Part shown: positions 1 through 64,000 of the stretch, in pieces | Numbering within the stretch: the stretch's first letter is position 1 | How the letters are laid out: every line of letters begins with the position of its first letter | Source of the DNA: a virus | Virus record (IMG/VR): IMGVR_UViG_3300037845_000036 | Coordinates: 33,059 to 97,058 of that record | Reading direction: 5' to 3' (one strand) | Length of the DNA: 64,000 bases | Translations under genes and position numbers: made by a program | Notes under the pieces: model-generated | What the model was told of the DNA's origin: nothing | Seen by the model: the letters and a program-made list of their open reading frames with translations, nothing else | The model's database searches: none

Positions 1-241
1 TAACGGTTGCTCCGCCCATAGCCAAATATTGTGTTCTTTCCAAACGCGCAAAGCGATTGATATTTTCTGAGTGGCGCCCTTCGCTAATCGTCTCATGCTG
101 ATCTAATTTTCGATCTAGCCCATCATTCACCTTTTCCTGAACGCGAACATGATCCTCAAGCCTGCGCCCGAGTTCAGCGGTGCTGATGTCATCGTGCCGG
201 CGACCGCGATCCTCACCACCTTCTCTTCTCCACCACCCCAT
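1..241 (-). CDS. Partial phage protein, hydrophilic N-terminal part
   Basis: An open frame starts at an ATG (239-241), 9 bases after the stop of the gene at 250-933, and runs off the left edge after about 80 codons. The visible part begins MGWWRREGGED, is rich in charged residues and looks like a short amphipathic or coiled segment. It ends in MGGATV at the edge, where a membrane segment might follow. Small phage proteins with a coiled region and C-terminal membrane helix (XhlA-like) have this look, but the part that would decide is outside the window. The spacing suggests the same transcript as the lysis-end genes. Confidence 0.5.
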   Translation of the reverse strand, partial: MGWWRREGGEDRGRRHDDISTAELGRRLEDHVRVQEKVNDGLDRKLDQHETISEGRHSENINRFARLERTQYLAMGGATV

Positions 242-249
242 TGTGGCCC

Positions 250-933
250 CTACGGAGTAAACTTTGGCGCACGGTGCCGAGCGCTGTATCGAGTCGCCCG
301 ATATGAAAGAGGACCGCCTAAGTACATCGCCGTCACCTGAGTCCATGCGCCGCCTTCGTACAGGCTTTGATAGCCACCGGGTAACAACGTCGGACAGGGA
401 CCAGCAAGCTTCTTCTGATAATCCCATGGACCGGGGCCGACAGAGAAATACGCCGGCAGTACAAAATCAGATATCTTGATCCCGTTCACGTCGATCGCCA
501 GCGCATCGTCTTCAACTGGGTCTGCCAACTCAGCTAACGCTACGCGACCGTCTCCCAGAGTGACAGTCTTGTTGATCGTTGGATTTCCGCGAAGCTCGAA
601 TGATTCGTGGCTAACATCGACGGTCCACGAAATCCCGTAACGTATACAGTCTCCAACGAAACACCGACCGAAAATCACTCCAGACTGATCGTCATGAAAC
701 CCGCCGACAGATGGATCGGCGCTACTGTTGTTAAGAAAAATTGGCCACCGTGGGTCGCCTGCCGCCGGCATTTGCCCGAATGGCATAAACGAATAGGTGC
801 AGGGATCAAATCCCCACGCTGGGCGCAATAGCGCATCGTCAGCGACTTGGAGTGCTGCCACAACGGTTGCGGCCTCCGCGTCGCGGAGCACCTTGCTTGC
901 GTTGACGATTACGATAGCCGTCATCACCTTCAT
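250..933 (-). CDS. Conserved phage protein with HExxE-like motif
   Basis: A 227-residue protein with an isoleucine/valine-rich start and the motif SHESFEL near the middle. In the family I recall, the same place reads SHE-hydrophobic-x-E and is preceded by a YHD/FHDD-type segment. Here FHDDQSG comes first, and EDDALAIDVNGIKISDFVLPAYF follows in pieces (acidic patch, NGI, SDFV, P-aromatic). The His-Glu-Glu arrangement resembles a metal-binding protease helix, but catalysis is inference. Its ATG lies inside the stop of the tiny membrane gene upstream (ATGA overlap), so translation is probably coupled. No signal peptide is evident. Confidence 0.7.
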   Translation of the reverse strand: MKVMTAIVIVNASKVLRDAEAATVVAALQVADDALLRPAWGFDPCTYSFMPFGQMPAAGDPRWPIFLNNSSADPSVGGFHDDQSGVIFGRCFVGDCIRYGISWTVDVSHESFELRGNPTINKTVTLGDGRVALAELADPVEDDALAIDVNGIKISDFVLPAYFSVGPGPWDYQKKLAGPCPTLLPGGYQSLYEGGAWTQVTAMYLGGPLSYRATRYSARHRAPKFTP

Positions 934-1085
934 CCACGAAACAAGAGAACTATCAAAACTATCAGGAGGATGAGGCCAATCCCGCCGCCGCCATAGCCAT
1001 AGTGCGCTGGGAAATAACCGCCATATGCCCCTCCAAACCCGCCACAGACGAGGAGCAGAACAACGATTAAGAGAAGTAAACCCAT
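930..1085 (-). CDS. Small two-helix membrane protein (51 aa)
   Basis: This ATG-started 51-codon gene begins MGLLLLIVVLLLV and ends LILLIVLIVLLFRG. The two hydrophobic segments (about residues 2-14 and 37-49) are joined by a Gly/Tyr-rich linker. Small phage proteins starting MGLLLL with a GGYGY-type linker are common next to lysis genes, though their role is not known to me. Its TGA overlaps the ATG of the next gene. It could take part in lysis (holin- or pinholin-like), but that is inference from position and membrane topology only. Confidence 0.65.
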   Translation of the reverse strand: MGLLLLIVVLLLVCGGFGGAYGGYFPAHYGYGGGGIGLILLIVLIVLLFRG

Positions 1086-1096
1086 GATATCACCCG

Positions 1097-1266
1097 CTAC
1101 AAATGAATGGGAAACACTACGAGACCAATGATCATTGTCAGGATGACTAGCAGGATATCGCCTCCCGCATTAACCCACACGGCCCCGTAAATGGATAATT
1201 GCGACGGACACCGAAGAAGGCCCAGATAATCCAGCAAACCCAATAGACGACGGAGATCGGTGTCAT
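1097..1266 (-). pseudogene. Small membrane protein split by a -1 frameshift
   Basis: The ATG at 1264-1266 opens a frame beginning MTPISVVYWVCWIIWAFF that stops at 1147 after 39 residues. A second frame, offset by -1, continues with AVWVNAGGDILLVILTM and ends at 1097. The two halves together match a familiar small phage membrane protein: MTP start, a Trp-rich helix, then GGN/D-ILL and a second helix. The frames meet around an ACGGGG run near 1175. This may be a real mutation, an assembly error in the G run or a programmed -1 shift; the sequence alone cannot tell. Confidence 0.6.
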
Positions 1267-1279
1267 CACGTCTCTCCTT

Positions 1280-1732
1280 TTACGCTGCCGGGGTCACGAC
1301 AACAGTAGGCGGAAGGGGCGGTGGTACAACAGGTACAGCGGGCGAAGGGGTAGGCGCAGTAACCTCCACCTTGTGCGCGCCAGGGGGTAATGGCAAAACG
1401 CCCGTGGTTTGTTTCTCGTCTGTTGGTGCCGGCACAGTGATGATGTTCGGTCCAGAGGCAACTGGCTGAGGCGACGGGACATTCCAAGCTGCGGGTGCCG
1501 TAAAGCCGAGTTTACCGGACGCACCTGGGAATAACCAATGCGCAAGACCCGTGAGGATCGCGCCCATTAGCAGGATTAGCGCCTGTTGATATTGTGGATC
1601 AGAAAAGATCTGTACGCCAAATGCCTTATTTAAGGCAAGACTAATCATCGTAGCGAGGCCGCCAAGCACTTCCGGTGAAGTGAATATGCTTGTCGTGAAT
1701 GCGACTTGGGCTGGCTTATCAGGCGGGTTCAT
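1280..1732 (-). CDS. Holin-like membrane protein with Pro-rich tail
   Basis: A 150-residue protein whose middle part (about residues 25-70) holds two apolar stretches, the clearest being ALILLMGAILTGLAHWLF. After about residue 75 it becomes a long Pro/Val/Thr-rich tail. Its start codon overlaps the end of the endolysin gene (1729-1732), the usual place of a lysis partner. I infer a holin or lysis-associated membrane protein from topology and context, as no family-specific motif is seen. The proline-rich tail probably lies outside the membrane. Confidence 0.55.
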   Translation of the reverse strand: MNPPDKPAQVAFTTSIFTSPEVLGGLATMISLALNKAFGVQIFSDPQYQQALILLMGAILTGLAHWLFPGASGKLGFTAPAAWNVPSPQPVASGPNIITVPAPTDEKQTTGVLPLPPGAHKVEVTAPTPSPAVPVVPPPLPPTVVVTPAA

Positions 1733-2187
1733 GCCATAGCCTCTAGTAATAGATATAGATCCATCTCTTGTTCCCGACGTTTTGTCAATCCAGCAAGCGC
1801 GACAAGTACCCCATCGACATGAGATTTATTCCAAAATAGAAATGCATCGGCGGCGCCTTGATATTTACCCGCTCTGTGAAGCCGTAACACAGTAGATCCC
1901 CGGAATGCGCCAATGCCAATATTGAAAGTTAGGCTCACCATAGCAGAAAATTGATTGTCTGTCGTAGATACGTCGCTGGTTACACCATTGACGCCCTCAC
2001 ACGCCGATGAAACATCTGCAGCTAGCAAGGCATCAGCCTGCTCTTCGGTAATCGTTGTCCCCATCGTGGCAGGAGTGTGGCCCCAACCAATAGTGGGGAT
2101 CCCTGCCGGATCAAGGTAAGCGTTTAGCTGGAGACTCTCGCCAGTTTTGATGATAGCGAGACCGGCAGCATTTATTTGTCGCATCAT
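1729..2187 (-). CDS. Endolysin, GH24 lysozyme
   Basis: This is a phage-type lysozyme (glycoside hydrolase family 24) that cuts the beta-1,4 bond between MurNAc and GlcNAc in peptidoglycan. Starting from MRQINAAGLAIIK, the catalytic pattern E-x8-D-x5-T is intact: Glu in TGES, Asp in LDPAG and Thr in PTIGWGHT, the T4/P21 triad. A later segment (NQFSAMVSLTFNIG) is the conserved helical core of the family. I chose the tandem ATG at 2182-2187 because upstream codons add residues beyond the usual GH24 start; a TTG at 2226 and an ATG at 2199 are possible alternatives. No signal-anchor (SAR) segment is seen, so export would need the holin. Confidence 0.93.
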   Translation of the reverse strand: MMRQINAAGLAIIKTGESLQLNAYLDPAGIPTIGWGHTPATMGTTITEEQADALLAADVSSACEGVNGVTSDVSTTDNQFSAMVSLTFNIGIGAFRGSTVLRLHRAGKYQGAADAFLFWNKSHVDGVLVALAGLTKRREQEMDLYLLLEAMA

Positions 2188-2203
2188 CGCGTAAAGCATC
2201 GCC

Positions 2204-2221
2204 GGGGTGCCGAAGCACCCC
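2204..2221 (-). other. Strong RNA hairpin before endolysin
   Basis: On the minus strand GGGGTGC-TTCG-GCACCCC is a perfect 7-bp stem with a stable UUCG tetraloop. It sits between the stop of the gene at 2236 and the endolysin start. No T-run follows, so it is more likely an mRNA-stabilising or start-masking hairpin that tunes endolysin translation than a full terminator. Confidence 0.6.
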
Positions 2222-2235
2222 AGCAAGCCTTCCGA

Positions 2236-2595
2236 TTACGGGCCAGGCGCGGTAGGCGCAGGCTGTTGCCCGGTAACGGCGTCCGTGCCAACGATGTCAT
2301 CGATCACGACAACCGCATAGTTGACGGTGATTACGAGTTCGGTATCGCCGGCACTGTCGGTCACGGGGATCACCATGCCCATCGTGTTGGCGCTAGGCTG
2401 CGTCAGCGCGTTGATCGTGAGCAAATTGGCGTTGATGGCAACATTGATCGCCGGACTCGGCGAAGTCGCCGTAAACGTATCGGTGGGCGGAACGGGTACC
2501 TGAGTGCTCGTCCCATCCACAACGAGACCGAGGGTCACGGTATGAACGTCGGTCGCCAAGAGATTGATGGTAAGGGTCTGCGGTGTGCCTGCCAT
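2236..2595 (-). CDS. Phage protein, beta-rich, unknown function
   Basis: Starts at MAGTPQTLTINLL, chosen because GAAAGGAAG lies just upstream; an upstream in-frame TTG extension has no such site. The 119-residue product is rich in Thr, Val and Ala, with alternating polar and apolar residues typical of beta structure, and ends in a short Pro/Ala tail. I see no catalytic motif. Position just before the endolysin hairpin suggests a virion-decorating or carbohydrate-binding role, but this is a guess. Confidence 0.6.
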   Translation of the reverse strand: MAGTPQTLTINLLATDVHTVTLGLVVDGTSTQVPVPPTDTFTATSPSPAINVAINANLLTINALTQPSANTMGMVIPVTDSAGDTELVITVNYAVVVIDDIVGTDAVTGQQPAPTAPGP

Positions 2596-2608
2596 GGTGG
2601 TCTTCCTT

Positions 2609-2809
2609 TCAGGGGGGTGGTGGTTGCGTTGTAATAACATCGCTGACAGCTACGATTTGGAATTTCTGTCTCTCAACGTCCTTGATAATCCGGTCAACCC
2701 GCAGAAATAATTTATATAGCATCCAACCAATTTCAATTTCTGCGTCGGTCGCGTTCTCCCAAGGGTCCGCGATGCCGTGCTCATCGTAAGCTTGGACAGG
2801 CGGGTTCAT
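2609..2809 (-). CDS. Small phage protein, unknown
   Basis: The 66-residue frame begins MNPPVQAYDEHGIADPWEN and ends in four prolines. The central part (AEIEIGWMLYKLFLRVDRIIKD) is an amphipathic helix. A TTG six bases upstream is an alternative start. Nothing identifies a function. It lies in the same direction as, and close to, its neighbours. Confidence 0.5.
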   Translation of the reverse strand: MNPPVQAYDEHGIADPWENATDAEIEIGWMLYKLFLRVDRIIKDVERQKFQIVAVSDVITTQPPPP

Positions 2810-2857
2810 TCTCAATGCATAACACGTTTCTTGTGTTCACGCTACCTCGGCTTATAC

Positions 2858-3415
2858 CTAGGGTAATTCCGTCCTCCGCGACAATTCTTTCGCCTGCGCG
2901 GCATCGCCGATTTCCGCCTCAACGATTTTCATTTGCGCTAGCCTATCTGCAAGGATTGCCTCAAGTTCGATTATGTGTTTTTCGGTGATGGCTACCGCAT
3001 CTAACTGCGCTGCTGTCGGTTCATGCCCCATCGCCTTAGCCATTTCGATAATGGTATTCAGCCCAACAAGGGTTATCTTGGTTTGGTCTAATTCCCCTTG
3101 GCGAGCAGCGGTCATATCGCTATTAACCAATGTATGAATCTGCTTCAACTGAGAAGCCGTATCTGCGGCATTGGTGCGCGCGACCGCCGCCACTTCATCC
3201 GTCTTGGCAATCGTAAGCTGCTGTGAACTATGCAATAATTTAGCCGCTATCGCAGCCTGTTCTGCCACGGCGTCCGCCTTGGCGGCGATGGCATCCTGCC
3301 TAGCAAAGTCTTCTACTCTTTCAGCGCGGCGTGTACGCCCCTGTAGCATAGTCAACAAAACTGGCGACGCAAAAGCAAGTCCCCCAACGATCAGCACCGC
3401 GATACCCTGATCCAT
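2858..3415 (-). CDS. Membrane-anchored coiled-coil phage protein
   Basis: A 185-residue protein with one N-terminal hydrophobic segment (IAVLIVGGLAFASPVLLTML, about residues 4-23), then a long Ala/Gln/Glu-rich helical region. The motif IHTLVNSDMTAA near the middle recurs in many phage proteins of this kind as I remember them. An anchor plus a long periplasmic coiled coil resembles an inner-membrane spanin, and the lysis genes are near, but no outer-membrane lipoprotein partner is recognised. The ATG follows the stop of the small upstream gene by 3 bases. Confidence 0.6.
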   Translation of the reverse strand: MDQGIAVLIVGGLAFASPVLLTMLQGRTRRAERVEDFARQDAIAAKADAVAEQAAIAAKLLHSSQQLTIAKTDEVAAVARTNAADTASQLKQIHTLVNSDMTAARQGELDQTKITLVGLNTIIEMAKAMGHEPTAAQLDAVAITEKHIIELEAILADRLAQMKIVEAEIGDAAQAKELSRRTELP

Positions 3416-3418
3416 GCA

Positions 3419-3577
3419 CTAAACCTTGACCATGCAATTCAGCACTATCGCTAACCCTATCGCTAAGAGGATAGCAGTCACAACTTCACTTCGCGTCACA
3501 ATCCTGTTCCATCCGCGTGACGACATTGAGTTGCGGACGAAGCGCCCGCGCTGGTCACGATCGGCATCAGTTTTCAT
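3419..3577 (-). CDS. Small single-helix membrane protein (52 aa)
   Basis: The ATG at 3575-3577 opens a 52-codon frame. The first 28 residues are polar (MKTDADRDQRGRF) and the last 24 form one hydrophobic helix (AILLAIGLAIVLNCMV). It ends 3 bases before the start of the coiled-coil membrane gene, so the pair is likely cotranslated. No clear Shine-Dalgarno site is visible. Function is unknown; the topology fits a lysis accessory. Confidence 0.5.
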   Translation of the reverse strand: MKTDADRDQRGRFVRNSMSSRGWNRIVTRSEVVTAILLAIGLAIVLNCMVKV

Positions 3578-3602
3578 GATTGACAGATTTGTAGAGCATC
3601 GC

Positions 3603-3704
3603 CTATATTCCCTGCCACCTACGGGACGTTGGCTGTGGTGGCCATCGAAGCGGGTCTAACCAGCCCGGTAGTTCTCGCGAAACCGGATGCATACGGTCTA
3701 GCAT
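3603..3704 (-). CDS. Possible 33-aa peptide
   Basis: The ATG at 3702-3704 overlaps the TGA of the preceding 50-codon frame (TGATG). The product starts MLDRMHPVSREL and is Pro/Arg/Trp-rich. Only the overlap supports it, so it may be chance. Confidence 0.25.
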   Translation of the reverse strand: MLDRMHPVSRELPGWLDPLRWPPQPTSRRWQGI

Positions 3705-3856
3705 CAGAGAATCGTCCCCATATTCGGCACTACGGGTGAGCGGACGCCTAGCGACCAATCGCCCATTCCGGGGGCAGCCAACAACCGTTGGAGCGGTGGG
3801 CTGCCTTCCGTGTTTTTGCGCATGCCTTTAATCATGCTTAACGGTTGTGCCGTCAT
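3704..3856 (-). CDS. Possible 50-aa protein overlapping upstream stop
   Basis: The start ATG overlaps the TGA of the 37-aa membrane gene (ATGA), the coupling style used throughout this late region. The product begins MTAQPLSMIKGMRK and contains no membrane segment or known motif. The overlap makes it plausible, but codon evidence is thin. Confidence 0.4.
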   Translation of the reverse strand: MTAQPLSMIKGMRKNTEGSPPLQRLLAAPGMGDWSLGVRSPVVPNMGTIL

Positions 3857-3966
3857 CCCGCAATATCCAGCACGACGCCCCATGCGAGCGCCAGCAGCGC
3901 GAGCACGAAGACGGCATCCGAGCGGATAATGCGGAAGGCGAGATCAGCGGTTGCCCGTATTGTCAT
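3853..3966 (-). CDS. Small membrane protein (37 aa) with strong RBS
   Basis: The ATG at 3964-3966 is preceded by GAGGAGAG right after the stop of the SGNH hydrolase gene, the best ribosome site in this stretch. The 37-residue product starts MTIRATADLAFRIIR and has one helix, VFVLALLALAWGVVLDIAG. It is too short for automated calls but has the clearest translation signal nearby. The role is unknown. Confidence 0.6.
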   Translation of the reverse strand: MTIRATADLAFRIIRSDAVFVLALLALAWGVVLDIAG

Positions 3967-3974
3967 TTCTCTCC

Positions 3975-4721
3975 TCATTGCGGCACATAACTCGCGATGA
4001 TCGGTTGAGCGATCGGCACCAGCAGCGATTGCCCAAGCGCTGTAGGATGGATCAGATCGGTGTTGTAATACAGCGTGTTCGTCAGGTTTGCCGGGTTTCC
4101 CATAATCGGCTGCGAAGCGAAGTCGATCACCCCGTCAATCCCGTTCGCAATCTGCCAAGCCGCGTTTGTCAGCGTCGCATTGTAGGCGAGCCGGTTCGGC
4201 TCCGTCATTGTGCCGTCGCCGCGTGGCAGCAGCGTCGTCAGAAGGATCTTGTCAAACCCGGCCGTTCGGCGCAGTTGCGCGTTTGCGGCCACAGCAGCGG
4301 CGTAGAGCGCAGGCGTCGCGTAGCTGTCGATCGCGCCATCGTTTGAGCCGATTGCGCAGATATATTCATAGACACGACGCTGCCCGCCGGGGAAACTCTT
4401 GACCGCCGCAATCGGGTCAACCCACGTCAGCGCAATGCTCGTGACGGGGTTGCTGCCCGCAGCAAGCCGCGTTCCGCTGATCGCCATGTTGCGCATAAGG
4501 ATGTTACCACTCTGATAGGTGGCAAATCCCTGCATCGTCGGTTGGCCGCAGTCGCCTACCCCGACGACATTCAATAGTTGGAAAGGCCAATCGTTATTAG
4601 AAGAATAACATCCCGTAATGCTGTCGCCTGTGATGGCGAGGACGATAAGTCCGGCGGCGTGGGCAGCGACGGTCCCGAGCAGGCAGCAACTCAGAACTAC
4701 CGCGCCGAGTAACCGCTTCAT
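3975..4721 (-). CDS. Secreted SGNH/GDSL esterase
   Basis: A 248-residue SGNH-fold hydrolase. An apparent signal peptide (residues 1-22, ending AHA) precedes block I GDSITG (Ser34 nucleophile), block III GSND (125-128, Asn127) and block V DLIHP (Asp222, His225), so the Ser-Asn-Asp-His set is complete. Such enzymes remove acetyl or acyl groups from glycans and esters; on phage particles they de-acetylate capsule or O-antigen. It follows two fibre genes with overlapping starts (TGATG), suggesting receptor-polysaccharide work. The signal peptide is odd for a virion enzyme and could mean periplasmic action in the infected host. Confidence 0.88.
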   Translation of the reverse strand: MKRLLGAVVLSCCLLGTVAAHAAGLIVLAITGDSITGCYSSNNDWPFQLLNVVGVGDCGQPTMQGFATYQSGNILMRNMAISGTRLAAGSNPVTSIALTWVDPIAAVKSFPGGQRRVYEYICAIGSNDGAIDSYATPALYAAAVAANAQLRRTAGFDKILLTTLLPRGDGTMTEPNRLAYNATLTNAAWQIANGIDGVIDFASQPIMGNPANLTNTLYYNTDLIHPTALGQSLLVPIAQPIIASYVPQ

Positions 4722-5542
4722 CAGACGGCACCAAAGGCGTGGAGCAGCGTGTGGTTGCGATTATAAATTGCCGTAATCTGCGTGCCCGTCAGGGCGCCGC
4801 CAGCAAAATACAATGCTGGGAGGAAGTTTCCCGGATCAGACACGATGTCGGTGTTTGGCACGGCAGACGACTCAACAGTGTACGCGGTGATTAATGTCCC
4901 ATTGTGATAGAGCGAATAGCCGCTTGACGACGTGCGACTAATGACCCAAAAGCCCGAGCTATCGCCCGCATTTGCGGAACTCTGCTCCGGGGATGCGTTG
5001 TTCAGGAGCGTCGGCGTCGTGTCGTTGGAATACTGCGGCCAGATTTCTACAAGGGTATCGGTGGAGTCCTTGATGAGCGGGGTATTGAACTGTGCCGTCG
5101 TCAGATTCCATGAACCAATCGAGGCTGAGTTCTTCGTATAGTTGCCGCCCGCTGTCGTCGGGTTGAAGGCACTGTCCATGCTTGGCAGATTAGGACTCGC
5201 CCCCGTCCAGCCTTGATATGCCGTGAACGCTGGTACACCGCCGGCCTCAACTTCTTGTGGGTAGAAATTGCCCGAGATCAGATTGACGGCAGATGTGCCC
5301 TCGTCAGGCGCGGCACGAACAACAAGCACGTCGAGCGACGGCCAAACACCATCCGCAACCAACCCATCAATATATGCCGCGTAGAGTGCTTGGTTGGCTG
5401 GTGACGGCAGGGTGATGAGCCGGTTGAAGAACTGCGCGACTTGCGCTGATGGCGCTCCGCCTCCACTCCGTAGCAGTATGGCGCGAGCCGGCGTCGCTGC
5501 TAAAAGCCCCAATCCAGCAATTACGGCTCGGCGGTGGATCAA
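4721..5542 (-). CDS. Putative fibre/glycan-binding protein with signal peptide
   Basis: A 273-residue protein translated from a TTG that overlaps the previous stop. Residues 1-21 (twin Arg, apolar core, ATPARA) form a signal peptide with a Tat-like RR. The remainder is beta-rich with a pattern common in LamG/concanavalin-like domains: SGNFYP, GFWVISRTSSS, SLYHNGTLI and a final helix ITAIYNRNHTLLHAF. I infer a carbohydrate-binding fibre tip placed between an S74-processed fibre and the SGNH esterase. The exact family was not proved. Confidence 0.6.
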   Translation of the reverse strand: MIHRRAVIAGLGLLAATPARAILLRSGGGAPSAQVAQFFNRLITLPSPANQALYAAYIDGLVADGVWPSLDVLVVRAAPDEGTSAVNLISGNFYPQEVEAGGVPAFTAYQGWTGASPNLPSMDSAFNPTTAGGNYTKNSASIGSWNLTTAQFNTPLIKDSTDTLVEIWPQYSNDTTPTLLNNASPEQSSANAGDSSGFWVISRTSSSGYSLYHNGTLITAYTVESSAVPNTDIVSDPGNFLPALYFAGGALTGTQITAIYNRNHTLLHAFGAV

Positions 5543-7338
5543 TGCACTCGCGCCTTCAATTCCTCAATCTCGACTTGCTGCTGCTGAACAGCGTGCCAGA
5601 GAACAGGAACCAACCCCATGTAGTCGAGCCGAACCGGGTTGCCTGCTGTATCGTCTCGCACGAGCGATCCCAACGCCGACACCTTCGCAACGTCCTCCGC
5701 CAAGAACCCAAACTGCTCCCGCTCTCCCCGGTCGCCGTGCTCGCTGTCGTAGCGGAAGTTCTTTGCTGGGATTGCCATGACCTCGGAAAGTCCGGCACTC
5801 ACATCAGCGATACCGCGCTTAAAATGCATCGATGATGTCGTCAAACAGATCCCGCCAGTCCCCGTGCCGTAGTAGAATTGTCCGGTGCTGGTCACATCAC
5901 ACACCGTTGCATCGCTCTGTCCGGTATCGGCCGCAAGAGTCGCCACGAGCGATCCGGCAAGCGTCACGAGGTTGCTGCTAATGTTCCAGGTTAGAACCGG
6001 CGTGAATGATGCGCTTCCGGCACCTCCGCTAGTATTGTATCCCAACGCCGATGTCGAGTTACCCGTTGCCCCAATGCCCATATAATATGTACCTGTCCCA
6101 CCTATTTGAATTGCCATGCTATTGTTGGAAGTAGCTATGGATAATCCCTTGGTCCCGCTGCTTATTGATAAATTACCTCCAACACTAGCATTACCGCCAA
6201 AATTAACAGTCGGCGTAAAATACCACGAATTACTTTGTGTCTTGTTATAGTCCAGCTTGTCCGCGCCGCCCACGGCAACCTCAATCTCACCAGAGGCGGG
6301 AAGAAATATTCCCGTCGTCGCATCGGTCGAGAAGCTATACGTCGGCGCCCCAACCGTCCCACTCGGCGCCGCAAGCTGCGTCGGCAGCGCCGGTGCCCCA
6401 TCCGATCGCGTGAAATTTGAAGATGAGCCGGGCACTGCCGTCCATCCAATCGTTGCAGTCGGATTGGCTCCGCTTGCGCCCGCGCTGTTCGTCCCGAAGA
6501 AATCGAGATGCACGCCATCCGCGTTGGCAACGAAGGTGCCCTGTGCGCCGGGGACAAGCGGCGAGGAAACGCCCGTAAGGGTCAGGCCAGTGTTGTTGGC
6601 CAACGTCCAGTTAGCGGCGCCGTTGTTCGCCACCGCGAGCGACATTCCGGGAGCGAAGATCGTCGAAGACGCGGCCGGGAGGGTGAGGGTGTTGCTCGAT
6701 CCGGTGAGGACGAGCGCGCCAGCCATGTCGGTGGCGGCGACTTGGTAGCTGGATGACTTTGTGTTGTCAGTAAGAATGTTATTAACTGAAGCCGACCCCG
6801 CTGACCCGCCAACAAGAAAGCTATTCCCAAACGTTTCTGTCGTTGTATTCGTAACGCTATGCGTTCCGTCAGTCACAGTGAGGGGACTACTACCCCCACC
6901 GCTACCCCCGCCAGGCCCAGCACCCAACATGGCACCAGACCCGACAGAGATAGTAAGCGTTGTCGTACTAGAGGCGGTGATCGCGGCGATGTATGTGGCG
7001 GCATTGACGGCCAACAAAAAGCAGGTAGGAGATGCAGCGGTTCCCCCCGGTATTGCAAAGTTCGCGGTTGTCGCCGTTACTGTACTTCCACCGAATGCTA
7101 CATATGCAGCATTTGCACCAGTATTGCACACCCACGCTGATGGGGGTGCCTGATTAACAACTCCTACCCATCCCAATGAGACATTACTTGACGTGTTGGA
7201 GACTGACAGGGACGCGCTACTAACCTGTGTCCAACCGGCTGGGTAAGTCGTTACATTTTGATTAGGAGCGGCGCGCGGCGATGCTGATCCCCAGAACAAG
7301 GCTAGGGATACAGCCAAAAAAACGAACAGCCGAGACAT
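5539..7338 (-). CDS. Tail fibre with C-terminal S74 self-cleaving chaperone
   Basis: A 599-residue fibre. The N terminus is a signal peptide-like segment (residues 1-24), followed by a long Ser/Thr/Ala/Gly beta-rich shaft. From about residue 502 it has the intramolecular chaperone of peptidase family S74: SSMHFKRGI (catalytic Ser, with Lys a few residues on), QFGFLAEDV and a final coiled helix (VEIEELKARV). In known members this domain trimerises the fibre and then cuts itself off. GAGGGAAGA precedes the ATG. The signal peptide is unexpected for a cytoplasmically assembled fibre. Confidence 0.85.
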   Translation of the reverse strand: MSRLFVFLAVSLALFWGSASPRAAPNQNVTTYPAGWTQVSSASLSVSNTSSNVSLGWVGVVNQAPPSAWVCNTGANAAYVAFGGSTVTATTANFAIPGGTAASPTCFLLAVNAATYIAAITASSTTTLTISVGSGAMLGAGPGGGSGGGSSPLTVTDGTHSVTNTTTETFGNSFLVGGSAGSASVNNILTDNTKSSSYQVAATDMAGALVLTGSSNTLTLPAASSTIFAPGMSLAVANNGAANWTLANNTGLTLTGVSSPLVPGAQGTFVANADGVHLDFFGTNSAGASGANPTATIGWTAVPGSSSNFTRSDGAPALPTQLAAPSGTVGAPTYSFSTDATTGIFLPASGEIEVAVGGADKLDYNKTQSNSWYFTPTVNFGGNASVGGNLSISSGTKGLSIATSNNSMAIQIGGTGTYYMGIGATGNSTSALGYNTSGGAGSASFTPVLTWNISSNLVTLAGSLVATLAADTGQSDATVCDVTSTGQFYYGTGTGGICLTTSSMHFKRGIADVSAGLSEVMAIPAKNFRYDSEHGDRGEREQFGFLAEDVAKVSALGSLVRDDTAGNPVRLDYMGLVPVLWHAVQQQQVEIEELKARVH

Positions 7339-7429
7339 TCTTCCCTCGCGCCCGTTCGTCGCTGTCCGTTGCGGCGATCTCGGGTGTCAATCCCTGACGA
7401 GGGACTGGTATTCTATAACAAATTCACAT

Positions 7430-10400
7430 CTAAGCGGCAACTTGCTGCGGTATAATTATCTGTGTCGTTGTCGCCGGGTCCGACGCGCTAGGCGTGCCCG
7501 CAATATCTTTGGCGGAAGACGCTTCGATTGCTGAAGATGCTGCGTTGGCCTCCGCTTCCTGGGCATTTTGTTCCCTCTTCCGAAGAGAGTCTGCCAGATC
7601 GGCTAGATGCTTGCCTTGCGCCTCCACGTCAAGGTTGCGCCACGAATCCACTGAACCACTAGTAGCGCGCTTGACGCTTCCGCCGCGAGCATATCCTTGC
7701 GGGTGCGCGGGCTGCAAATCATTAGCGCGTGAGGCATCCAAGACACTCTGCATGATACGTTGTTTCATCCGATTCATAAACGTATTACGCGCGGCTGCAC
7801 TCATCGGACCATAGGTCTGATGCATCTCTAGGGCGAATTGTGGGTCTAGCAGCATACGATCGAGAATGTGATTGGCCGCTGTTTGTTGTGCGCTCTTAGC
7901 GGCTCCAAGTGCCGTTTTAGTGGCGAGACCTGCGAAAGCACCAAGCGGACCGCCGGCCGCCCAACCAAGCAGATGGCTCCCGACGTGTTCCCCGACCAGT
8001 CCCATTAACAGACCAGTTATACCGCTACGCGCGGCGCCCGGCGGGGCATGAGAAAATAATTCGCGCGTATCAGAACCGGCTCCCATTTTCGCTCTTTCAG
8101 CCAAGGTAGAGCGCTCCAAATCAGCCGACAGTGCGTCCCATTGCTGTTGTGATCCTGAGAAAACCGTAGTTAAAACGTCCTTATTCTGCTCAATGAAATT
8201 TGGCAGCTTTGTAGGCATCAGTGTCGGATGTTCACCGCCCGCCATTGCCGTACCCGTGAAATTACTCAGCAAATGATCAATGACGGCTTTTTGCACACCC
8301 TCCGTGGCGGCTTGATTGCCTGAGACAACATCCATTAGCGTCTTGGCTTTTTGCGCGCGATCAGTACCGCTAAACAATCGCGCAACCGCTCGTTCAGGAT
8401 CATCCTGCAGAAAGGCTCCCGCTACCGACTTTGTAAACGCATTCCTCTCGTTCAGATGGCGGCTGATCGCATCATCCAATGTTTGTTTTGCCGTTACCGC
8501 ATTGGTATAGCGATCCGTCACGCCAAGTTCCGACAGCGCGCCTTGGTGCTGTTGTATCCATGCAGACGCGGCTTTCGGGTCAACTTCGCCATTTTTGATG
8601 ACGCCTGCACGGTTGCCAAAATCAAGCGCGGCGTAATCGCGAGCGGCTTCTATCGCTTCTGGTCGGCTGCCCGTTAATTGTAAATAACGGCGCATTGATT
8701 CCCCGCCCTGTGGGCCAGCCTTCCAAAACTGAGGCAAAATCCCCGATTCGCCCCACCCTGGCTTTAGCGGATATGTCTTCTCATGATCAGCGAGCGCCTG
8801 TTGAATGCCGTCAAGCTGTTCCTGCGCCGCCTTTGCAGTTTGGAACTTTTCTAATAACTCGGGCCGCGAAGATAACGCGCCCTCAAGCGGCTTGTACCAT
8901 TTCTGATATTGATTGAGATCGAGTGTCCCGTCAGAACGCATCGCGCTCTTGCGCAGCGAGAATGATAGGGCATCGTCGAGTGCGGCTTGTGATTCGGGCG
9001 GGGCTACGGCGAGGAATTTATCAACTGCTTTCTTACCACCATTAGCCACTAACCACGGCACCTGTTCGTCAGATAGTTTGTAACTGTCGTATGCACCTCC
9101 CTTTTGTAGCATCTTGCCAACGGCGTGAAGTTGACCTGCTGTCTCGCCGCTATAGCCGCGCTTCATCTCCGCATATTCGTTATTCCACTGAGCGAACTTG
9201 GCGCGCGCTTCGGGTGTAAGCGGTGTCAGGGCAGGAGTCTGCGGAACTCCCTGATCGAGCGGAGAACTCCCAGATCCCCCTCCCGTGCCGCTCCCGCTGA
9301 TACCACCTTCAGGTAATGCTCCCTCTCGTAAGGCGACATTGCCTTGGTTCGCTGCTTCAAGTATTCCACGCCCTGTCTCATCTCGGCTTGCGGCGCGAAG
9401 GGCGGCTGGATTGCTACCGTAGACACGGGCAGCATCTTGCGCAAAATTCGGCCCTACGCCAAGCGTATTCCGTTCAATGTTGCCAAACCGCTCATTAATC
9501 CCCGGCATCCCAGGGTTGATCGCGCCCACATCTTCAAGTCGTTGGGTGTCCGAAATCGCGTCATTCGTCGCTTGGTCGATACCGCCCTTGAGTCTGATCA
9601 GCCGCACAGCCTCTTGCGGGGTATGGTCAGAAACGTTCTTTAGCCGCGCATTGATGTCGGCGCGGAGGCGGAATGCATCGTCAATCGGGATAACGTTGCC
9701 CCAATTATCAACCCGATCGTACAGTTTATTTTCCATCGCGCCGAACATATCGGGCGAAAAATCCTGCGTGAGTTGCTGGCGCGCCTGTTTGATGGCGTCA
9801 GGGCGCATACCCATTGTTCCATTGGGATCAATACTCTGCCTCAGTTGATCCAACCGCGCGCGCTCGGCGAGATATCCTTCCTGAGTTGGATCGCGCATTA
9901 CACTGCCATACTTGGCAAATGCGATGTCCTGTGGCGTTGTCGCCGCTTCCTCGCCGCCTATTTGATTTGTCGCTTCAGAAAGCTTCTGCTGTGCAGCCGT
10001 TTCGGCTGATGCTAACGCTTGGCCTGCTGGCGCACGTTCTGCCTCAATTGCCGTCCGCGCTGTTTGCCCTTGTTCTTCGGGCGTCATCGTTGGCGTAATA
10101 GGCGCGCGGGCCATGGCGGCGTTTTGCTGTTCCGCATCAATCGTTTTCTGATGGGCTAAGTCAATATTTTCTAAGACCTTTCGTACCTCATCTTGCGCGT
10201 TAACGGGTGATGCATTGGCGGGTGCCATACCTTCCATCTTCTGAACGCGTGCCGCATTATTTGATATGTTCTGCTCACGCAGCGCGTTGCCCAATTCTGA
10301 ATCGTTCGGGCTAAGCCGTGAACGGGCGCGCTGTAGGGCCAACAACCCCGGATCGTTCGCCACTTCCGCTGTGGTCGGCTTTGAGCCTGGGATAAGCTCT

Positions 10401-11332
10401 GCCTGATCAGCCGCTAGCCGTTGCTGCAATACATCCATTGACGCTTCGGGCGTGGATGCCGCACCCATTGCAGCGTTATATCCCGCTTGTTCTGTGGCGG
10501 TCTTACGTGCACTGGGTGTGAGCGCGGGAGTGACGGCACGCGCGCCCTCAATACCAAGCGCGGGGCCTAACGCCCCAGCCATCTCGCCAAGAGGCCGTGC
10601 AACTTCTGACGCAATTTTTGAATTGGGCCACTCTTTGTTCGCCGCTTCTTGCGCAATTTCCCCCGTTCCGCCGCTGACTGCCCCCAATGCGGCACTCCCG
10701 ATAGGGTTGCCGGGCGAAATACTTGATAGCGCTTCCCCTACTCGCGGCAGGCCGCCAGCAGTCGCTAGTTTCCCCGCAACCCCCGGCCCCGCAAAAGCTG
10801 TTGCGGCGCTGACTGCTTGCTGCAGCACCTTGCCACCCCACGTCGTCGGTTGCGTATTTTCAGTTGTTGGCAATCCTGATTCCGTTGCTTTTTTATTCCA
10901 CCACTCTGACCCGAGTGGCATATTTTGGATGAACGGTGAACTCTCAATTTCTTGCTTCCTTGCGATCATCCGCTTGTACGCTTCATCATCAATACCAAAC
11001 ATCGCCGCTATCGTGTCGAGCGGATGGGCAACATCGCTAGCCAATTCTCTACCAGAACCGCTAACGGCATTGATTGCCCCCTGTGCCACATCAGCGGGGA
11101 TTCCTAATGCTCTTGCGCCGCCTGTAACTAGTCCAGATTCGGCGGATGAAGTCAGGGACGGCTCCTCTTTTGTTTTTGGTGGAGGCGGAATGGCACCTTT
11201 TAACCCAGACGTTATGTCGGAAGAAAATGCATCTAGCGGGCTACCAGAGGTTAGCGCAGTTGATGACGAAGGTGGCGCGGCCGTATTAACAGCCGTCGCT
11301 AGATCTGCTGTGAACGGGTCAACGTCAGCCAT
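7430..11332 (-). CDS. Large internal virion-like protein (1300 aa)
   Basis: A 1300-residue Ala/Gln-rich, mostly helical protein. The ATG overlaps the stop of the 1829-aa gene (TAATG), so the two giants are made together. An early segment (about residues 70-100, GLVTGGARALGIPADVAQG) and a Gly/Ala-rich stretch near residues 1130-1160 look membrane-active. Very long helical proteins paired with a lysozyme-bearing partner are typical of DNA-ejection core proteins of short-tailed phages. This is inference from size, composition and context; I recognise no named domain. Confidence 0.6.
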   Translation of the reverse strand: MADVDPFTADLATAVNTAAPPSSSTALTSGSPLDAFSSDITSGLKGAIPPPPKTKEEPSLTSSAESGLVTGGARALGIPADVAQGAINAVSGSGRELASDVAHPLDTIAAMFGIDDEAYKRMIARKQEIESSPFIQNMPLGSEWWNKKATESGLPTTENTQPTTWGGKVLQQAVSAATAFAGPGVAGKLATAGGLPRVGEALSSISPGNPIGSAALGAVSGGTGEIAQEAANKEWPNSKIASEVARPLGEMAGALGPALGIEGARAVTPALTPSARKTATEQAGYNAAMGAASTPEASMDVLQQRLAADQAELIPGSKPTTAEVANDPGLLALQRARSRLSPNDSELGNALREQNISNNAARVQKMEGMAPANASPVNAQDEVRKVLENIDLAHQKTIDAEQQNAAMARAPITPTMTPEEQGQTARTAIEAERAPAGQALASAETAAQQKLSEATNQIGGEEAATTPQDIAFAKYGSVMRDPTQEGYLAERARLDQLRQSIDPNGTMGMRPDAIKQARQQLTQDFSPDMFGAMENKLYDRVDNWGNVIPIDDAFRLRADINARLKNVSDHTPQEAVRLIRLKGGIDQATNDAISDTQRLEDVGAINPGMPGINERFGNIERNTLGVGPNFAQDAARVYGSNPAALRAASRDETGRGILEAANQGNVALREGALPEGGISGSGTGGGSGSSPLDQGVPQTPALTPLTPEARAKFAQWNNEYAEMKRGYSGETAGQLHAVGKMLQKGGAYDSYKLSDEQVPWLVANGGKKAVDKFLAVAPPESQAALDDALSFSLRKSAMRSDGTLDLNQYQKWYKPLEGALSSRPELLEKFQTAKAAQEQLDGIQQALADHEKTYPLKPGWGESGILPQFWKAGPQGGESMRRYLQLTGSRPEAIEAARDYAALDFGNRAGVIKNGEVDPKAASAWIQQHQGALSELGVTDRYTNAVTAKQTLDDAISRHLNERNAFTKSVAGAFLQDDPERAVARLFSGTDRAQKAKTLMDVVSGNQAATEGVQKAVIDHLLSNFTGTAMAGGEHPTLMPTKLPNFIEQNKDVLTTVFSGSQQQWDALSADLERSTLAERAKMGAGSDTRELFSHAPPGAARSGITGLLMGLVGEHVGSHLLGWAAGGPLGAFAGLATKTALGAAKSAQQTAANHILDRMLLDPQFALEMHQTYGPMSAAARNTFMNRMKQRIMQSVLDASRANDLQPAHPQGYARGGSVKRATSGSVDSWRNLDVEAQGKHLADLADSLRKREQNAQEAEANAASSAIEASSAKDIAGTPSASDPATTTQIIIPQQVAA

Positions 11333-14300
11333 TACTGATATAACCCATTTGCTTTAGCATATTCATTTTCTCGGGCTAGCCGTTGCAAAACCGCTTGTCC
11401 GTCACCCGTTTGTTGCCATTGAGAGAAAAGCGAACGCCGTTCTGTCGGGTCCATACGGCGTAGGACGAACGTATACGGTGTCACCGGAGCCGTTGCCTGC
11501 CAATTGCTTTCAAATCCCTCTACATGGCCTACACCGCCATGCCCTTCTTCCCATTGCTGTTGCGCCCGCGCTTTGGCGATTTTGTAATCATTAAGCCCCT
11601 CGTATTCACCAACAACTTGTTGTAGACCTTTAGGAGACATTTCTGGGCTAGGAAGTGTAGAACTAATGAACTGCATCTCTTGGAAAGCCGCCCGTGAAGA
11701 TACCTCCTTAGTTGCCTGACGAGTAAGATTCCCAGCATTTTTGACAAAATCTTCAAAACTAGCCACCTGTCCATCATATGAAGGATCAATTAGGCGCAAG
11801 TACCTACTTGCCTCTTGAGCCACGCCCGCAAACGGGCCTTGTACAAATTTCGGCGCGTCGGTTGCTAGGCGCTGCAACGTCGCCTGTTGACTCTGCGCGG
11901 ACTGCGCTTCGGCAAGAACCGCCTGTCGATCTTTTTGCTCAGTTTGGGCGCGGGCGACTAGCGCCTCTCTAGCACCAGGGCCAATTTCGGCCAGCATCGG
12001 GGCAGTGGGGGATGCGGCGCTGACATTGGTTGCGGCGGGTGCGGGAGTTGGAGCAGCCGAAGGCAGTTTCTGTGCTTGAGGTTGAATCTGAGGTTGTGGG
12101 GGCGTCCCACTATTCCCCGGCAATGGTGGGGCCATATAGGTACGGTATTTGTTCCCTTCTGCGTCGGTAGTTTCAGTCAAAGTCGGAACAGATGCGATGG
12201 CTTTGCCGCCTTGGAATATAACGCTGCCGGGACGAGTTGGCGTATACGTGTATTCTGATCGTGCCTTTTGTTCCGCTCCGGCTATTTCCCCAGCGACCTG
12301 CGGGTACATTTTTAGCAAACCAGACCTAGCCTCAATCAGTCTTGCGACGGTTGCCTGATTTTCCGTCAATTTAGTCGGCTCCCATACCATAGCGCGCCGC
12401 ACTTGGGCGATTTGCGCATCTATGGATTGGATTTGATTGTCCACTATTTCTTTAGTCGAACCAGGAGCACTATTCCCATATGTTGGTGGCAGCGGCAATC
12501 CAGTTAACGATGATGTTGCCGTCGCGCCCGCCGACGCTGTTGCTGCCCCATTTCCCTGACCAGTGGCGGCAACTGGCATTGGATTTGTATCTGTTCCCTT
12601 TACCGCTCCCGCAACAGGCGCACCCCCCGCCGCCGGTACCGCCGAACCTCCCGCCGCGTCAATTGCCGCTTGCATCTGGTGTGGTAACAACGCTGTATTT
12701 AGACGCGCAATATCGGCCTGCGCTTGCTTTAATTGACCTTCAGGTATCTGCGCCTGCTGTTGTTCAACGGTTTTCAACCCCGTCTGCAAGCCTTCACCTA
12801 CTGCCACGCCCATGTGCGGCGAGCGGGACGCCAGCATGCCCGCGCCAGTCGCGATCAGCGGCATCCATGGCGAGTTATAGAAATTGGAAGTCTTGTTGTT
12901 ATCGCCAGACTGGATTTTCGCTAAGATATTTTTGATCGATTCCGAGAGATCACCCGTACCTGCATTGGTAGTACCCTGAGCCGCTGGCGGTGATGGCAAT
13001 CCGGTAGTCTGAACGCCCGTTGGGTGCCCCAATCCGCCGCCGCCGCCACCTGGCCCAACCGCAACCCCACGCTCAAAATACTTATCCCATAATGTTTGTG
13101 CCGATGCCCGATCGGGCGCATTCAGAATTTCCTTCCAATGTGTCGTGGCAATCGGATCGCCGCCCGTCACTTCCTTCAATGCAAATTGGTTTTGAATATT
13201 AGGATCTGTCCATGATCCACTTTGTCCCGCCGCAAACGCTTGAAGGCCAGAGAGCCGCGTATCGTGATGCTGATAGAGACCGCCGCTTGGGGAGCCTTTA
13301 TCGTCAGGGTTCCACGCGTTAGGATCATAATGGCTTTCTCGGTAAACGCTATCGGCGATCCCTTCAGCCACATGCTGCGGGGCACCGCTGTTGACCCAGA
13401 AATTGACAACATCATCCCGCGATATCGCGGGCGGTTTTCCGCTCACGAGAGGCTTCACGGCTGATGGCGGAGGCGCGCCTAAGCCACCCGAGACCATGCC
13501 GCCGCCGACAGGCGAGGTAGTCGCCGGAACGCCAGCGCCCGGTGGTGCCACTAATCCCGATCCAAACACCTGATCGCTAGGCACAACAGGAAGGTGTGTG
13601 CCAGCGTTAGGATCAGCAGCATTCGCCTTCATGGCATCAACAGGCGTTATCGGTAAACCAGCACCGGCCGTGTTAGGCGTGACTCCGCCGGTAGGCTCAG
13701 TCGAATACGGCATGCCTTTTGAATTTATTTTCACTCCCGGAGGAAGTGCCGAAGTTTGCGGTAGCGATTGCGGAACCGCAACATCTGTTCCGTTATTGGT
13801 TATGGCAACAACGGGGGTTATCGGCAAATCCCCAGGGTCCAACCCTCCGCTCGGTTGATTTGTTTTCCGCACAATCTCGGGCGGGCCAACATTGTTCGGA
13901 TCATCAACGCCAGGGCTGCCGCCATCATCAAATCGCTCCAATCCCATCCGCCCGCCACGCGCCGCCGTAGCGGTGGGAGTAGCTTGCCCCTGTGCGCCCG
14001 TCCCCACAGTCGGATTCATCTTCCGTATCTGCAACGCGCGCTGTATCGCAACACCTTGCGGCGTTGTCGCGGGATAGCGTAGCGCCAATTCTTGCAATTG
14101 TTCGGCTGGGAGTTGGGAGTATTGCGCGACAAGGTTCTGTTGTAGCGGCGCTCCCGCTCCCGACGCCATCGCACCAGCCTGCGCGACAGCAACACCACCG
14201 CCCGCATCATACGGTCTTAACCCCGACGAAGATGGTGCCACCGCACCGCCAAGCGATGATCCGCCACCTACAGTCCCGGAATTGCTAGAGCTACTGCCGC

Positions 14301-16821
14301 CATTGAACAACTTCCCCAACCCCTGTGCGCCGCTCAGCACAGAAAGCCCCTGAGTAAGTGGGTTTTGCTGTTGCGGCATCGAAGGTGTACTGGGCGCACT
14401 CAATGTCCGCGATGGCGCGCTGGTTGTCGGGATATATCCTTTAGAGAGATCTGGAATCGACAGCGTGACGGACGGCATCGAAGCCGATGTACCATTTTGC
14501 ACCGCTCCGCCACCATCGTATTTGACGCGCCCACCCGCAGCCGCAAAGATCTTCGCGGCTAGCAAGCCAGCCTGAAGCAGACCGCCCAACGCGCCGCTGC
14601 CGCCCGATTGCGTTTGCGTCTGCGTCGTCACAGGCTGCATAAAGTTTTGATGTAACCCGCCGCCTAAAGATCCGGGTTGCGGAGGTGTGCCTAACCCGCT
14701 TGCTCCGGGAACAACCGAAACAGACAAATCAGGCGGCGGCGGGACTAATCCACCGCCTGCGTACCGATTCTTTGCGTTTGGTGCCGACCCATTTGGAGAA
14801 TCCCCTAGAATTCTACCGCCAGCTTTAGCCGTATCTCCCATCCACGGGGTAACATCACTGCCCCCTCCGTAATCCCCGCCCTCACTCCCACCAAACAAAC
14901 CCGACAGATACCCACTAGACCCAAACGCACCCGTCGCACCAAGAATACCAGCACCCGCTAATCCACCGCCTAGCAGTTCCGAGCCAAGATTTGGCCCTGG
15001 ATACGTGGTTGATCCCGTACCGCCCGATGCGCCGCCCAACCCTTCAGCAATATTTGATAACCACCCCGTTGTCTGGAACGGATAGGCTTGCTGTTGGATA
15101 AACTGCTCATACGGGACATTCAATTCATTCTGCAACTGCGCCTGCTGAACGCTACCCGCATTCAACAGCGAACTCGCACCTGTTAATCCCGTGTTTAGCG
15201 CTTCATTACCAAGATTTGCTATGCCGTAACCCGCACCTTCACCAAGCCACCCCGTCGCTTCCTGGGCACCAACACCCGCTTGCTGCTGAGTGTTGAACTC
15301 GCCCAACTCGCCCTGACCGATACCCATGCCAAGTTGCCCAGCGCCCAGCAAGCCAGACTCAGTAAGCTGCCCCGTCCCCAACTCCAACTGTCCGGCATTA
15401 GTGAGACCGGATTCTGTAAGCTGGCCGGCACCCAATCCTAATTGACCCGTCCCCAACCCGAGTTGGCCCGCGCCCAATCCCAACTGCCCCGCACCAAGCA
15501 TTCCTGATTCGGTGAGTTGCCCGGCACCTAATCCAAGCTGGCCAACACCGAGTCCCAATTGTCCCGCGCCAAGCCCCAACTGGCCGGCGCTCGCTTCCAA
15601 TTGGCCAGCATTGGTCAGGCCAGACTCGGCGAGTTGACCCGCTCCCAACCCCAATTGGCCACTCGCAGCTAACCCGGCCTCCGTCAACTGGCCAGCGCCC
15701 AACTGCATCTGCTGTTCGGCGTTTAACTCTTGCTGTGCCTGCGAGAACCCCTGTTGTTGGATACCGGCGATGACAGGGGCCTCCGCCGTCTGTTGCTGCC
15801 CTGCCGTGAGAGCCTGCGCCACCGCTTCCCGATCACCACCAAAAGCACCTGCCGCAGCGGCGTTGCCTTGGATCTGCGCCTGTTGAATGGCGTTCTGTTG
15901 ATTGAATTGTTGTTCTGTTGTCGCCGTTACATCTTGCTGATACGGATTAAAATATGTCGGCAACGCACTGTAATCGGTTGCCTTAGCCGTGTACGGCGAT
16001 ATTGCTCCCGGAATGCTCGCCCCAGTCGCGGCAGCTTGGGTTGCGTAAGGGTTGACGGTTCCCGGCAACTGGCCCGCGATTCCCGAAATCGAATTAGCCG
16101 CTCCTTCCGCACTCGCCTCACCCGTCGCTGCCGCCCCAGCACCCCCAGAACCAGTCGCAAAATTTGTATAATAATTAAGCGCCGAAGGAACCTGCCCCGC
16201 CAAATTTTCGGCCGTAGTAGCCCCAGTTGATGCCGTCCCTGCACCACTCGGTCCCATAGCCAGTCCGGTATAGGGACTAAGCGCACCCGGCATGCTTCCA
16301 GCCAAACCAAGCGTCGTTGGCGACGAACCATATCCATATCCCGCAGGAGGAACGGCGGTATCGCCCTGACCAGAAATTATGGCATTAGGCGCGGGTGTTT
16401 GCGGTGTCTGCGGCGCATATGCATTATTGACACCTGTAATCCCACTCAACTCTGATGGAAGCATTCCGGCGAGGCTACCCGCATTGGTGTACTGCCCAAG
16501 CCCCATTCCCGGCAAATTATACGCCCCCGGAAATTCCATCGGCGTAATCGGATTCGATGCACTCTCCATCAAATTATTCGCAGCGCCGATGTACGGGTTC
16601 GAGACTCCTTGGAGTCCCGCAACCTCGCTTAGCGCTTGGTTCTGATACGGCTGTAACGGCGCTACAATATTCGGGGCGCCCGCGCCGCCAGTCGGATATT
16701 GATTAAGCGGAACACCCGCGACATTCTGCGCCTGTGCTAGAACATTACTATAGGCGTCAAGAAATTGTTGCGGCGGTTGACTAGAGCTAGTCACCGTATT
16801 ACTTCCACTCGACCCGCACAT
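11332..16821 (-). CDS. Giant virion protein with tail-lysozyme domain (1829 aa)
   Basis: The longest protein here. The N-terminal third is Gly/Ala/Gln-rich and holds a heptad-like tandem repeat. Around residues 1140-1225 (nt about 13180-13410) there is a phage tail-lysozyme-like domain: FWVNSGAPQ, GIADSVYRESHYDPNAWN (probable catalytic Glu in YRES) and GGLYQHHDTRLSGL. Such domains locally cut peptidoglycan during DNA entry. The C-terminal 500 residues are helical. With the following 1300-aa protein it probably forms the internal ejection apparatus. Repeated RYAGGG/KYDGGG/RGGRMGLERFDDGG segments also occur, a feature of low-complexity phage proteins in this window. Confidence 0.7.
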   Translation of the reverse strand: MCGSSGSNTVTSSSQPPQQFLDAYSNVLAQAQNVAGVPLNQYPTGGAGAPNIVAPLQPYQNQALSEVAGLQGVSNPYIGAANNLMESASNPITPMEFPGAYNLPGMGLGQYTNAGSLAGMLPSELSGITGVNNAYAPQTPQTPAPNAIISGQGDTAVPPAGYGYGSSPTTLGLAGSMPGALSPYTGLAMGPSGAGTASTGATTAENLAGQVPSALNYYTNFATGSGGAGAAATGEASAEGAANSISGIAGQLPGTVNPYATQAAATGASIPGAISPYTAKATDYSALPTYFNPYQQDVTATTEQQFNQQNAIQQAQIQGNAAAAGAFGGDREAVAQALTAGQQQTAEAPVIAGIQQQGFSQAQQELNAEQQMQLGAGQLTEAGLAASGQLGLGAGQLAESGLTNAGQLEASAGQLGLGAGQLGLGVGQLGLGAGQLTESGMLGAGQLGLGAGQLGLGTGQLGLGAGQLTESGLTNAGQLELGTGQLTESGLLGAGQLGMGIGQGELGEFNTQQQAGVGAQEATGWLGEGAGYGIANLGNEALNTGLTGASSLLNAGSVQQAQLQNELNVPYEQFIQQQAYPFQTTGWLSNIAEGLGGASGGTGSTTYPGPNLGSELLGGGLAGAGILGATGAFGSSGYLSGLFGGSEGGDYGGGSDVTPWMGDTAKAGGRILGDSPNGSAPNAKNRYAGGGLVPPPPDLSVSVVPGASGLGTPPQPGSLGGGLHQNFMQPVTTQTQTQSGGSGALGGLLQAGLLAAKIFAAAGGRVKYDGGGAVQNGTSASMPSVTLSIPDLSKGYIPTTSAPSRTLSAPSTPSMPQQQNPLTQGLSVLSGAQGLGKLFNGGSSSSNSGTVGGGSSLGGAVAPSSSGLRPYDAGGGVAVAQAGAMASGAGAPLQQNLVAQYSQLPAEQLQELALRYPATTPQGVAIQRALQIRKMNPTVGTGAQGQATPTATAARGGRMGLERFDDGGSPGVDDPNNVGPPEIVRKTNQPSGGLDPGDLPITPVVAITNNGTDVAVPQSLPQTSALPPGVKINSKGMPYSTEPTGGVTPNTAGAGLPITPVDAMKANAADPNAGTHLPVVPSDQVFGSGLVAPPGAGVPATTSPVGGGMVSGGLGAPPPSAVKPLVSGKPPAISRDDVVNFWVNSGAPQHVAEGIADSVYRESHYDPNAWNPDDKGSPSGGLYQHHDTRLSGLQAFAAGQSGSWTDPNIQNQFALKEVTGGDPIATTHWKEILNAPDRASAQTLWDKYFERGVAVGPGGGGGGLGHPTGVQTTGLPSPPAAQGTTNAGTGDLSESIKNILAKIQSGDNNKTSNFYNSPWMPLIATGAGMLASRSPHMGVAVGEGLQTGLKTVEQQQAQIPEGQLKQAQADIARLNTALLPHQMQAAIDAAGGSAVPAAGGAPVAGAVKGTDTNPMPVAATGQGNGAATASAGATATSSLTGLPLPPTYGNSAPGSTKEIVDNQIQSIDAQIAQVRRAMVWEPTKLTENQATVARLIEARSGLLKMYPQVAGEIAGAEQKARSEYTYTPTRPGSVIFQGGKAIASVPTLTETTDAEGNKYRTYMAPPLPGNSGTPPQPQIQPQAQKLPSAAPTPAPAATNVSAASPTAPMLAEIGPGAREALVARAQTEQKDRQAVLAEAQSAQSQQATLQRLATDAPKFVQGPFAGVAQEASRYLRLIDPSYDGQVASFEDFVKNAGNLTRQATKEVSSRAAFQEMQFISSTLPSPEMSPKGLQQVVGEYEGLNDYKIAKARAQQQWEEGHGGVGHVEGFESNWQATAPVTPYTFVLRRMDPTERRSLFSQWQQTGDGQAVLQRLARENEYAKANGLYQ
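15300..15700 (-). repeat. Seven-residue (21-nt) tandem repeat in giant virion protein
   Basis: About 19 tandem copies of a seven-residue unit, AGQLGLG with variants AGQLTES and AGQLEAS, occupy roughly residues 375-505 of the 1829-aa protein. At DNA level the 21-nt units are related but not identical, so the pattern is kept at protein level. A period of seven with Leu/Gln at fixed places suggests a regular helix bundle or solenoid. Confidence 0.85.
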
Positions 16822-16877
16822 TACTTGTGCGCCCCAGTGTTTATTTTGGTTAATATTATCGAATACTGCTCAGACAT
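16821..16877 (-). CDS. Possible 18-aa leader peptide
   Basis: The ATG at 16875-16877, with GGAGCG nearby upstream, opens a short frame MSEQYSIILTKINTGAHK. Its TAA overlaps the ATG of the 1829-aa gene (TAATG), so it could couple translation into the giant gene. The same frame stays open for 30 further codons upstream but without a usable start, so this may be the end of a decayed gene. Confidence 0.35.
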   Translation of the reverse strand: MSEQYSIILTKINTGAHK

Positions 16878-16982
16878 TACTTCGCGCTCCGGGGCGGTAC
16901 CCGGAAGAACAACCCGCTGTTCAAGCCGTGGTAGAGTAAATAGACCCAGCGCGTGAGGGTCGAACGATTACATTAGCACAAA

Positions 16983-17459
16983 TCAGCGAATCAAGAAAAT
17001 AGCACCGATCTGTTCTCCACGCCGCGCCCACCAGCGGCGCTTGGCCTCAAATCGCTTCCGCGATGTTACCGATGTAAAAAATGGGACTTCATGACCGGAT
17101 TCCAAGGCGAACAATGCCTTGATGTACTGCACCCACGCCATCAGATCATCGGAGTAGCCTGTACCCTTGCGATATTCCAGTCGGACAAACAGCCAAAGCT
17201 CGTGCCAATAGAACTGTTTGGAATACCAAAATTTATTCATCACAAGACCGACGCTGGCGGCTATCACGCCATTGGGCGCATCGATCACGCCATGCATGCC
17301 GCCGTTTTTCTGCGTTCCCAATCGAATATGGGCGCGTACCTCATCTTCGTCATGCGCAAAACCTAACGAATTATCGCGCTCCAATCCCAACAAAAGATCG
17401 TAAAGCGCATCTTCATCAGCCTCGCCAGCAATGCGGACGTTGGCCGGCCTCTCGATCAT
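16983..17459 (-). CDS. GNAT-family acetyltransferase-like protein
   Basis: A 158-residue protein with the GNAT layout: an N-terminal strand-helix (IAGEADEDALYDLLLGL), a central strand VIAASVGLVM, then HELWLFVRLEYRKGTGYSDDLM. That last segment occupies the acetyl-CoA-binding motif A position, with R-K-G-T-G-Y standing for Q/RxxGxG/A. The C-terminal part ends in a basic helix. Pairs of such proteins near tail genes are known in several phages; the substrate is unknown. Its start overlaps the stop of the neighbour (ATGA). Confidence 0.7.
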   Translation of the reverse strand: MIERPANVRIAGEADEDALYDLLLGLERDNSLGFAHDEDEVRAHIRLGTQKNGGMHGVIDAPNGVIAASVGLVMNKFWYSKQFYWHELWLFVRLEYRKGTGYSDDLMAWVQYIKALFALESGHEVPFFTSVTSRKRFEAKRRWWARRGEQIGAIFLIR

Positions 17460-17962
17460 GAAACTGCGGGCAGATGACGGAAAATAGCCCCTGCTGTCTT
17501 GAAATGGCGACTTACCAGCCTCGCCTTTGGCGCATCAATCTGTGGCGTCCATTCCTCTAGTAAAATTGGACGGCCGATCTCATCGGCAAATTGGCGGGCC
17601 GCGATCAAAAGACTACGTGCATGTCCTGTTAACCGCGCTTCCGGCAGCACGACGTTCCATACCGAGCGCAGATAGTGTGAACGCGACAGCATCGGGCGCT
17701 CTATCTTGATACCAAGACTCGCCTCAATACCGCTGTCTCCCCGAATGATTAGCGCAATCCCGCCGACACGGTGCGTGAAATCCTTCACCAGCGCGGCGAT
17801 CAAATCCTCTTCAGCCCGCCCCTCATCTACCTCGTCCTTTACCTCAAACAGAAACCGCAGCAGGTCGTCATAATCATTAATCGCCGCGAACCCCACGGGT
17901 GACAACGGGCGCGGTGGCTTGGTGGCGGGGCCTTTTCTGAGAAACCCGTGTTTACTACTCAT
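17456..17962 (-). CDS. Second GNAT-like protein
   Basis: A 168-residue protein in a coupled pair with the GNAT gene downstream. Central features are GGIALIIRGDSGIEASLGIKI (in two strands), then LRSVWNVVLPEARLTGHARSLLIAARQFAD. R-L-T-G-H-A fits the acetyl-CoA pyrophosphate loop (R/QxxGxA) with the following helix. The N-terminal 25 residues are basic and proline-rich. I infer an acetyltransferase fold; partner and substrate are unknown. Confidence 0.6.
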   Translation of the reverse strand: MSSKHGFLRKGPATKPPRPLSPVGFAAINDYDDLLRFLFEVKDEVDEGRAEEDLIAALVKDFTHRVGGIALIIRGDSGIEASLGIKIERPMLSRSHYLRSVWNVVLPEARLTGHARSLLIAARQFADEIGRPILLEEWTPQIDAPKARLVSRHFKTAGAIFRHLPAVS

Positions 17963-18759
17963 GTGTGACCCACCGATGAATTGGCAGAACCCACTGGGCC
18001 GCGTAGGCTCTTCAAATGCTTAATGACTCTGCCCCGCTGTTCTTTTACAAACCTGTCCAAAATCTCATGGCCCAGCTTCATCATTTTTTCGTGTGTAGTG
18101 GGATACGCGGCTACATCTTTGGGCGAAGAATAGTGTTGTCCGATACGCAGAATATCTTCGGGCGGCACTATGATTTCGCCGTCAGCGCTCTGTATCGGCA
18201 CTTCCTCTTTCTCCGCTACGCCACCAGCCGCCAAGGCCGGAGAAATAGGTGCGGCCTTTGTCCCTTCCATCATTCCCTGCATCAGTTCTGGGTCATGCGG
18301 CGGTGCGGGTGGTCCCCTATGCCCCGATGAATGGGGAGGCGATATGCCATATGGCATGGTATTCAAAATCATGTCCCATGTCTTAGCGCCAGCTAGCGAG
18401 TTGCCATCACCTAACCCAGCCACAACATCGGCCGGCAAAACATACGATCCAGAACCGACTGCGACATTGTTCTTATCGGTCCTTCCCCCTCCAAAACCAG
18501 CCGTAAACCCATAGGGGCTGATATCGCGTGCCTCGGCCCGCTCAAAAAACGGCACAGCAGGCACCGAACCACCGATATCACGCGCGATACGAATGGCACT
18601 GTTAATTCGACGATCGCCCATACCACCGTTAGCGTGAGGCACACGACGTTGTTCGGAATAGGCAATTGCCAATGCTTGTTTAATTGGTTTCTTGGCGGCA
18701 AGTTCCGTTTTTAGATTAGCCTTGAACGCCTCAAGAGAGTGAGAATGAGTCAGAGGCAT
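17959..18759 (-). CDS. Conserved phage virion-region protein
   Basis: Start taken at MPLTHSHSLEAFKANLK because that ATG overlaps the previous TAA (TAATG); a GTG/ATG extension of five codons exists. An N-terminal helix has KKPIKQALAIAYSEQR. A Gly/Pro-rich centre follows, then an acidic strand (DGEIIVPPEDILRIG) and a basic C-terminal helix, HEILDRFVKEQRGRVIKHLKSLRGP. Proteins with this combination recur in phage structural clusters next to GNAT genes as I recall, but no function is established. Confidence 0.65.
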   Translation of the reverse strand: MPLTHSHSLEAFKANLKTELAAKKPIKQALAIAYSEQRRVPHANGGMGDRRINSAIRIARDIGGSVPAVPFFERAEARDISPYGFTAGFGGGRTDKNNVAVGSGSYVLPADVVAGLGDGNSLAGAKTWDMILNTMPYGISPPHSSGHRGPPAPPHDPELMQGMMEGTKAAPISPALAAGGVAEKEEVPIQSADGEIIVPPEDILRIGQHYSSPKDVAAYPTTHEKMMKLGHEILDRFVKEQRGRVIKHLKSLRGPVGSANSSVGHT

Positions 18760-18965
18760 TACACGATATCCCACTCATCATCACTAACAAATATCTTAGA
18801 CCCATTTACAAATTCTATGACACGTCCAGATAAACGGAATTCACACGGAATTGTCCGTGTTACAGAACCTTCGGTATAGTACGCATCTTTATTGGGATCG
18901 CCACTTCCTTCCCTTTTCTTGAAAAGCGGCACTCCGATAGAATCAATAAATACGGGGTTATCCAT
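18759..18965 (-). CDS. Small protein, unknown (68 aa)
   Basis: A 68-residue frame starting MDNPVFIDSIGVPLFKK and ending FVSDDEWDIV. It overlaps the preceding gene by 8 bases and its stop overlaps the next start. Predicted mixed alpha/beta with no cysteines. I do not recognise it. Confidence 0.6.
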   Translation of the reverse strand: MDNPVFIDSIGVPLFKKREGSGDPNKDAYYTEGSVTRTIPCEFRLSGRVIEFVNGSKIFVSDDEWDIV

Positions 18966-19149
18966 TTAGCGCCTCCCGCAACACGTCTGCATATTCCCGA
19001 CTAATCACGCAGCGCTTTTGCACAACCATCGCGGCTGCCATTTCGGCCTCGGCATCAGCCTTTATCGCTGCATCACTCGCGATAGCTGAGCGCAAGTTCT
19101 CAACGGAACCATGGCGAATAATAAGATCGAGGCGCGGACCCGCCATCAA
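18958..19149 (-). CDS. Small protein, unknown (63 aa)
   Basis: Begins with tandem Met (MMAGPRLDLIIRHG), then an Ala/Glu-rich helix and a second helix ISREYADVLREALNG. Overlaps with both neighbours in the ATGA style support it as coding. No function can be assigned. Confidence 0.55.
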   Translation of the reverse strand: MMAGPRLDLIIRHGSVENLRSAIASDAAIKADAEAEMAAAMVVQKRCVISREYADVLREALNG

Positions 19150-19403
19150 CTCGTCCCCTTCGCCTCAACTGAAAGCCTGTCATCAATCGGAATCGCCGAA
19201 CCAAACAGCGGGTGCTTAGCACACCAGTCCTTTTCGCCCACGGGTGCCCAGATCGATTGAATACGCACTGTCTGTCCCGTTATTGGGGCCGGCGGCGTTT
19301 GTACTAGGAAAGGGGTTGGTGGTCGCCCATGACAATACCCCAATTTCGGGGTTTCCATGACGCAACAAGGGCAAGAAAAACACGAGATTCCGATCTCAGA
19401 CAT
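19146..19403 (-). CDS. Small Cys/Pro-rich protein, unknown (85 aa)
   Basis: An 85-residue frame with five cysteines in the first 25 residues (CFSCPCCVMETPKLGYC) and another near the end (DWCAKHPLFG), so a metal site or a disulfide cluster is possible. Overlapping stop/start with its neighbour supports expression. Function unknown. Confidence 0.55.
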   Translation of the reverse strand: MSEIGISCFSCPCCVMETPKLGYCHGRPPTPFLVQTPPAPITGQTVRIQSIWAPVGEKDWCAKHPLFGSAIPIDDRLSVEAKGTS

Positions 19404-19436
19404 ACAGACACTCCGAAGTGTGTACCAAGTTCTATA

Positions 19437-20195
19437 TCACGCGATAGCCCCAATCACAATCCTAGCCCACCCCGTTAGCGATTGAGTGAATGACGTAACA
19501 GCAGAAATATTGAACGCATAGACATTCCCGACAAGACTTGACCCCGGAGGCCATGCCAACAGTTGCGTTACCACGCTCCCATTGATAGCGACAGCACTGC
19601 TACTGTAGGCTGTTGGCGACGCCGTGACCACGGCATCGGTCCCACTCAATATCGCTAAGAAGATCTCCGCCGAAATGATATTCTCTCCCGGTGCCAGTCC
19701 CGGCGCAAAATCAAAGCCGTAATTTAGTGATTCCCCCTGATTTGCAACTGGCAAATCCTGTCCAACATAGCCGCCTTCTAAAATTGGCAGCGTGTAAAAC
19801 AATGGCGATGCGGGCAGCACAACGCTTTGTGCTCCGCTTGGTACTACTCCACCCGTGTACGCGGTAACACCAAATCCAGGCGCGATACCAAACCGCGCCC
19901 ATGGCATCATTAGCTGAGCGGCGCTTGTCGTTACTGAAAACGACAACGCATAATCGTTGCCAATCAGGAAATTCGCGGGGTCATTAAACGATGTCAGTTG
20001 CGATACGACGGTACCTGAAAATTGCGGGGTTACAGAGAGATGAGAACCAGGGAAATTATCAGTTCCAGAAAGCGTCCGCAGCCGAGACGTTACGGCTTGA
20101 ATGGTTTCGCTCACTCCCAATAACTGCGCCAGATCAAAACCTAATATCCGTGCGGCTTGATCTTGGAATGGCGGGAAATCGCGACCAACGTACAT
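19437..20195 (-). CDS. Virion-region protein with internal duplication
   Basis: A 252-residue beta-rich protein. The segments around DNFPGSHLSVTPQFSGTVV / FLIGNDYALSFSVTTSAAQ / MMPWARFGI and later SGTDAVVTASPTAYSSSAV / LVGNVYAFNISAVTSFTQS / LTGWARIVIG look like two copies of one domain of about 90 residues. Joined to genes for nozzle/adaptor-like proteins, it is probably a structural or fibre-associated protein. No family is recognised. Confidence 0.6.
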   Translation of the reverse strand: MYVGRDFPPFQDQAARILGFDLAQLLGVSETIQAVTSRLRTLSGTDNFPGSHLSVTPQFSGTVVSQLTSFNDPANFLIGNDYALSFSVTTSAAQLMMPWARFGIAPGFGVTAYTGGVVPSGAQSVVLPASPLFYTLPILEGGYVGQDLPVANQGESLNYGFDFAPGLAPGENIISAEIFLAILSGTDAVVTASPTAYSSSAVAINGSVVTQLLAWPPGSSLVGNVYAFNISAVTSFTQSLTGWARIVIGAIA

Positions 20196-20437
20196 CAGGG
20201 CGTCGTATCATTGACAATAAGACCAGCGGCCGCTAGTGCGGCTAGCAAGCTAGTCAGCGCTGCTCCGCCCGTTCGCGACCCCGTAACCACCTGTGGTGTT
20301 GGCGATAATAGAGTCGCTATGTTATTCACAGACACAATCAACCGCTGAATGTCGGTATCGATCTGCTGTAGTGGATTAATCCCGAGCGCCGTATTATTTG
20401 TGGACGCGAGGCTAACCCCAGTCACGTTATCCGACAT
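20195..20437 (-). CDS. Small phage protein, unknown (80 aa)
   Basis: An 80-residue protein with an N-terminal Thr/Asn-rich stretch, a central amphipathic helix (DIQRLIVSVNNIATLL) and a C-terminal apolar helix (LTSLLAALAAAGLIV). It ends exactly where the 252-aa gene starts. Possibly a small virion component; no motif recognised. Confidence 0.5.
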   Translation of the reverse strand: MSDNVTGVSLASTNNTALGINPLQQIDTDIQRLIVSVNNIATLLSPTPQVVTGSRTGGAALTSLLAALAAAGLIVNDTTP

Positions 20438-20439
20438 TC

Positions 20440-22407
20440 TCAGCCGCCTTTGCCATCTGCCTGTGCTACATATTCAATACGACCAAGCCGCCATTGGCTC
20501 CCAAGATCGGTACTCTGAAACTCGAATTGCAAACCGCGCCCTCGCCCCCGACACGGGATTGAACGCGTGCGCGCATTTATCGGATATGGCCCTTTGATAC
20601 GCGGTGCTTCTTGCGGGTTCCGATAGACATAGACCGACATCAGAACAGTTCCCGGTCCCGGCACTGGCCCGTTGCTGAATTTTACGTCAGGTCTGATCTG
20701 ACTAAAAAACGCAAACTCATCACCCTCGGCTATAGCCACGATCCCCGATAATAGGTTCGCCTTTAGCGGTACGGTATCCGCATCGTTCCCCGTTTCCTCC
20801 TGATACACCACACCAAGCGGAGTAGACCCCATCGGAGGACCAAATACATTCTGATCGATGGCCGCTGAGCGAATGCCGGGATCGCCCGATTGAAGAACGG
20901 TGTAGTCCCAAAGACCAGTATCAAGTTGCAATTTCGCCTTAGTAACCGCCCCACCCATCTGAGGGACATACCACACTACCTCGTTAAAATAGGCATTAGA
21001 AACGCAGTTCGTGTTTTGGATATTCGATGAGTCAACGTTTCTGAACACCTGATCCCAAATAGAGCATGGCAATATAGTCGGGACACCCCCAGCAGAGAAA
21101 ACATAGAACTGTTCTTTGCTCATCCAAACGACGGTGCTCCCAATGACGGCAAAAGCATGCGGCCCGATCAACCCACAATTCACAGCAATTGGCTGAAACC
21201 CCCAAATGTACGGGAGACCTTCATATTGCATGATGTAAAGGCAAATATCAGTCCAAATTACGCACCCACTGGCAACAGCGGCCCCTCCGACAATTTTATT
21301 GCCAAGCTGCAATCTAAAACTGCCCGCTTGGTTTGTCACCGTTGGCGTGAAATCCGTATAATCGCCGGCATCCGACCATCGTAAAAGTAGCGGATCAAAA
21401 AGTCCCGTCGCTGAGTTTACGGAGCCACCAACGATCAGGATTTGCTGCTGAGATGCCACAAAACCGATGTTATTTGCTAAAGGCGCGGTGGGAACTGCTG
21501 CTGCAGGCGTATTTACGCCAGTACTCGGCTGCCAAATATAAATCGGATATCCGGCGGGGATAATGACGAGAAATTCACCCCAATTGTCTAATGATATGGA
21601 TTGCGCCTCAAGACTGCTTTGCGCGCCCCCGCTAGTAGGGTCCATAAAGATGATGTTTATATTCCCACTGTTCTGAAATACGTTTTGCGTTGATATTGCT
21701 GCCGCACCCGCATTTATTGTATATACGTTACTGCTGACAACGCTCTCTACGGCGTAATTATCCTCTAGCCGCAATCCTCCCACCGTTATGGGATCAGTTA
21801 TTTGTACCGTCTGCCCCGTGAAAAATCCGTGGTTGGGCAGCGTGATCGTTACTATTTCGCTCCCAACTTGAGTCGCAAACTGCTGTACCGCACCGCCGCC
21901 CGTTACCGATATAGACGCCTTCTGCGCCGTCGTTATGCTGTAATTACCAAAACTCGTGGCGACAACAGAATATGAGCCATAAAGTACAATCCCGCCGACT
22001 GAAACTGGCTCGCGGATACGGAGCCATTGTCCCACGCTTGGCGTGTTGATGGGATCATTGATAACAACAATCGCGCTTCCCGCAACCGTATTCAGATTGA
22101 CTGAAACCAGCGCTGAGATGGTTAGGGGCGTGATGTCATAAACGTTATCTGAACTAAATAGCGATATCTTATGGCGCCCACCGATCGCGAGATAACAAAT
22201 TTGTGATAGAGCCGCCCACGCCCGCAGCGCCGTCACACGTATCCCCGACCCAGCAACAGCCTGCGTAAAATAACGAAAACCACCCGCCTTCTGCATCAAC
22301 CCCTGGAAACAACGCATATTACCCGATTGCGTCCAGCCGCCAGAATTCAGCGCGGGCGTCTGTTCAGCATTTATACCTGGGGTTAGGGTGATTGGGACTG
22401 TGGGCAT
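20440..22407 (-). CDS. Tail nozzle / packaged-DNA-stabilisation-type protein
   Basis: A 655-residue protein starting MPTVPITLTPGINAEQTPAL and followed by SGNMRCFQGLMQKAGGFRYF. This N-terminal pattern is found in large beta-propeller-like proteins closing the portal vestibule of short-tailed phages (gp10/tail-tubular-B-like), as I recall. An inserted pair of beta modules (residues about 115-245) carries VSVGGIVLYGSYSV and ITLPNHGFFTGQTV / ITVGGLRLEDNYAV, also seen in the connector protein at 33787. It lies just after the gp4/tail-tubular-A-like gene, consistent with the tail stub. Confidence 0.65.
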   Translation of the reverse strand: MPTVPITLTPGINAEQTPALNSGGWTQSGNMRCFQGLMQKAGGFRYFTQAVAGSGIRVTALRAWAALSQICYLAIGGRHKISLFSSDNVYDITPLTISALVSVNLNTVAGSAIVVINDPINTPSVGQWLRIREPVSVGGIVLYGSYSVVATSFGNYSITTAQKASISVTGGGAVQQFATQVGSEIVTITLPNHGFFTGQTVQITDPITVGGLRLEDNYAVESVVSSNVYTINAGAAAISTQNVFQNSGNINIIFMDPTSGGAQSSLEAQSISLDNWGEFLVIIPAGYPIYIWQPSTGVNTPAAAVPTAPLANNIGFVASQQQILIVGGSVNSATGLFDPLLLRWSDAGDYTDFTPTVTNQAGSFRLQLGNKIVGGAAVASGCVIWTDICLYIMQYEGLPYIWGFQPIAVNCGLIGPHAFAVIGSTVVWMSKEQFYVFSAGGVPTILPCSIWDQVFRNVDSSNIQNTNCVSNAYFNEVVWYVPQMGGAVTKAKLQLDTGLWDYTVLQSGDPGIRSAAIDQNVFGPPMGSTPLGVVYQEETGNDADTVPLKANLLSGIVAIAEGDEFAFFSQIRPDVKFSNGPVPGPGTVLMSVYVYRNPQEAPRIKGPYPINARTRSIPCRGRGRGLQFEFQSTDLGSQWRLGRIEYVAQADGKGG

Positions 22408-22412
22408 TACAA

Positions 22413-23123
22413 CTACGATTGGGGCGGCGTAACAATTGGATTTGGTAGGCGGCTACCCCACCCCGCGCTCGCTACACGTTTCCGCGCTTCTTCAGTAAGG
22501 CTCGGGACCATCAACCGTGCATACTCCGCCTCCCATCCCAGCGCCGTTGCGGGGTCGTTCCCCTGAGTTGACCAATTCTTCTGCCACGCGCCACCCAGCC
22601 AACACATCTCGGCCGCGATAAACAGATCCGGTAATTGATTGGATATAAATGTCCCCGTCGTGTTTTGCGGACCCAGCGTCGCGGGGCGCTGCGTGCCAAA
22701 GCACGACATCCCGTACCCTTGATCTGGCGCGGGCGCCACCAATACGGTTGCCTGATCAAGCGGTGCCCAATACGCGGGTACACTCGGCTGCGACGGGGCA
22801 GTTTCACTTGGGAATAGATTATCAAGCGTCTCACGGCTCGCGGGCAGTAGCGGTGTCCCGAATACTCCGCTCACAATCGGTCGCAGCACTTCTAAGACAA
22901 TGAATGTCCCCACGTCAGTCGGCAATATAAAGGTGCGGCTATTTTGGGTTAATTTGCCCGTATCATCCGTTACGCGAGTTGACAGCAGATCGAGATCGCG
23001 CAAGATACGATCTTCTGCAGCCAAAATTGCGGACGGCAGAATATCATTGAAGTCTGGGTCTTGCTCATACGCCGAATCTCCACACAATTGGGCCAGGGCT
23101 TTTAGGTTCTCGGCGTAATTCAC
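22413..23123 (-). CDS. Head-tail adaptor (tail-tubular-A / gp4-like)
   Basis: A 236-residue protein: an N-terminal helical part (FNDILPSAILAAEDRILRDLDLL), a beta section with TFILPTDVGTFIVLEVLRPI, and a C-terminal helical part with LPDLFIAAEMCWLGGAW ending in EARKRV. Ring-forming adaptors under the portal in podoviruses have this helix-beta-helix order and the AEDRILRDL-type motif. It immediately precedes the nozzle-like gene in transcription order. Family identity is from memory. Confidence 0.65.
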   Translation of the reverse strand: MNYAENLKALAQLCGDSAYEQDPDFNDILPSAILAAEDRILRDLDLLSTRVTDDTGKLTQNSRTFILPTDVGTFIVLEVLRPIVSGVFGTPLLPASRETLDNLFPSETAPSQPSVPAYWAPLDQATVLVAPAPDQGYGMSCFGTQRPATLGPQNTTGTFISNQLPDLFIAAEMCWLGGAWQKNWSTQGNDPATALGWEAEYARLMVPSLTEEARKRVASAGWGSRLPNPIVTPPQS

Positions 23124-23135
23124 TGATGACCCCCA

Positions 23136-25283
23136 CTACCCGCTAGAGCGTGTGATGACGCCACTATTGCTCCAGAGCGCGCCGCCAATATGAGGGTCGG
23201 AAGACGGCATAGACGGGATGATAATGAAATTGGACGCCCCCACCGTAATGTAGTACCCATATACTCCCGTACTAATCAGTGCGAAATTCGTATAATCCGT
23301 CGAGTCATATTCAATTTTTGAATTAGTGCCACTGGTGTTCCCCAGATATATCCCAGCCGTCGATATGTTAGTAGAAGCGGGGATCGCTAAACCATATTGC
23401 CAATTTCCACTTACCTGGAATCCATACTGACTCGCAGTTGGGCTGCCCGTACTATTCGCGGTAAACCCATTGGCACTTCCGCCCCCCGGCGCGAACATAT
23501 TTACGCCGGATGAAAGATCGGCGGTGAAAAATGGTAATCCCCCATTTGAACCATCAAACCAACGGTACTGACCGCCATTAGTGCTGCCTAGCCAATCCGT
23601 CCACGCACCGCCACTGGGAGCGCCATTGTTCGTACCATAATTTATCTTAGTTCCGACAAAACCGCTCGCCGACCCCGGCATCACGATACCTTGAGTCGTA
23701 ACCACAGCAGACCCGGCGTCAAGCAGGCTTAGGTATTGAGTCGGACCAGCCGCTCCAAATGCGGCAGTCGCAACATCGCCACCAATATTACCCGCAAGGA
23801 AACTATACGCTAGATGTCCACTGCTGGCAGCGGCATAACTATTATCGACGATGCCCTCAACCCCGAAAAGCGTAAGCGCCTGCGCGAGACTGCCATTCGC
23901 TGCGCTCGGATTGTGTGCTGAGAAAACGTTCCCTCCGTTCCCCGCACCGTATTGGTATGCATCTGCCGTCAACCCAGAAATAATAGGAACTGGACCTTGT
24001 GTTAATACAGTGCCAATCGTAGCGCCCAATCCATATGCATAAAGACCAACGATGTTCTTAGAGGTATTCTGCCACACTCCATCATTCGGCCCGAACGTCG
24101 CGAACCGACCACCATAGTTTGTATGCGGATAGGCATATATTTTGGTATCGCTATCACTGCTTTGCACATAGAGTGTATCTTGGAATGAATTTACCGTGTC
24201 ACCTATTGTGCCAGACAACGGTAACTCAATCGCGTAAGCAGCATTCTGTGTATACGTCGGGAAGAACAATGAGTTATTTGACGGTGCGCCATTGTATATC
24301 CCAGAAAGCACCGCCCCAAAAACTGGGTTGCTCAGAGTCCCCGTGCTGAGCAATGGATAGCCAGAAGCGGCAGGAGCGGCATTCGCTATGCCACCTGTGC
24401 CGTTCCCCAACAACACAGAGAATTGGGGTAAAATCGCGTCACCCGTGCCGCCATTCGGTACAGGAAGTATACCAGTTACACCAGAGGCAAGAACCAATTG
24501 ACCAAACGCCGGATCGCTAGTGGCCCCCTGCGAAAGCAGGGGATACCCAGCCGTTCCGGGAACTGCGAAATTAACAGGTGATGTACCCTCACCCAACAAC
24601 GCAGCGTGAGCGGTAAGTGATGTGCGCCCCGTCCCGCCTTGCCCCACAATCAGCGCCGCCGAGGTATAATAAAACACTTGCCAATTGCCCGAACCAAGCG
24701 CTGTGGCGAGCGCCATATCCCCTGCGCTAGTCGTGATCGTTGAACCCCCTGGCAAAATCAGCGACGTTGAATTGTAAACAAGTTGGGTTGCCCCTGTGAA
24801 AGAGAGAAATTTAACAATCCCCGGCGGGGCGCTTGTGCCAAACGAATAAACTGGACCAGCGCCAGTAATTGTTATCAATGCTTGCGGTGCAGATCCTAAA
24901 TCAGTCGTATCCTGCGCCAATAGCGATGTAGGCAATCCACCGCCAACATTGGTCATCCATATGTTATTGAGGCTGTCGAGATACGCGATGGGCAACCACA
25001 GGCTTTGTCGATTGTCCCAAATATTCAATATGTACGTGGTGGCATTCTGCGGCGTATTCAGCCACAGCGTCCCGAGCGAGGGGTTGGCAGGCGCGGTCGG
25101 CCCCGCATTCATCGATTGCAACGCATTAATGTCGCTCGCAGCGTCACCAAAGTTCTGGCGGATCGGTGCCGCGTTGTATGGGACGCCCTGGACTGGCTGC
25201 GTCGTGTTAATTGAAGACGCGGCGTGCGCCGAAGCGCACACCGCCATCACAAATATTAACGCGAACGCAGTAGCCAGTTTCAT
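23136..25283 (-). CDS. Tail fibre A with signal peptide (715 aa)
   Basis: After a signal-like N terminus (residues 1-22, SAHA) comes a module of about 170 residues: QPVQGVPYNAAPIRQNFGD, NPSLGTLWLNT and a Trp-rich strand IWDNRQSLWLPIAYLDSL. Phage fibres use such a module to attach to the particle. The rest is Gly/Asn/Ser-rich beta structure with repeats such as GTGRTSLTAHAALLGEGTSP and GGTGDAILPQFSVLLGNGTG. It shares the N-terminal module with the fibre at 25562. Probably receptor binding. Confidence 0.7.
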   Translation of the reverse strand: MKLATAFALIFVMAVCASAHAASSINTTQPVQGVPYNAAPIRQNFGDAASDINALQSMNAGPTAPANPSLGTLWLNTPQNATTYILNIWDNRQSLWLPIAYLDSLNNIWMTNVGGGLPTSLLAQDTTDLGSAPQALITITGAGPVYSFGTSAPPGIVKFLSFTGATQLVYNSTSLILPGGSTITTSAGDMALATALGSGNWQVFYYTSAALIVGQGGTGRTSLTAHAALLGEGTSPVNFAVPGTAGYPLLSQGATSDPAFGQLVLASGVTGILPVPNGGTGDAILPQFSVLLGNGTGGIANAAPAASGYPLLSTGTLSNPVFGAVLSGIYNGAPSNNSLFFPTYTQNAAYAIELPLSGTIGDTVNSFQDTLYVQSSDSDTKIYAYPHTNYGGRFATFGPNDGVWQNTSKNIVGLYAYGLGATIGTVLTQGPVPIISGLTADAYQYGAGNGGNVFSAHNPSAANGSLAQALTLFGVEGIVDNSYAAASSGHLAYSFLAGNIGGDVATAAFGAAGPTQYLSLLDAGSAVVTTQGIVMPGSASGFVGTKINYGTNNGAPSGGAWTDWLGSTNGGQYRWFDGSNGGLPFFTADLSSGVNMFAPGGGSANGFTANSTGSPTASQYGFQVSGNWQYGLAIPASTNISTAGIYLGNTSGTNSKIEYDSTDYTNFALISTGVYGYYITVGASNFIIIPSMPSSDPHIGGALWSNSGVITRSSG

Positions 25284-25552
25284 TTCTTAGGTACCGCGCA
25301 CCCTGGCGCGTCACCGCACCATCCTTTCCAGTATTTGGCTGTTTCCTCAGCTTGCGCACGTGCCGAATTGGCGCTCAACATATAAGCGCGCAACCTCTCC
25401 ATGACGTGCTCTTGCTCATTCATGTACGCCTGCCACTCAGCGCCAAGTTGCGCTTGAGGATCGGGGGCTTGCGGCGCCAATCCCTGCGCCATCACCAACG
25501 CGGGAACCGCAACCAATATCGGCAACAAAATCGAAAGCTTCATCCGCATCAT
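25280..25552 (-). CDS. Small exported protein (90 aa)
   Basis: Residues 1-22 form a clear signal peptide (KLSILLPILVAVPALVMAQ). The mature part is helical (EWQAYMNEQEHVMERLRAYML) and ends with two cysteines (WCGDAPGCAVPKK), which may pair as a disulfide after export. It sits between the two paralogous fibres, with its stop overlapping the next start. No family recognised; a fibre chaperone or superinfection factor are possibilities only. Confidence 0.55.
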   Translation of the reverse strand: MMRMKLSILLPILVAVPALVMAQGLAPQAPDPQAQLGAEWQAYMNEQEHVMERLRAYMLSANSARAQAEETAKYWKGWCGDAPGCAVPKK

Positions 25553-25561
25553 TTAGTTCCT

Positions 25562-27088
25562 TTAGTTGCAAGAGGTAACAATGCCATTCACGATGACAAG
25601 ATTCGTAAAACCTATATGAAAAGTGCATGAAGCGCCAGTCGCCAACGCTAGCGTTCCACTAGCGGCGGGAAACGCAATGCTGTAATTCGTAGCGCTGGCA
25701 TTCAGGGTGGAAATTGCTGTATATCCCATCGAAGATCCGAAAAGATCAATAGGCATCGTTGCCGAAATAACACCGTTGAACGTCGCGGCACCATCTACCG
25801 TCAACGGCACATTCAAGATATGCACTAACCCTGTACCAAGCGCGGTGATATTAAGATTTTGATTCGTATCGCAAGTGCTTTGCGGTTGAATTGAAGCGGG
25901 GATCGATGTGGCACGCGCAAGAAACAGAATATAATTGCACGCGGTACCGATAGAGTTGAAATTTGCGACCTGATTACCGAGATAATCGTAAACTGCAAGC
26001 GCATTGCCGTTTGAGCCAGTCAGACGGCCGTTCACCAAATCAAAATTCAAGCCGCCATTGCTCAAAAATACCTGTGTGCGTCCAGCTTCGTCGAGAATTT
26101 CGTCTATATATCCATTTTTCCACGCCTGCCCTACTCCCCCGAGATTCCAGATGTCCCCAATCGCGGGAGTAAATGCCGGAAGTGACCCATTTATGGCTAC
26201 TATCTGAGGCGTCCCGTTAACATATACCGACCAATCGCAATCACCGTTCTCTGCGCCCGCAGTAGTCGTCGCCAAACCGCAATTCTGCACGACTCCATTG
26301 ATCTCTGTGGACGCAGCATTGGGCGATGTCCACGTAATCGTTCCCGCCGCACCGTTCATCACTGTATAATTCGTGGCGCTACCGTCAAAAAATGTGCCGG
26401 TCATCGCCAGCGTATTCGACCCGAGTGATGCGCCCCCCAGAGCCAACGTCGTAAAGGCCGGATTAGGACTAGGACCGACAAAGCCAACCTGCCAGCGACC
26501 GCCTCCGAGAGAAAGGGCGATAGTCGAGCTATTAGCCCGCGGTATGTAATTCGCCGAACCCGGCAACTGCATATACGTTGCGTTGTAAACAAGCGTGGGC
26601 GAACCAAGGAAAATCAAAAATTTCATCACGCCAGCGGGCGTAGACGCACCAAATGACGCAATCGATTGCGAGCCAGTTATCTGCACCGCTGCTTGAGGAA
26701 CAGACCCCAAATCCGTTGTCGCCGCACTCAATAAACTCGGAAGTGTCCCGCCCCCTACAGGTGGCTCCCAAATTCCCGTCGATGAATTGATGGACGCGAT
26801 TGGTACCCAGGAATTTGATGCGGGTATCCATATGCTAAGTGCATAAGTGACTCCGCTTGTATTGAGCCATAGCGTTCCGAGCGATGGATTGGCAGGCGCG
26901 GTCGGTCCCGCATTCATTGACTGGAGCGCATTGATGTCGTTCGCAGCGTCACCAAAGTTCTGACGGATCGGCGAAGCGTTGTACGGAACGCCTTGGACTG
27001 GCTGCGTTACGTCAATCGATGATGCGGCATAGGCGGGCACTACCCCGATGGTAATTAGCGCGGTAATAATGCAACGGGTAAGGAACAC
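25562..27088 (-). CDS. Tail fibre B, paralogue of fibre A (508 aa)
   Basis: Translated from a GTG. A signal-like start (residues 1-21, PAYA) is followed by the same particle-binding module as fibre A (QPVQGVPYNASPIRQNFGD, NPSLGTLWLNT), with high DNA similarity between 25120-25220 and 26925-27010. The distal part differs: DEAGRTQVFLSNGGLNFDL and a C-terminal TFHIGFTNLVIVNGIVTSC. The pair looks like a duplication followed by exchange of tip regions. Confidence 0.7.
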   Translation of the reverse strand: MFLTRCIITALITIGVVPAYAASSIDVTQPVQGVPYNASPIRQNFGDAANDINALQSMNAGPTAPANPSLGTLWLNTSGVTYALSIWIPASNSWVPIASINSSTGIWEPPVGGGTLPSLLSAATTDLGSVPQAAVQITGSQSIASFGASTPAGVMKFLIFLGSPTLVYNATYMQLPGSANYIPRANSSTIALSLGGGRWQVGFVGPSPNPAFTTLALGGASLGSNTLAMTGTFFDGSATNYTVMNGAAGTITWTSPNAASTEINGVVQNCGLATTTAGAENGDCDWSVYVNGTPQIVAINGSLPAFTPAIGDIWNLGGVGQAWKNGYIDEILDEAGRTQVFLSNGGLNFDLVNGRLTGSNGNALAVYDYLGNQVANFNSIGTACNYILFLARATSIPASIQPQSTCDTNQNLNITALGTGLVHILNVPLTVDGAATFNGVISATMPIDLFGSSMGYTAISTLNASATNYSIAFPAASGTLALATGASCTFHIGFTNLVIVNGIVTSCN

Positions 27089-27099
27089 CTCTTACATCC

Positions 27100-28500
27100 C
27101 TAACAGGTATGAGTTGGGCTAGGCGGTGTGCCTACCTGCGACGGCATGAAGCCTGGCGGCCCCCAAAATCCGGGAGTACCCCAAGTCGCTGGCTGAACAG
27201 GGAACGAAACTGGCGACGCATAAACTGGGCTGTTACTCGGCAATGTGTATTCCCAACCGCAGGTAAAATTTGGATTACTGGTTTGCGGATTGCTGTCGCT
27301 GCCTGCGCTCCCCGAAGTCGAGAGCGTACCCGATGTACCATAGTTATAATAATTATTCGGGCCAATCGTACTTGTACCGCAAGGCCCAGTATTGCAGGGA
27401 TAGCCGCCTCCTGAACCACTATTGAGTTTTGCCAATATAAGCGAAGCTGTAAACGAGTTCCCGCTTGGCGTACCACTTTCATTTTGAATAGTCAGGATTT
27501 GCCCACTCGCACCCGTCGAGAGATCGCAGATATTCCCGGTCGAAACGTTATTGCTGCCGCCGTGATAGAAGACGCATGGATATGCGCTACCGCCACCCAC
27601 ACGCTCAACATTGCTCAGAATCGTGAAATTGCTGCTTAGATCGTCAATGTAGATGGCGTTCGCCCCGCCACCCGCCGATCCATCTTGCACGTAATTATAT
27701 TCAATAATTTCGCCACTCTGCGTCTGTGCGCTGTTGTTCTCCATATAGATGCCGCCACAGTCAGAGAATGCAGTCGCGTAGTTGTAGACATAATTGTAAG
27801 CAATCAGGAGATTGTTCGCCCCACCAGAGGTTTGCGGAAATGTCGCAATTCCCATACAGACTGTCGTATCAACACGATTATGAATGATCTGGCCGTTGGC
27901 CGCGTTCTGAGTAACAATCCCAGCGCTGCCCTGCACGCCAGTATCAGTGATATTTGTAACCCAGACATTCTTGATTAATGGCGCACTGCCTGTTGTTTCG
28001 ATCCCGTAGGCCCGATAATTCTCAAATACCAAACCGTTAACCGTTAGGTTATTGGCGGCAGAATAGATTCCACAACCCACCCCACTACTACCACTCGCTC
28101 CGCCATTTATGAACGCCGACAGATACCCATCGGGGGGGTAATAAGACCATATTTCGCCATTATCTGCCGTCGTCAGATCAAGAATCGAAGACAGACTTCC
28201 ATCACAATCCGTGCCAGTCCCGCTAGGCGCATAGGTACCTGCGCGGACATAGCAAGTTTTGATCGTGCTCGCGCGCATCGCTGTTTGACATTTTCCAAGG
28301 GTTTGGAACGGTGCGGCAAGTGTGCCAATATTGCTGTCACTGCCTAACGGAGACACAACAAAGCCGGGAGGCAACGGCGCAGGACGCGTGCGTGAATACA
28401 GCGACGATTTAGCGCGCGCCCCAACATCGATCGTGGCACCAGCAAAAACGGGTGCCGCAATGCCAAAGACAAAAAATAGACAGGCAACGATACGTTTCAT
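27100..28500 (-). CDS. Tailspike-like parallel beta-helix protein
   Basis: A 466-residue protein with an apparent signal peptide (residues 1-20, PVFA). Next comes SPLGSDSNIGTLAAPFQTLG, the typical opening of right-handed beta-helix proteins (GSDxNxGTxxxPFxTL). Repeating coils follow (NNLTVNGLVFENYRAYGIE, IKNVWVTNITDTGV, NLLIAYNYVYNYATAF). These proteins bind or cut polysaccharides; no catalytic residues can be named from sequence. It lies between fibre genes and likely belongs to the host-recognition set. Confidence 0.75.
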   Translation of the reverse strand: MKRIVACLFFVFGIAAPVFAGATIDVGARAKSSLYSRTRPAPLPPGFVVSPLGSDSNIGTLAAPFQTLGKCQTAMRASTIKTCYVRAGTYAPSGTGTDCDGSLSSILDLTTADNGEIWSYYPPDGYLSAFINGGASGSSGVGCGIYSAANNLTVNGLVFENYRAYGIETTGSAPLIKNVWVTNITDTGVQGSAGIVTQNAANGQIIHNRVDTTVCMGIATFPQTSGGANNLLIAYNYVYNYATAFSDCGGIYMENNSAQTQSGEIIEYNYVQDGSAGGGANAIYIDDLSSNFTILSNVERVGGGSAYPCVFYHGGSNNVSTGNICDLSTGASGQILTIQNESGTPSGNSFTASLILAKLNSGSGGGYPCNTGPCGTSTIGPNNYYNYGTSGTLSTSGSAGSDSNPQTSNPNFTCGWEYTLPSNSPVYASPVSFPVQPATWGTPGFWGPPGFMPSQVGTPPSPTHTC

Positions 28501-28503
28501 CGG

Positions 28504-29001
28504 TCAATAATCTGCGCAAGAGATCACGGCATTTACAACGGTTGACGACGTTAGGTTGGTCGCAAAGGTCATCTGCACTGTGTCGCCACTGATCAGCCGC
28601 AGAAATGGATTGCCATCACTATTGAGCGGCAACCCAACCCAGATTGTCGGCGCGAACAAATTCATTGGCGGGACACCATTGGCAAAGCCCGCGCTTGCCA
28701 CGGTCGTAACTGCTGTTCCACCATATTTGACAGTGCTATTCACGATCTGCACTGTAATGAGATGCGTCGCGCTCCCGTCATTGGTTGTCAGCCACAAAGC
28801 GCTACAATCGGAGCCATTTGACCCCGCCGCATAGAGAGTCTTATACGTGCCCGCGCTATCGGTACCCTGAAGAAATTGGACAACGCCCCGATTAGGCGTC
28901 TGCGGCGTAACCGGACTGTTTGGTGTGACCGCAGCGCTCGCCGGTAATGCCAGTAGCGACAAAAACGCAAGACATAACAAGAAACGACGGAACATTATCA
29001 A
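28504..29001 (-). CDS. Exported virion-region protein (165 aa)
   Basis: A signal peptide (residues 1-23, ALPASA) precedes a beta-rich domain: [36 protein letters not shown] and [17 protein letters not shown]. The repeat-like strand pattern resembles small phage decoration or fibre-associated proteins; two cysteines occur in the mature part. Its ends overlap the 1017-aa fibre and approach the tailspike gene, so it is expressed with them. Confidence 0.6.
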
Positions 29002-32000
29002 ATCCCTCCATAAACAGCGTGCGTGATCGTTGCTGTTGCAGCCTGTATCGCCTTAACTGCCAATGTATTAATTGTTGTAAAGGTTGCCGCACCCGGCACC
29101 GCCCCGCCAATAGTGCCTGGCGATGCAAAGGTAGCTCCGTTCAAGCTCGATGCATTTAGGTTCGCAACGTTTGTTGTACTGCTTACCGTAAATGGCGCTG
29201 TCCCCGTCGAAACAGTAGAGGTAAACGTTACGCAATTCAGGCTTGTTGTATTAGTTGGCAACACGCACGCTGGCGTACCACCAGAATTCAATAAGGTAAG
29301 ATCGTTTACGCTGCCCTTGCCTATAAGAGTGAGACCGCCCGTTGTAGATGTTAAGTAAATATCACCTTCGCCATTCGCAGCTAAGGTCGGGGCGCTCGCC
29401 TCGCCACCAATCCCGAGCGTGCCTGCCCCTTGCGTCGGCAAGGTCGTTCCCGTAACCGCCTCATAACCTGTTACGGTAACGCTAGTCGAAGCCGTCAACC
29501 CGGAAATCGTTGGGTTTGTCCCGCCTACAGGTGAACCCGATCCCGTAGCGTTTCCCCCCAGCAACGTAGCAACGCCTGTACCCAACCCACTCACGCCAGT
29601 AGAAATCGGCAGACCTGTCGCATTAGTTAACGTGCCAGATGCCGGCGTACCCAACGCAGGAGTCGTCAAGGTCAAATTCGTTGCCGCAAGCCCGCTCGGC
29701 AGCGTAGTTGAAATAGAAGGCACTCCAGAAGCCGATGTCACCAGCACACCGCTGTTCGCGGTAGCCAAATTCCCCAAGACACCCGCATTATCGTAAAGTA
29801 ATCCTTTTGTCGTTCCGCTTGAAATCGTAGTTGTGCCAACGGCGATGCTTGATGCAGCGGCACCAACTGCCGTGATAACGCCGCCAGATGCGGTAATCGT
29901 CACGTTATCGACTTCAACCACACCGAACGCACTCGCAGATCCTTTTGCGACCGTAATCGCACCAGCGGTGTCCGTAATGATCGTCCCATCAGGCTTCACA
30001 CAACCAATCTGTGATGAGGTTGCCGTCGTGCAAGCGATAGTCCCAGCGGTTATTGTAAGCGTTGAACCGTCGCCCTGCAGGATGCCCTCGGCCACACTCG
30101 TGCCAACGGGCAGCCCGACGTAATTCCCGGCTGTAACCGACCCTGAAACATTCAGAGATGTGCCCGTTGCCGCGCCTAGAACTGGCGTAACAAATGTCGG
30201 CGTTGTAGTGCCCGCTGGCCCACCTGACCCAGACGCAGTACCGCTCAATAATGTCGCGACCCCCGTGCCGAGACCGCTAACACCCGTTGAAATCGGCAAC
30301 CCCGTAACATTGGTCATTGTTCCCGACGCGGGGGTACCCAAAACGGGTGCGGTCATCGTCGGTGCCGTAAGGGTCTTATTTGTTAATGTCTGAGTAGCCG
30401 CCAGCGTAACGACCGTCCCCGTAGTGCTAGGGAACGTCATTGTTGTTCCATCGGTCCCAGCCAATGTCAATGAATTGCTGAATGTTAGCGTTTTCCCGGC
30501 ACTGCCCGTTAATGTATAGGTTCCTGTCGTAAATGCATTTCCGTTTATGCTTGTCGCTGTTGCCACTCCTAAAGATGGCGAAGTCAGCACCATATTACTC
30601 GCAGAAAGACCACTTGGAAGCGCAGTAGAAAACGATGGAACACCACTTCCGTTGGCGCTTAAAACACCATTATTCGTAGTAACGATATTGCCTAATGTCC
30701 CCGCATTGTCATAAAGAATCGCGTTACTAGTTCCACTAGTAACCGTCGTCGAACCAACCGCGATGCTCGTGAGTGCCGACCCTACGGCGGTAATCACACC
30801 CCCCGAAGCCGTAATGGTGGTCCCGTCCACCTCCACAACCCCAAACGTACTAGACGAGCCTACTGGCAATCCGACATAGGTTGACCCCGTAAGCGTCGTA
30901 AATGTGCCCGCAGCCGCGACCGTTTGCCCAATCGCTGGCGGAGAAGCGAATAGATTAAGAATGCCATTTCCGCTCACCGTTCCTGAAGCTGCCAGCGTCG
31001 TAAACGATCCGGTCGATGGCGTTGTGCTGCCCACAGCGGGCGGCGACGCGAACAATGCCGTGAACCCCGCACCACTAACCGTTGAAGATGCCGATAGAGT
31101 CGTAAATGCACCCGTCGATGCCGCAGAACTTCCAATCGGACCAGGCGAAGCAAAACGCGCTGTAAAGCCGCTACCACTCACGGTGCTCGACGCGGCAAGG
31201 GTTGTAAAAGCCCCGGTAGAGGGTGCCGTTCCGCCAATCGCAGGAGGCGAACCAAACAACGCAGTGAATCCCGCACCACTCACCGTTGATGATGCCGACA
31301 ATGTGGTAAAAGCACCCGTTGACGGTGTAATCGCCCCCACGGTCCCGTCAAACGACCCCGTAGCCGCCACTAGCGCGGGGCCGTTCGCCAAAACGACACT
31401 CCCGCTGCCCGTTGGCGTGACCTGTCCTAACAGCCCCCCCGTCGCTTGGCTGATAATATAACCATCCGTCCCGCCGCTAATCGTCGTCGTTCCCACCGCC
31501 AGCGCTGTTGCCGCCGCAGTCACCGTGCAGCTAGACCCCAGCGTGCATGTTTGCCCATTTACAGTCGTCGCTGGATTTTGCAGATCCGTGTTAGTGACCA
31601 GCCCAGGCGCAGAAAATGACGAACCCAGAGTCAATCCCGCAAAAGTCGGACTATTCGCGACACCCAACCCCAAATTGTTTAAGGCAGCCGGCAACACGGC
31701 ATTTGAAGCCGTGACATTCATCTGCCCGCCAGGGACAGCATTCGCCAGAACAAATGCTGTCGTCGCCAATTGTGTTGTATTGGTCCCCAAGGGCGCGGTC
31801 GGAGCGGTCGGGGTACCTAAAAATGCGGGGCTGGTCTGAAATGCAAATGCCCCAGTCCCCGTGGCTGTCGCGATGAGATGATATGTCACCCCACCGCGCA
31901 CGAGCGGCAACAAGTCGCCCGCACCCAATTGCCCCGCGTTAGGGGCGTTCATTATAAATTTAGCCCAATAGTCGCTCGTAACCTGCGCAGACCCCTCGCC

Positions 32001-32051
32001 CGCACAGCACGCCAACATCACAAAACTGAGAACTGCCCCCCAGCGCCGCAC
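28998..32051 (-). CDS. Long repetitive tail fibre (1017 aa)
   Basis: Starts at GTG with a signal-like segment (residues 1-22, GSA). The N-terminal domain is [21 protein letters not shown], a head seen in many phage fibres. It then has five repeats of about 28 residues ([20 protein letters not shown]). Two longer duplicated blocks follow ([22 protein letters not shown] ... LPSGLxAxNxxLTxPxLG), and the tip ends [18 protein letters not shown]. Repeat structure suggests a long trimeric shaft. No S74 chaperone is seen at its C terminus. Confidence 0.75.
30900..31330 (-). repeat. Tandem repeat of about 84 nt in the long fibre
   Basis: The coding DNA for the FTTLxASSTVSGxGFTAxFxSP units repeats about five times with roughly 84-nt period. 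Copies differ at many wobble positions but keep the protein pattern, so shaft length could change by recombination between units. Confidence 0.75.
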
Positions 32052-32167
32052 AGATCGCGTCTTTCTCGATCCGGCATAACCGGCACGCGCTGCCGATTAG
32101 ACAACCAATAGCGCCCACTCCGCTGGGAGCTAACCTCATATAGCGCAAAAGCCCCGTCCTGTCAGTA

Positions 32168-32650
32168 TCACGGCTCCGATTCTATGTCGCTCGGCAATGG
32201 TGGCAATGGCGGCGTCACATATACTGGAGTCGGCGGCGCTGGCATCGGCGATCCGTCCGCCAATAACGGATATCCCGCATCGTCCAACAGCACGTTCCCC
32301 TGATCGTCCAACAAATATATCGGCTCTAACGCAGGACCAATTGCCTGTACTGGCCACGGTAGGGGAGGGAGAGGGTTGGTGCCGTTGTTCGCTGCTTCAA
32401 AATTCTGCAACCTCGGGTTGGTGCGCGGAACCGGGTCTGGAGGCAGGATGATCGCCTTGTTTAGAAGGAAGGGCACGTCGAGGCACTTCGGGCATACCCT
32501 TAGATATGTGTTGAGAAGCCGCTGCCCGCGCCACTCAAATTGCCACCGTAGGTTGTCCAAATTATTCCAAAACCCGCAACGGTCGCATACGCCGAACGCG
32601 GAGGGCGACCTTCTACTTACCTTTGCGCGGCCGTAATACCGCCAACTCAT
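32168..32650 (-). CDS. Conserved phage zinc-ribbon protein
   Basis: A 160-residue protein preceded by GGAG nine bases before the ATG. Two Cys pairs, CDRCGFW (about residue 22) and CPKCLDVP (about 53), flank WQFEWRG and make a zinc ribbon. The family's usual LPPDPVP-N-P-R sequence follows, then a proline-rich C terminus. Such proteins recur in podovirus structural clusters; their role is not known. The tail repeats LLDDxGxPLL-like units. Confidence 0.75.
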   Translation of the reverse strand: MSWRYYGRAKVSRRSPSAFGVCDRCGFWNNLDNLRWQFEWRGQRLLNTYLRVCPKCLDVPFLLNKAIILPPDPVPRTNPRLQNFEAANNGTNPLPPLPWPVQAIGPALEPIYLLDDQGNVLLDDAGYPLLADGSPMPAPPTPVYVTPPLPPLPSDIESEP

Positions 32651-32654
32651 AACG

Positions 32655-33191
32655 TTATACTCCTGCCCACGCGTTGCCCGTCTTTATGCGGGATATAACA
32701 CTTGGGTTCACTCCAAACACCCTCGCAATCTCAGATTGCTTCTTAGTTTTAAGTAAGACTCGAATTTCACTAACGTCTTCCTTGGAGAGTTTAGCCATAC
32801 CATGCTGTTCATGCCTCGCTTGCATGCCGTGCGCGACACGATCTTCGCCATTTTCTTTTGATGTTCCCCAACACAAGTTACTCAAAGTTGCATTGAGCCG
32901 ATCGCCATTCTTGTGGCGACATTCCCATCCGAACGGGGCAGGCCCCACGAATGCCTCTAACACAAGTCTATGTACGAGCACTCTTTCACCAACATTATCT
33001 CGCCAAAGCGCGCAACTTCGATAGCCACTTACTAGTGCATTTGTAGAAATGTCACGTGCCGCAAATCGTCTACTATATCCATTCACAAAAATAATAGTTC
33101 TAGCCAGTGCGCGAACGCGCCCGCAATTACTTACTTCATAATATCCTTCATAATCCCGTATAGGAAGCCATATCTCAGCATCTTGTTCCAT
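32655..33191 (-). CDS. HNH homing endonuclease with NUMOD4 and HTH
   Basis: Three parts are visible. NUMOD4 is at the N terminus (WLPIRDYEGYYEVSNCGRVRA). An HNH core follows, with HRLVLEAFVG (His74) and ECRHKNGDRLNATLSNLCWG (His93, Asn95, Asn105). A C-terminal helix-turn-helix is KKQSEIARVFGVNPSVISRI. This is the standard free-standing phage homing endonuclease architecture. It lies between structural genes and, unlike most neighbours, leaves short gaps on both sides, consistent with insertion. Confidence 0.9.
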   Translation of the reverse strand: MEQDAEIWLPIRDYEGYYEVSNCGRVRALARTIIFVNGYSRRFAARDISTNALVSGYRSCALWRDNVGERVLVHRLVLEAFVGPAPFGWECRHKNGDRLNATLSNLCWGTSKENGEDRVAHGMQARHEQHGMAKLSKEDVSEIRVLLKTKKQSEIARVFGVNPSVISRIKTGNAWAGV

Positions 33192-33200
33192 TGGCCCACC

Positions 33201-33620
33201 TCACGAGCCAACTATTAATTGCCAAATCCCTTCCCCATCTTGATAAGCCCCTTCTAGCACCAAATCACAAAGATCATGGCACACGATCCCATGGACACCA
33301 TCCGTTTCACTCCGATTCATCAAAAGACCGTGAGGTTCCGGCGAGACCGTTCGCGACTGCTCTTCTTCCTCATATATTGCCGCATAGCCATCTGCGACGG
33401 CTTCTGCGAATGCACGCCTACTAAATCCACCGACCCGCTCAAACGAGCGGTTACAGGGATTACGTAGAGGATAATCAAACCGAATAGTTATTTCACTACG
33501 TTCGTCCAATATATTTTCATCTGCGGCTTCGCACCCCTCGCTATCCTTGCCAATTTCTGGATCGGTCGTATAGTCGTAGCGACTTTCAATATGATATGCG
33601 AAAGAGATGTGATTCATCAT
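33201..33620 (-). CDS. Conserved phage protein, unknown (about 139 aa)
   Basis: Start placed at tandem ATGs at 33615-33620 because GGGGAGGA lies at good spacing upstream. An in-frame extension reaches 33674 without a site. The protein has an acidic N terminus, then SEITIRFDYPLRNP, GFSRRAFAEAVADGYAAIYEEE and a C-terminal HDLCDLVLEGAYQ...GIWQLIVGS. Similar small proteins occur in alphaproteobacterial phage clusters as I recall. Function unknown. Confidence 0.7.
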   Translation of the reverse strand: MMNHISFAYHIESRYDYTTDPEIGKDSEGCEAADENILDERSEITIRFDYPLRNPCNRSFERVGGFSRRAFAEAVADGYAAIYEEEEQSRTVSPEPHGLLMNRSETDGVHGIVCHDLCDLVLEGAYQDGEGIWQLIVGS

Positions 33621-33786
33621 TGATAAGTCCTCCCCGTCCCGGCCGATCAAGCCCGAGACGGCGCAGGGGGTCACTAATTAAAGCGACACCGGGACGAGGA
33701 AGATCTCGCTGAAGGAGTCGCCGTCGTCTGCGTTGATCGCCGCAGCCGCACGTACAATCGTATACTATAATCTTGCTGTCAAGGTG

Positions 33787-34998
33787 TTATCTAAAATACG
33801 AAGTTAACCCAGGGCTGAGCATTAATGGAACGCGCTCAATGTCCTCTGTTAATGCATCTTGCAATAATTCTTTGTATTCGGTAGTTAAATCGGCGACGGT
33901 CACTCCAGAACTTGGCGGTTGAGGGAATTTTCGAGCTAAATTCTTAGCGAGACCTGCGGCGAATACTGCAAGCCACCTGTACGGGATATCAACCCCGACC
34001 CCACCCTCAACAACCGTGTCGGCCTGTTGGCTCATGATAAAAATGTGGAACACGTAGGGGCCGTAATCGTCGGGCGCGTTCCAAAAATTGACGGTGGGAG
34101 CGACAGTCCGTGAAAACCAGAACGTCGTCGGGAAGAACTGATAATTCGGCCCCTTGTCGGGCTGGCTCACATAATCAGTGCGCGATATTGGATATAGAAT
34201 CCGGTCATATGGATCGATACCGGGGAGTTGCGTCTGTGTTTGCGCTAGGCCGCCGTTCATCGTTGCGGTACCGCCCAATGAAGCGCCAGAGCCGATGCTC
34301 ACCGTGAAATTGTTCTGATCGATGACGCTAGCGACAGGCAGGTTGCCCGATAGCTGCAGCCCGCCAACGGTGACGGGCACGTTACAATAGAAATTTAGAC
34401 CAAGCGCGAGGCCATGGTTCGGCAGATTGATCGCAACGGTGTTGGCACCAGCCGTTGCCGTGAAGATCGGCAGCGCGACGGAGTTGGTGCCATCCATCGG
34501 CTGGGCGACGGTGATGTGATAATTGTTCTGGTCCACCACGTCGGTAACGAGATAGACGCCTTGGATGACTTGGCCAGACGCGGCGATGGCGGTCGCGAAG
34601 AACGTCATGCTGCCAGCGGCTAGGCTATGCAGCGGTTGGGTTATCTGCGCCAGCGTCGAGCCAGCGATACCTGTGATTATCGGCGTAAAGTTCTGCGGAT
34701 TACCCGCATAATACTGGCGGATAAAACCATCAAGAGGGGCAATAACATTAGATGGCAGCGTATAAGAGGAAACACCTGGAGTTAAGGGAATAAGTAATTC
34801 CGCAACCTTCCACAGAAGGGGAACCCCGACATTACTTAGCTCAGATTGGAGAAGGCCAGCGCTGATCCGCGCTTGAAAGAAATGGTCCGCCGTTAATGAC
34901 GCTGGACGTATCTGTATTCTTGCAAATGCATCAAGTATCAGTTCGCCAAGCGACGGATTGAAATTTGTCGTGCCTGACGTTGCGACAAGCGCGGTCAT
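33787..34998 (-). CDS. Phage connector/gateway-type protein
   Basis: A 403-residue protein beginning with FNPSLGELILDAFARIQIRP, then a helical segment ARISAGLLQSELSNVGVPLL and LPSNVIAPLDGF. Near the end come YDRILYPISRTDYVS and FPTTFWFSRTVAPTVNFWNAP, features of short-tailed-phage head-completion/connector proteins. An insertion (residues about 130-250) carries paired motifs INLPNHGLALGL and VTVGGLQLSGNLPV, shared with the nozzle-like protein. Likely part of the head-tail gate. Confidence 0.65.
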   Translation of the reverse strand: MTALVATSGTTNFNPSLGELILDAFARIQIRPASLTADHFFQARISAGLLQSELSNVGVPLLWKVAELLIPLTPGVSSYTLPSNVIAPLDGFIRQYYAGNPQNFTPIITGIAGSTLAQITQPLHSLAAGSMTFFATAIAASGQVIQGVYLVTDVVDQNNYHITVAQPMDGTNSVALPIFTATAGANTVAINLPNHGLALGLNFYCNVPVTVGGLQLSGNLPVASVIDQNNFTVSIGSGASLGGTATMNGGLAQTQTQLPGIDPYDRILYPISRTDYVSQPDKGPNYQFFPTTFWFSRTVAPTVNFWNAPDDYGPYVFHIFIMSQQADTVVEGGVGVDIPYRWLAVFAAGLAKNLARKFPQPPSSGVTVADLTTEYKELLQDALTEDIERVPLMLSPGLTSYFR

Positions 34999-34999
34999 G

Positions 35000-35665
35000 C
35001 TATCTGGATTCCGCTATCCCGCCCTCGATCGCGGTAATCGTCACTGAGCCGCTACCAGACAGGATCACCGCGCGCCACGCAGCGATTGGGTTATCGATAG
35101 CGGCATCGGCATTACCGATCTGCGCCGTCAGCGCGGCAAGTGTCCACGGAGTTGGTGCAATTGGATCATTACCAAGTACCTGACTACCGATGACATTTGA
35201 ATTATTATTTGGATTATTATAGGTATATTCAATTCCCCAAGAAATTGTGCCACTCACTACGCCACTAATACTTATCTCAGACACCGCTTGATTTTGCGCA
35301 TTAGTTAGTTTCCACGGCGAGGAGGCAACGGTATCTGTGCCAACGGTCGCCGCCGCTGTCCACCCTCCACCTAACGGTAGAATTGAGGTAAGCGTGGCGA
35401 AATCTTGTACCGTGGCGGCGGTGGCACCGCCTCCCGATGGTATGGCAAGCGTTTCTTGGATAGGATTGCCATCGGCATTGGTCCCCGCGATAACAATCGT
35501 TCGAGCCGAAGCTTCATTGCCGAACGTGACCAAGATCCGGCGCGGAACATCAGGCTCAGTCCCCGTCAGCGTCAATTTAGTCCCGGAGACAGGCGTTGTA
35601 CTCGTCACGAAAACGTTTGCCGAGGCCGCTGCTAATGGTCCCAATGTGAAGCTAATGGGTATCAC
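35000..35665 (-). CDS. Beta-rich virion-region protein (221 aa)
   Basis: A 221-residue protein with Ser/Thr/Gly-rich strands: RRILVTFGNEASARTIVIAG, NPIQETLAIPSGGGATAATV and a C-terminal SGSGSVTITAIEGGIAES. The pattern resembles phage decoration or structural proteins found beside connector genes. No catalytic motif. It ends one base from the connector start, so the two are cotranslated. Confidence 0.6.
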   Translation of the reverse strand: MIPISFTLGPLAAASANVFVTSTTPVSGTKLTLTGTEPDVPRRILVTFGNEASARTIVIAGTNADGNPIQETLAIPSGGGATAATVQDFATLTSILPLGGGWTAAATVGTDTVASSPWKLTNAQNQAVSEISISGVVSGTISWGIEYTYNNPNNNSNVIGSQVLGNDPIAPTPWTLAALTAQIGNADAAIDNPIAAWRAVILSGSGSVTITAIEGGIAESR

Positions 35666-35668
35666 GGG

Positions 35669-36031
35669 TTAACCTTTCCCCAGACCCTTCACATTCTTCG
35701 CAAACTGCGCCATGTGGCGGACGTGCTCATTACCCGACCCAAGCGCCTTAGAAAGTTTGCCGGAAGGGATCGACTCGCCCTCTGGCACATGAAGCGCCCT
35801 ATGCAAGCCTCCTTTGTTCTCATCTACGCCAGTCTTCTGAATCCATTTATTGACACCGCCTCGCGCCCGTCGTCCCGCACGATCGTGTCGATACCGCCCC
35901 TTGCCATCCTCAGCGGCGACGTGCTTTTTCTTTTTGACCTTGCCGCCTTCAGCATAATGCGGGGCAGGGCCGCCCCCCGGATTCGGTGGTGCAGGTACCT
36001 CGAAATCGGGTTCGTGCCCACGAGTCCGCAT
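35669..36031 (-). CDS. Basic low-complexity phage protein (120 aa)
   Basis: A Lys/Arg/Gly/His-rich protein with YAEGGKVKKKKHV, RAGRRARGGVNKWIQKTG and GGLHRALHVPEGESIPSGK. The last piece is a recurring motif in phage clusters of this kind. High positive charge and AEGGK / ARGG segments link it to the proteins at 36429 and 45828. It may bind nucleic acid or act as a small scaffold, but this is inference from composition. Confidence 0.65.
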   Translation of the reverse strand: MRTRGHEPDFEVPAPPNPGGGPAPHYAEGGKVKKKKHVAAEDGKGRYRHDRAGRRARGGVNKWIQKTGVDENKGGLHRALHVPEGESIPSGKLSKALGSGNEHVRHMAQFAKNVKGLGKG

Positions 36032-36054
36032 CGGCCCTACTCCGCATTATTTGT

Positions 36055-36399
36055 TTAGACAGACACAGGCCCTGGCGGGCGTGTTTCTGGCGCTGGCGTC
36101 GGAGTCGGCGTCGGGGTTGGCGTGGGTGCCGGCGCCGCTGGCTTCCCGGTAACGGCAGGATTTACCGTCATTGGTGCGACCAGCGGCGGATCTGCGGCCT
36201 CGCGCAGTACTAGCCGAGCGCCGAGCGGGATATGGATGATTGTCGTTTGACCATCGCCAATCGCGACATCGGCATCCGTGCTAGGTTCATGCGTAAAGGT
36301 GCCATCGGGTTTGCGCGAGATCACCATCGCCTTCAGCGAACGCCCGCTGAGCATCGGGTTGGTGATGATGAGCGACATCGGAACGGGTGCGTCAGCCAT
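36055..36399 (-). CDS. Small virion-region protein with TP-repeat tail
   Basis: A 114-residue protein. The first 80 residues form a compact beta-rich region (MSLIITNPMLSGRSLKAMVI, ADVAIGDGQTTIIHIPLGARLVL). The tail is a Pro/Thr/Ala repeat (TPTPTPTPTPAPE) encoded by a simple DNA repeat at about 36096-36130. Unknown role; probably a structural or cement protein. Confidence 0.55.
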   Translation of the reverse strand: MADAPVPMSLIITNPMLSGRSLKAMVISRKPDGTFTHEPSTDADVAIGDGQTTIIHIPLGARLVLREAADPPLVAPMTVNPAVTGKPAAPAPTPTPTPTPTPAPETRPPGPVSV

Positions 36400-36428
36400 T
36401 GCTAGAACTCCTTGCTAACCGGGGGACA

Positions 36429-36914
36429 TCAGGTATCTGCCAACTCATCAGCGTCCGCGCTATGCGCAGTACCCTGTCGTGCGCGGGCCGCACTCGATAG
36501 CGGAGTCATATCCGCTCCCACACCGCCGCCGCGCTTGCGACCAGGGCGATCGAGGCGCCGATGTTTGGTCTTGTGACCCTCCATCTCGACATGCTTCATC
36601 GCCATGCCGCCTTCCTTGCGCTCTTTGACATGGCCGCCACGGGCGCGACGAACCTTGCCACCCTTCGCGCGCATCTTGCCTTCCGCCTCTTCTTCTTCTT
36701 CGTTCGGCTTGGCGGTATAGGACTCCATACCCTTGATTGAGTCTTCCTTCACTTCGCCTCCTTTCTCATAGTGATGATGATGAACCTCATCATGATCACC
36801 GTGATGGGCGACGTGGTGCTTGCCGTCGTGATGGCTGACAGACCCACCTTCCGCGCGCATAGCGTGGTGGCCCATGTGTGCCTCAGTCGGACGATAATGA
36901 TGGCCGCGTGCCAT
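36429..36914 (-). CDS. His-rich, RGG-type low-complexity protein
   Basis: A 161-residue protein with very many histidines in the first 50 residues (MARGHHYRPTEAHMGHH, DEVHHHHYEKGGE). An acidic run (EEEEEAEG) comes next, then basic RAKGGKVRRARGGHVKER and RPGRKRGGGVGAD. A strong site (GAAGGAAGGAG) precedes the ATG. The histidine clusters could bind metal. Related composition occurs in 35669-36031 and 45828-46961. Function unknown; a nucleic-acid- or scaffold-associated role is inferred. Confidence 0.65.
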   Translation of the reverse strand: MARGHHYRPTEAHMGHHAMRAEGGSVSHHDGKHHVAHHGDHDEVHHHHYEKGGEVKEDSIKGMESYTAKPNEEEEEAEGKMRAKGGKVRRARGGHVKERKEGGMAMKHVEMEGHKTKHRRLDRPGRKRGGGVGADMTPLSSAARARQGTAHSADADELADT

Positions 36915-37032
36915 GGTTTCGCTCCTTCCTTCGCCCCGCAGGGCTATTCGGCGATCCGCGCCGCCGGTCTCGCGATTGAAACGCCGCGAGCGGCTGGGAC
37001 CCGTCCCCGAAGGGGCGAGCTTCGTAGCGAGC

Positions 37033-37224
37033 CTACTTGTTGCTCGCTTTCTCCGCCAACATCCCCGCTATCGAAGCTTGGATATCACGGAAATGGTAAT
37101 CAAAAGGAAATATTGCCACCGTTTTGTTCACTGCCTCAATAATCGCTTCACGCGAATGCTGATGTCCGTCCACCACACTAGCCAGCATAAACTCGGCTCG
37201 CATATCCGATATGGCAAACGCCAT
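37033..37224 (-). CDS. Small helical protein (63 aa)
   Basis: A 63-residue product starting MAFAISDMRAEFMLASVV. It overlaps the last 47 bases of the O-antigen-ligase-like gene in another frame. Its sequence (HQHSREAIIEAVNKTVAIF, IQASIAGMLAEKASNK) is helical and looks like real coding. An alternative start is the Met seven residues later. Function unknown. Confidence 0.5.
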   Translation of the reverse strand: MAFAISDMRAEFMLASVVDGHQHSREAIIEAVNKTVAIFPFDYHFRDIQASIAGMLAEKASNK

Positions 37225-38197
37225 CCCGCACCCGAACCACGTTCCCCACCAGCACACCAGCCAAAAAGGCTGTCGCCGGAAGATGTAGCGGGAACGCTGT
37301 AAGGTATTGCGCCCCAATACAAACCAGCGCTGCCTTGACGGGGATCGTGTCTGCCCAACGAGCGGCCAATCCGAAGAGGGCCACAAGGGGCAGCGCGCCG
37401 ATACCCATCTCATAGAGCGACTGAAGGAAGTCACTATGCGCCCGCTCCCAGCTAGGATACGTCGTCACGAAACTCCCTATCCCGTGCCCAAATATAGTAA
37501 TCCCCGCAGCGGTTGTATACCAGATATCAAAACGCGCCGCAGCCGATGCGCCCTTACTCGCCCATAGCGTCGCGAAGCCAGCCGCCATTACCAGCGCGCC
37601 AACACCCCAGAAGGCAATTTCACGCCGGCTCACCAGCAGTCCTAGACCAGCGCTCAGCAACGCCACACGAGAACCGCAAAACGCTAGCGGGATGCTCAGC
37701 GCAATTACGAGCGGCAAAGCTTCCACATAAAACGCATAGACAAACAGCACAGCCGCAATTTCCGCAAGGAAGTCACCATTGAAGAACAACCCCGCCGGTC
37801 CAGCAAACTCCGCGACCGGATGCCACCCCAAGAGTTGCCCGATCGCAAAGGCGCTCGATACCGCGACACCCCACCCCATCGCGCGCAGAACCGAATCAAG
37901 ATCCTCGATATTCGCGCCCAACAACACCGCGCCCGCGAACAGCACGAGCCAGCAAAAGTCATTCATTCCCGATAGCTGAACAGGCGTCCACAGCAGCGAC
38001 AGCGCGGCATACGCCACCATCGCCGCGACTAAAATCTGTGCTGTTCGGGAAAGTCTGCGCGGGTCCAACCAAGACGCCAGCGGCATACCCGCCGCCATCA
38101 GACTCCAGCGCGGAGCCGTCGCAGACGACAAGATGTTTGGCCAGAACGCTGTTGCTACACCAAATCCTAGGAGCGCCGGTCTGTTAAGACTGATCAC
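37178..38197 (-). CDS. O-antigen ligase/polymerase-like membrane protein
   Basis: A 339-residue polytopic membrane protein. The start is the GTG that overlaps the previous TGA (GTGA); a longer frame upstream runs inside the neighbouring gene and is rejected. About nine or ten apolar segments are visible. The loop after the middle holds FGHGIGSFVTTYP and ERAHSDFLQSLYEMG (about residues 250-265), matching the H-(N/S)-D-F-L-x-x-x-x-E-x-G signature of WaaL/Wzy-type O-antigen ligases. In bacteria these join O-polysaccharide to lipid A core or polymerise it. In a phage it might change the host surface to block reinfection, but the substrate cannot be told. Confidence 0.75.
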   Translation of the reverse strand: MISLNRPALLGFGVATAFWPNILSSATAPRWSLMAAGMPLASWLDPRRLSRTAQILVAAMVAYAALSLLWTPVQLSGMNDFCWLVLFAGAVLLGANIEDLDSVLRAMGWGVAVSSAFAIGQLLGWHPVAEFAGPAGLFFNGDFLAEIAAVLFVYAFYVEALPLVIALSIPLAFCGSRVALLSAGLGLLVSRREIAFWGVGALVMAAGFATLWASKGASAAARFDIWYTTAAGITIFGHGIGSFVTTYPSWERAHSDFLQSLYEMGIGALPLVALFGLAARWADTIPVKAALVCIGAQYLTAFPLHLPATAFLAGVLVGNVVRVRDGVCHIGYASRVYAG

Positions 38198-38787
38198 TGT
38201 ACCGTCACGCCCGTCAGGTATTCGGTTGAAGCACCGCCCGCATTCGTAACCGCCGCCGAGAACGTCAGTGTCAGATACGAACCCGGCACCAAAGTCGCGC
38301 CAGTCAGCGTCACATTCTGTGTCGTCGGCGTCGTAATTGGGCAAACCACCTGCCCCGAAGCGATCAACGTCGAACCCTGCGTTCCCGCAGTCGTATTATT
38401 CAAATACGCCGCAGCCGTCATTGTATGAACAGAAGCCGTGCTACTGCTGTTGGCGTAATAGCACAAAATCCCAACCGTCAGATTGTTGCCGGGGTTCTCG
38501 TAAAATGGCACCACGTAATCGTAAGACGCGACATTCGATGTCGAACCCGAACTCGTTGCAGTCCCAATCAAATACGTGCCTGTGCCGGGCGTGTAGACCA
38601 AGCCAAAATTCGTGCTGCTCGCCGAACCCGTCATCTGAAGACCCGCAACGGTCTTCATGTTCGCCATGACGAGCGGGATAGCCGGCGGTGCCGCAACAGT
38701 CAGCGTGTCGGTATAAATCGCCGCCCACGCGAGCGGGGCAACCGCGACAGCAAACCAACCGGCAAGGGCGAGGCGTTTTAGCTTCAT
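38194..38787 (-). CDS. Exported beta-rich virion-region protein
   Basis: Started at MKLKRLALAGWFAVAVAPL, which gives a textbook signal peptide (residues 1-22, LAWA). An eight-codon upstream extension would spoil it. The mature part is Thr/Ser/Asn-rich beta structure (TNFGLVYTPGTGTYLIGTA, PFYENPGNNLTVGILCYYA) with two cysteines. It is coupled by GTGA to the O-antigen-ligase-like gene. Possibly a surface-exposed virion or periplasmic protein; no family identified. Confidence 0.6.
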   Translation of the reverse strand: MKLKRLALAGWFAVAVAPLAWAAIYTDTLTVAAPPAIPLVMANMKTVAGLQMTGSASSTNFGLVYTPGTGTYLIGTATSSGSTSNVASYDYVVPFYENPGNNLTVGILCYYANSSSTASVHTMTAAAYLNNTTAGTQGSTLIASGQVVCPITTPTTQNVTLTGATLVPGSYLTLTFSAAVTNAGGASTEYLTGVTVQ

Positions 38788-38797
38788 CTGCTTCACC

Positions 38798-39757
38798 CTA
38801 AAAGTCCGCAAATTGCGTTACACCGCATAAACCTGTCGCAGTGCCCATATTGCCGACACCGACATGATCATAAAGCACCAACCGGCGCACCCCATTCGAG
38901 GCCGTACCCTGTAGCGCGTAAGTTCCACGCACATCGCCAGTCGTCGCCGTCGCCGGACTTGTCGTATCAGCCACAGTAAAGCCCGTGGGTGAGGCCACAA
39001 GCGTCGTATCCGGCCACCAAATCGTCGCGAACTGAAAGTGATCAATCCGCAGGAAAAACCCATACGTGTCGCTCTGCCCCGCACTCACATTCGATCCCGA
39101 CAACGTGCCCGCAGGCGTAATCGACAGGATGTACTTGAACGCCTTGTTTCCCGTCGCTGTCACGGCGTTCGACCCGGTGATGGTCTCCGTCATCGGATAG
39201 TTGTAAAGATCAAACCCGCGAACCGTAAAGGTCGCCGCCGAATCATTACCCACCGACGCGATCGAAACCGCCCGCGCAACCGCCGTTCCCGGCGCCCAAA
39301 AGATATTCCCGCCAACCGACGCATTCTGCTGCGGTACCTGCGCCGCATCGATCAACAGCAGCCCCGTTACCGTCGCCCCGGTATCCGCCCGCGTGATCGA
39401 TTGACCAACCGTAATCCCGCCACCCGAGGTCGTTACCAGCGTCAGCGGCACGCCCGCGCTCGGTACCTGCGCCGCCGCCATCGATGTCGTGCTCAGCGTC
39501 GTCGGAACCGCATTCAGGCACTCAAAGCGCCCCATGCCCCACCAACCATACGCACCACGCTCCCCTTCCGCCAACCCGCCCGCCGCCGCACCCGGCGAAT
39601 AGCAATACGGCTTGCGCGGGTCCATGATCCCGCAACCCTGATCCCACAGGCTCGGCGAACGCGATCCGTTGTAATCCGACGCCTGACCCAATCCCTGGCC
39701 CGATGGCACACTCTGGCCAAAGCCAACAAACGGACCCTTGTGTGCAGTTATGCCCAT
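38798..39757 (-). CDS. Conserved phage head-region protein (319 aa)
   Basis: Begins MGITAHKGPFVGFGQSVPSG and contains SDYNGSRSPSLWDQGCGIMDPRKPYCY, a pattern (FGQ ... SLW/F ... G-G ... DPR) typical of a widespread podovirus head-cluster protein as I recall. A long beta-rich middle and a C-terminal GVRRLVLYDHVGVGNMGTA follow. No signal peptide, unlike the next gene. It lies downstream of the capsid and endonuclease genes. Probably a minor virion protein. Confidence 0.65.
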   Translation of the reverse strand: MGITAHKGPFVGFGQSVPSGQGLGQASDYNGSRSPSLWDQGCGIMDPRKPYCYSPGAAAGGLAEGERGAYGWWGMGRFECLNAVPTTLSTTSMAAAQVPSAGVPLTLVTTSGGGITVGQSITRADTGATVTGLLLIDAAQVPQQNASVGGNIFWAPGTAVARAVSIASVGNDSAATFTVRGFDLYNYPMTETITGSNAVTATGNKAFKYILSITPAGTLSGSNVSAGQSDTYGFFLRIDHFQFATIWWPDTTLVASPTGFTVADTTSPATATTGDVRGTYALQGTASNGVRRLVLYDHVGVGNMGTATGLCGVTQFADF

Positions 39758-40125
39758 TAGGAGGCGTCCTTCTTCAGCGGCACCACGTTCGTCCGTGCCG
39801 CAAATGATTCGAGATACTCTGCAGCAGCGAGAAGAAGCTCGGGGTTATCTTTGAAATATCCCAAACCGGGATTGCAATTCGTGCAGCAAAGACCCCTCAC
39901 CGAATGTCGCCCCCTTCCGCGAGAATGATCGTGATCCACCGCTAACCACTTAGTCTGCCCATTCCGTTGTGCGGTTTCCGGTTCCTTACAGATTGCACAT
40001 ACGCCATTTTGGGCAACAAGCATATCCTGATATTCAGCAAGCGTGATCCCAAGCCGCCTGTCCGCGAGCGATTGCGTGGGCAGCCACAAAAGATGCTTCA
40101 CGCTCACTTGCAGCGGCGACACCAT
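39757..40125 (-). CDS. Endonuclease VII-like HNH nuclease
   Basis: A recombination-endonuclease-VII-type protein: LGITLAEYQDMLVAQNGVC, a zinc site made of CAIC and CCTNC, the central DHDHSRGRGRHSVRGL (His/Asp catalytic box) and NPELLLAAAEYLE. Family members cut branched DNA or act as homing nucleases. The start is uncertain (ATG 40123-40125, or an upstream TTG or downstream GTG) because it overlaps the end of the HNH-AP2 gene. Its stop meets the next ATG. Position after the capsid gene suggests insertion with the neighbouring nuclease. Confidence 0.85.
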   Translation of the reverse strand: MVSPLQVSVKHLLWLPTQSLADRRLGITLAEYQDMLVAQNGVCAICKEPETAQRNGQTKWLAVDHDHSRGRGRHSVRGLCCTNCNPGLGYFKDNPELLLAAAEYLESFAARTNVVPLKKDAS

Positions 40126-40597
40126 ACTCCTCTGCTGCCGCAATAAAAGCTGCCGCCGCCTCTTCTTTTGTAGAAAACCTTCCGAGATGCTTCAGTTTAT
40201 AGTCGCGCGTGATCGTCGCCAACCACTTCCCCCGCGCCGCATCCCACGTAACACCACGACTCCCGCTCTTATTCCCCTTGCGTAATCCGCCCTTTCGAGC
40301 CGTTTCCGCAGCGGTTTGCAATTTCAGATTTGATAAACAAAGATCAAGATAGTCGCCGTTTTCTGGCGCAACGTTACCCTCTGGCCATTCGCCATATGTA
40401 ATCGCCCATACAATACGGTGGGCCAAAACACGATAGCCATCTACGCCGACATAGAGCCGCCCGTTAGCGGCTACAGCGCCAGCTTCATCGCCGATCCTAA
40501 TCCGATGTGAGGTTGATGTTTTCCACGTCAACCTGCCCGCATGCGGATCATAAGAAAACAGTTCACGAAGGCGTTCAACAGGAATAGCGCTCGTCAT
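40034..40597 (-). CDS. HNH-AP2 homing endonuclease-like, altered active site
   Basis: Start taken at MTSAIPVERLRELFSYDP (AGGAG eight bases upstream). A GTG at 40645, also with AGGAG, is an alternative. Layout: N-terminal LRELFSYDPHAGRLTW, HRIVWAITYGEWPEGN, then NGDYLDLCLSNLKLQT where the family has DHxNGDxxDNRxxNLR, then an AP2 DNA-binding domain GSRGVTWDAARGKWLA ... HLGRFSTKEEAAAAF. The expected Asp-His before NGD is Ala-Pro, so cleavage may be weak or lost. It sits between the capsid gene and the EndoVII-like gene. Confidence 0.8.
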   Translation of the reverse strand: MTSAIPVERLRELFSYDPHAGRLTWKTSTSHRIRIGDEAGAVAANGRLYVGVDGYRVLAHRIVWAITYGEWPEGNVAPENGDYLDLCLSNLKLQTAAETARKGGLRKGNKSGSRGVTWDAARGKWLATITRDYKLKHLGRFSTKEEAAAAFIAAAEEYGVAAASEREASFVAAHAIARGQAAWDHAC

Positions 40598-40716
40598 CTC
40601 CACGGCTCCTGGATACAGGTTGGCGATGACGTGTACGTTACTCACTTTTTCTCCTGTCGTCAACAATAAAATTTCACATAGCCTGACTAACTTTCGGTAT
40701 TTACCCTAGTATTAAC

Positions 40717-40734
40717 AACCACTTGCAAGTGGTT
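40717..40734. repeat. Perfect 18-bp palindrome at capsid gene end
   Basis: AACCACTTGCAAGTGGTT reads the same on both strands and overlaps the capsid stop codon. As RNA it could form a tight stem without a proper loop, and no T-run follows. It may limit transcription past the capsid gene or mark the target site of the adjacent homing nuclease. Confidence 0.7.
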
Positions 40735-41647
40735 ATGAAGTAGGATACGTTCCAAAAGTTGCGCGGGGATTGTAATACGAAAGTGAATAGCGCTCGTACC
40801 CCTTGCACAGGAGGTTGTCGGTCGAGAATTCAACTTCCATACTCATTTCAAACGGGATACGCTCCATATATGCTAGCCCCGGAACATTCGTCAAAAGGAA
40901 CCAAGCATAGGGCGAGGTCAAGAAGTCATCGACAAAGTAACCTTCTTTCAGACCACCAGTTGTCGAGCGGATAGCATTGACATCGTTATCGCCGGTACCG
41001 GGCCGCATCGGAGTTTCGAGTAGTCGAATGGCGACTGGCTCAAGCTCAGGCGGGATGAGCAGCATCTTGCCACGGGCGTACTGCTTCAAATTCGCCTGAT
41101 CGACGAACTGGCGACGGATGCTGATCATGGCCGAGAGCAACGAAGTCTCGGAAAGATCGGTCGCAGTCGTGAAAGCATTGGCGTAAGATCCGCCATCGAT
41201 CGGATGCGCGGTTGAGAACAACGGCTGGCCATCGCCACCGACTGCAGCGTTGTAGACGTTGCCGAGGTTGAAGACGCTGGCTGCGTAGATTTCCTTAGTT
41301 TGATTGAAGGATTCCTGCAGGCCGAGGTTCGAGGGATTGAATTGCGTCTTGTAGAGATTGTCGTCGATCGCGGGACGAGTGATCGCGTAACCGAGCGAGA
41401 TTTCCAGATGTGATTGATTCCAAACGAATCTCTCACCCGCCCTATTGTCGAAAAAGGCGGTTCCGCCCTCAGTCTTCAGACGAGCGAGCGGCAAATAGCG
41501 GTTTTCCGCCGTGCGCTCAACCGCCTGTTCCGACTTGATGTATTGGAAGATCTTGTCGTACTGACGGGGGATCTGCTGGTATTTCCCGGTAACGGCTCGC
41601 AGGCCAGGGAACAGCAGGTCGCGGATCTGTTGAAGTGCTACCGGCAT
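40733..41647 (-). CDS. Major capsid protein, Mu gpT type (HK97 fold)
   Basis: A 304-residue protein matching the Mu gpT-like capsid family: RYLPLARLKTEGGTAFFDNR, YAITRPAIDDNLYKT, GDGQPLFSTAHPIDGGSYAN, KMLLIPPELEPVAIRLLETP, PGTGDNDVNAI and a C-terminal GYERYSLSYYNPRATFG. It forms the icosahedral shell. No prohead protease is seen nearby. It lies 3 bases after the gene at 41651, and a separate scaffold candidate is upstream. A promoter candidate at 42432-42460 could boost its expression. Confidence 0.92.
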   Translation of the reverse strand: MPVALQQIRDLLFPGLRAVTGKYQQIPRQYDKIFQYIKSEQAVERTAENRYLPLARLKTEGGTAFFDNRAGERFVWNQSHLEISLGYAITRPAIDDNLYKTQFNPSNLGLQESFNQTKEIYAASVFNLGNVYNAAVGGDGQPLFSTAHPIDGGSYANAFTTATDLSETSLLSAMISIRRQFVDQANLKQYARGKMLLIPPELEPVAIRLLETPMRPGTGDNDVNAIRSTTGGLKEGYFVDDFLTSPYAWFLLTNVPGLAYMERIPFEMSMEVEFSTDNLLCKGYERYSLSYYNPRATFGTYPTS

Positions 41648-41650
41648 TGG

Positions 41651-42259
41651 TTAGATCCCCGTCAACTGCCTGTAGAACTGGTTATTCCAGCCCACAAGCA
41701 AGGAAGCATAAGGAGTCGTGAGGTCGGTTCCGTTGTCTCCCGGCGGATCGGCAATCAACGCTAGGATGCGGAACGGAAAAGTCGAAGTTGTCGTTGGCGT
41801 GGTGTGCAAGTCGATGTAGGCGCCGCTCTGACCGTTTAAGGTAGAACCAGTGCCGTTCGCGTACTGCGCGTTCATGCCAACCATCGCCTGCGTGACGAGA
41901 ACCGTCGCGCCGGCCGAGTTGCTGGTTTGAACCTTGAAGGTCACATTGGGATCGTCAATGATGAGCGCGTTGACGATGCCGTTGGTGATCTGGTCCGCGC
42001 CGGGGTAGTAGGGCGAGTAAACAAGCTTGCCCTGCGAGGCCGAGATGTAATTGCACCCCGCAAAGATCCCGAGAGGCGGTGTGGTGCCCGGAGTCAGGGT
42101 ATCAATATACCCGCTCGACAGCATCACCACGACATCGCCCGTGTAGATCGAGTGCGTGTTGGTGTAAAGAATCTGATATTGGGTCTGGTTGGCCGACCAC
42201 GAGGCACCGTCTTGCCTCCCGGCGACGGCGAACCCATAGGGTGCTAAGACGTTTGCCAT
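41651..42259 (-). CDS. Capsid-associated structural protein
   Basis: Start taken at MANVLAPYGFAVAGRQDGA, the usual opening of this phage head protein family (ANVLAPFGF ... DGAxWTAN); an upstream extension to 42346 lacks support. The body is beta-rich with HSIYTGDVVVMLSSGYI and DPNVTFKVQTSNSAG, and ends RQLTGI. It is cotranscribed directly before the major capsid gene and is probably a decoration or minor head protein. Confidence 0.7.
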   Translation of the reverse strand: MANVLAPYGFAVAGRQDGASWSANQTQYQILYTNTHSIYTGDVVVMLSSGYIDTLTPGTTPPLGIFAGCNYISASQGKLVYSPYYPGADQITNGIVNALIIDDPNVTFKVQTSNSAGATVLVTQAMVGMNAQYANGTGSTLNGQSGAYIDLHTTPTTTSTFPFRILALIADPPGDNGTDLTTPYASLLVGWNNQFYRQLTGI

Positions 42260-42385
42260 CGGGGCGAAATTCCCGATTTGTCCGTCTACCCCTGACCGAT
42301 CTGGGATGTGCGGGAGGGTGAAGGCCGCCGTTTCGCGGGCCGCCACACTTTCGGTTCTTGTGTCGGAAGAACCAGAAATTTAACT

Positions 42386-42408
42386 GTCAGGCCCTCCGCG
42401 AACCTGAC
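42386..42408 (-). other. Hairpin in capsid-operon leader
   Basis: GTCAGG and CCTGAC form a 6-bp stem with an 11-base loop in the untranslated leader, between the promoter candidate at 42432-42460 and the capsid-associated gene. There is no T-run. It may stabilise the messenger. Confidence 0.35.
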
Positions 42409-42431
42409 GAGCGCAACCTTATGCGCGGCTG

Positions 42432-42460
42432 ATAATTCGCGTGTTTTTTTCTGTTGTCAA
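42432..42460 (-). promoter_or_regulatory. Candidate promoter for capsid genes
   Basis: On the minus strand TTGACA (42455-42460) is followed after 17 bases by AATTAT (42432-42437), in an A-rich stretch inside one of the few real intergenic gaps of the late region. It would direct extra transcription of the capsid-associated and major capsid genes. Confidence 0.5.
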
Positions 42461-42473
42461 GGGGCGCAAGGGA

Positions 42474-43025
42474 TTACGGTTCGGAAGACAACCCTTCCGC
42501 GCCTTCATTGACTGGCTCACCGGGAGCGAATTGCTGGCGGACGCTTGCTACTCGGCGAACCGAAGGATGATCGCGCGTCAACTGCCCCGGCTTTGACCCG
42601 TACATGATTTCTTGCATATTCTGCACAGGATCGAGCGCGTCCTGTAGCTGCTCCATCTGTGCTTCTTCGGTCAAATACTTGGGCCGCTCGCAGAGGATGG
42701 TCCCGCCACGTTTGATGATTGTGTCTCCGCCTACCGCAAGTTCAGGATGGCGCGCCGCCGGCACTGGGCGCCAATGATTCTCGCGCATCTCAATCCAGTG
42801 CGTGGTGTCTTTTTGCCCGTAGACTTCCTCGCGTTTCCATTCGTAGGTAAACCCCGGCGGGGCGAGGTTGCCGATCTCAAACGGGTTACTGTTGCGGCGG
42901 CGGCGGTGCAACCGTTCGCCCGATGTCGGCGCTATCGCCTCGCGCGGCGCCGTGGCACGCACATTGGCACGCGGATCGCGTTGAACAGCCTTGGCTTCAG
43001 TTTCGTAAAGGATTTTATCGCTCAT
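42474..43025 (-). CDS. Conserved head-region protein (183 aa)
   Basis: A basic N-terminal half (RLHRRRRNSNPFEIGNLAPP) leads to PGFTYEWKREEVYGQKD, HWRPVPAARHPEL and GGTILCERPKYLTEEAQ. Phage head clusters often carry a protein with this arginine-rich segment followed by YxWxN/K-x-x-G and a hydrophilic C terminus, as I recall. Function unproven; scaffold partner or nucleic-acid contact is possible. It overlaps the preceding gene by 11 bases. Confidence 0.6.
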   Translation of the reverse strand: MSDKILYETEAKAVQRDPRANVRATAPREAIAPTSGERLHRRRRNSNPFEIGNLAPPGFTYEWKREEVYGQKDTTHWIEMRENHWRPVPAARHPELAVGGDTIIKRGGTILCERPKYLTEEAQMEQLQDALDPVQNMQEIMYGSKPGQLTRDHPSVRRVASVRQQFAPGEPVNEGAEGLSSEP

Positions 43026-43407
43026 TTATCGAACCCCGACTCAATGTTTTATTTTCTGTCCCCAAGCGCACGTAGGCGCTTGTTATACCGTTCCCCGTGA
43101 TTGGATCGGTCTTCCATCGCAACTCCGGTCGTACTCTCCACACAACACCCTGCGGCGAAGCGGTGACAAAACCAAGTAGCAAAAAGGAAAGAGTTTCGGC
43201 AGTACGCGTCTCAGCCTTTTCTCTAGCGCTTGGATCATCTTTCAACGTCTCGCCAGTGACAACCGAACCGAAGCCGATACTGACCCAATTCCCATCACCC
43301 GCCCTAATTTCCTCTTCAGTAACGTCCCGACACGGCGTGGATAATGTATCGAGCCACGCCATGAGCGTGTCGATATCCTTGACGCCAGTTGGAATACTCA
43401 AGTTCAT
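43015..43407 (-). CDS. Phage protein, unknown (130 aa)
   Basis: A 130-residue product with a helical N terminus (VKDIDTLMAWLDTL) and beta segments NWVSIGFGSVVTGE and GVVWRVRPELRWKTDP. It overlaps its neighbours on both sides in the coupled style of this operon. No family recognised; by position it belongs to the head set. Confidence 0.55.
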   Translation of the reverse strand: MNLSIPTGVKDIDTLMAWLDTLSTPCRDVTEEEIRAGDGNWVSIGFGSVVTGETLKDDPSAREKAETRTAETLSFLLLGFVTASPQGVVWRVRPELRWKTDPITGNGITSAYVRLGTENKTLSRGSINER

Positions 43408-44417
43408 CGTGCCCCCGGTCCAATGCGACCCTCTTTAATCAAATCGGCTTTGTGCCGCGCATATTCGCTTTCAGGAATACCGTCGCGGCGCGCCTGTTCT
43501 TTTTCTTCACGCGTGAGATAGACTTCGGTAACACCCGCGTTGGTCCGAACCGAACCATTGACGGCGCCCCCCGCTGGTGCGGTAGTCATGCGCGCGGCTT
43601 GTCGGGCATCTTCGGCGTTCCGCCCACCGGGTTGCGCGGTGACATTCGTTTGGCTCGTTGGCGTTTCTTGCTGTCTCTGTATCAAGCCAAGCTCAGTGCG
43701 GATAAAATCTAGATAATCCTGGCTGTACGAAGGGATGCCTTTGTTGTTTTCTGCATACTGTGCGGCGGCTATGGCGCGGCGCTGGAAATTCTGATCCGAA
43801 AAAAATCGCGAACCCTCGGCGGAGCGCAACCAATCCTGTACCAATGGCGGGCGTGCTTGAATGAATTGTTCCCGCGCTTCATCGGCGCTTGGTTGCTGTT
43901 GCGGCTGCCGCCCCGTATCAGCAGGCGGATTTTTAATCCGCGCATCGAGTTCTGCCTTCCCGGCCTCTAGCTGAGCAATATGACCGCCGATAACGGCCAT
44001 CTCCCGATTGATCTTGGCGACAGCAGCAAAGTCTCCCGCACCGTGCGCGGCGGCTAATTGCTGTTCCAGCGTCTCCAGTTTCCCAGTTTGGGCATTTAGC
44101 GCGTTACCGATCGCGTCAAACTGCGCTTGCTCGGTTGAACGGCGTCCCTCTGTCGTCGCATGGTGCGCGGCATTCGTCGCCTCTGTCGCGCGAGCCTCGG
44201 CCGCCTGACGTGCGCGTTCCGCACTCGCTGCCCGATCACGTTCCGCCTGCAGCGCTTTTTCCTTTTCGGAATCGCGCGCCTCAAGCTCTTCAAGCTGCCG
44301 TTTTAGAGACGCGACAACATCTTCCTCGGTCTGAACTTCCGCCTCTGGCGTCTCAGCCGCTCGCGTACCTTGATCAACAGCGGCACTTGTCGGCTCGCGC
44401 AATATGGCGTCAGACAT
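43404..44417 (-). CDS. Probable scaffold protein (coiled coil)
   Basis: A 337-residue hydrophilic protein with AGGGGG upstream of the ATG. Residues about 25-145 form a long Glu/Ala/Gln/Arg coiled coil (VASLKRQLEELEARDSEKEK, FDAIGNALNAQTGKLETLEQ). The C-terminal part contains IPSYSQDYLDFIRTELGLI and a basic end ESEYARHKADLIKEGRI. A charged coiled coil encoded shortly before the capsid gene is the classical picture of a scaffold; no protease signature is present. Confidence 0.65.
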   Translation of the reverse strand: MSDAILREPTSAAVDQGTRAAETPEAEVQTEEDVVASLKRQLEELEARDSEKEKALQAERDRAASAERARQAAEARATEATNAAHHATTEGRRSTEQAQFDAIGNALNAQTGKLETLEQQLAAAHGAGDFAAVAKINREMAVIGGHIAQLEAGKAELDARIKNPPADTGRQPQQQPSADEAREQFIQARPPLVQDWLRSAEGSRFFSDQNFQRRAIAAAQYAENNKGIPSYSQDYLDFIRTELGLIQRQQETPTSQTNVTAQPGGRNAEDARQAARMTTAPAGGAVNGSVRTNAGVTEVYLTREEKEQARRDGIPESEYARHKADLIKEGRIGPGAR

Positions 44418-44428
44418 TTATCGGCCCC

Positions 44429-44902
44429 CTAAAGCAAACGGCCGGGATATTTCACCCGACCCCTAATGTGCGCGTCCTGAATGACGCGGCACTTAACAAA
44501 TTGCGTGCGTTCGTTAAGCATCGCCACGTCTTTGTCCCAGCCGTCCGAGTTGCGATAGAGCACCCAATCGCCGCGCTCTACTTTGAGACCGTGGAATTTG
44601 TTATTCGCGTCATCGACAAAGGCTGTCGGACCAGTTTTGAGCACAAGACCGATTACGCCCTGCCACACATCCTCGCGCTGCGTTTCGGCGGCAGCAATGA
44701 GTCCGGCACCGATCTGCGAGCGGATATATTTCGCCACCAGCACATCGTTGAAGAACAATTCGATATCGTCAAGATCGCCTAATTTCTCAAAGATGAACTC
44801 TTTTACATCATCTTCGGCATCAAACCATTTCCGCTGGCCGACGATGGCCCGACCATCCATGCCGACAAGGTTCATGCTCGGCGTAACTAATGCGTCGCTC
44901 AT
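44429..44902 (-). CDS. GroES-like (Cpn10-fold) phage protein
   Basis: A 157-residue protein resembling a co-chaperonin. It has a strand-turn LFFNDVLVAKYI, a flexible loop region SQIGAGLIAAAETQREDV (mobile-loop position), then WQGVIGLVLKTGPTAF, LKVERGDWVLYRNSDG and a final strand VKCRVIQDAHIRG. The order Q-G-V/I-V ... G-P/G ... GD-W-V-x-Y is that of GroES and phage analogues such as T4 gp31. If correct it would partner host GroEL for capsid folding, in keeping with its place two genes before the capsid. Only remote similarity is seen. Confidence 0.55.
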   Translation of the reverse strand: MSDALVTPSMNLVGMDGRAIVGQRKWFDAEDDVKEFIFEKLGDLDDIELFFNDVLVAKYIRSQIGAGLIAAAETQREDVWQGVIGLVLKTGPTAFVDDANNKFHGLKVERGDWVLYRNSDGWDKDVAMLNERTQFVKCRVIQDAHIRGRVKYPGRLL

Positions 44903-45099
44903 CCCCGCTCCACGTCCTGTTTGATCTCGTCCGCTAGTTCCATTGCTGTGCGCAACCCATCAAAGAACCCGCAAGCAAAGCGATAGTCTGCAAAGTCTCC
45001 TGCCGCGCCGCGACCCAGTGAATCTTCGCGCTCATGAATAAGCTTTTCCACGCGGCGGGCCAGTTCTTCATGAAACCAAGGGGTATACCCGCCGATCAT
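44899..45099 (-). CDS. Small helical protein (66 aa)
   Basis: A 66-residue frame with two helices: WFHEELARRVEKLIHERED and ACGFFDGLRTAMELADEIK, joined by GAAGDFADYR. Overlaps of start and stop with both neighbours support it. Similar short proteins appear in phage head clusters; function unknown. Confidence 0.6.
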   Translation of the reverse strand: MIGGYTPWFHEELARRVEKLIHEREDSLGRGAAGDFADYRFACGFFDGLRTAMELADEIKQDVERG

Positions 45100-45536
45100 T
45101 TATTCTCGGGGGTTCCAACAAAGAACGGCAACCGGGTTTTCTTTGGATCGAGCAGCGTGCCATCTCCCGTCGCATTCAACTCTTCGCCGGGGAATCTCGG
45201 CCAACGCTTCGGGTCGCTCGGCGTCACGACGGCTTTTACAGGGGTGTATTCTTGAGGTTGCGGATCTGGGCGATGGCCGCCGCCCGCGAAATATGTTTCA
45301 GCGGTCATGCTGTGCGGCGGGTCAAACGGATCGGCGACAGGCAGCCCTTCGCCAATAATCGTTAGCACAAGACCTTGGCGATGATCCGCAGCGGCGACAA
45401 TTTCCACCCGATGGCCTTCGGGCAACGTCAACCGTTCAGCAATATTGGATAGGGAAAAGAACACGCGCGCAGCACCGATCAAATCAGCCTCCAAACGAGG
45501 ATGACGATCTTGCCCGCGATTGTCTGTGAAGAACAA
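45096..45536 (-). CDS. Phage protein, unknown (146 aa)
   Basis: Translated from TTG, or a later start. Contains AARVFFSLSNIAERLTLPEG, VEIVAAADHRQGLVLTIIGE and a C-terminal DPKKTRLPFFVGTPENK. The mixture of strands and a Pro-rich end gives no family clue. The stop overlaps the next ATG, so it is part of the head operon. Confidence 0.55.
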   Translation of the reverse strand: MFFTDNRGQDRHPRLEADLIGAARVFFSLSNIAERLTLPEGHRVEIVAAADHRQGLVLTIIGEGLPVADPFDPPHSMTAETYFAGGGHRPDPQPQEYTPVKAVVTPSDPKRWPRFPGEELNATGDGTLLDPKKTRLPFFVGTPENK

Positions 45537-45616
45537 GGCGACAACCGCTATGCCGCGCCGAGCGGCGGCTTACCCGAGCGCCAAGCTCGATGTTCGCCAA
45601 AGTAACAAAACGCTAC

Positions 45617-45853
45617 CTAATATTGTTTCCGTGACCTGTCAAGATACCATTGAGCACGTTTTGCATCAGTCATTCCCGACTTCGCCAGTTCTACGACTGG
45701 CTCCAAGCCATATTCGTTGACAAGCGCCCGCCATGCGGGCGGCGATTCATCAATCGCCGACATCCGTTCTTCCGCCGTCTTCTTACGCTCGGTCCAGAAC
45801 GCAGCCCCCATACCGGGCTTGTTATGGCTAATAATCGCCCGCCGCATTTTCAC
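45617..45853 (-). CDS. Small conserved phage protein (78 aa)
   Basis: Starts at GTG 45853 or ATG 45847. It contains ESPPAWRALVNEYGLEPVVEL and KRAQWYLDRSRKQY; the WRALVxEYGL segment is a familiar feature of small proteins in such phage clusters. It overlaps the end of the 377-aa gene by 26 bases. Function unknown. Confidence 0.65.
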   Translation of the reverse strand: MKMRRAIISHNKPGMGAAFWTERKKTAEERMSAIDESPPAWRALVNEYGLEPVVELAKSGMTDAKRAQWYLDRSRKQY

Positions 45854-46961
45854 TTTCGATTTTCATCTTCGCCCGCGCCAATCGCCCTTCGGCACTGAGC
45901 GCACCAGCGGCGGCTTTTGGTACGCGACCACCTTTGGCGCGCATCGGCATGCCCGGCATCCCCGGAGCCATCGGTGGACGAGCCATTCCCATACCCGCGC
46001 CGGGAGCCATCGGCATCCCCGCTGTCGGCATGCCGCCGGGCATGCCCATTCCAAGCCCCGGCGGCGGCATTGGTGGCCGAGGCGGCGGCATGCCGCCCGC
46101 TGCGGGTATGGGACCGGCTGGCATCGGGGGGCGATCAGCGCCACCAGTCGCCACAATCACGTTTACATGCCCCGCCTTGCCTTTGCCGCTTCTGCCTCCA
46201 TGCGCGCGGCGATGTTCGCGATCTTCCTCTTTTGCCCTGCCGCCACGCTTTTGCCCGACAAAACGGGGAGTCCCAATTGCGCCTGGTGTTGGACCTCCGG
46301 GGGCACTGACAGTCGGCGCGGTCTGCCCTGGCCCCATCATACTTGGCTGAGGCATTTGTGCCGCAGTCGGCGCGGGACGCGGCATATTCCCTCCGGGGGC
46401 GCCCATGCCAGGGCGCATACCCATGCCCATCCCAGGACCAGCCATGCCAGGACCGGGAAGGCCAGGGCGTTGCATTTGACCTCCGCCCATGCCCCCACCC
46501 ATGCCCATGGCTCCCACACCCATCGGCATACCGCCACCAGCCTGCCGTTTGGCGCGTCCGCCACGCTTCTGACCAGTGGCTTTGGGCTGATTCGGATTAT
46601 TGATCGAATTAGCTAAGCCAGCGTCAATCGCGCTCTGCATCGCCTGTTGAGCGGCGTTGTTGCTGGGATTCATCGCCTGATTGACCCCAGCGGAACCACC
46701 GTCATCGCGCTTCCTGCGCCCCGCACGATCCATGCGCTTGCGACCAGCGTGACCTTCAGCCACGCCCCCATCAGCGAGTTTCAATTTTGTCAGTGGCTTG
46801 CCGGGGTGATCGGCCTTCTCATGCTGGTGCACCCCTTTGATCACCATTACGCGATCATCACGAGCGCCAGAAATGCCGCCACCATGAGCGCGTCGGATCT
46901 CGTGAATTCTGTGGGAGTGCTGCCGAGTCGCCTCTTCGCGCAGATGTTTGTGCTCAGACAT
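45828..46961 (-). CDS. Gly/Met/Pro-rich low-complexity protein (377 aa)
   Basis: Preceded by GGGAGGAAATA. The N terminus is basic and histidine-containing. The centre is a repetitive Gly-Met-Pro region (GMGGGMGGGQM, GPGMGMGMRPG, APGMPGMPM) with RGGRAK motifs. The C-terminal part has GHVNVIVATGGADR and MRAKGGRVPKAAAGALSAEG. Proteins with these two motifs recur near phage portals. The long disordered region and RGG pieces suggest RNA/DNA contact or self-association, by composition only. Confidence 0.65.
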   Translation of the reverse strand: MSEHKHLREEATRQHSHRIHEIRRAHGGGISGARDDRVMVIKGVHQHEKADHPGKPLTKLKLADGGVAEGHAGRKRMDRAGRRKRDDGGSAGVNQAMNPSNNAAQQAMQSAIDAGLANSINNPNQPKATGQKRGGRAKRQAGGGMPMGVGAMGMGGGMGGGQMQRPGLPGPGMAGPGMGMGMRPGMGAPGGNMPRPAPTAAQMPQPSMMGPGQTAPTVSAPGGPTPGAIGTPRFVGQKRGGRAKEEDREHRRAHGGRSGKGKAGHVNVIVATGGADRPPMPAGPIPAAGGMPPPRPPMPPPGLGMGMPGGMPTAGMPMAPGAGMGMARPPMAPGMPGMPMRAKGGRVPKAAAGALSAEGRLARAKMKIESENAAGDY

Positions 46962-47209
46962 TATTTCCTCCCTCGCGGATGACCGAGACCCGTACCCACC
47001 CAGCCGGTATCCGTTTTTTGCCCGACAGCCTCGCGATCCTGTCTAGAATTTCTGGTTAATTGAATTTCCCAATCGCGATTAGCAGCAGCACGCTGGTCAT
47101 ATCCCCCATTGAGATCGGCGCGCCGCCCGCCACCCGCAAAGGGTTTGCTAATCTCTGGCGTCCTTTGCTCGGAAGGGCCAAGCCCTATTTCCAGCGATTT
47201 TCTTGCCAT
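46961..47209 (-). CDS. Small phage protein, unknown (82 aa)
   Basis: Start chosen at MARKSLEIGLGPSEQRTPE because GGAG lies seven bases upstream. Hydrophilic, Arg/Gly/Gln-rich, without cysteines or membrane segments. It lies between the portal and the low-complexity gene and its stop abuts the latter's start. Function unknown. Confidence 0.55.
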   Translation of the reverse strand: MARKSLEIGLGPSEQRTPEISKPFAGGGRRADLNGGYDQRAAANRDWEIQLTRNSRQDREAVGQKTDTGWVGTGLGHPRGRK

Positions 47210-47266
47210 CACGCACTCCAACGATTTCGCAGCCTATACCACATCAACACTGTTTCCGCCACGTCA

Positions 47267-49660
47267 TCAAAATGGGGATGGGTCAGGGTGCCGAACAAGT
47301 CCTAACCCGCCTCCAGGACCAATTGGCTGTTGCGCGTTCTGCTGCGCCCGTTGTTGAGATGCTTCGTGTTGATGTTGCTGCCCTTGCTTAATCAAATCCA
47401 TTTGTAAATTCGCTTGCTCACGTTCTTCTTGTGCCTTGCGATCGGCCGCTCTATCAGCCGACTCTAGCGCCGCCTCCTGCGCTCTTGCATTCTGATCGCG
47501 GGCATCTGCAGCGGCATTCGCTTGAATTTCCGCCATCTTCGCCTGATGTTCGGACGCCGCTTCTTGGGCGCGCTGCTGAATTTCCTGTGTTTTAGTAGCG
47601 GCCTGCTGTTGATTTTGTGCCGATTTAACTTGCAGCGCCGCCAGCGCCGCCATAGCGCTCGGGTCCATCTGCGGCTGTTCGGGTTGAGGCGGCAAAAAGA
47701 ATTTGTCAGGATCGGACACGCCGATCATTTCAAATATCCAGCGGTCAACCGCTTGCATATCGTATAAATCGGGGCGCATCGAAGCGATGGTCTTCACCGC
47801 CTGACATTTGATGAGGCGGATCAAATGCGATGCGGTGTTCGGGTCTGCCGCCGGCACCAATTCGAAATCGTCAAGCGCACGCAGGAATAATTCGGTTTCC
47901 CAATCAAAGGCCCGCTTTTTGTTTTTGTTCCATTTCCAGAACGCCTCGGGATTTTTCTTGTAGCGTTCCTTCAAAAGTTCGAGTTCTTCGGCCTGTGCGG
48001 CATGTAATCCAATATGAACCGCCGCCAGAACCTTTGTCGCTTGTTCGATCAGCGCCAGTGTTGTGCCCACAGGCGCATCTTGGCGCCCCTCGCCGACAGG
48101 CATCTCCGCCGTTCCCGCCACGCGATCCATGCGCTGTTCGACGTGCTGGGTAAACGCAACAAAGCCGGGGCCGACATCCTTGTACGGCAACGGTTTGATG
48201 ACTTGATCAAGCGGCAGGTTCCCTACGCCCTTGATGCCAAGACCACCGCCTGGCGGGATACGGTTCTGGTTTGTCCAGTTACGGATAATGCCTTCGTTGT
48301 AGATAAACCCAGGGAAATTCCCGAACATCCCAGCGTCAAGCGCCTCTCGCCAAGCAGCCGTCAGCGCCTTGTCGCCATTTCCCAACAAATTCAGAAGGCC
48401 CAGATCGTAAAATCCCATCGCAGGGATAAACCCGTACTTTACGAAGACTTGTCGCGCTTGATAAGTGTCGTCCTCTTCATCCCAATTCCGGCGAAGTTCC
48501 AATAATTCCCGCGCGTCCTTATCGATCGACACCTTATACGGCAGAGGGATACCAGTCGGTTCTCCCTTCCGCTTGTGTTCATACCCCCGGATGTCAAGTT
48601 CGACATAACTTTCGTAAATCGTGCGCGGCTGATCTTCCTGCCGCTGCGGTATCGGTTCCAACCCCTGTGCCGCAGCCTGCGCCTCGTCCACCGCGTTGGG
48701 CTGAAACTGCGGCTGATGCAAATCAATATCGCGGTACACACCCGCGATCTGCATCCTGCGCACCATCGCCTGCCGCATGATGAGCCGGTGCGTCACCCGC
48801 CCCGCGTCGCGGTGATCTGAAACCGCGTTGCTAACAATGATATCAGCGGCATCAACAAACCGACTGATCGGCCGCTCACGGATCGGGCAGTCATAAACCT
48901 TTTTGAACCCACACCCGCCAAACCCAACCCAGAACAGCATCCGCACTGAGTCGGGACGGTACCCACGGTCCACAACCGTCAGATTGTGGTTAAACCCACG
49001 TTCCAGCGCTTCTGCTAGTTCCTCGCGCCCCGCCTGCGCTGCCGCCACGAGATTGGGATCATCTAACGGCGGCCCGCCGTTATGCCCAACCCCCGGCTGT
49101 TCAGTAACGCCTCCCGGCTTTGTCGGGCGGTCATCCCGCACCTTGACCGGACCAGCGGGCGGATAAAGCTCAGCCGCCGCATTTGATTGAAACCGCACAA
49201 CCGCTTCCAACAACAGCGGGTGGCGGATCGTGGACATTCCCTCAAACGGACCCGTCGAATTTCCAATATCGCCAGTCGCCTTCTCCAGCAGCGTGCCGAG
49301 CATCTTTATGCCCTCGGCACGGTTCTCCAGCCACTCCTGCCGCGACTGATCGTCCGCCTCAATACCGCGCAGAACCTCTTCTACGATCCGCCCACGCTCA
49401 CCATCGTCCAGTTTCTCAGCAAGATTATCGTAAAACTTGTCTTCGCCATCATCCGCCCGCGTCGGGCGCGGGTTTAGCTGAATGACAACACCACCATCCT
49501 CGGTCGGGATCGATACCGTGCCGTCCGAATTCTGAATCGCCGCGTCGGCTGCGTCTTCAACCAACGACACCAACGAGCCGACATCATTCTCTCCCGACGC
49601 GAAAGGATCGGTGTCAGGTTCTAGTCGCTGGTTACGTGAAAAGGCCGGCAGATCGGACAT
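47267..49660 (-). CDS. Portal protein
   Basis: About 797 residues from MSDLPAFSRNQ (AAGG before the ATG; a GTG six codons earlier is possible). The body has portal features: RHPLLLEAVVRFQSNAAAEL, RMLFWVGFGGCGFKKVYDCP, GVYRDIDLHQPQF, YESYVELDIRGYEHKRKG, VEQRMDRVAGTAEMPVGEGR and APVGTTLALIEQATKV. It ends in a long Gln/Ala/Glu coiled region (about residues 670-780), the barrel/crown-like helix of P22-type portals. It forms the dodecameric gate for DNA at one capsid vertex. It follows the large terminase by one gene. Confidence 0.88.
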   Translation of the reverse strand: MSDLPAFSRNQRLEPDTDPFASGENDVGSLVSLVEDAADAAIQNSDGTVSIPTEDGGVVIQLNPRPTRADDGEDKFYDNLAEKLDDGERGRIVEEVLRGIEADDQSRQEWLENRAEGIKMLGTLLEKATGDIGNSTGPFEGMSTIRHPLLLEAVVRFQSNAAAELYPPAGPVKVRDDRPTKPGGVTEQPGVGHNGGPPLDDPNLVAAAQAGREELAEALERGFNHNLTVVDRGYRPDSVRMLFWVGFGGCGFKKVYDCPIRERPISRFVDAADIIVSNAVSDHRDAGRVTHRLIMRQAMVRRMQIAGVYRDIDLHQPQFQPNAVDEAQAAAQGLEPIPQRQEDQPRTIYESYVELDIRGYEHKRKGEPTGIPLPYKVSIDKDARELLELRRNWDEEDDTYQARQVFVKYGFIPAMGFYDLGLLNLLGNGDKALTAAWREALDAGMFGNFPGFIYNEGIIRNWTNQNRIPPGGGLGIKGVGNLPLDQVIKPLPYKDVGPGFVAFTQHVEQRMDRVAGTAEMPVGEGRQDAPVGTTLALIEQATKVLAAVHIGLHAAQAEELELLKERYKKNPEAFWKWNKNKKRAFDWETELFLRALDDFELVPAADPNTASHLIRLIKCQAVKTIASMRPDLYDMQAVDRWIFEMIGVSDPDKFFLPPQPEQPQMDPSAMAALAALQVKSAQNQQQAATKTQEIQQRAQEAASEHQAKMAEIQANAAADARDQNARAQEAALESADRAADRKAQEEREQANLQMDLIKQGQQHQHEASQQRAQQNAQQPIGPGGGLGLVRHPDPSPF

Positions 49661-49679
49661 CGGTGTGCCTTGCCGCACA

Positions 49680-49697
49680 TCATCTCAGCGGAGATGA
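49680..49697 (-). other. Hairpin before portal gene
   Basis: TCATCTC and GAGATGA form a 7-bp stem with a 4-base loop in the gap between the zinc-ribbon gene and the portal. No T-run follows. It may affect mRNA stability at the terminase/portal boundary. Confidence 0.4.
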
Positions 49698-49731
49698 CAT
49701 CATGCAGCTAATCGGCGCCCCGAGCGCTCCA

Positions 49732-50229
49732 CTAAGAGTGTGCCTCTAACGGATATTCTGCAAGCCCCTTCCGCGACATCGCCATTACGCCGCGCCGGAT
49801 CGTCGCGATTTTCTTTTTTGCCAGCGCTAACGCGTCGTCATAATCAATATTCGGTCCACCTAAAAAGAGAGTTGAACCGTTTTTAACATTTATTATCTCA
49901 GTACCCCTCACCCGCCAACCGGGAAACATCTTACGAGTTCCACTATTACAAAATCCCAAATATACCCGTATCAAATCATCTCTAAATATTTCTGCCCGTA
50001 CCGTCACGCCACGCATTATCCCATCACGCAACCGCTTATCCGTTAAGTATTTCAATGACTCCCCACTTAGATTTACCCATTGGCCCTTCTCTATCGTCGC
50101 CGTTATAACAAAATTCGCGCCACAGTCAGCGCATTTCTGTCGCGCAGTGACCGCCAGACCATCCTGCCCCAGCATCCACATCTGTCGCTCGGCGACATCC
50201 CCGCAAATAGGACAAGGGAAATTATACAT
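49732..50229 (-). CDS. Zinc-ribbon protein after terminase
   Basis: Starts at MYNFPCPICGDVAER, one base after the terminase stop. Two Cys pairs, CPIC (residues 6-9) and CADC, make a zinc ribbon. The remainder has beta segments GQWVNLSGESLKYLTD and VRAEIFRDDLIRVYLGFC and a C-terminal basic helix ALALAKKKIATIRRGV. Small zinc proteins near terminases may touch DNA, but I do not recognise this family. Confidence 0.6.
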   Translation of the reverse strand: MYNFPCPICGDVAERQMWMLGQDGLAVTARQKCADCGANFVITATIEKGQWVNLSGESLKYLTDKRLRDGIMRGVTVRAEIFRDDLIRVYLGFCNSGTRKMFPGWRVRGTEIINVKNGSTLFLGGPNIDYDDALALAKKKIATIRRGVMAMSRKGLAEYPLEAHS

Positions 50230-50230
50230 T

Positions 50231-53119
50231 TTATAGGTCGTAGGGCAACGCGCGAGCACGTTGCGTCGGCCACGTCATCGACTGCTCTTCGCCCTTGTCC
50301 CAAGCTTCGCGGCGCTCGAAGATGCCGATATCGCTTAGATGTTTGAGAGCACCACTACAAGCGTCCATGGTGTCGTCATGTCTTCCTCTAGGAAATAAGC
50401 AAATTTCCTCAATCAATGGTTCGCACCAGACGGGTCTCGTTCCATCTTCATACATCGGAATATAGAGTTGGTGTGACGAAAATATCCACTGTACTGCATG
50501 AGCGCGCGCCCATTTGTCCCCACGTGCGGCCTTTAACTCTGTTGCCCATGTCTGATCAGAAAAAAGCCGTCGTAATTCTTGTTCTAAACCGTGCCCTTGG
50601 CCCTGAGTCTCAATCCCAAGATATTCGACTTTATAGCGTCGGCAGGTGTCATTAACCCATTCCACCAATCCCCAGTTGGCTTGCCGCTGTTCTCGATATC
50701 GCGGCGAACGCCATTCCTCTGCCGTCACACCAGAAGGCAATTCATCGGGCGGTCCATGTAACTCTAGCCGCTTGGTCCATCCATAAAGCAACAACACCTT
50801 TGGAAACCCGTAGTCATCAGCCTCTCGAATATATGTACCGTCCCCATTAGGGACGATGCGCCCCTTGCCCTCCGCCCTGAACACACCAAACACCAACATC
50901 GCGCTTCGATCATTCTGCTGTCTCTCGGTAAACGCCGTGTCCACCCATGCCACGACATATTCCAACGCAGGATACTGTATCCGGCCGTTTCGGATCATGT
51001 CTTGCGGAAACGTTCCATCAGGCAATAATGGAGGCCACGGTTCCAACCACTCTGCCTTAATAATTCCGCCGCCTTTTGGTATAGGAAGCTGTTGTAACTG
51101 ACCTGCTACACTGTATTCCGTAAGACGATCGCCATCAAGAGCACGTAATCCTTGCTCTATTTGCTTGAGAGCACTATCGGTCCACACTGCTGGCCAAAGT
51201 AATTCTCCACGCTCTGTTCTTGGGTCTCCTTGGCATGCTCGATCAGGATCAAATCTGGCCGGGTACATCAAGTGTACAGTGTCTTCTGGCCAGTTTTTTA
51301 GTGCCCAATCTGTTGCATCAAGAGTGTGTAATCTTTGCATGATCAATATTCGTGCAGACGTGCGCGGATCTGTAATACGAGTTGTCAAATCACTCATACC
51401 ACGAATTGAAGCATTGCGCTCCATTTCACTATCCGCACCTCTGCGAGTTTGGGGATCGTCGCAGATTATTAAATTTCCGCCACGGCCCAACAGGCCGCCT
51501 TCGATTGAACTTGACATGCGCTCACCACCAGCAGTATTGCCGAAGTTGGCTCTGCTCTGCTGATCCGGCAGTATTTTTACTTGTTTACCCCAATGTTTTT
51601 GATACCATTCCCCCATAACCAGTCGTCGCATCTTAACGGCAAGTTCCTCTGAAAGAATAGAACCGTATGACACAGACAAAATCTTCACATGAGGGCCAGA
51701 AAGAGGCCCCCATTTCGCTTCTGGCTGTATCCATAGCCATGCTGGGAAGATAATATTGACCAAATTGCTGTTATGAACAGCCAAATCATTAACCGTAAAA
51801 CTCTCGTCTTCTTTAACGGTCAGGCATCTACATTCCGCCTTGCCTGCGCCAACGATGCTAAGAACGGGATCAGGATGAAGGACAGTGTGGAAACTCCGAG
51901 GCGTTGCTGCCTCTATCGCTCTTTTTTTCCTTTCGCAAAGACCTGGCAAAAATTTGAATTTGCTAACATTCGTTTCATCAGTGGCCCCCACATCAAATGA
52001 TGTGTATAACCCTCCCGGCTGTCGCTTGCTTTCAAGTTTTGCCACACGGCGACGAATACGAGTATTGATCCCTATTCGTAGACACAAATGTTGAATATCC
52101 CTAGCCAAACCTTCTGATACAGTAGTCATTTTCGCTTCGTGGCTTAGTCGTGTATCATTTCTATGCTTTACTGCAAAATATCCGTCACAACTGGCATACG
52201 CCCCAACAAAATTTGATATAATCGTATTGTTCGCCCGCAACACAGCGGCGGGAACTCGTTTGGTATAACTGTCAGAACCACGCAAGCCATGGCCCCCTAG
52301 AAATTCCTGCAGACGCCCACTTCGGTTAGAATGGACTCCTATCGCCGTACAGGTACCCACCCGTGTCCGTCGTTTAGTCTCAAATCCTAGCGCGTGTGCG
52401 CATCGTTCAAAATCATCCAGGATTTCTTCTTCATTCCCCGTAAACGAAATTCCTGTGTATTTAACAGAACCATCACCGATCAAATATCCCAAAAAACGCG
52501 CTTCTTCCGTTGACATGCTTGGGGACACAACTTCGCTCCCCGTCGCATCTCCGCCCACCGCTGCCAAAATATCTGTCGTCTTTAATTCCCCGGCGGCTAC
52601 CCAACCACGCGTGGTTAAAAACGGATGATCTGGCGCCACCTTTGCTCGGCGTCCCTGAAATGTTTCTACCGCTATGACATCCAACAATCCCTGTTCATGA
52701 ACCGCCGTGACAGGTCTATATTGTCCCCTATGCGTCAGTACACGATCACCAACTTTAATGTCTCCCAATCTTATTGGTCCAATGTCCGTCAATACCATTT
52801 CATCTATACTGACCGGCTTTGTGTGCCTCGGAGGTATGTTGATAATGAGATTTCTTATCTTTCCCGTTCTTATTTGCCGTAATTTCTTGGCGATTTCTAT
52901 ATGATGCCAATTAATTTCTAATGTCTGCGTCTCACCAATTTCCTTCCACGCATGGCGCATGAACTCAATCAGCGACCGCTCGCAATTCTCCTTTTCCTGC
53001 TTGTTCGCCCTCATCTCCAGCAGGATCGCAAGCTCGATCTGCTCTTCCTTGGTGAGCGGCTTTAGCTTTTTCCGATCGACGTTGGGGTTTGGTCGGAGAA
53101 TTAATTGACCGCCGGGCAT
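50231..53119 (-). CDS. terL: Large terminase subunit with intein
   Basis: A 962-residue precursor (ATG at 53119; a TTG two codons earlier is possible). Without the intein the packaging ATPase/nuclease is about 613 residues. Walker A is split: PPRHTK ends at residue 101 and the chain resumes with SNLVNIIFPAWLW at 451, giving PPRHTKS after splicing. Walker B is GNLIICDDP. The nuclease part has VAWVDTAF, YLGIETQGQGHG and LFPRGRHDDTMDA, the three acidic positions of the RNase-H-like fold. It pumps DNA into the prohead and cuts concatemers. A small stem (GAGCCG/CGGCTC, 53131-53145) lies just before the start. Confidence 0.95.
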   Translation of the reverse strand: MPGGQLILRPNPNVDRKKLKPLTKEEQIELAILLEMRANKQEKENCERSLIEFMRHAWKEIGETQTLEINWHHIEIAKKLRQIRTGKIRNLIINIPPRHTKPVSIDEMVLTDIGPIRLGDIKVGDRVLTHRGQYRPVTAVHEQGLLDVIAVETFQGRRAKVAPDHPFLTTRGWVAAGELKTTDILAAVGGDATGSEVVSPSMSTEEARFLGYLIGDGSVKYTGISFTGNEEEILDDFERCAHALGFETKRRTRVGTCTAIGVHSNRSGRLQEFLGGHGLRGSDSYTKRVPAAVLRANNTIISNFVGAYASCDGYFAVKHRNDTRLSHEAKMTTVSEGLARDIQHLCLRIGINTRIRRRVAKLESKRQPGGLYTSFDVGATDETNVSKFKFLPGLCERKKRAIEAATPRSFHTVLHPDPVLSIVGAGKAECRCLTVKEDESFTVNDLAVHNSNLVNIIFPAWLWIQPEAKWGPLSGPHVKILSVSYGSILSEELAVKMRRLVMGEWYQKHWGKQVKILPDQQSRANFGNTAGGERMSSSIEGGLLGRGGNLIICDDPQTRRGADSEMERNASIRGMSDLTTRITDPRTSARILIMQRLHTLDATDWALKNWPEDTVHLMYPARFDPDRACQGDPRTERGELLWPAVWTDSALKQIEQGLRALDGDRLTEYSVAGQLQQLPIPKGGGIIKAEWLEPWPPLLPDGTFPQDMIRNGRIQYPALEYVVAWVDTAFTERQQNDRSAMLVFGVFRAEGKGRIVPNGDGTYIREADDYGFPKVLLLYGWTKRLELHGPPDELPSGVTAEEWRSPRYREQRQANWGLVEWVNDTCRRYKVEYLGIETQGQGHGLEQELRRLFSDQTWATELKAARGDKWARAHAVQWIFSSHQLYIPMYEDGTRPVWCEPLIEEICLFPRGRHDDTMDACSGALKHLSDIGIFERREAWDKGEEQSMTWPTQRARALPYDL
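51770..52816 (-). mobile_element. Intein with LAGLIDADG endonuclease in terL Walker A
   Basis: A 349-residue intein between Lys101 and Ser451 of the precursor. The N-terminal splicing block starts with Pro (PVSIDEMVLTDIGPIRLGD). Block B is AKVAPDHPFLTTRGW, with His but Ala at the usual Thr place. The end is CRCLTVKEDESFTVNDLAVHN followed by Ser. A Cys replaces the usual Asp of block F, and the last Asn plus penultimate His are intact. The nuclease insert has FLGYLIGDGS and FVGAYASCDGYF, the two acidic helices of a LAGLIDADG enzyme. Pro first and block-F Cys recall class 3 inteins, but the Trp and Thr of that class's WCT set are Phe and Val. Confidence 0.92.
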
Positions 53120-53125
53120 GGGCAA

Positions 53126-53713
53126 CTATCGAGCCGCTTCGGCTCCCCCCAACATGCCAGCCGGCACTTCACACCCAGGCTGCCCCGGTCGCGGTCCCCA
53201 CGCGGGCTGCCACAGCCGCGAACTCTGATACAACCCCAACCGGCGCTCCCACAGATCCCACATGCCGTTCGCGTCCGGTGGCGGCGGGACTTCCTCTACG
53301 TCTTCCGCCAACTCAGTCAACATCGACTCTACCGTGTCTCCCACCAAATTATTTTCTGATATGTCAGACACATCCTCGCCGCCTATTACAACCGCGCGCT
53401 CAGAAAGGGGCGGGGGGTCGGTTTCAACTGGGGCAGATACACCAGCGAGAGAAAATTCCTGTATTGGTCGAAGCGGGTTCGCCGTCTTCGTGATCAATCC
53501 CGTCAACTGCTCCATGAACATCGTCTGCGCCCGCACCAACGCCGACACAGCATCAATCAACGCGTCCAGCCGCTTGTCGCTGCCACCAGCCTCGCGCGGC
53601 GCTCTCGGTACTCGCGCCCGATGCCCCTTATGGTGGTTCGGCGCCGGCCGCGTCCCCGCCCGTACCTCCGCCCAATACCTGTTGGCTCGCTCGCGACCGT
53701 TAAATTCAGACAT
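53126..53713 (-). CDS. Unknown protein upstream of terL (195 aa)
   Basis: The basic N-terminal half (MSEFNGRERANRYWAEVRAG, HHKGHRARVPRAPREAGG) precedes a helix LDALIDAVSALVRAQTMFME. An acidic region (LTELAEDVEEVPPPP) and a Gly/Pro/Trp-rich tail follow. It ends immediately before the terminase start. A DNA-binding role would fit the charge, but the small terminase candidate is elsewhere (55537). Not recognised. Confidence 0.6.
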   Translation of the reverse strand: MSEFNGRERANRYWAEVRAGTRPAPNHHKGHRARVPRAPREAGGSDKRLDALIDAVSALVRAQTMFMEQLTGLITKTANPLRPIQEFSLAGVSAPVETDPPPLSERAVVIGGEDVSDISENNLVGDTVESMLTELAEDVEEVPPPPDANGMWDLWERRLGLYQSSRLWQPAWGPRPGQPGCEVPAGMLGGAEAAR

Positions 53714-53918
53714 GCCGTACTAGATACCGTCGCGGCAAATCCTTCAATAAATCCGCATGCTCCCGCTCTATCCGCGCTAGGTCCACCGTCATCGCATCCT
53801 CCGCGCTCATCGGCGGACCCCACACATTGCCTCGCAACTCCGCAAAACAATTCGCGCACCGCCGCGTCTCTGGGTTGTAGATGTGCGTGCAGGTCACTAC
53901 TCGCCCCCACCGATCCAC
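53706..53918 (-). CDS. Small zinc-finger-like protein (70 aa)
   Basis: Contains CTHIYNPETRRCANC (residues 10-24), a Cys-x-His ... Cys-x2-Cys site able to hold one zinc ion, then an acidic helix EDAMTVDLARIEREHADLL. It overlaps the genes on both sides by 8 and 22 bases. Function unknown. Confidence 0.6.
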   Translation of the reverse strand: MDRWGRVVTCTHIYNPETRRCANCFAELRGNVWGPPMSAEDAMTVDLARIEREHADLLKDLPRRYLVRHV

Positions 53919-55072
53919 TTCGTTGGTATATAGGGGCGCTCCTCACGCTGCGGCTTTACGGGCAGCGGAACATATCCCGCCCGCTCATCCGCCTCACGTC
54001 GCTTCTCCGAACCGCCCACGGGGTTGAAAATCCCAGTGGCGAACGCGTCAGCCACCAACGGCACATCAACAACTATTGGCCCGCAGCCCGCCGTGAACGT
54101 CTCTCCCAACCCGATCGCCTGTTCACCAATCATCGTGTCCAACAGCAGCGACTTGCGCGGCAAATGGCACGAGCAGATCAGCCGCCCATCTCGCTCAGAC
54201 AGAAGATGTTCGGGAGCCGTCTGGTCGCAGGGACTCGGGAAGACCAATAGTCGCGGCGCGCGCATCTCGGCGCTGCCGGGTTCGGCGCTGATATGCCTCA
54301 CAGAGATGCCGGTAACATCCTCCAGCGCTCGCTTGAGATCGTCCGGCAGTTTGTAGGGCAATGGGAACAGCCCCTGCGGCGGCAGCCCAATCACCCACCG
54401 CAGGCGGTCTATCGCCTCAATGACGCGAGCGGCATCCGCGTTGTCTCCAAACGACGCCGAACCGCTCTCTTGGTCGTCAGCGGCTTCATAGCCAAACGTA
54501 TCGCATAACTTGGCAAGCCAGACCTGCGGGTAAGCGTCAGCACCCCACACCAAGCAAGTAGTCAGAAATTCTCCGTTCGGATTCTGCTCGCGTGGTGTCG
54601 GCCAGCCTCGCTCACGCAATCCAGCGATCACAGCATCGCGAAGAGCCTCGCCAGCCGCAGTCGCCGCCTCTATTTCTGCTGTTTCTTGCGCCGTGTGCAG
54701 GGGTGCGGCGGGATCAAAATCAACAGTACCCCCTTCTGTCCGAAGTCGCGCTAGACCAAGATAACGCGCCTCAGCATCAGCCTGTACTCCAACGACCGCG
54801 CCACATCGCCGAACGTAATCATCACCCGCAAAAATCTTCTCCCACTGACTCGCCAGCGACTTCCCATACCGCTGAACTAGGCTATTTCCCCCCGTACCTG
54901 CAATTTCTGGCGAGGGGGACACGCACGCGTCTGGGACTGCCTGTGGCTGCGGGGGGGTACCCGCCGGCGGTGGGGGGTCGGATCTGACCTGGCATGCGCA
55001 GGGCTGGCCAGCAGCCGCTAGCGCTTCATGGCGACCGCAGCAAGGCTGATCGTTGTCAATGAAACCAAACAC
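53897..55072 (-). CDS. Unknown 391-aa protein between terS and terL
   Basis: GTG start with GGAGGA at ideal distance. The first 70 residues have five cysteines (DNDQPCCGRHE, QPCACQV) and a proline-rich stretch. Then LVQRYGKSLASQWEKIF, a helical part with AAGEALRDAVIAGLRERGW, and GRLICSCHLPRKSLLLDTMI. The C terminus is basic. Cys pairs suggest metal binding. I cannot assign it to a family. Confidence 0.6.
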   Translation of the reverse strand: MFGFIDNDQPCCGRHEALAAAGQPCACQVRSDPPPPAGTPPQPQAVPDACVSPSPEIAGTGGNSLVQRYGKSLASQWEKIFAGDDYVRRCGAVVGVQADAEARYLGLARLRTEGGTVDFDPAAPLHTAQETAEIEAATAAGEALRDAVIAGLRERGWPTPREQNPNGEFLTTCLVWGADAYPQVWLAKLCDTFGYEAADDQESGSASFGDNADAARVIEAIDRLRWVIGLPPQGLFPLPYKLPDDLKRALEDVTGISVRHISAEPGSAEMRAPRLLVFPSPCDQTAPEHLLSERDGRLICSCHLPRKSLLLDTMIGEQAIGLGETFTAGCGPIVVDVPLVADAFATGIFNPVGGSEKRREADERAGYVPLPVKPQREERPYIPTKWIGGGE

Positions 55073-55087
55073 TTATCCGATCCTCCG

Positions 55088-55192
55088 CTATGGCCACAAC
55101 GAGACAACGAGCAGCATCATAATCAATATGGCGAGCGAGCCTAAGCTCACTGCCTCGCGCCAGTCATCCCCTATTCGCAGCCTTCGTTGCAT
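55088..55192 (-). CDS. Tiny membrane protein (34 aa)
   Basis: The ATG at 55190-55192 opens a 34-codon frame: MQRRLRIGDDWREAVSLG, then one helix AILIMMLLVVSLW. It ends 15 bases before the strong RBS-driven GTG gene. Basic N terminus and C-terminal helix suggest insertion with the N terminus inside. Unknown function. Confidence 0.45.
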   Translation of the reverse strand: MQRRLRIGDDWREAVSLGSLAILIMMLLVVSLWP

Positions 55193-55210
55193 CGCACCAT
55201 CGCCTAGCCA

Positions 55211-55315
55211 TTAATAACACTTAACGGTCGGTGCGGCGTATTCTAAGCTATTGATATCGTTGCATACCCATCGTTGTGCGCCGCAGCATGGTTTTGGGAA
55301 TTGCTCAGGCAGCAT
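55211..55315 (-). CDS. Tiny Cys-containing protein (34 aa)
   Basis: The ATG at 55313-55315 lies within the last codons of the gene at 55305. The product is MLPEQFPKPCCGAQRWVC... ending VKCY, with four cysteines in 34 residues. Overlap and cysteine pattern favour a real gene; the role is unknown. Confidence 0.4.
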   Translation of the reverse strand: MLPEQFPKPCCGAQRWVCNDINSLEYAAPTVKCY

Positions 55316-55562
55316 CACGTGTGTCTGCCGCAGCGTCGCTTGCGATCTCGCCGTTGTGCGCCGCGACATCGGACACTGCCCACTCGGACCATTCACCGTC
55401 ATCCTCGACGCGCTCGCTTAGCAGATAGGTTTCAAAGGCACCAGCCATAGCAACGGCGGCATCAGCGGTAGCTGTATGACAGAAACGGCAAGCCTGCTCC
55501 AAGCAAAACCTGCGCAATTGCACTAACTCGCCATCGCTAAACGCTATCGTCAGCTTCGGCAT
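55305..55562 (-). CDS. Small protein, unknown (85 aa)
   Basis: Taken from MPKLTIAFSDGELVQLRRF; an extension to 55604 runs further into terS. It has helices with ALALQ-like character, ACRFCHTATADAAVAMAG (two Cys), and an acidic end. It overlaps the end of the small terminase by 26 bases. Function unknown. Confidence 0.5.
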   Translation of the reverse strand: MPKLTIAFSDGELVQLRRFCLEQACRFCHTATADAAVAMAGAFETYLLSERVEDDGEWSEWAVSDVAAHNGEIASDAAADTRDAA

Positions 55563-56115
55563 TACCCGACTCCTCATCCTCGAAATCTTGTGCGTCATGG
55601 TCAATTACAATGCCAGCGCGTTCGGCCAGCGTCCAGATATGATCCTCGCGTTGATCATCAGCCATTTGCCCAAGGCGATGTTCAACCGAACCAGTGTGTT
55701 CAACCTCGCGACGATCTGACCATTCAAACCTACGGCGGTTCTTCAGCCAGATAAACGCGGCCGCTGTGTCGGGCGGATAGTGCTCGACATAAGGCGCATA
55801 GATCGGCGCTTCGGCTCCCTGCGGCATAAGTATCTTGACCGCGTCGTGCGAGTAACCCTTAGCTCGCTCATAAAGACTACGCACTATTTGCGCATCAGCT
55901 ATTTCGCCCCCGCTTTTTACGGATTGCCCAAATTCAGGATGTAGCTTGCAATATGTTGCGAAGCGTCTTGGCGATACACCAAGTTTAGCTGCCATTTGTT
56001 GTTGGTTAAGGCCGAGGAGCGCCAGGTTCTTTACCTGTTCAACCATTTCAGGTCTGTAATTAGTTGGTCTCCCAACTTTGCGACTTGGCTTTTGTTGGCG
56101 CTGTGTTTGGGGCAT
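55537..56115 (-). CDS. terS: Small terminase subunit
   Basis: From MPQTQRQQKPSRKVGRPTNY the protein has 192 residues. It has the well-known small-terminase HTH: NYRPEMVEQVKNLALLGLNQ, QQMAAKLGVSPRRFATYCK, HPEF, then ADAQIVRSLYERAKGYSHDA, APYVEHYPPDTAAAFIWLKN and RRRFEWSDR. The oligomer recognises the packaging site and loads the large subunit. Longer starts (to 56244) would run through the promoter region facing the plus-strand genes and are disfavoured. No Shine-Dalgarno site is visible; see the leaderless note. Confidence 0.85.
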   Translation of the reverse strand: MPQTQRQQKPSRKVGRPTNYRPEMVEQVKNLALLGLNQQQMAAKLGVSPRRFATYCKLHPEFGQSVKSGGEIADAQIVRSLYERAKGYSHDAVKILMPQGAEAPIYAPYVEHYPPDTAAAFIWLKNRRRFEWSDRREVEHTGSVEHRLGQMADDQREDHIWTLAERAGIVIDHDAQDFEDEESGNAEADDSV

Positions 56116-56122
56116 GAGGGCG

Positions 56123-56151
56123 CATATAACGCGGATTTGCGAGGATTGCAA
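56123..56151 (-). promoter_or_regulatory. Candidate late promoter before terS
   Basis: On the minus strand TTGCAA (56146-56151), 17 bases, then TATATG (56123-56128). A start about seven bases on would fall at the terS ATG, giving a leaderless or nearly leaderless message. This is the only non-coding gap at the head of the long late gene run. Confidence 0.45.
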
Positions 56152-56162
56152 GCGGGGCTGTT

Positions 56163-56202
56163 GTGCGATTTGTGTTGACATGGCGATAGCGCGGCGTATG
56201 AT
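56163..56202 (+). promoter_or_regulatory. Early promoter 1 with GTGCGATTT box
   Basis: TTGACA (56175-56180), 16 bases, TATGAT (56197-56202): nearly perfect sigma-70 elements. GTGCGATTT (56163-56171) stands three bases before the -35. The same box and spacing occur at the promoters at 62197 and 62482, so it is probably a binding site for a shared regulator. It drives the cassette 56229-57197. Confidence 0.75.
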
Positions 56203-56228
56203 GGGATTGTCAGAACGGGAGAACGGAA

Positions 56229-56609
56229 ATGACATATCAGCCACCGATTACAGTACGCAAAGCCGAAGTAGCGCCGATCGTCGCGGCCACGTTCCCAGAA
56301 TATCGCGGTAAGAAATTCCGCGTAGAGTTCCGCGAACAAGTCTGTCTGTTGGATCTGAATTGGTCCGGCGGGTCACGGAGTCAGTACCGCGCTTGCACGT
56401 TAAGCGGCGAAGCACTTGGTTCATCGGCGAAGTACAACGCAATGGCGCCATGGGACTCGCGGCAAGTCGAAGGACAGAGCGTAGCGGTTCCGCAAGGCGC
56501 TTGCATGGTTCGCCATAGCCATTTCTGCGGGAAGGACACGGGAATCACGATCACAATAAACCCGGCAGATGCGCCGAAATGGATCGAACATCAGAACAGC
56601 GCGGCATAG
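56229..56609 (+). CDS. Conserved early phage protein (126 aa)
   Basis: First gene of the plus cassette, with GGGAGAACGG before the ATG. The sequence runs VAATFPEYRGKKFRVEFREQ, VCLLDLNWSGGSRSQYRACT and VPQGACMVRHSHFCGKDTGI; the last part (HxxFxGKDxGI) is conserved in similar phage and prophage proteins as I recall. No catalytic motif is known. It likely acts early in infection. Confidence 0.7.
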   Translation: MTYQPPITVRKAEVAPIVAATFPEYRGKKFRVEFREQVCLLDLNWSGGSRSQYRACTLSGEALGSSAKYNAMAPWDSRQVEGQSVAVPQGACMVRHSHFCGKDTGITITINPADAPKWIEHQNSAA

Positions 56610-56618
56610 GAGGCGGCG

Positions 56619-56894
56619 ATGTACGAAGCGACGGCGTATGAAATCACGTTGCGCGACAAGGATGGCAAGCGTTGGCTGATCGCCTACAGTGAGCGCCATA
56701 CGCAACGGTGTGTTTGCCAGAATTTTTCGGCGCATCATCCGAAGATTCAGCGGTTTATCGCTCCGACTGATGCGCGGTGGGACAGGGCGCGCAAGCGGTA
56801 TATCGCGGCAGAATGGGAGTTTGGCTTTACGGGTCGGACGAGGCGGCAAGCGAAGCAGGAGGGCGAATTGCCCCGCTTCGGCGATGCGGCGTAG
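56619..56894 (+). CDS. Early phage protein, unknown (91 aa)
   Basis: Nine bases after the previous gene. Compact basic protein: YEITLRDKDGKRWLIAYSER, RCVCQNFSAHHPKIQRFIAP and FGFTGRTRRQAKQEGELPR. Mixed strands with a basic C terminus. Not recognised. Confidence 0.65.
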   Translation: MYEATAYEITLRDKDGKRWLIAYSERHTQRCVCQNFSAHHPKIQRFIAPTDARWDRARKRYIAAEWEFGFTGRTRRQAKQEGELPRFGDAA

Positions 56895-56924
56895 TTTCGG
56901 CATCAGCAAGGGGAGACAGGGCAA

Positions 56925-57197
56925 ATGACATCAGATTATCCGACGCGCGGTTTCAACATCGTGCAGCCATCAATCGCTGAGACACAATTGACTGGCTGGG
57001 TTGCGACCGCTCAGTTCTCGCGGCTTGGTCACGAGTATGCGATCAAGTTCATTGACAACCGCATGCCGCGCCTCAGCGTCGAGTGCATGCGCGACGGCAA
57101 GCCGATCGCGTGGCACCGCTTGAGCGACAAGGCTCGGCAGGTGGCGCACAAAGCAGCCGATTTTCTCAAGAGCGCTCGGGCGATTGCCGCAGCGTAG
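56925..57197 (+). CDS. Early phage protein, unknown (90 aa)
   Basis: GGGGAGACAGGG lies before the ATG. The protein has TGWVATAQFSRLGHEYAIKF, a strand PRLSVECMRDGKPIAWHRL and a C-terminal helix ARQVAHKAADFLKSARAIA. It is the last gene of the cassette, followed at once by an intrinsic terminator. Unknown function. Confidence 0.65.
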   Translation: MTSDYPTRGFNIVQPSIAETQLTGWVATAQFSRLGHEYAIKFIDNRMPRLSVECMRDGKPIAWHRLSDKARQVAHKAADFLKSARAIAAA

Positions 57198-57221
57198 CTC
57201 GCTCGCTTATCCGCCTGCCTC

Positions 57222-57248
57222 GCGGCGCCTCCGGGCGCCGCTTTTTTT
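57222..57248 (+). terminator. Intrinsic terminator of early cassette
   Basis: GCGGCGCC and GGCGCCGC form a perfect 8-bp GC stem around TCCG, followed by seven T. This is a standard rho-independent terminator, 24 bases after the last gene of the plus cassette. Confidence 0.92.
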
Positions 57249-57314
57249 GCGGACGACGTTGCGATGTTGCGATTATTTTCGCGCGGCGCGCTGACCCACG
57301 GCATAGCGGGCAAA

Positions 57315-57602
57315 GGGACATTCGGGACATTTTTGAGCGTTTTCTATTCACGCTCTATAGGAATCACTCTTTTGTTCCCCACTAGTTCTAATTTAGGTGT
57401 TTTTTTTCAATATATCGATTCTTAGTAGAAAGATGTCCCTAATGTCTCTTTGGGCGTCGATATGCCGCTGTCGGTCAATGGGTTAACCCAAGGGACATCA
57501 CGAAAAATAATGTCCCTTGGGATGTCCCTAATGTCTCTTAGCAAAGGGACATCACAGGGACATCTTTTGGGGGGCAAATAATGTCCCTGTGCATAATGTC
57601 CC
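57315..57602. repeat. GGGACAT iteron cluster, candidate origin
   Basis: The gene-free stretch 57198-57665 holds ten perfect copies of GGGACAT: direct at 57315, 57324, 57492, 57546, 57557 and inverted (ATGTCCC) at 57433, 57510, 57522, 57581, 57596. Two ATGTCTC variants are at 57442 and 57531. The 19-mer GATGTCCCTAATGTCTCTT occurs twice (57432, 57521). AAGGGACAT and ATGTCCCTT make a 9-bp inverted repeat at 57490-57518, next to the palindrome GGGTTAACCC (57480-57489). An A/T-rich block (57360-57430) lies in the middle. The primase/helicase gene ends beside it. This fits an iteron-type replication origin. Confidence 0.8.
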
Positions 57603-57665
57603 TTTGTTTTTAGGTCAGGTTGCATGACCTATAAATTCAGATTGTCGCAACAAAAATAGCAACGT

Positions 57666-60218
57666 TTAGAACGGAGGTTCATGTGTCGGTTGATTGACGC
57701 CCTCTGTTGTATGACCTGATCCGAGGGTGCCGCCAAACGGTTGCGTAAGGCGAGCGGCATCAATGTATGACAGACCGTCTTCGGTTAAGCGAATGCCGGC
57801 CGTGAGGCGAGCACCGTTGCTTTTTCCTGGCTTGGACGATGGGCAACGGCGTTTGAGTACTGCGAGCAACGTGCGGCCTCCGGGTGGCTTGTTTTGTTTA
57901 TCCGCCTCGCCGAATTGCTGACGCCACCATTCGGTCATGCAGGCGACAAGATCGCGGTTGTCCACCTTGTATCGCTTATCGATGGCGACACACTCGGTTA
58001 TCCAATTTCCGATCGGTTGATTGATCTCGCGGAGTTCGTCGATTGCCGCAACCATGTTTATAGGCGGATCGAAGCGGCCTCGGGCGCGCAATCGTCGCCA
58101 GCCTTGCATGGCGAGGTTTAGGACACCGGCTAGTTCTTCTTCAATAACGATCTGGTCGATCTCGCGCAGTTGCGGATCGGTGTTGGCGGCATCTTCGGGC
58201 CACTCACGATTGAGCGGAAATATCAGCATCCTGTTGTAAACAGCTTCGGAATCATCACGGATCTTGGGGAGACTGTTGCCGGTCCAGATAACGGGAATGT
58301 CGAGACCGGGATGCGAAACATAGGTGCCGCCAGCTATGCGAATTGAAATTGGTTCGCCGGTGACGATGACCTTAAAGCGCTCGGCCGATAAGGGTTTACT
58401 GGTCGAGCTTGCTTGCTCAATGACATCATCGGCGATCCATGCGGCGGCGTGAAGCAGTGGGGCCACGCCAAAGAGATCATCCAAATCGGTTGCTTTAATC
58501 GAGGCGCAACGCGCGGGTCCGCCAAATAGGGCGCGGTAAATGTTGGCGATGCGGGTTTTACCGCTGCGAGATTTGCCGAGGAAGAATAGTGCCTTGCGAA
58601 GATTGCGTGGTTTACCGGATACGAGTGATGCGCCCATGTGCTCGGTGAGGCAGTCGATTGCGGCTTGCATCTCGTTGTCGTTCATGCCGTCAAGGGCGGA
58701 TTTGAGGAACGCAATGAATTGCGGGCAGGCTGCGGTTGGATCGTAGGCGCAATTGATGCGCCAGGTTGCATATAGCTCGGGGTTAATGGTGGATGTCTCG
58801 CCAGTTGCCGGATTGATGACGCAATCATTGCAGACAACTAACCCGCTTTTATCCCATGGCACGGATTCGCGGTGTAGGCGCGGGCGTTCTTTGATATATC
58901 GCCATATCGAATTGAGTACTGATGAAGTCGGTTTTACCGATAGCGTTGCGGCTATGCCTTGAATGGCAACGCGAAGGCGGTGCTCGACTTCTTCGTTAAA
59001 TAATTCCCAAATACCTGATGGAGCATTATATGTTGCCATTGTTTCGCCGGTTGATATCAATGTGCCGTGGTTTTGCTCCCAATAGGTAATTGTTGATTCT
59101 CCGACCGATATGATTGGTTCTGGTCCGTCGTCTTTTTTTTTCTTTTGATGTGCTTCCTCGCGTTTGGTGACGAGGTTAACTACAGTTGCGCCATTGCCGC
59201 TGTTATTAGCTGATTGCGGAGGTTTTTGTTCTTCGCGTGGTTTGGTAAATTTTGTATGAGCGCTCGCCACCATGGCGCGGATTGAGGCTTCCTCGCGTTT
59301 CCAATTCCAGTTATCGACATATTGACCGGCTGCGGCTCGGGTTGCGGCCATGATAGAATCGACAATTTTTTGGTCTTCCTCGCCTTGGGCAACAAGCGAG
59401 GCGGACACTGATAGTTGCGTTTGATGGATACCTGTATCGCCATTGCCAAGGTATTGCATCGCGGCAAGCCGCTGTTCGGTGTCGATGGCTGGCTTGAACG
59501 ACAGCAGGCGAGCGGCGGCGAGGTAGGGATTGTTGTCGTGTGGCTTGGCGTGACCATTGGTTAGCGGTGCGATCAGGACGGGTCGCTGTCGGTCGAGCAT
59601 TTCGACGATATCGTTAAATTCGATGGCGACATTTGATCCGCCAACGATATGGGCGAGTTGTGGCTGTTCTAAATCAGTTTTGGTGTTGTGTGTGCCAGGC
59701 AGGCGCATGATGCGCGCGAGGTCGCACACAGAAAGATCGCCCGCGAGGATGCCAGCGAGTTGTTTTAGGACATCGACGATCTGCTCATCGCGATCGGTTT
59801 TGCGGATATCGATTGGTTCGCGCAATAGCCAATAGCAATGAATGCCGCCACCGCTATCGACGATGATTGATGGCGGATATTCAATTTGATTAGAGGCGGC
59901 ATCAATTGCTTGTTCTTTGGTGATGTTAAGTTTGTAGGTATCAATATCAACCCATAGTGCCGGAAGCTCGCAGCAATGGGCGCGGTCGCCTTTGCCGAAA
60001 CCCGGTTGACGTGTGGCGACGCCAAAATAAACTGCGCGGCCAATATCGTCCCATTTTACGCAATGATCGCTGACAAGCTTTGCTTGGCGCGTGAATAAAG
60101 GTCGAGCGGCGCCTTCATCTTTGACGTTTGGCAACGCTCGGATTTCGACAGCTTCGGTTGTGTGTTCAAAGAAGCGGGCGAGGAAATCACAGGATTCTGA
60201 GTAGTCAAAATCGCGCAA
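57666..60218 (-). CDS. Primase / SF3 helicase replication protein
   Basis: An 850-residue two-part enzyme, probably started at TTG after GGGGGGAGGG. The N-terminal part has ELPALWVDIDTYK (metal-binding Asp-x-Asp) and SIIVDSGGGIHCYWLL, features of archaeo-eukaryotic/RepB-type primases. The C-terminal part is a superfamily 3 helicase: FFLGKSRSGKTRI (Walker A, about residue 550), AAWIADDV (Walker B) and IPVIWTGNSLP (sensor). An NRMLIFPLNREWP arginine region follows, then a P4-type C-terminal DNA-binding domain. It would prime and unwind phage DNA at the adjacent repeat cluster. Confidence 0.85.
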   Translation of the reverse strand: MRDFDYSESCDFLARFFEHTTEAVEIRALPNVKDEGAARPLFTRQAKLVSDHCVKWDDIGRAVYFGVATRQPGFGKGDRAHCCELPALWVDIDTYKLNITKEQAIDAASNQIEYPPSIIVDSGGGIHCYWLLREPIDIRKTDRDEQIVDVLKQLAGILAGDLSVCDLARIMRLPGTHNTKTDLEQPQLAHIVGGSNVAIEFNDIVEMLDRQRPVLIAPLTNGHAKPHDNNPYLAAARLLSFKPAIDTEQRLAAMQYLGNGDTGIHQTQLSVSASLVAQGEEDQKIVDSIMAATRAAAGQYVDNWNWKREEASIRAMVASAHTKFTKPREEQKPPQSANNSGNGATVVNLVTKREEAHQKKKKDDGPEPIISVGESTITYWEQNHGTLISTGETMATYNAPSGIWELFNEEVEHRLRVAIQGIAATLSVKPTSSVLNSIWRYIKERPRLHRESVPWDKSGLVVCNDCVINPATGETSTINPELYATWRINCAYDPTAACPQFIAFLKSALDGMNDNEMQAAIDCLTEHMGASLVSGKPRNLRKALFFLGKSRSGKTRIANIYRALFGGPARCASIKATDLDDLFGVAPLLHAAAWIADDVIEQASSTSKPLSAERFKVIVTGEPISIRIAGGTYVSHPGLDIPVIWTGNSLPKIRDDSEAVYNRMLIFPLNREWPEDAANTDPQLREIDQIVIEEELAGVLNLAMQGWRRLRARGRFDPPINMVAAIDELREINQPIGNWITECVAIDKRYKVDNRDLVACMTEWWRQQFGEADKQNKPPGGRTLLAVLKRRCPSSKPGKSNGARLTAGIRLTEDGLSYIDAARLTQPFGGTLGSGHTTEGVNQPTHEPPF

Positions 60219-60257
60219 TTCCCTCCCCCCAAGTTTTTGGTTTGATGTTTGGTTTAG

Positions 60258-60962
60258 TTAAAAGGGGATGTCGTCGTCGAGATCTCGCTGTGTTGCGATT
60301 GATGAAGGTGCACCAGCGCCGGCTTTGCTGCCACGTCCGCCGCTTTTTGGCGGTTCTATTGCGGCTTGTGGTGTGGTGGTTGGGTTATCCGAAGATGTCC
60401 AGCCCACGACATTGAAAACGGGAAAGTAGGTTTTCCCGTAGGTCTGGTGCATGTAGAAGTCTTTTTGCAATTCGACGATCGGCAGCATGTTAGGGCGTTG
60501 GCGATATTCGCGCCCATAGACTTGGCAGAGCCGACCGATTGCGTTTAACCCGCCCTTTGAACTGGTGCCGTAGATGTAGACTTCGGCATCATCCGTCGAT
60601 AGCTGCAGGGCGTTGGTAAACCGCCACGGGTCGCGCGGTTTTCCTGTCGCGGAATCGATATCCCATAGGGTTTCATCGAGGTCGCCGAGTTCCTCGCGGC
60701 GCAACCGTATGGTCTGCGTCGTAAGCAATTCCATGCGATCATCGGTGACTTGTTTGTTTTGCCAGCGCAGCCAGCCGATTTTGAGACCGGGAAGATTTGC
60801 GATCAGCTTTGTACCAAGACTCAAGCTATCGCCGTCTTTTCCATAAAGCCATTCGCCGGTCTTGAAAGACAAGAACGTTCCTTCCTGTTGCACGACTTTG
60901 GCTGCATAAGCGGAATAGGGATCATCGCCGCCGCCGCCGGTAGGTGTGAGATCGTTTGCCAT
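60258..60962 (-). CDS. ssb: Single-stranded DNA-binding protein
   Basis: A 234-residue protein with AGGAAA before the ATG. The body is beta-rich (EGTFLSFKTGEWLYGKDG, VYIYGTSSKGGLNAIGRL, GKTYFPVFNVVGWT). After a Gly/Ala/Pro linker the last six residues are DDDIPF, identical to the partner-binding tip of bacterial SSB. It therefore likely coats single strands and recruits host or phage replication enzymes. The OB fold itself is divergent, so identity rests on the tail and operon position. Confidence 0.8.
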   Translation of the reverse strand: MANDLTPTGGGGDDPYSAYAAKVVQQEGTFLSFKTGEWLYGKDGDSLSLGTKLIANLPGLKIGWLRWQNKQVTDDRMELLTTQTIRLRREELGDLDETLWDIDSATGKPRDPWRFTNALQLSTDDAEVYIYGTSSKGGLNAIGRLCQVYGREYRQRPNMLPIVELQKDFYMHQTYGKTYFPVFNVVGWTSSDNPTTTPQAAIEPPKSGGRGSKAGAGAPSSIATQRDLDDDIPF

Positions 60963-60989
60963 GTTTTCCTGTTTCCTTTTCCTTGGTTT

Positions 60990-62027
60990 TCACTTGATGG
61001 TAAGTCGGGCGCCGGGTTCGCCGACTTTTCGATATGGATCAAGATCGAGGCCGGCAGCCTCGGCAGATTTGATATCTACGGTTTCTCGCCCTTTTGTCGG
61101 TTGCCAGGCGATTGACCATCCGTCACCATTGACCCTGCGCACTCCATTAGCGCGCAGGAACTCCGTTATAGCAAATTTGGCTTTGGCGTGTTCTGCTTCG
61201 TCAGTGTCGCATTGTTCAGCAAGATCGCGTTCAGCATCACGTAACGCCTTGAATTCAGCCATAACATTATCGCCAAGCGGTTTTTCGTCTTTTGGAATGC
61301 CGGCGACGGTTGCGGCTTGGCAATGTGAAGACCATGGGCAGTAATTGCATTCGGCACCGCCTGCAATCTTACCTTCAGGTGGTAAATCGAGTGCGTTCAT
61401 AGTATTCATGATCTGACGCGAGCGCTCTTGCGCGGCAGTGTAAATAGACGGATCAAAAGTAACGGGAAATTCTTTGATTTCATCAAGGAATGACGAGTCT
61501 ATGTAACTGATTATTGCATAATCCGGTTTATAGCTGGTATGTGCGCGCAGGAGACCTAGTTGTACAATTACCTGAAATTTATGGTGACTGCGTTCTATTC
61601 TGAGATCGGCGCGCGGATCGATGCTTTTGCATTCGATGGCGAGGCAACGGGAAGGACCGATGTCAGCGATGCCGAGGTGGGCGAGGCAATCGTGCGGTAA
61701 TCCGGTTAAGACACCATCTGGTGTTGCCGAGAGATAGCCGTCAACGATGGTCTGCTGGTCTACGCCGGCTAGTACTAGGGTGATCTCGCGCGGCAGTGCG
61801 GCGCGCAATCCGGGTGTCCAATAATAATCTTCGATGAGATTGCCGCGCAATCGTGCGCCATAGCGATCTTGATAATCGGGATCGGGCGGCGTGTCGTTTT
61901 TGGCGAACCATGTTTTGCGCAGACACGCGCCGATTTCGGATGCGCCTATGGTATTGGCGCGATCGTGGGCGAATTCTCGATTGAGGGTAGAAGCATACTG
62001 ATGCAACAGGGAGCGAATTGATAACAC
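60990..62027 (-). CDS. Cas4/RecB-like PD-(D/E)xK exonuclease
   Basis: A 345-residue protein from a GTG. The nuclease core has TPDGVL (Asp104), AIECKSI (Glu132-x-Lys134) and HKFQVIVQLGLL (Gln motif). Four cysteines, Cys35 (GACLRKTWF) and C227, C230, C236 (AECNYCPWSSHC), match the 4Fe-4S set of Cas4/AddB enzymes. It would resect DNA ends for recombination-dependent replication. First gene of the minus-strand replication operon, 27 bases before SSB. No CRISPR array is present. Confidence 0.85.
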   Translation of the reverse strand: MLSIRSLLHQYASTLNREFAHDRANTIGASEIGACLRKTWFAKNDTPPDPDYQDRYGARLRGNLIEDYYWTPGLRAALPREITLVLAGVDQQTIVDGYLSATPDGVLTGLPHDCLAHLGIADIGPSRCLAIECKSIDPRADLRIERSHHKFQVIVQLGLLRAHTSYKPDYAIISYIDSSFLDEIKEFPVTFDPSIYTAAQERSRQIMNTMNALDLPPEGKIAGGAECNYCPWSSHCQAATVAGIPKDEKPLGDNVMAEFKALRDAERDLAEQCDTDEAEHAKAKFAITEFLRANGVRRVNGDGWSIAWQPTKGRETVDIKSAEAAGLDLDPYRKVGEPGARLTIK

Positions 62028-62098
62028 GCCGCGCGAACTCCTAGCCGCGCGAGATAAGCGAGAGGGGCAAATCCCGTGGTGCGCGGCGCCCGTAGATT

Positions 62099-62119
62099 AT
62101 CTCGGTGATCAGCCGAGAT
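62099..62119. promoter_or_regulatory. Inverted repeat, possible repressor operator
   Basis: ATCTCGG and CCGAGAT are separated by TGATCAG in the divergent gap between the exonuclease and the XRE regulator. A 7-bp inverted repeat in this place is a good candidate operator for the XRE protein. Confidence 0.45.
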
Positions 62120-62196
62120 CGCCCCAAACGCTCGATAATATCCTACTAAATCGCGACACGGTGCCGCAAGGGGAACTTTAGCCGAGTGGTTGATTT

Positions 62197-62238
62197 GTGC
62201 GATTTGCATTGACCATCGACAGGTCGCGGCAATACGCT
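62197..62238 (+). promoter_or_regulatory. Early promoter 2 with GTGCGATTT box
   Basis: GTGCGATTT (62197-62205), three bases, TTGACC (62209-62214), 18 bases, TACGCT (62233-62238). The -10 is weak. A start about seven bases on would coincide with the XRE ATG at 62244. Confidence 0.5.
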
Positions 62239-62243
62239 GCGGT

Positions 62244-62519
62244 ATGACAGATGAAACCGGAACGATGGGGCAGCGCTTGCGTCAACTGCGGCAGGATCAC
62301 GGTCAGACCGTGCGCGGCGCGGCTGAGGCGATCGGGTGCGCGTTCAATCACCTATCAATGTTGGAGCGCGGCACTGCGGCTAATCCGTCGCTGCTGATGC
62401 TACAGGGAATCGCCCGCCATTATAGCGTTAGCGTCGCCTATCTCATTGGCGAGGATGGCATAAAAAATCGTTGGGCCGACCGTGCGATTTATGTTGACGA
62501 CATGAGCGAGCTTCCCTAA
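62244..62519 (+). CDS. XRE-family (Cro/CI-like) regulator
   Basis: About 91 residues from MTDETGTMGQRLRQLRQDHG; the Met at 62265 is an alternative. The HTH reads QTVRGAAEAIGCAFNHLSML ... ERGTAANPSLLMLQGIARHYSVSVAYLIGE, complete with the typical terminal YLIGE. It is a DNA-binding protein of the phage switch type and faces the replication operon. No Shine-Dalgarno site is visible. The next promoter lies inside its last codons. No integrase or C-terminal peptidase domain is seen, so a Cro-like early switch is as likely as lysogeny control. Confidence 0.8.
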   Translation: MTDETGTMGQRLRQLRQDHGQTVRGAAEAIGCAFNHLSMLERGTAANPSLLMLQGIARHYSVSVAYLIGEDGIKNRWADRAIYVDDMSELP

Positions 62520-62522
62520 GAT
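62482..62522 (+). promoter_or_regulatory. Early promoter 3 with GTGCGATTT box
   Basis: GTGCGATTT (62482-62490), three bases, TTGACG (62494-62499), 17 bases, TAAGAT (62517-62522). It is embedded in the 3' end of the XRE gene and would drive the genes from 62549 on. Confidence 0.65.
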
Positions 62523-62548
62523 GGCGATATCAGAAAGGGAGAAGGCAG

Positions 62549-62929
62549 ATGACGAAACCAATCAACGGCGCGATTTATGATCAGCATCAGGCGGCATTCA
62601 CCAACGTTTCGGCCTTCGTGATCGCGAAGAACGGCGAGCGAGTAGCGACAATCGCGTTCAAGTTTCCGCGCGATGGCGCGGGTCGCCTTTATGCTTATGT
62701 TCATTGGCTCGGGTTGCCCATGGTTCGCGGATTCGCGAATGGGTATGGTTATGACAAGCGGTCGGCGGCGTGTTCTTCGGCCGCTGGGCGGATGATCGCT
62801 GGCAAAGAGGTCGCAGAAGCGGACCATATCTCTTTCCGCGCTTTTACGGGCGCGTTGAAAATGGATGACGGCAATTATTGGGATCGCCGCTTGCGCGACG
62901 CAGGCTTTGACGTTTGGCAGGCGGTTTGA
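62549..62929 (+). CDS. Conserved early phage protein (126 aa)
   Basis: GGGAGAAGG precedes the ATG. The core, AFVIAKNGERVATIAFKFPR, DGAGRLYAYVHWLGLPMVRG and ANGYGYDKRSAACSSAAGRM, is a well-conserved small phage family as I recall (DGAGRL ... HW-x-G ... GYDK-x-SAA). Function is unknown. Expression is probably from the promoter at 62482. Confidence 0.7.
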   Translation: MTKPINGAIYDQHQAAFTNVSAFVIAKNGERVATIAFKFPRDGAGRLYAYVHWLGLPMVRGFANGYGYDKRSAACSSAAGRMIAGKEVAEADHISFRAFTGALKMDDGNYWDRRLRDAGFDVWQAV

Positions 62930-62959
62930 CCGTTAACGCTCTTTAAAGGCAGGAGGAAA

Positions 62960-63184
62960 ATGATGAGAACATATAAATTTGAGGCCAAAAAGGACGAAGC
63001 TGGCCGTATCCAAAAGTTCAAAATCACCGAAGAATGGGGACCAGAACAGCGCCGCCATCGCAATGAAATTTGGGTTGAGGGGCGCGAGCATATTGAGGCG
63101 CTGATGTCAGCTCTAGTTGCTGACGAGGCACCTTCGGTTCGGGGGCGACTTGGGGATCTTGGCCCCTTGGAGATTACAAACTAA
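62960..63184 (+). CDS. Small early protein (74 aa)
   Basis: AGGAGG lies just before tandem Met. Charged, with YKFEAKKDEAGRIQKFKITE and EIWVEGREHIEALMSALVAD. The leader ACCGTTAAC...GGCAGGAGGA is nearly repeated before the next gene, so expression signals are shared. Function unknown. Confidence 0.65.
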   Translation: MMRTYKFEAKKDEAGRIQKFKITEEWGPEQRRHRNEIWVEGREHIEALMSALVADEAPSVRGRLGDLGPLEITN

Positions 63185-63214
63185 CCATTAACCTGAAATA
63201 ACGGCAGGAGGAGA

Positions 63215-63322
63215 ATGATGACCAAAGGTAAAAACAAGGCTTTCAAGCGACGGGCAGGTTCGGGCGGCTATGAAAACGGAGCTCAGGGGCGTATCGCTGA
63301 GGGGGCGAGAAATCGCACCTAA
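63215..63322 (+). CDS. Tiny basic protein (35 aa)
   Basis: Starts MMTKGKNKAFKRRAGSGG after GGCAGGAGGAG; 35 residues, strongly basic. The excellent ribosome site and repeated leader support it despite its length. It might bind nucleic acid; no family known. Confidence 0.55.
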   Translation: MMTKGKNKAFKRRAGSGGYENGAQGRIAEGARNRT

Positions 63323-63389
63323 CCGTTAATCAACATTAAAGTAAACCCGTGCGCCTCGGCGGTATTCTGGGGCAGGAGTTTTCAAACCA

Positions 63390-64000
63390 ATGGTAAACCA
63401 TCCTAATCGTAATAAGCGCGCAAAGAAGACACAAGGGGCTGCGCAGAAAGTTACAGACGCCGAAACCGTAATCACCATTAAGGGATTTGATAACAATCTT
63501 CAGTGCCGAGGGTACCAATTCGAGATTGGTAAATCATATTTGCATGATGGCCCTGTTGTTATTTGCGAAAGCGGGTTCCATGGCATCGAGGGTCATCCGC
63601 TGCAAGTGCTGCGGTACTATCGCCCAGCCAAAAGCCGATATGCGATAACGACCCAAAGCGGCAGCCTTGTTCGGCATCCTGAAGACAGTAAGATTGCATC
63701 GGCACACATTACGATTGATGCCGAAATCGGATTGCCAGCGCTCATTGAGCGGGTCGTCAAATGGGTTTTTGATCGTGTAAAACCGGAAGCCAAAGCCGAC
63801 GAGCCGAATGGAGCCGCGACAGCATCGGGCGGCTCCGGAGCCGCGACAGCATCGGGCTACTCCGGGGCCGCGACAGCATCGGGCAACTACGGGGCCGCGA
63901 CAGCATCGGGCAACTCCGGAGCCGCGACAGCATCGGGCTACTCCGGGGCCGCGACAGCATCGGGCTACTCCGGGGCCGCGACAGCATCGGGCAACTCCGG
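63390..64000 (+). CDS. DUF7666-like protein with nine-residue repeats, partial
   Basis: AGGAG stands upstream of the ATG; the gene runs off the right edge. Residues about 25-120 form a domain with VITIKGFDNNLQCRGYQFEI, SYLHDGPVVICESGFHGIEG, HPLQVLRYY and DSKIASAHITIDAEIGLPAL, which I recall as DUF7666. From residue 141 on there are tandem units GAATASGxx. In the family such repeats can be very long. Role unknown; the repeat could form a beta solenoid. Confidence 0.7.
   Translation, partial: MVNHPNRNKRAKKTQGAAQKVTDAETVITIKGFDNNLQCRGYQFEIGKSYLHDGPVVICESGFHGIEGHPLQVLRYYRPAKSRYAITTQSGSLVRHPEDSKIASAHITIDAEIGLPALIERVVKWVFDRVKPEAKADEPNGAATASGGSGAATASGYSGAATASGNYGAATASGNSGAATASGYSGAATASGYSGAATASGNS
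63810..64000 (+). repeat. 27-nt tandem repeat at right edge
   Basis: Seven almost identical copies of a 27-nt unit (GGAGCCGCGACAGCATCGGG plus seven variable bases) encode GAATASG with two changing residues (GS, YS, NY, NS). The array is cut by the window edge. Such near-identical units invite copy-number change. There are no unique spacers, so it is not CRISPR. Confidence 0.93.

Follow-up and report, generated by a model that had tools for sequence, protein, structure and literature searches.

The window, a stretch of 64,000 nucleotides, covers positions 33059-97058 of a 97,058-base uncultured virus record. On its minus strand lies a terminase gene, terL, whose precursor carries an intein inside the Walker A motif. 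The features are as follows.

50231..53125, minus strand: terL open reading frame, precursor of 964 aa, with a listed TTG start (the true one may lie elsewhere)
52817..53125, minus strand: N-extein, 103 aa, last residues PPRHTK (Walker A up to Lys)
51770..52816, minus strand: intein, 349 aa, precursor residues 104-452
52814..52816, minus strand: Pro1, no nucleophile
52613..52654, minus strand: block B, GRRAKVAPDHPFLT (APDHPF), with Ala61 (B:7), His64 (B:10) and Phe66 (B:12)
51887..52528 (limits approximate), minus strand: homing endonuclease domain, two LAGLIDADG_3 matches
about 52510-52472 and 52228-52184, minus strand: two LAGLIDADG helices, from the two LAGLIDADG_3 matches and the AlphaFold2 model
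51830..51832, minus strand: Cys329 (F:2), first Cys of a C-x-C
51824..51826, minus strand: Cys331 (F:4), putative first nucleophile
51770..51778, minus strand: Val347 (G:5), His348 (G:6) and Asn349 (G:7)
50231..51769, minus strand: C-extein, 512 aa, first residue Ser+1 (the Walker A Ser)
47267..49678, minus strand: portal protein gene, context (phrog_1216, E 5.1e-15)
55537..56244, minus strand: terminase small subunit gene, context (phrog_309, E 4.8e-44)

The intein junctions read PPRHTK/PVSIDEM and DLAVHN/SNLVN. Block B contains H-P-F, block F is CRCLTV with its second Cys at F:4, and block G is A-V-H-N; two LAGLIDADG motifs lie between blocks B and F. A Pfam search with the intein alone returned two LAGLIDADG_3 stretches (E 3.8e-17). 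The C-extein matches Terminase_6C (E 5.6e-13), and an Intein_splicing match in the window terL scores below the curated cut-off. The original prediction had a 349-aa intein (52816-51770) separating the Lys and Ser of the Walker A, and its coordinates, length and junctions proved exact. Pro1, Cys at F:4, Phe at B:12 and Val at G:5, which it had also named, are all present, and both LAGLIDADG helices are kept, being matched twice by Pfam LAGLIDADG_3 and visible in the AlphaFold2 model.

The window intein is no one-off but belongs to a broad family in phages. We call this lineage FCV after Phe B:12, Cys F:4 and Val G:5, and the family is the point of interest more than the single intein. A tblastn search against 50,697 phage records matched 122 of them, the best being terminases of Caulobacter and Brevundimonas jumbo phages. 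The jumbo-phage inteins that were read share the Walker A bond, Pro1, H-P-F, H-S-F or H-A-F, CLTV, and V-H/K-N; a Mesorhizobium phage relative has Asp1. Overall, the relatives are mostly terminases of uncultured phages and of the Caulobacter/Brevundimonas jumbo phages. Viral contigs were scanned in two ways. A scan by block F, in which both scan and reading required the block F Cys, gave 49 loci, four of which were dropped as not read to both ends. A scan by the first 95 residues only, with no requirement for the block F Cys, gave 55 loci. From this N-terminal scan, all 54 newly read loci have Cys F:4 and all 54 have Val G:5, with the qualification that its patterns required AxDHPFLT-like or EQGxL-like stretches and that FCV rows made up most of the input to the C-terminal model. 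Two of its loci, L120 and L123, were misanchored and excluded from the panel; they entered as T and V in the re-reading. A scan of bacterial and archaeal genomes kept 80 of 93 loci, five of them in the FCV family.

Among cellular genomes, 5 of 398 in the phylum of G005 and 88 of 296 in the phylum of G001 matched the N-terminal profile of FCV at E <= 1e-5. Very strong matches (8.5e-29 and 5.2e-40) occurred only in the two centre genomes, which had been chosen for holding an FCV intein, and the next best match in the G001 set was 7.1e-14. The weaker cellular matches readable at both ends are Cys1 inteins; seven loci were not extracted.

Near-copies of at least 85% identity were collapsed, reducing the FCV inteins from 101 to 59 clusters and the class 1 inteins from 83 to 72, while the 14 WCT references stayed at 14. 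Four positions are invariant in the 59 FCV clusters, namely His B:10, Cys F:4, Val G:5 and Asn G:7. Position 1 is Pro in 56, Asp in two and Glu in one, and is nucleophilic in none. B:7 is mostly Ala (54, with His 3 and Glu 2), B:12 mostly Phe (52, with Tyr 4 and Leu, Ile and His once each), G:6 mostly His (50, with Lys 7, Ser 1 and Arg 1), and the +1 residue Ser (48), Thr (10) or Cys (1). The insertion splits Lys from Ser/Thr of a Walker A in 53 clusters. It lies three residues upstream, between PPG and x(M/T)KS, in five, and at the SGG site of a PAPS-reductase-like protein, a name read from the motif, in one. Five clusters are mini-inteins of 134-157 aa that are free of the endonuclease and retain the residue pattern. 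The splicing domain is under purifying selection (dN/dS 0.03-0.25, four distinct pairs), which together with the endonuclease-free members supports the view that FCV inteins are functional. A residue combination kept in 59 diverged clusters, with a model mean pLDDT of 93.5, is far beyond chance.

The reference sets differ from this pattern in a consistent manner. The class 1 panel came partly from the HPFLTxxGW pattern and partly from Pfam PF14890 matches within a single phylum's genomes; it excludes rows whose ends were weak and Hint-like rows that lack Ser/Thr/Cys+1. All 72 class 1 clusters have Cys1, and F:4 is Asp in 65 and Asn in seven. Of the 14 WCT references, all carry Cys F:4 with Thr G:5, and 12 carry Trp B:12. 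The lack of a position 1 nucleophile and Cys F:4 always occur together in FCV (59/59), whereas Cys1 goes with Asp/Asn F:4 in class 1 (72/72). A scan of viral contigs for WCT relatives by block A and the middle stretch gave 453 loci, and in all 80 that were kept, after a reading that itself required Cys F:4, Trp, Cys and Thr are present. Among the sequences read, no intermediate between the FCV and WCT combinations was found, and the two are discrete. FCV has a spacing of 64-65 from residue 1 to the B:10 His (76 in one case), WCT one of 63-65 and class 1 one of 63-89.

Class 1 requires Cys, Ser or Thr at position 1, where the window intein has Pro; the class 1 panel has TxxH (or SxxH) with Asp/Asn F:4, where it has AxxH with Cys. 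Class 2 requires direct attack by Cys+1, and its +1 residue is Ser. In the accessible part of PMC7891396, class 3 inteins are defined by the absence of Cys1 and by Cys at C2:4, and the window intein has no Cys1 and has Cys331 at F:4. The WCT signature (PMC5222942) is broken at two positions, by Phe66 at B:12 and Val347 at G:5.

In its predicted fold, the splicing domain is nearest to class 1. We modeled the window intein with six flanking residues on each side in AlphaFold2, using 51 relatives in the alignment, and obtained a mean pLDDT of 93.5 and a pTM of 0.92. Over its whole length, the model matches archaeal VMA inteins (TliVMA 7qsu, Z 32.4, 316 aligned, rmsd 3.2). The top match of the splicing domain is class 1 DnaB 6fre (Z 22.9, rmsd 1.9, 142 aligned, 25% identity), followed by class 1 DnaB 1mi8 (Z 22.2, rmsd 1.2, 132 aligned), RecA 5i0a (Z 21.1) and class 3 Msm/Mch DnaB1 (Z 18.9, rmsd 1.4-1.7, 121-125 aligned, 20-21% identity). 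As a control, we modeled the WCT intein of locus L288 (pLDDT 90.9), and here class 3 came first, with 6bs8 at Z 19.0 (rmsd 1.4, 122 aligned, 36% identity) vs Z 16.4 and 14% identity for Ssp DnaB 6fre. A PDB profile search with the window intein gave class 1 PI-MtuI at E 6e-13 vs class 3 Msm DnaB1 6bs8 at E 0.012. The hhalign scores between splicing domains were 243.7 for FCV-class 1, 133.0 for FCV-WCT and 112.3 for WCT-class 1; the likeness of the class 1 panel to FCV is inflated by its partial selection with the HPFLTxxGW pattern. The window splicing domain is thus nearest class 1 and that of L288 nearest class 3 in these models and profiles, a likeness and not a line of descent. The PDB profile and hhalign scores had given the first idea that FCV arose separately from class 1, which the trees did not establish.

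L288 (IMGVR_UViG_3300014501_000036) is the nearest terminase in viral contigs to that of the window, with an identity of 45% over 88 aa in the N-extein and 47% in the C-extein. Its intein, of 345 residues, sits at the identical bond after PPRHTK and has Ala1, DHLW, NCIKV and CTHN. The best relatives of this intein are the WCT references, and its identity to the window intein is 25%. Three intein-free relatives keep an unbroken Walker A (PPGTMKS, PPRHMKS and PPGTMKS). Since the identical bond in the nearest terminase holds a canonical WCT intein, the FCV and WCT kinds serve the same junction, and both must give the same junction if the terminases work. The pair is a ready comparison of two intein kinds at one bond in two related terminases.

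We propose, with a probability of about 0.75, that the window intein is a functional homing-endonuclease intein of the distinct phage lineage FCV, which would splice in the class 3 step order on a class-1-like splicing domain. We infer the chemical steps and the homing from the sequence, its conservation, the same-site allele and the fold prediction. Cys331 of block F, activated near the block B His64, would attack the Lys(-1)-Pro1 bond; the N-extein would then be transferred to Ser+1, Asn349 would cyclise, and the extein ends would join, restoring the Walker A (PPRHTKS). This order is that of class 3, in which the first step is attack by the block F cysteine (PMC7891396 and PMC5222942, as far as their accessible text goes), and it would do without the two residues, Trp and Thr, found in canonical class 3 inteins. 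In intein-free terL, the conserved Walker A codons are the presumed target of the endonuclease. Cys331 as the first nucleophile is the simplest account, because the Cys1, Thr B:7 and Asp F:4 of class 1 are gone in FCV and Cys F:4 is invariant. Of the mechanism readings, the one in the original prediction, a variant class 3 route in which the WCT set is changed, has the best support. The window intein is no isolated oddity, however, and two substitutions in a class 3 intein do not simply account for it, because its placement inside the WCT clade was rejected in the first panel.

Published data bear on the missing Trp and Thr in both directions. According to the accessible part of PMC7891396, AceL NrdHF has Met at B:12 and still splices, and changing its G:5 Thr to Ala makes splicing about tenfold slower but does not stop it, so neither Trp nor Thr is indispensable in every scaffold. 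Against our reading, three classical class 3 inteins no longer splice once Trp B:12 is mutated (accessible part of PMC5222942). A Cys-His-Thr triad is proposed for MchDnaB1 in the available portion of PMC7664689, and Val cannot replace the Thr hydroxyl of such a triad. The penultimate His is also replaced by Lys, Ser or Arg in 9 of the 59 FCV clusters.

Drift at B:12 and G:5 in an otherwise ordinary class 3 intein of the WCT kind would fit the nucleophile position and insertion bond that the window intein shares with the L288 allele, and the residue 1 to B:10 spacing that is alike in FCV and WCT. The trees speak partly for and partly against such drift. They were built without the signature columns, on too few columns (about 140), from random panel samples of 29, 24 and 22 FCV rows, 34, 38 and 35 class 1 rows and 14, 14 and 17 WCT rows in the first, second and third panel; the third was sampled after removal of two WCT rows (L071 and L073) and six long ones of class 1. 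The first tree recovered FCV (98/91) and WCT (100/99), with a branch (91/74) that separates class 1 from FCV and WCT together. The second recovered FCV (88/78) and WCT (85/83), with class 1 in two parts, and the third recovered WCT (100/100) and did not recover FCV as a single clade, although a single FCV clade was not rejected there (AU p 0.30). A single FCV+WCT clade was not rejected in the second (p-AU 0.31) or third panel (0.47), which agrees with drift. However, the AU test rejected WCT plus the window intein as one clade (p 0.031, first panel only), so drift from WCT is probably not how the window intein arose. The separate WCT clade in all three trees, the retention of W, C and T in the 80 viral loci, and the profile and structure likeness to class 1 also argue against drift, which we regard as rather unlikely.

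In a class 2-like route, Ser+1 would attack the N-terminal bond directly and Cys331 would be structural only. The position 1 residue without a nucleophile fits this route, but an F:4 Cys that is invariant where class 1 has Asp/Asn does not, and the known class 2 inteins use Cys+1 (accessible part of PMC7891396) while FCV has Ser/Thr at +1 in 58 of 59 clusters, making it quite unlikely. A dead intein in a decayed terL is very unlikely: the 964-aa frame is open throughout, the portal and small subunit genes are nearby, the catalytic residues are conserved with low dN/dS in relatives, and a 100% identical sequence is present in a second contig, IMGVR_UViG_3300037491_000011, which may be the same virus. 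The Ser at position 3 of the window intein could suggest a class 1 intein with a shifted boundary, in which a nearby Ser or Cys is the true first residue. Position 3, however, is Ser in 11 and Cys in five of the 59 clusters (17 with Cys, Ser or Thr) against Pro1 in 56, and a later start leaves extra residues in the Walker A that are absent from intein-free relatives. The boundary check posed with the original prediction found no normal N-terminal nucleophile, as Cys, Ser or Thr occupies position 1 in 0 of 59 clusters, and we consider a shifted boundary extremely unlikely.

The origin of FCV and its second block F Cys can be read more tentatively. F:2 is Cys in 56 of 59 FCV clusters, in 0 of 14 WCT and in 0 of 72 class 1 sequences. 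With a spacing of two residues on a strand, the two C-x-C side chains could point to one side. Msm DnaBi1 stops splicing through a disulfide of its catalytic cysteine (accessible part of PMC6195587), which makes a redox role of the FCV C-x-C a testable guess, by likeness to that intein. The Asp1 members are without the F:2 Cys, and it is thus not essential. One scenario, to which we would give somewhat less than even odds, is that FCV descends from a class-1-like intein that shifted its first nucleophile to block F and never had Trp B:12 or Thr G:5. It would then be either a separate origin of class 3 chemistry or a living precursor of WCT, with the block F C-x-C as a redox switch. If true, this would contradict both parts of the proposal in PMC7664689, a protease origin of class 3 and, as the authors conclude in the part available from a graft onto a class 1 intein, the impossibility of its evolving from class 1. 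A lineage with the block F Cys, no position 1 nucleophile and class 1 residues elsewhere offers a direct test of the class 3 origin. Class 3 inteins are recognized by W-C-T, and FCV would probably go unnoticed where classes are assigned by WCT alone. The mini-inteins, provided that they splice, would be further tools for ligation without a cysteine at the N-terminal junction.

The literature that we searched, mostly papers outside subscription, contained no report on F-C-V inteins or a fourth class. The accessible part of PMC7891396 gives WCT deviations of 4.6% (Thr) and 6.1% (Trp), and FCV members may be counted among these. The headline of the original prediction has prior art in the 2012 report of the phiCbK TerL intein, in which the accessible text gives the boundaries K130, P131 and S472, notes the missing Ser/Cys and cites a class 3 paper for Pro1 (PMC3556154). 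The non-canonical start therefore stands as a fact and not as the oddity, since Pro there was already described; canonical class 3 inteins usually have Ala at position 1, and what is unusual is that Trp and Thr are both missing. The available part of the phiCbK account names Pro1 and not these two residues. The TerL inteins of phiCbK-like Caulobacter phages (Dolichocephalovirinae) share with the window intein the protein, the Lys-Ser bond, Pro1, Phe B:12, Cys F:4 and Val G:5, but are only 27-30% identical to it and have a degenerate first LAGLIDADG motif. The split class 3 intein AceL NrdHF shares a changed triplet (M-C-T), and its class 3 chemistry was shown by its authors (PMC7891396, accessible part), but it keeps Thr, is split and is without an in-frame LAGLIDADG domain. 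Canonical class 3 inteins (MP-Be DnaB, Msm/Mch DnaB1 and phage TerL/DnaB WCT inteins) likewise lack a position 1 nucleophile, have Cys F:4, His B:10 and Asn G:7, and often sit in the Walker A of TerL. The window intein differs from them by Phe for Trp B:12, Val for Thr G:5, the C-x-C in block F, a class-1-like core and a position outside the WCT clade in the first panel. The class 1 DnaB, RecA and archaeal VMA inteins are its best profile and fold matches and share Phe B:12 and Val G:5, whereas the window intein has no Cys1, Ala in place of Thr B:7 and Cys in place of Asp F:4.

Block F of the FCV inteins, the phage lineage with Phe at B:12, Cys at F:4 and Val at G:5, contains an additional conserved cysteine in a C-x-C arrangement. 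This second cysteine is found in the window intein (positions 51830-51832) and its relatives, 56 of the 59 FCV clusters in total, and is absent from all canonical class 3 (WCT) and class 1 rows of the compared panel. At the penultimate position, G:6, nine of the 59 clusters have Lys, Ser or Arg instead of His. FCV inteins also occupy a second P-loop site in five clusters, three residues upstream of the main Lys-Ser/Thr bond, between PPG and [TSC](M/T)KS. The loci concerned are listed below.

G:6 His replaced: L013-L019 group, L029, L037, L046
Upstream P-loop site: L013, L015, L016, L017, L019

Two FCV mini-inteins (L123 and L128) are inserted at an SGGKES/SGGIES site. Judging by that motif, the host protein is not a terminase but seems to resemble PAPS reductases. 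A Cys1 intein in another ORF (L255) is inserted directly ahead of SGKT; its block G reads TVTHN, and its block F, YFGFEV, has neither Asp nor Cys at the usual position.

In the bacterial contig CAIQQO010000477.1 (L131), a single terminase ORF carries two inteins that differ in kind: the one in Walker A is of the FCV lineage, and the other, further downstream, is a class 1 intein with Cys1 and Asp F:4. Mesorhizobium phage Cp1R7A-A1 hosts an FCV-type TerL intein starting with Asp1 (L007) and a helicase intein of the WCT kind (L074).

Follow-up and report, generated by a model that had tools for sequence, protein, structure and literature searches.

A strip of phage DNA crowded with short heptamers raises the question of whether this is where the phage begins to replicate. 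The strip lies in the window, by which the whole stretch of 64,000 nucleotides that was analysed is meant, and its repeat cluster (57315-57602) is found directly 3' of a primase-helicase gene. The first-pass annotation regarded the heptamers as iterons for a phage initiator, possibly the adjacent SF3 primase/helicase. This is the best-supported reading, since repeat clusters accompany the homologous primases, a winged helix is modelled in the enzyme, a skew minimum is nearby, and precedents are available from SaPI, PICI and SCCmec. The cluster is most probably the replication origin of the phage, with iterons read by the C-terminal winged helix of the primase (probability about 0.87).

The repeat cluster and its surroundings

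The strip is gene-free and lies between converging genes, as had been noticed. The + strand ORF ends at 57197, a terminator-like hairpin with a T run (57222-57241, +) marks the end of the + strand genes and one edge of the strip, and the primase gene on the - strand ends at 57666. All ten exact GGGACAT copies reported in both orientations were recovered, starting at 57315, 57324, 57492, 57546 and 57557 (+) and at 57433, 57510, 57522, 57581 and 57596 (-); the two variant heptamers are GAGACAT, at 57442 and 57531 (both -). Outward from the primase stop, ten copies are followed by an A/T-rich block of about 100 bp and then by an inverted pair, and two iteron sets (57315-57330 and 57433-57602) flank the block (57331-57432). 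The distal pair on its far side (57315-57330, +) reads GGGACAT-TC-GGGACAT with 9-bp spacing; the proximal pair (57433-57448, -) reads GAGACAT-TA-GGGACAT and is inverted relative to the distal one. Eight further iterons in both orientations occupy 57492-57602, and the first iteron lies 62 bp past the primase stop. The block is the presumed melting region, and its A/T richness is real (67.6% A+T): of all 102-bp stretches of the window, the one richest in A/T starts at 57329, and the block ranks in the top 0.02% of 102-bp windows.

Other repeats described for the strip fared unequally. The 19-mer direct repeat is exact (57432-57450 and 57521-57539) and GGGTTAACCC is present at 57480-57489; the proposed 29-bp inverted repeat was not recovered, the longest arms being 24 nt with 88% complementarity (57311-57334 and 57429-57452). 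Perfect inverted arms of 12 bp can be read at 57487-57498 and 57510-57521.

The window contains 20 exact copies of GGGACAT against 8.0 expected, and the highest count in 100 shuffled sequences was 18. The whole record (97,058 bases) contains 22 copies, 10 of which fall inside the 288 bp of the cluster, where 0.036 would be predicted from the density in the rest of the record. The motif had been called rare elsewhere; the record has a single cluster, but the 12 copies outside are at chance density and not especially rare. An equal density elsewhere, which would have spoken against an origin, was not found.

GC skew at four-fold sites changes sign across the cluster (P 2e-48; the compared genes are all on the - strand), as at an origin, although the codon preference of early genes could partly account for the flip. 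The GC-skew minimum, whose position had been suggested as a check, was found about 1.5 kb from the cluster.

Several other features of the window are recorded here. A 91-aa ORF (56619-56894, +) is 69% identical to one in locus L135 (15681-15953, -), and both are antisense and lie between the primase and TerS. The large terminase gene (50231-53125, -) carries an intein-like insert with a LAGLIDADG match (3.8e-16) and a weak intein splicing match under the cut-off (5.6e-6). Two very long - strand ORFs on the structural side (11332-16821, 1829 aa; 28998-32051, 1017 aa) matched nothing in PHROG at 1e-5. At the record end, 63813-64000 consists of a 27-bp tandem array (7 copies, 93%); this array also terminates a near-identical contig (L001, 1-292), with about 11 units, and both assemblies break there. 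This contig is the only near-identical relative, and its 99.99% identity leaves too little divergence for selection on the repeats to be seen. A search of genome contigs for relatives found none.

The primase-helicase and its homologues

The presumed initiator (57666-60218, -) is an 850-aa protein that combines a P4-family PrimPol with an SF3 helicase. The D5_N model was matched above its cut-off, DUF5906 just below (26.2 versus 27.6 bits), and the P4-family C-terminal model TIGR01613 was passed by a narrow margin (109.4 bits against the curated cut-off of 108.7; homologues 119-125). The SF3 core is present, with D5_N/SF3 accompanied by a Walker A and SF3 motifs that can be read from the sequence (GKSRSGKT and WTGNSLP), and the N-terminal half shows primase-polymerase-type motifs (DID and SGGGIHCYW, likewise read). 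The protein also matches phage DNA primase families and the solved primase 7OLA (E 1.3e-11), which we take to be SaPI5 PriRep1.

A single-sequence AlphaFold model of the C-terminus reached a pLDDT of 41, and an alignment-based model was used in its place. Modelled from ten aligned sequences, the C-terminus is predicted to be a winged helix (pLDDT about 93 within the domain). This presumed iteron reader comprises residues ~735-825 and is encoded at 57744-58016 (-). Structurally it is matched best by the RFX DNA-binding domain and the ASFV PrimPol, with modest E-values (3e-3 to 6e-2); the RFX matches have a probability of 1.00 (E 3e-3 and 2.5e-2), and the winged-helix origin-binding domain is in this sense a prediction. 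The P4 origin-binding domain is not among the top structural matches listed. The tail domain of ASFV PrimPol has been grouped with RFX1 and with the origin-binding domain of P4 alpha (PMC10516667).

A search with aligned primases retrieved ten relatives that match over the full length, with 36-42% identity in the best segment; the helicase half of one of them (L236) is only 22% alike to that of the window primase. The phrog_9528-like gene (60258-60962, -) and the RecE/Cas4-like exonuclease gene (60990-62027, -) are kept upstream of the primase in relatives. A GGGACAT cluster follows the primase in none of the ten, and GGGACAT itself was rejected as the conserved signal of this primase family, since the homologues use other words. 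Seven of the ten have another heptamer 6-11 times within the 400 bp that follow the primase stop; no other window of their loci reaches this count. The remaining three are less regular: in L228 the cluster, of eight CGGTGCA, is displaced by one gene from the primase, L236 has a weaker set of AGGTGGC, and L230 has degenerate repeats only. Absence of the cluster in related phages had been named as evidence against an origin; the word GGGACAT is indeed absent there, but a cluster is present with another word.

In the seven relatives, the first copy lies 0-40 bp past the primase stop and spacings of 8-12 bp between adjacent copies are frequent; five of them have one or two copies on the other side of a spacer of about 80-95 bp. 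Counted from the primase stop, the window has a pair at +216/+225, a spacer and an inverted pair at +335/+344. The map of L233 nearly coincides with it (+216/+225, spacer, inverted pair at +317/+326). Written in one register, the words are ATGTCCC (window), GTGCCGC, GTGCCCC, GTGCAGT, GTGACGC, GCGACTT and GCGTCTT. L233 and L234 share one word and that of L229 is one base off; their C-termini are among the closest (46-60%), in a small sample. The near-equal maps and the homologues' own dense clusters indicate a constant place and architecture with a changing word. These homologues are the decisive evidence for the origin reading.

Four further loci (L133-L135 and L002) have the window's N-terminal primase half, exonuclease and phrog_9528-like gene together with other helicase halves. 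Other repeats (3-5 copies) occur right after their primases, which alone are not statistically outstanding. The fusion of one N-terminal primase half to different helicase halves is a modular exchange within a single gene.

Repeat clusters in other viruses and alternative functions

A scan of viral contigs revealed GGGACAT clusters in at least 119 stretches, whereas the reversed motif gave 11. The excess is therefore real, in a set that was selected by the motif itself. The matches listed fall into 49 DNA-dissimilar groups. In 25 of these the cluster is beside an AAA_25-type primase-helicase gene, mostly at its 3' end; an SF3 primase is found in two groups (the window and L061), DUF3987 in two, and in five enterobacterial-type groups the cluster adjoins TerS, where lambda has its cosB. 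In the complete records inspected, a GGGACAT cluster occurs essentially once. The base preceding the heptamer is A in the window, C with AAA_25, and T both with DUF3987 and at TerS. Because this base varies by class, the sites are not shown to descend from one ancestor, and the clusters of the different classes are probably not one shared site. The papers listed by a literature search for the strings GGGACAT and ATGTCCC were all unrelated.

Among 13 motif-bearing phages of the primase class, the cluster lies low on the cumulative GC-skew curve (mean rank 0.26, P 0.001), a result confounded by gene-direction changes and including two partial records. The four records of the TerS class were alike in mean rank (0.26, P 0.05); cumulative skew therefore does not separate the classes.

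A panel of annotated phages was picked by primase similarity alone and not by the motif. Its members with SF3 or AAA_25 primases often showed the same anatomy. The heptamers following the primase include CGTGACA (14 copies) in Rhizobium 16-3, GTATAAA (10) in Roseobacter CRP-831, ACGTAAC (9) in Streptococcus Javan626, CGGTACA (8) in Idiomarinaceae 1N2-2, AGGGACG (6) in Rhodobacter RcapNL and TAACAGA (5) in Paenibacillus Wanderer; RHph_X2_25 has 15 copies of its own heptamer. No cluster was found there in several SF3 phages of the panel, nor in its 9NA/Sasha-type and Vibrio phages. Rhizobium 16-3, RHph_X2_25, CRP-831 and 1N2-2 (L219, L220, L221 and L223) encode AAA_25 RecA-like primase-helicases, with 8-15 phage-specific heptamers 0-350 bp past the stop; these sets are probable unannotated origins.

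The main alternative, which we consider improbable, is that the cluster is a packaging start (cos or pac) and its repeats are binding targets of the terminase small subunit. The gene order (primase, cluster, three small ORFs, TerS, TerL) would suit this function, the GGGACAT cluster abuts TerS in the enterobacterial-type groups, and the annotated cohesive end of RcapNL comes after the primase and its repeats. However, the window cluster lies 1.1 kb from TerS and does not adjoin it, and the repeats of the family touch the primase stop whereas 1.4-2 kb separate TerS from the end of the primase (L229, L230 and L233). The distances are larger still in Rhizobium 16-3, where 3.6 kb lie between the iterons and both TerS and the record end, and in Javan626, where TerS is 6.4 kb from the repeats; nor would a packaging site be expected to show the skew flip. 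In some enterobacterial-type prophages a TGGGACATT cluster with 12-13 bp spacing stands directly before the TerS gene (L013, 3610-3828; L073, 1830-2065; L136, ~13000-13290), and from its position it may be a cosB-like site of those prophages.

Two other functions are very unlikely. Plasmid iteron arrays also titrate initiators, and the repeats might on this model serve partition or replication control (incompatibility) and not initiation; but no ParB-like gene was recognised among the scanned neighbours, the A/T block within the array and the conserved layout point to initiation, and control by the same initiator would be compatible with an origin. Short direct and inverted repeats can also be operators, e.g. 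of the HTH regulator encoded nearby (62190-62519), but the strip lies between converging gene ends with promoter matches at chance (1 found, 1.2 expected), and in the homologues the repeats follow the 3' end of the primase gene.

The proposed origin and known systems

For a replication origin at this site, we infer binding, melting, the hexamer number, the start of synthesis and its (bidirectional) direction as follows. The GRGACAT iterons would be bound by the winged helix at the C-terminus of the neighbouring primase-helicase. Complexes, probably helicase hexamers, might assemble on the two iteron sets that flank the A/T block, and the block would melt. SF3 rings could then unwind outward, while the first primers would be made by the N-terminal primase half, with the host replisome taking over afterwards.

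This reading assigns an origin to an uncultured phage, and the relatives provide a natural series of homologous initiators with their own iteron words at the same site. Such a series makes the recognition code of P4-type winged-helix initiators testable, as well as phage compatibility and exclusion. For phages without annotation it also suggests a simple rule on where to search for the origin: in the few hundred bases past the primase-helicase stop codon. A more speculative idea is that 3'-end iteron origins are a general replicon module of tailed phages, with unrelated engines (SF3, AAA_25 and perhaps DUF3987) and an exchangeable DNA-reading domain. If true, it would explain why GGGACAT is common to different engines while SF3 relatives re-tune the word at a fixed place.

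Comparison with known systems showed several similarities. The iteron word of phage P4 is GGTGAACA, and P4 uses a second distant site, crr; no crr-like second distant site was found here, which sets the window apart from P4. They are alike in a P4-family primase, in heptamer or octamer iterons, and in a C-terminal winged helix (here modelled), the origin-binding fold of P4 (PMC10516667). The helicase Cch2 of SCCmec is of the D5/SF3 type and binds direct repeats just downstream of its own gene (PMC7581432); unlike the window, it has only three 5-nt iterons and a separate primase-polymerase. The primase-helicase orf904 of pRN1 also requires a cis element, within up to 166 bp downstream of the replication gene (PMC4234260), whereas that element is a stem-loop and no iterons were found there.

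A close resemblance in layout is with the staphylococcal and related islands. SaPI Rep uses its C-terminal domain to read iterons that directly follow its own gene (PMC7581432), and PICI origins follow pri-rep with two iteron sets around an A/T-rich region, replication having been shown for EcCICFT073 (PMC6092414). The window likewise has a primase-helicase gene, then a probable short-iteron origin with two sets around an A/T-rich region; however, the islands are satellites with another iteron word, whereas the window belongs to a large phage with its own terminase. The position of the cluster directly 3' of the primase-helicase gene, as in origins of the SaPI, PICI and P4 type, fits the origins or binding sites of the SaPI, PICI and SCCmec helicases. 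The origin, very probable at this place, is of a type already known from P4 and the staphylococcal islands; what is unusually clear here is the swap of the iteron word at a fixed site.
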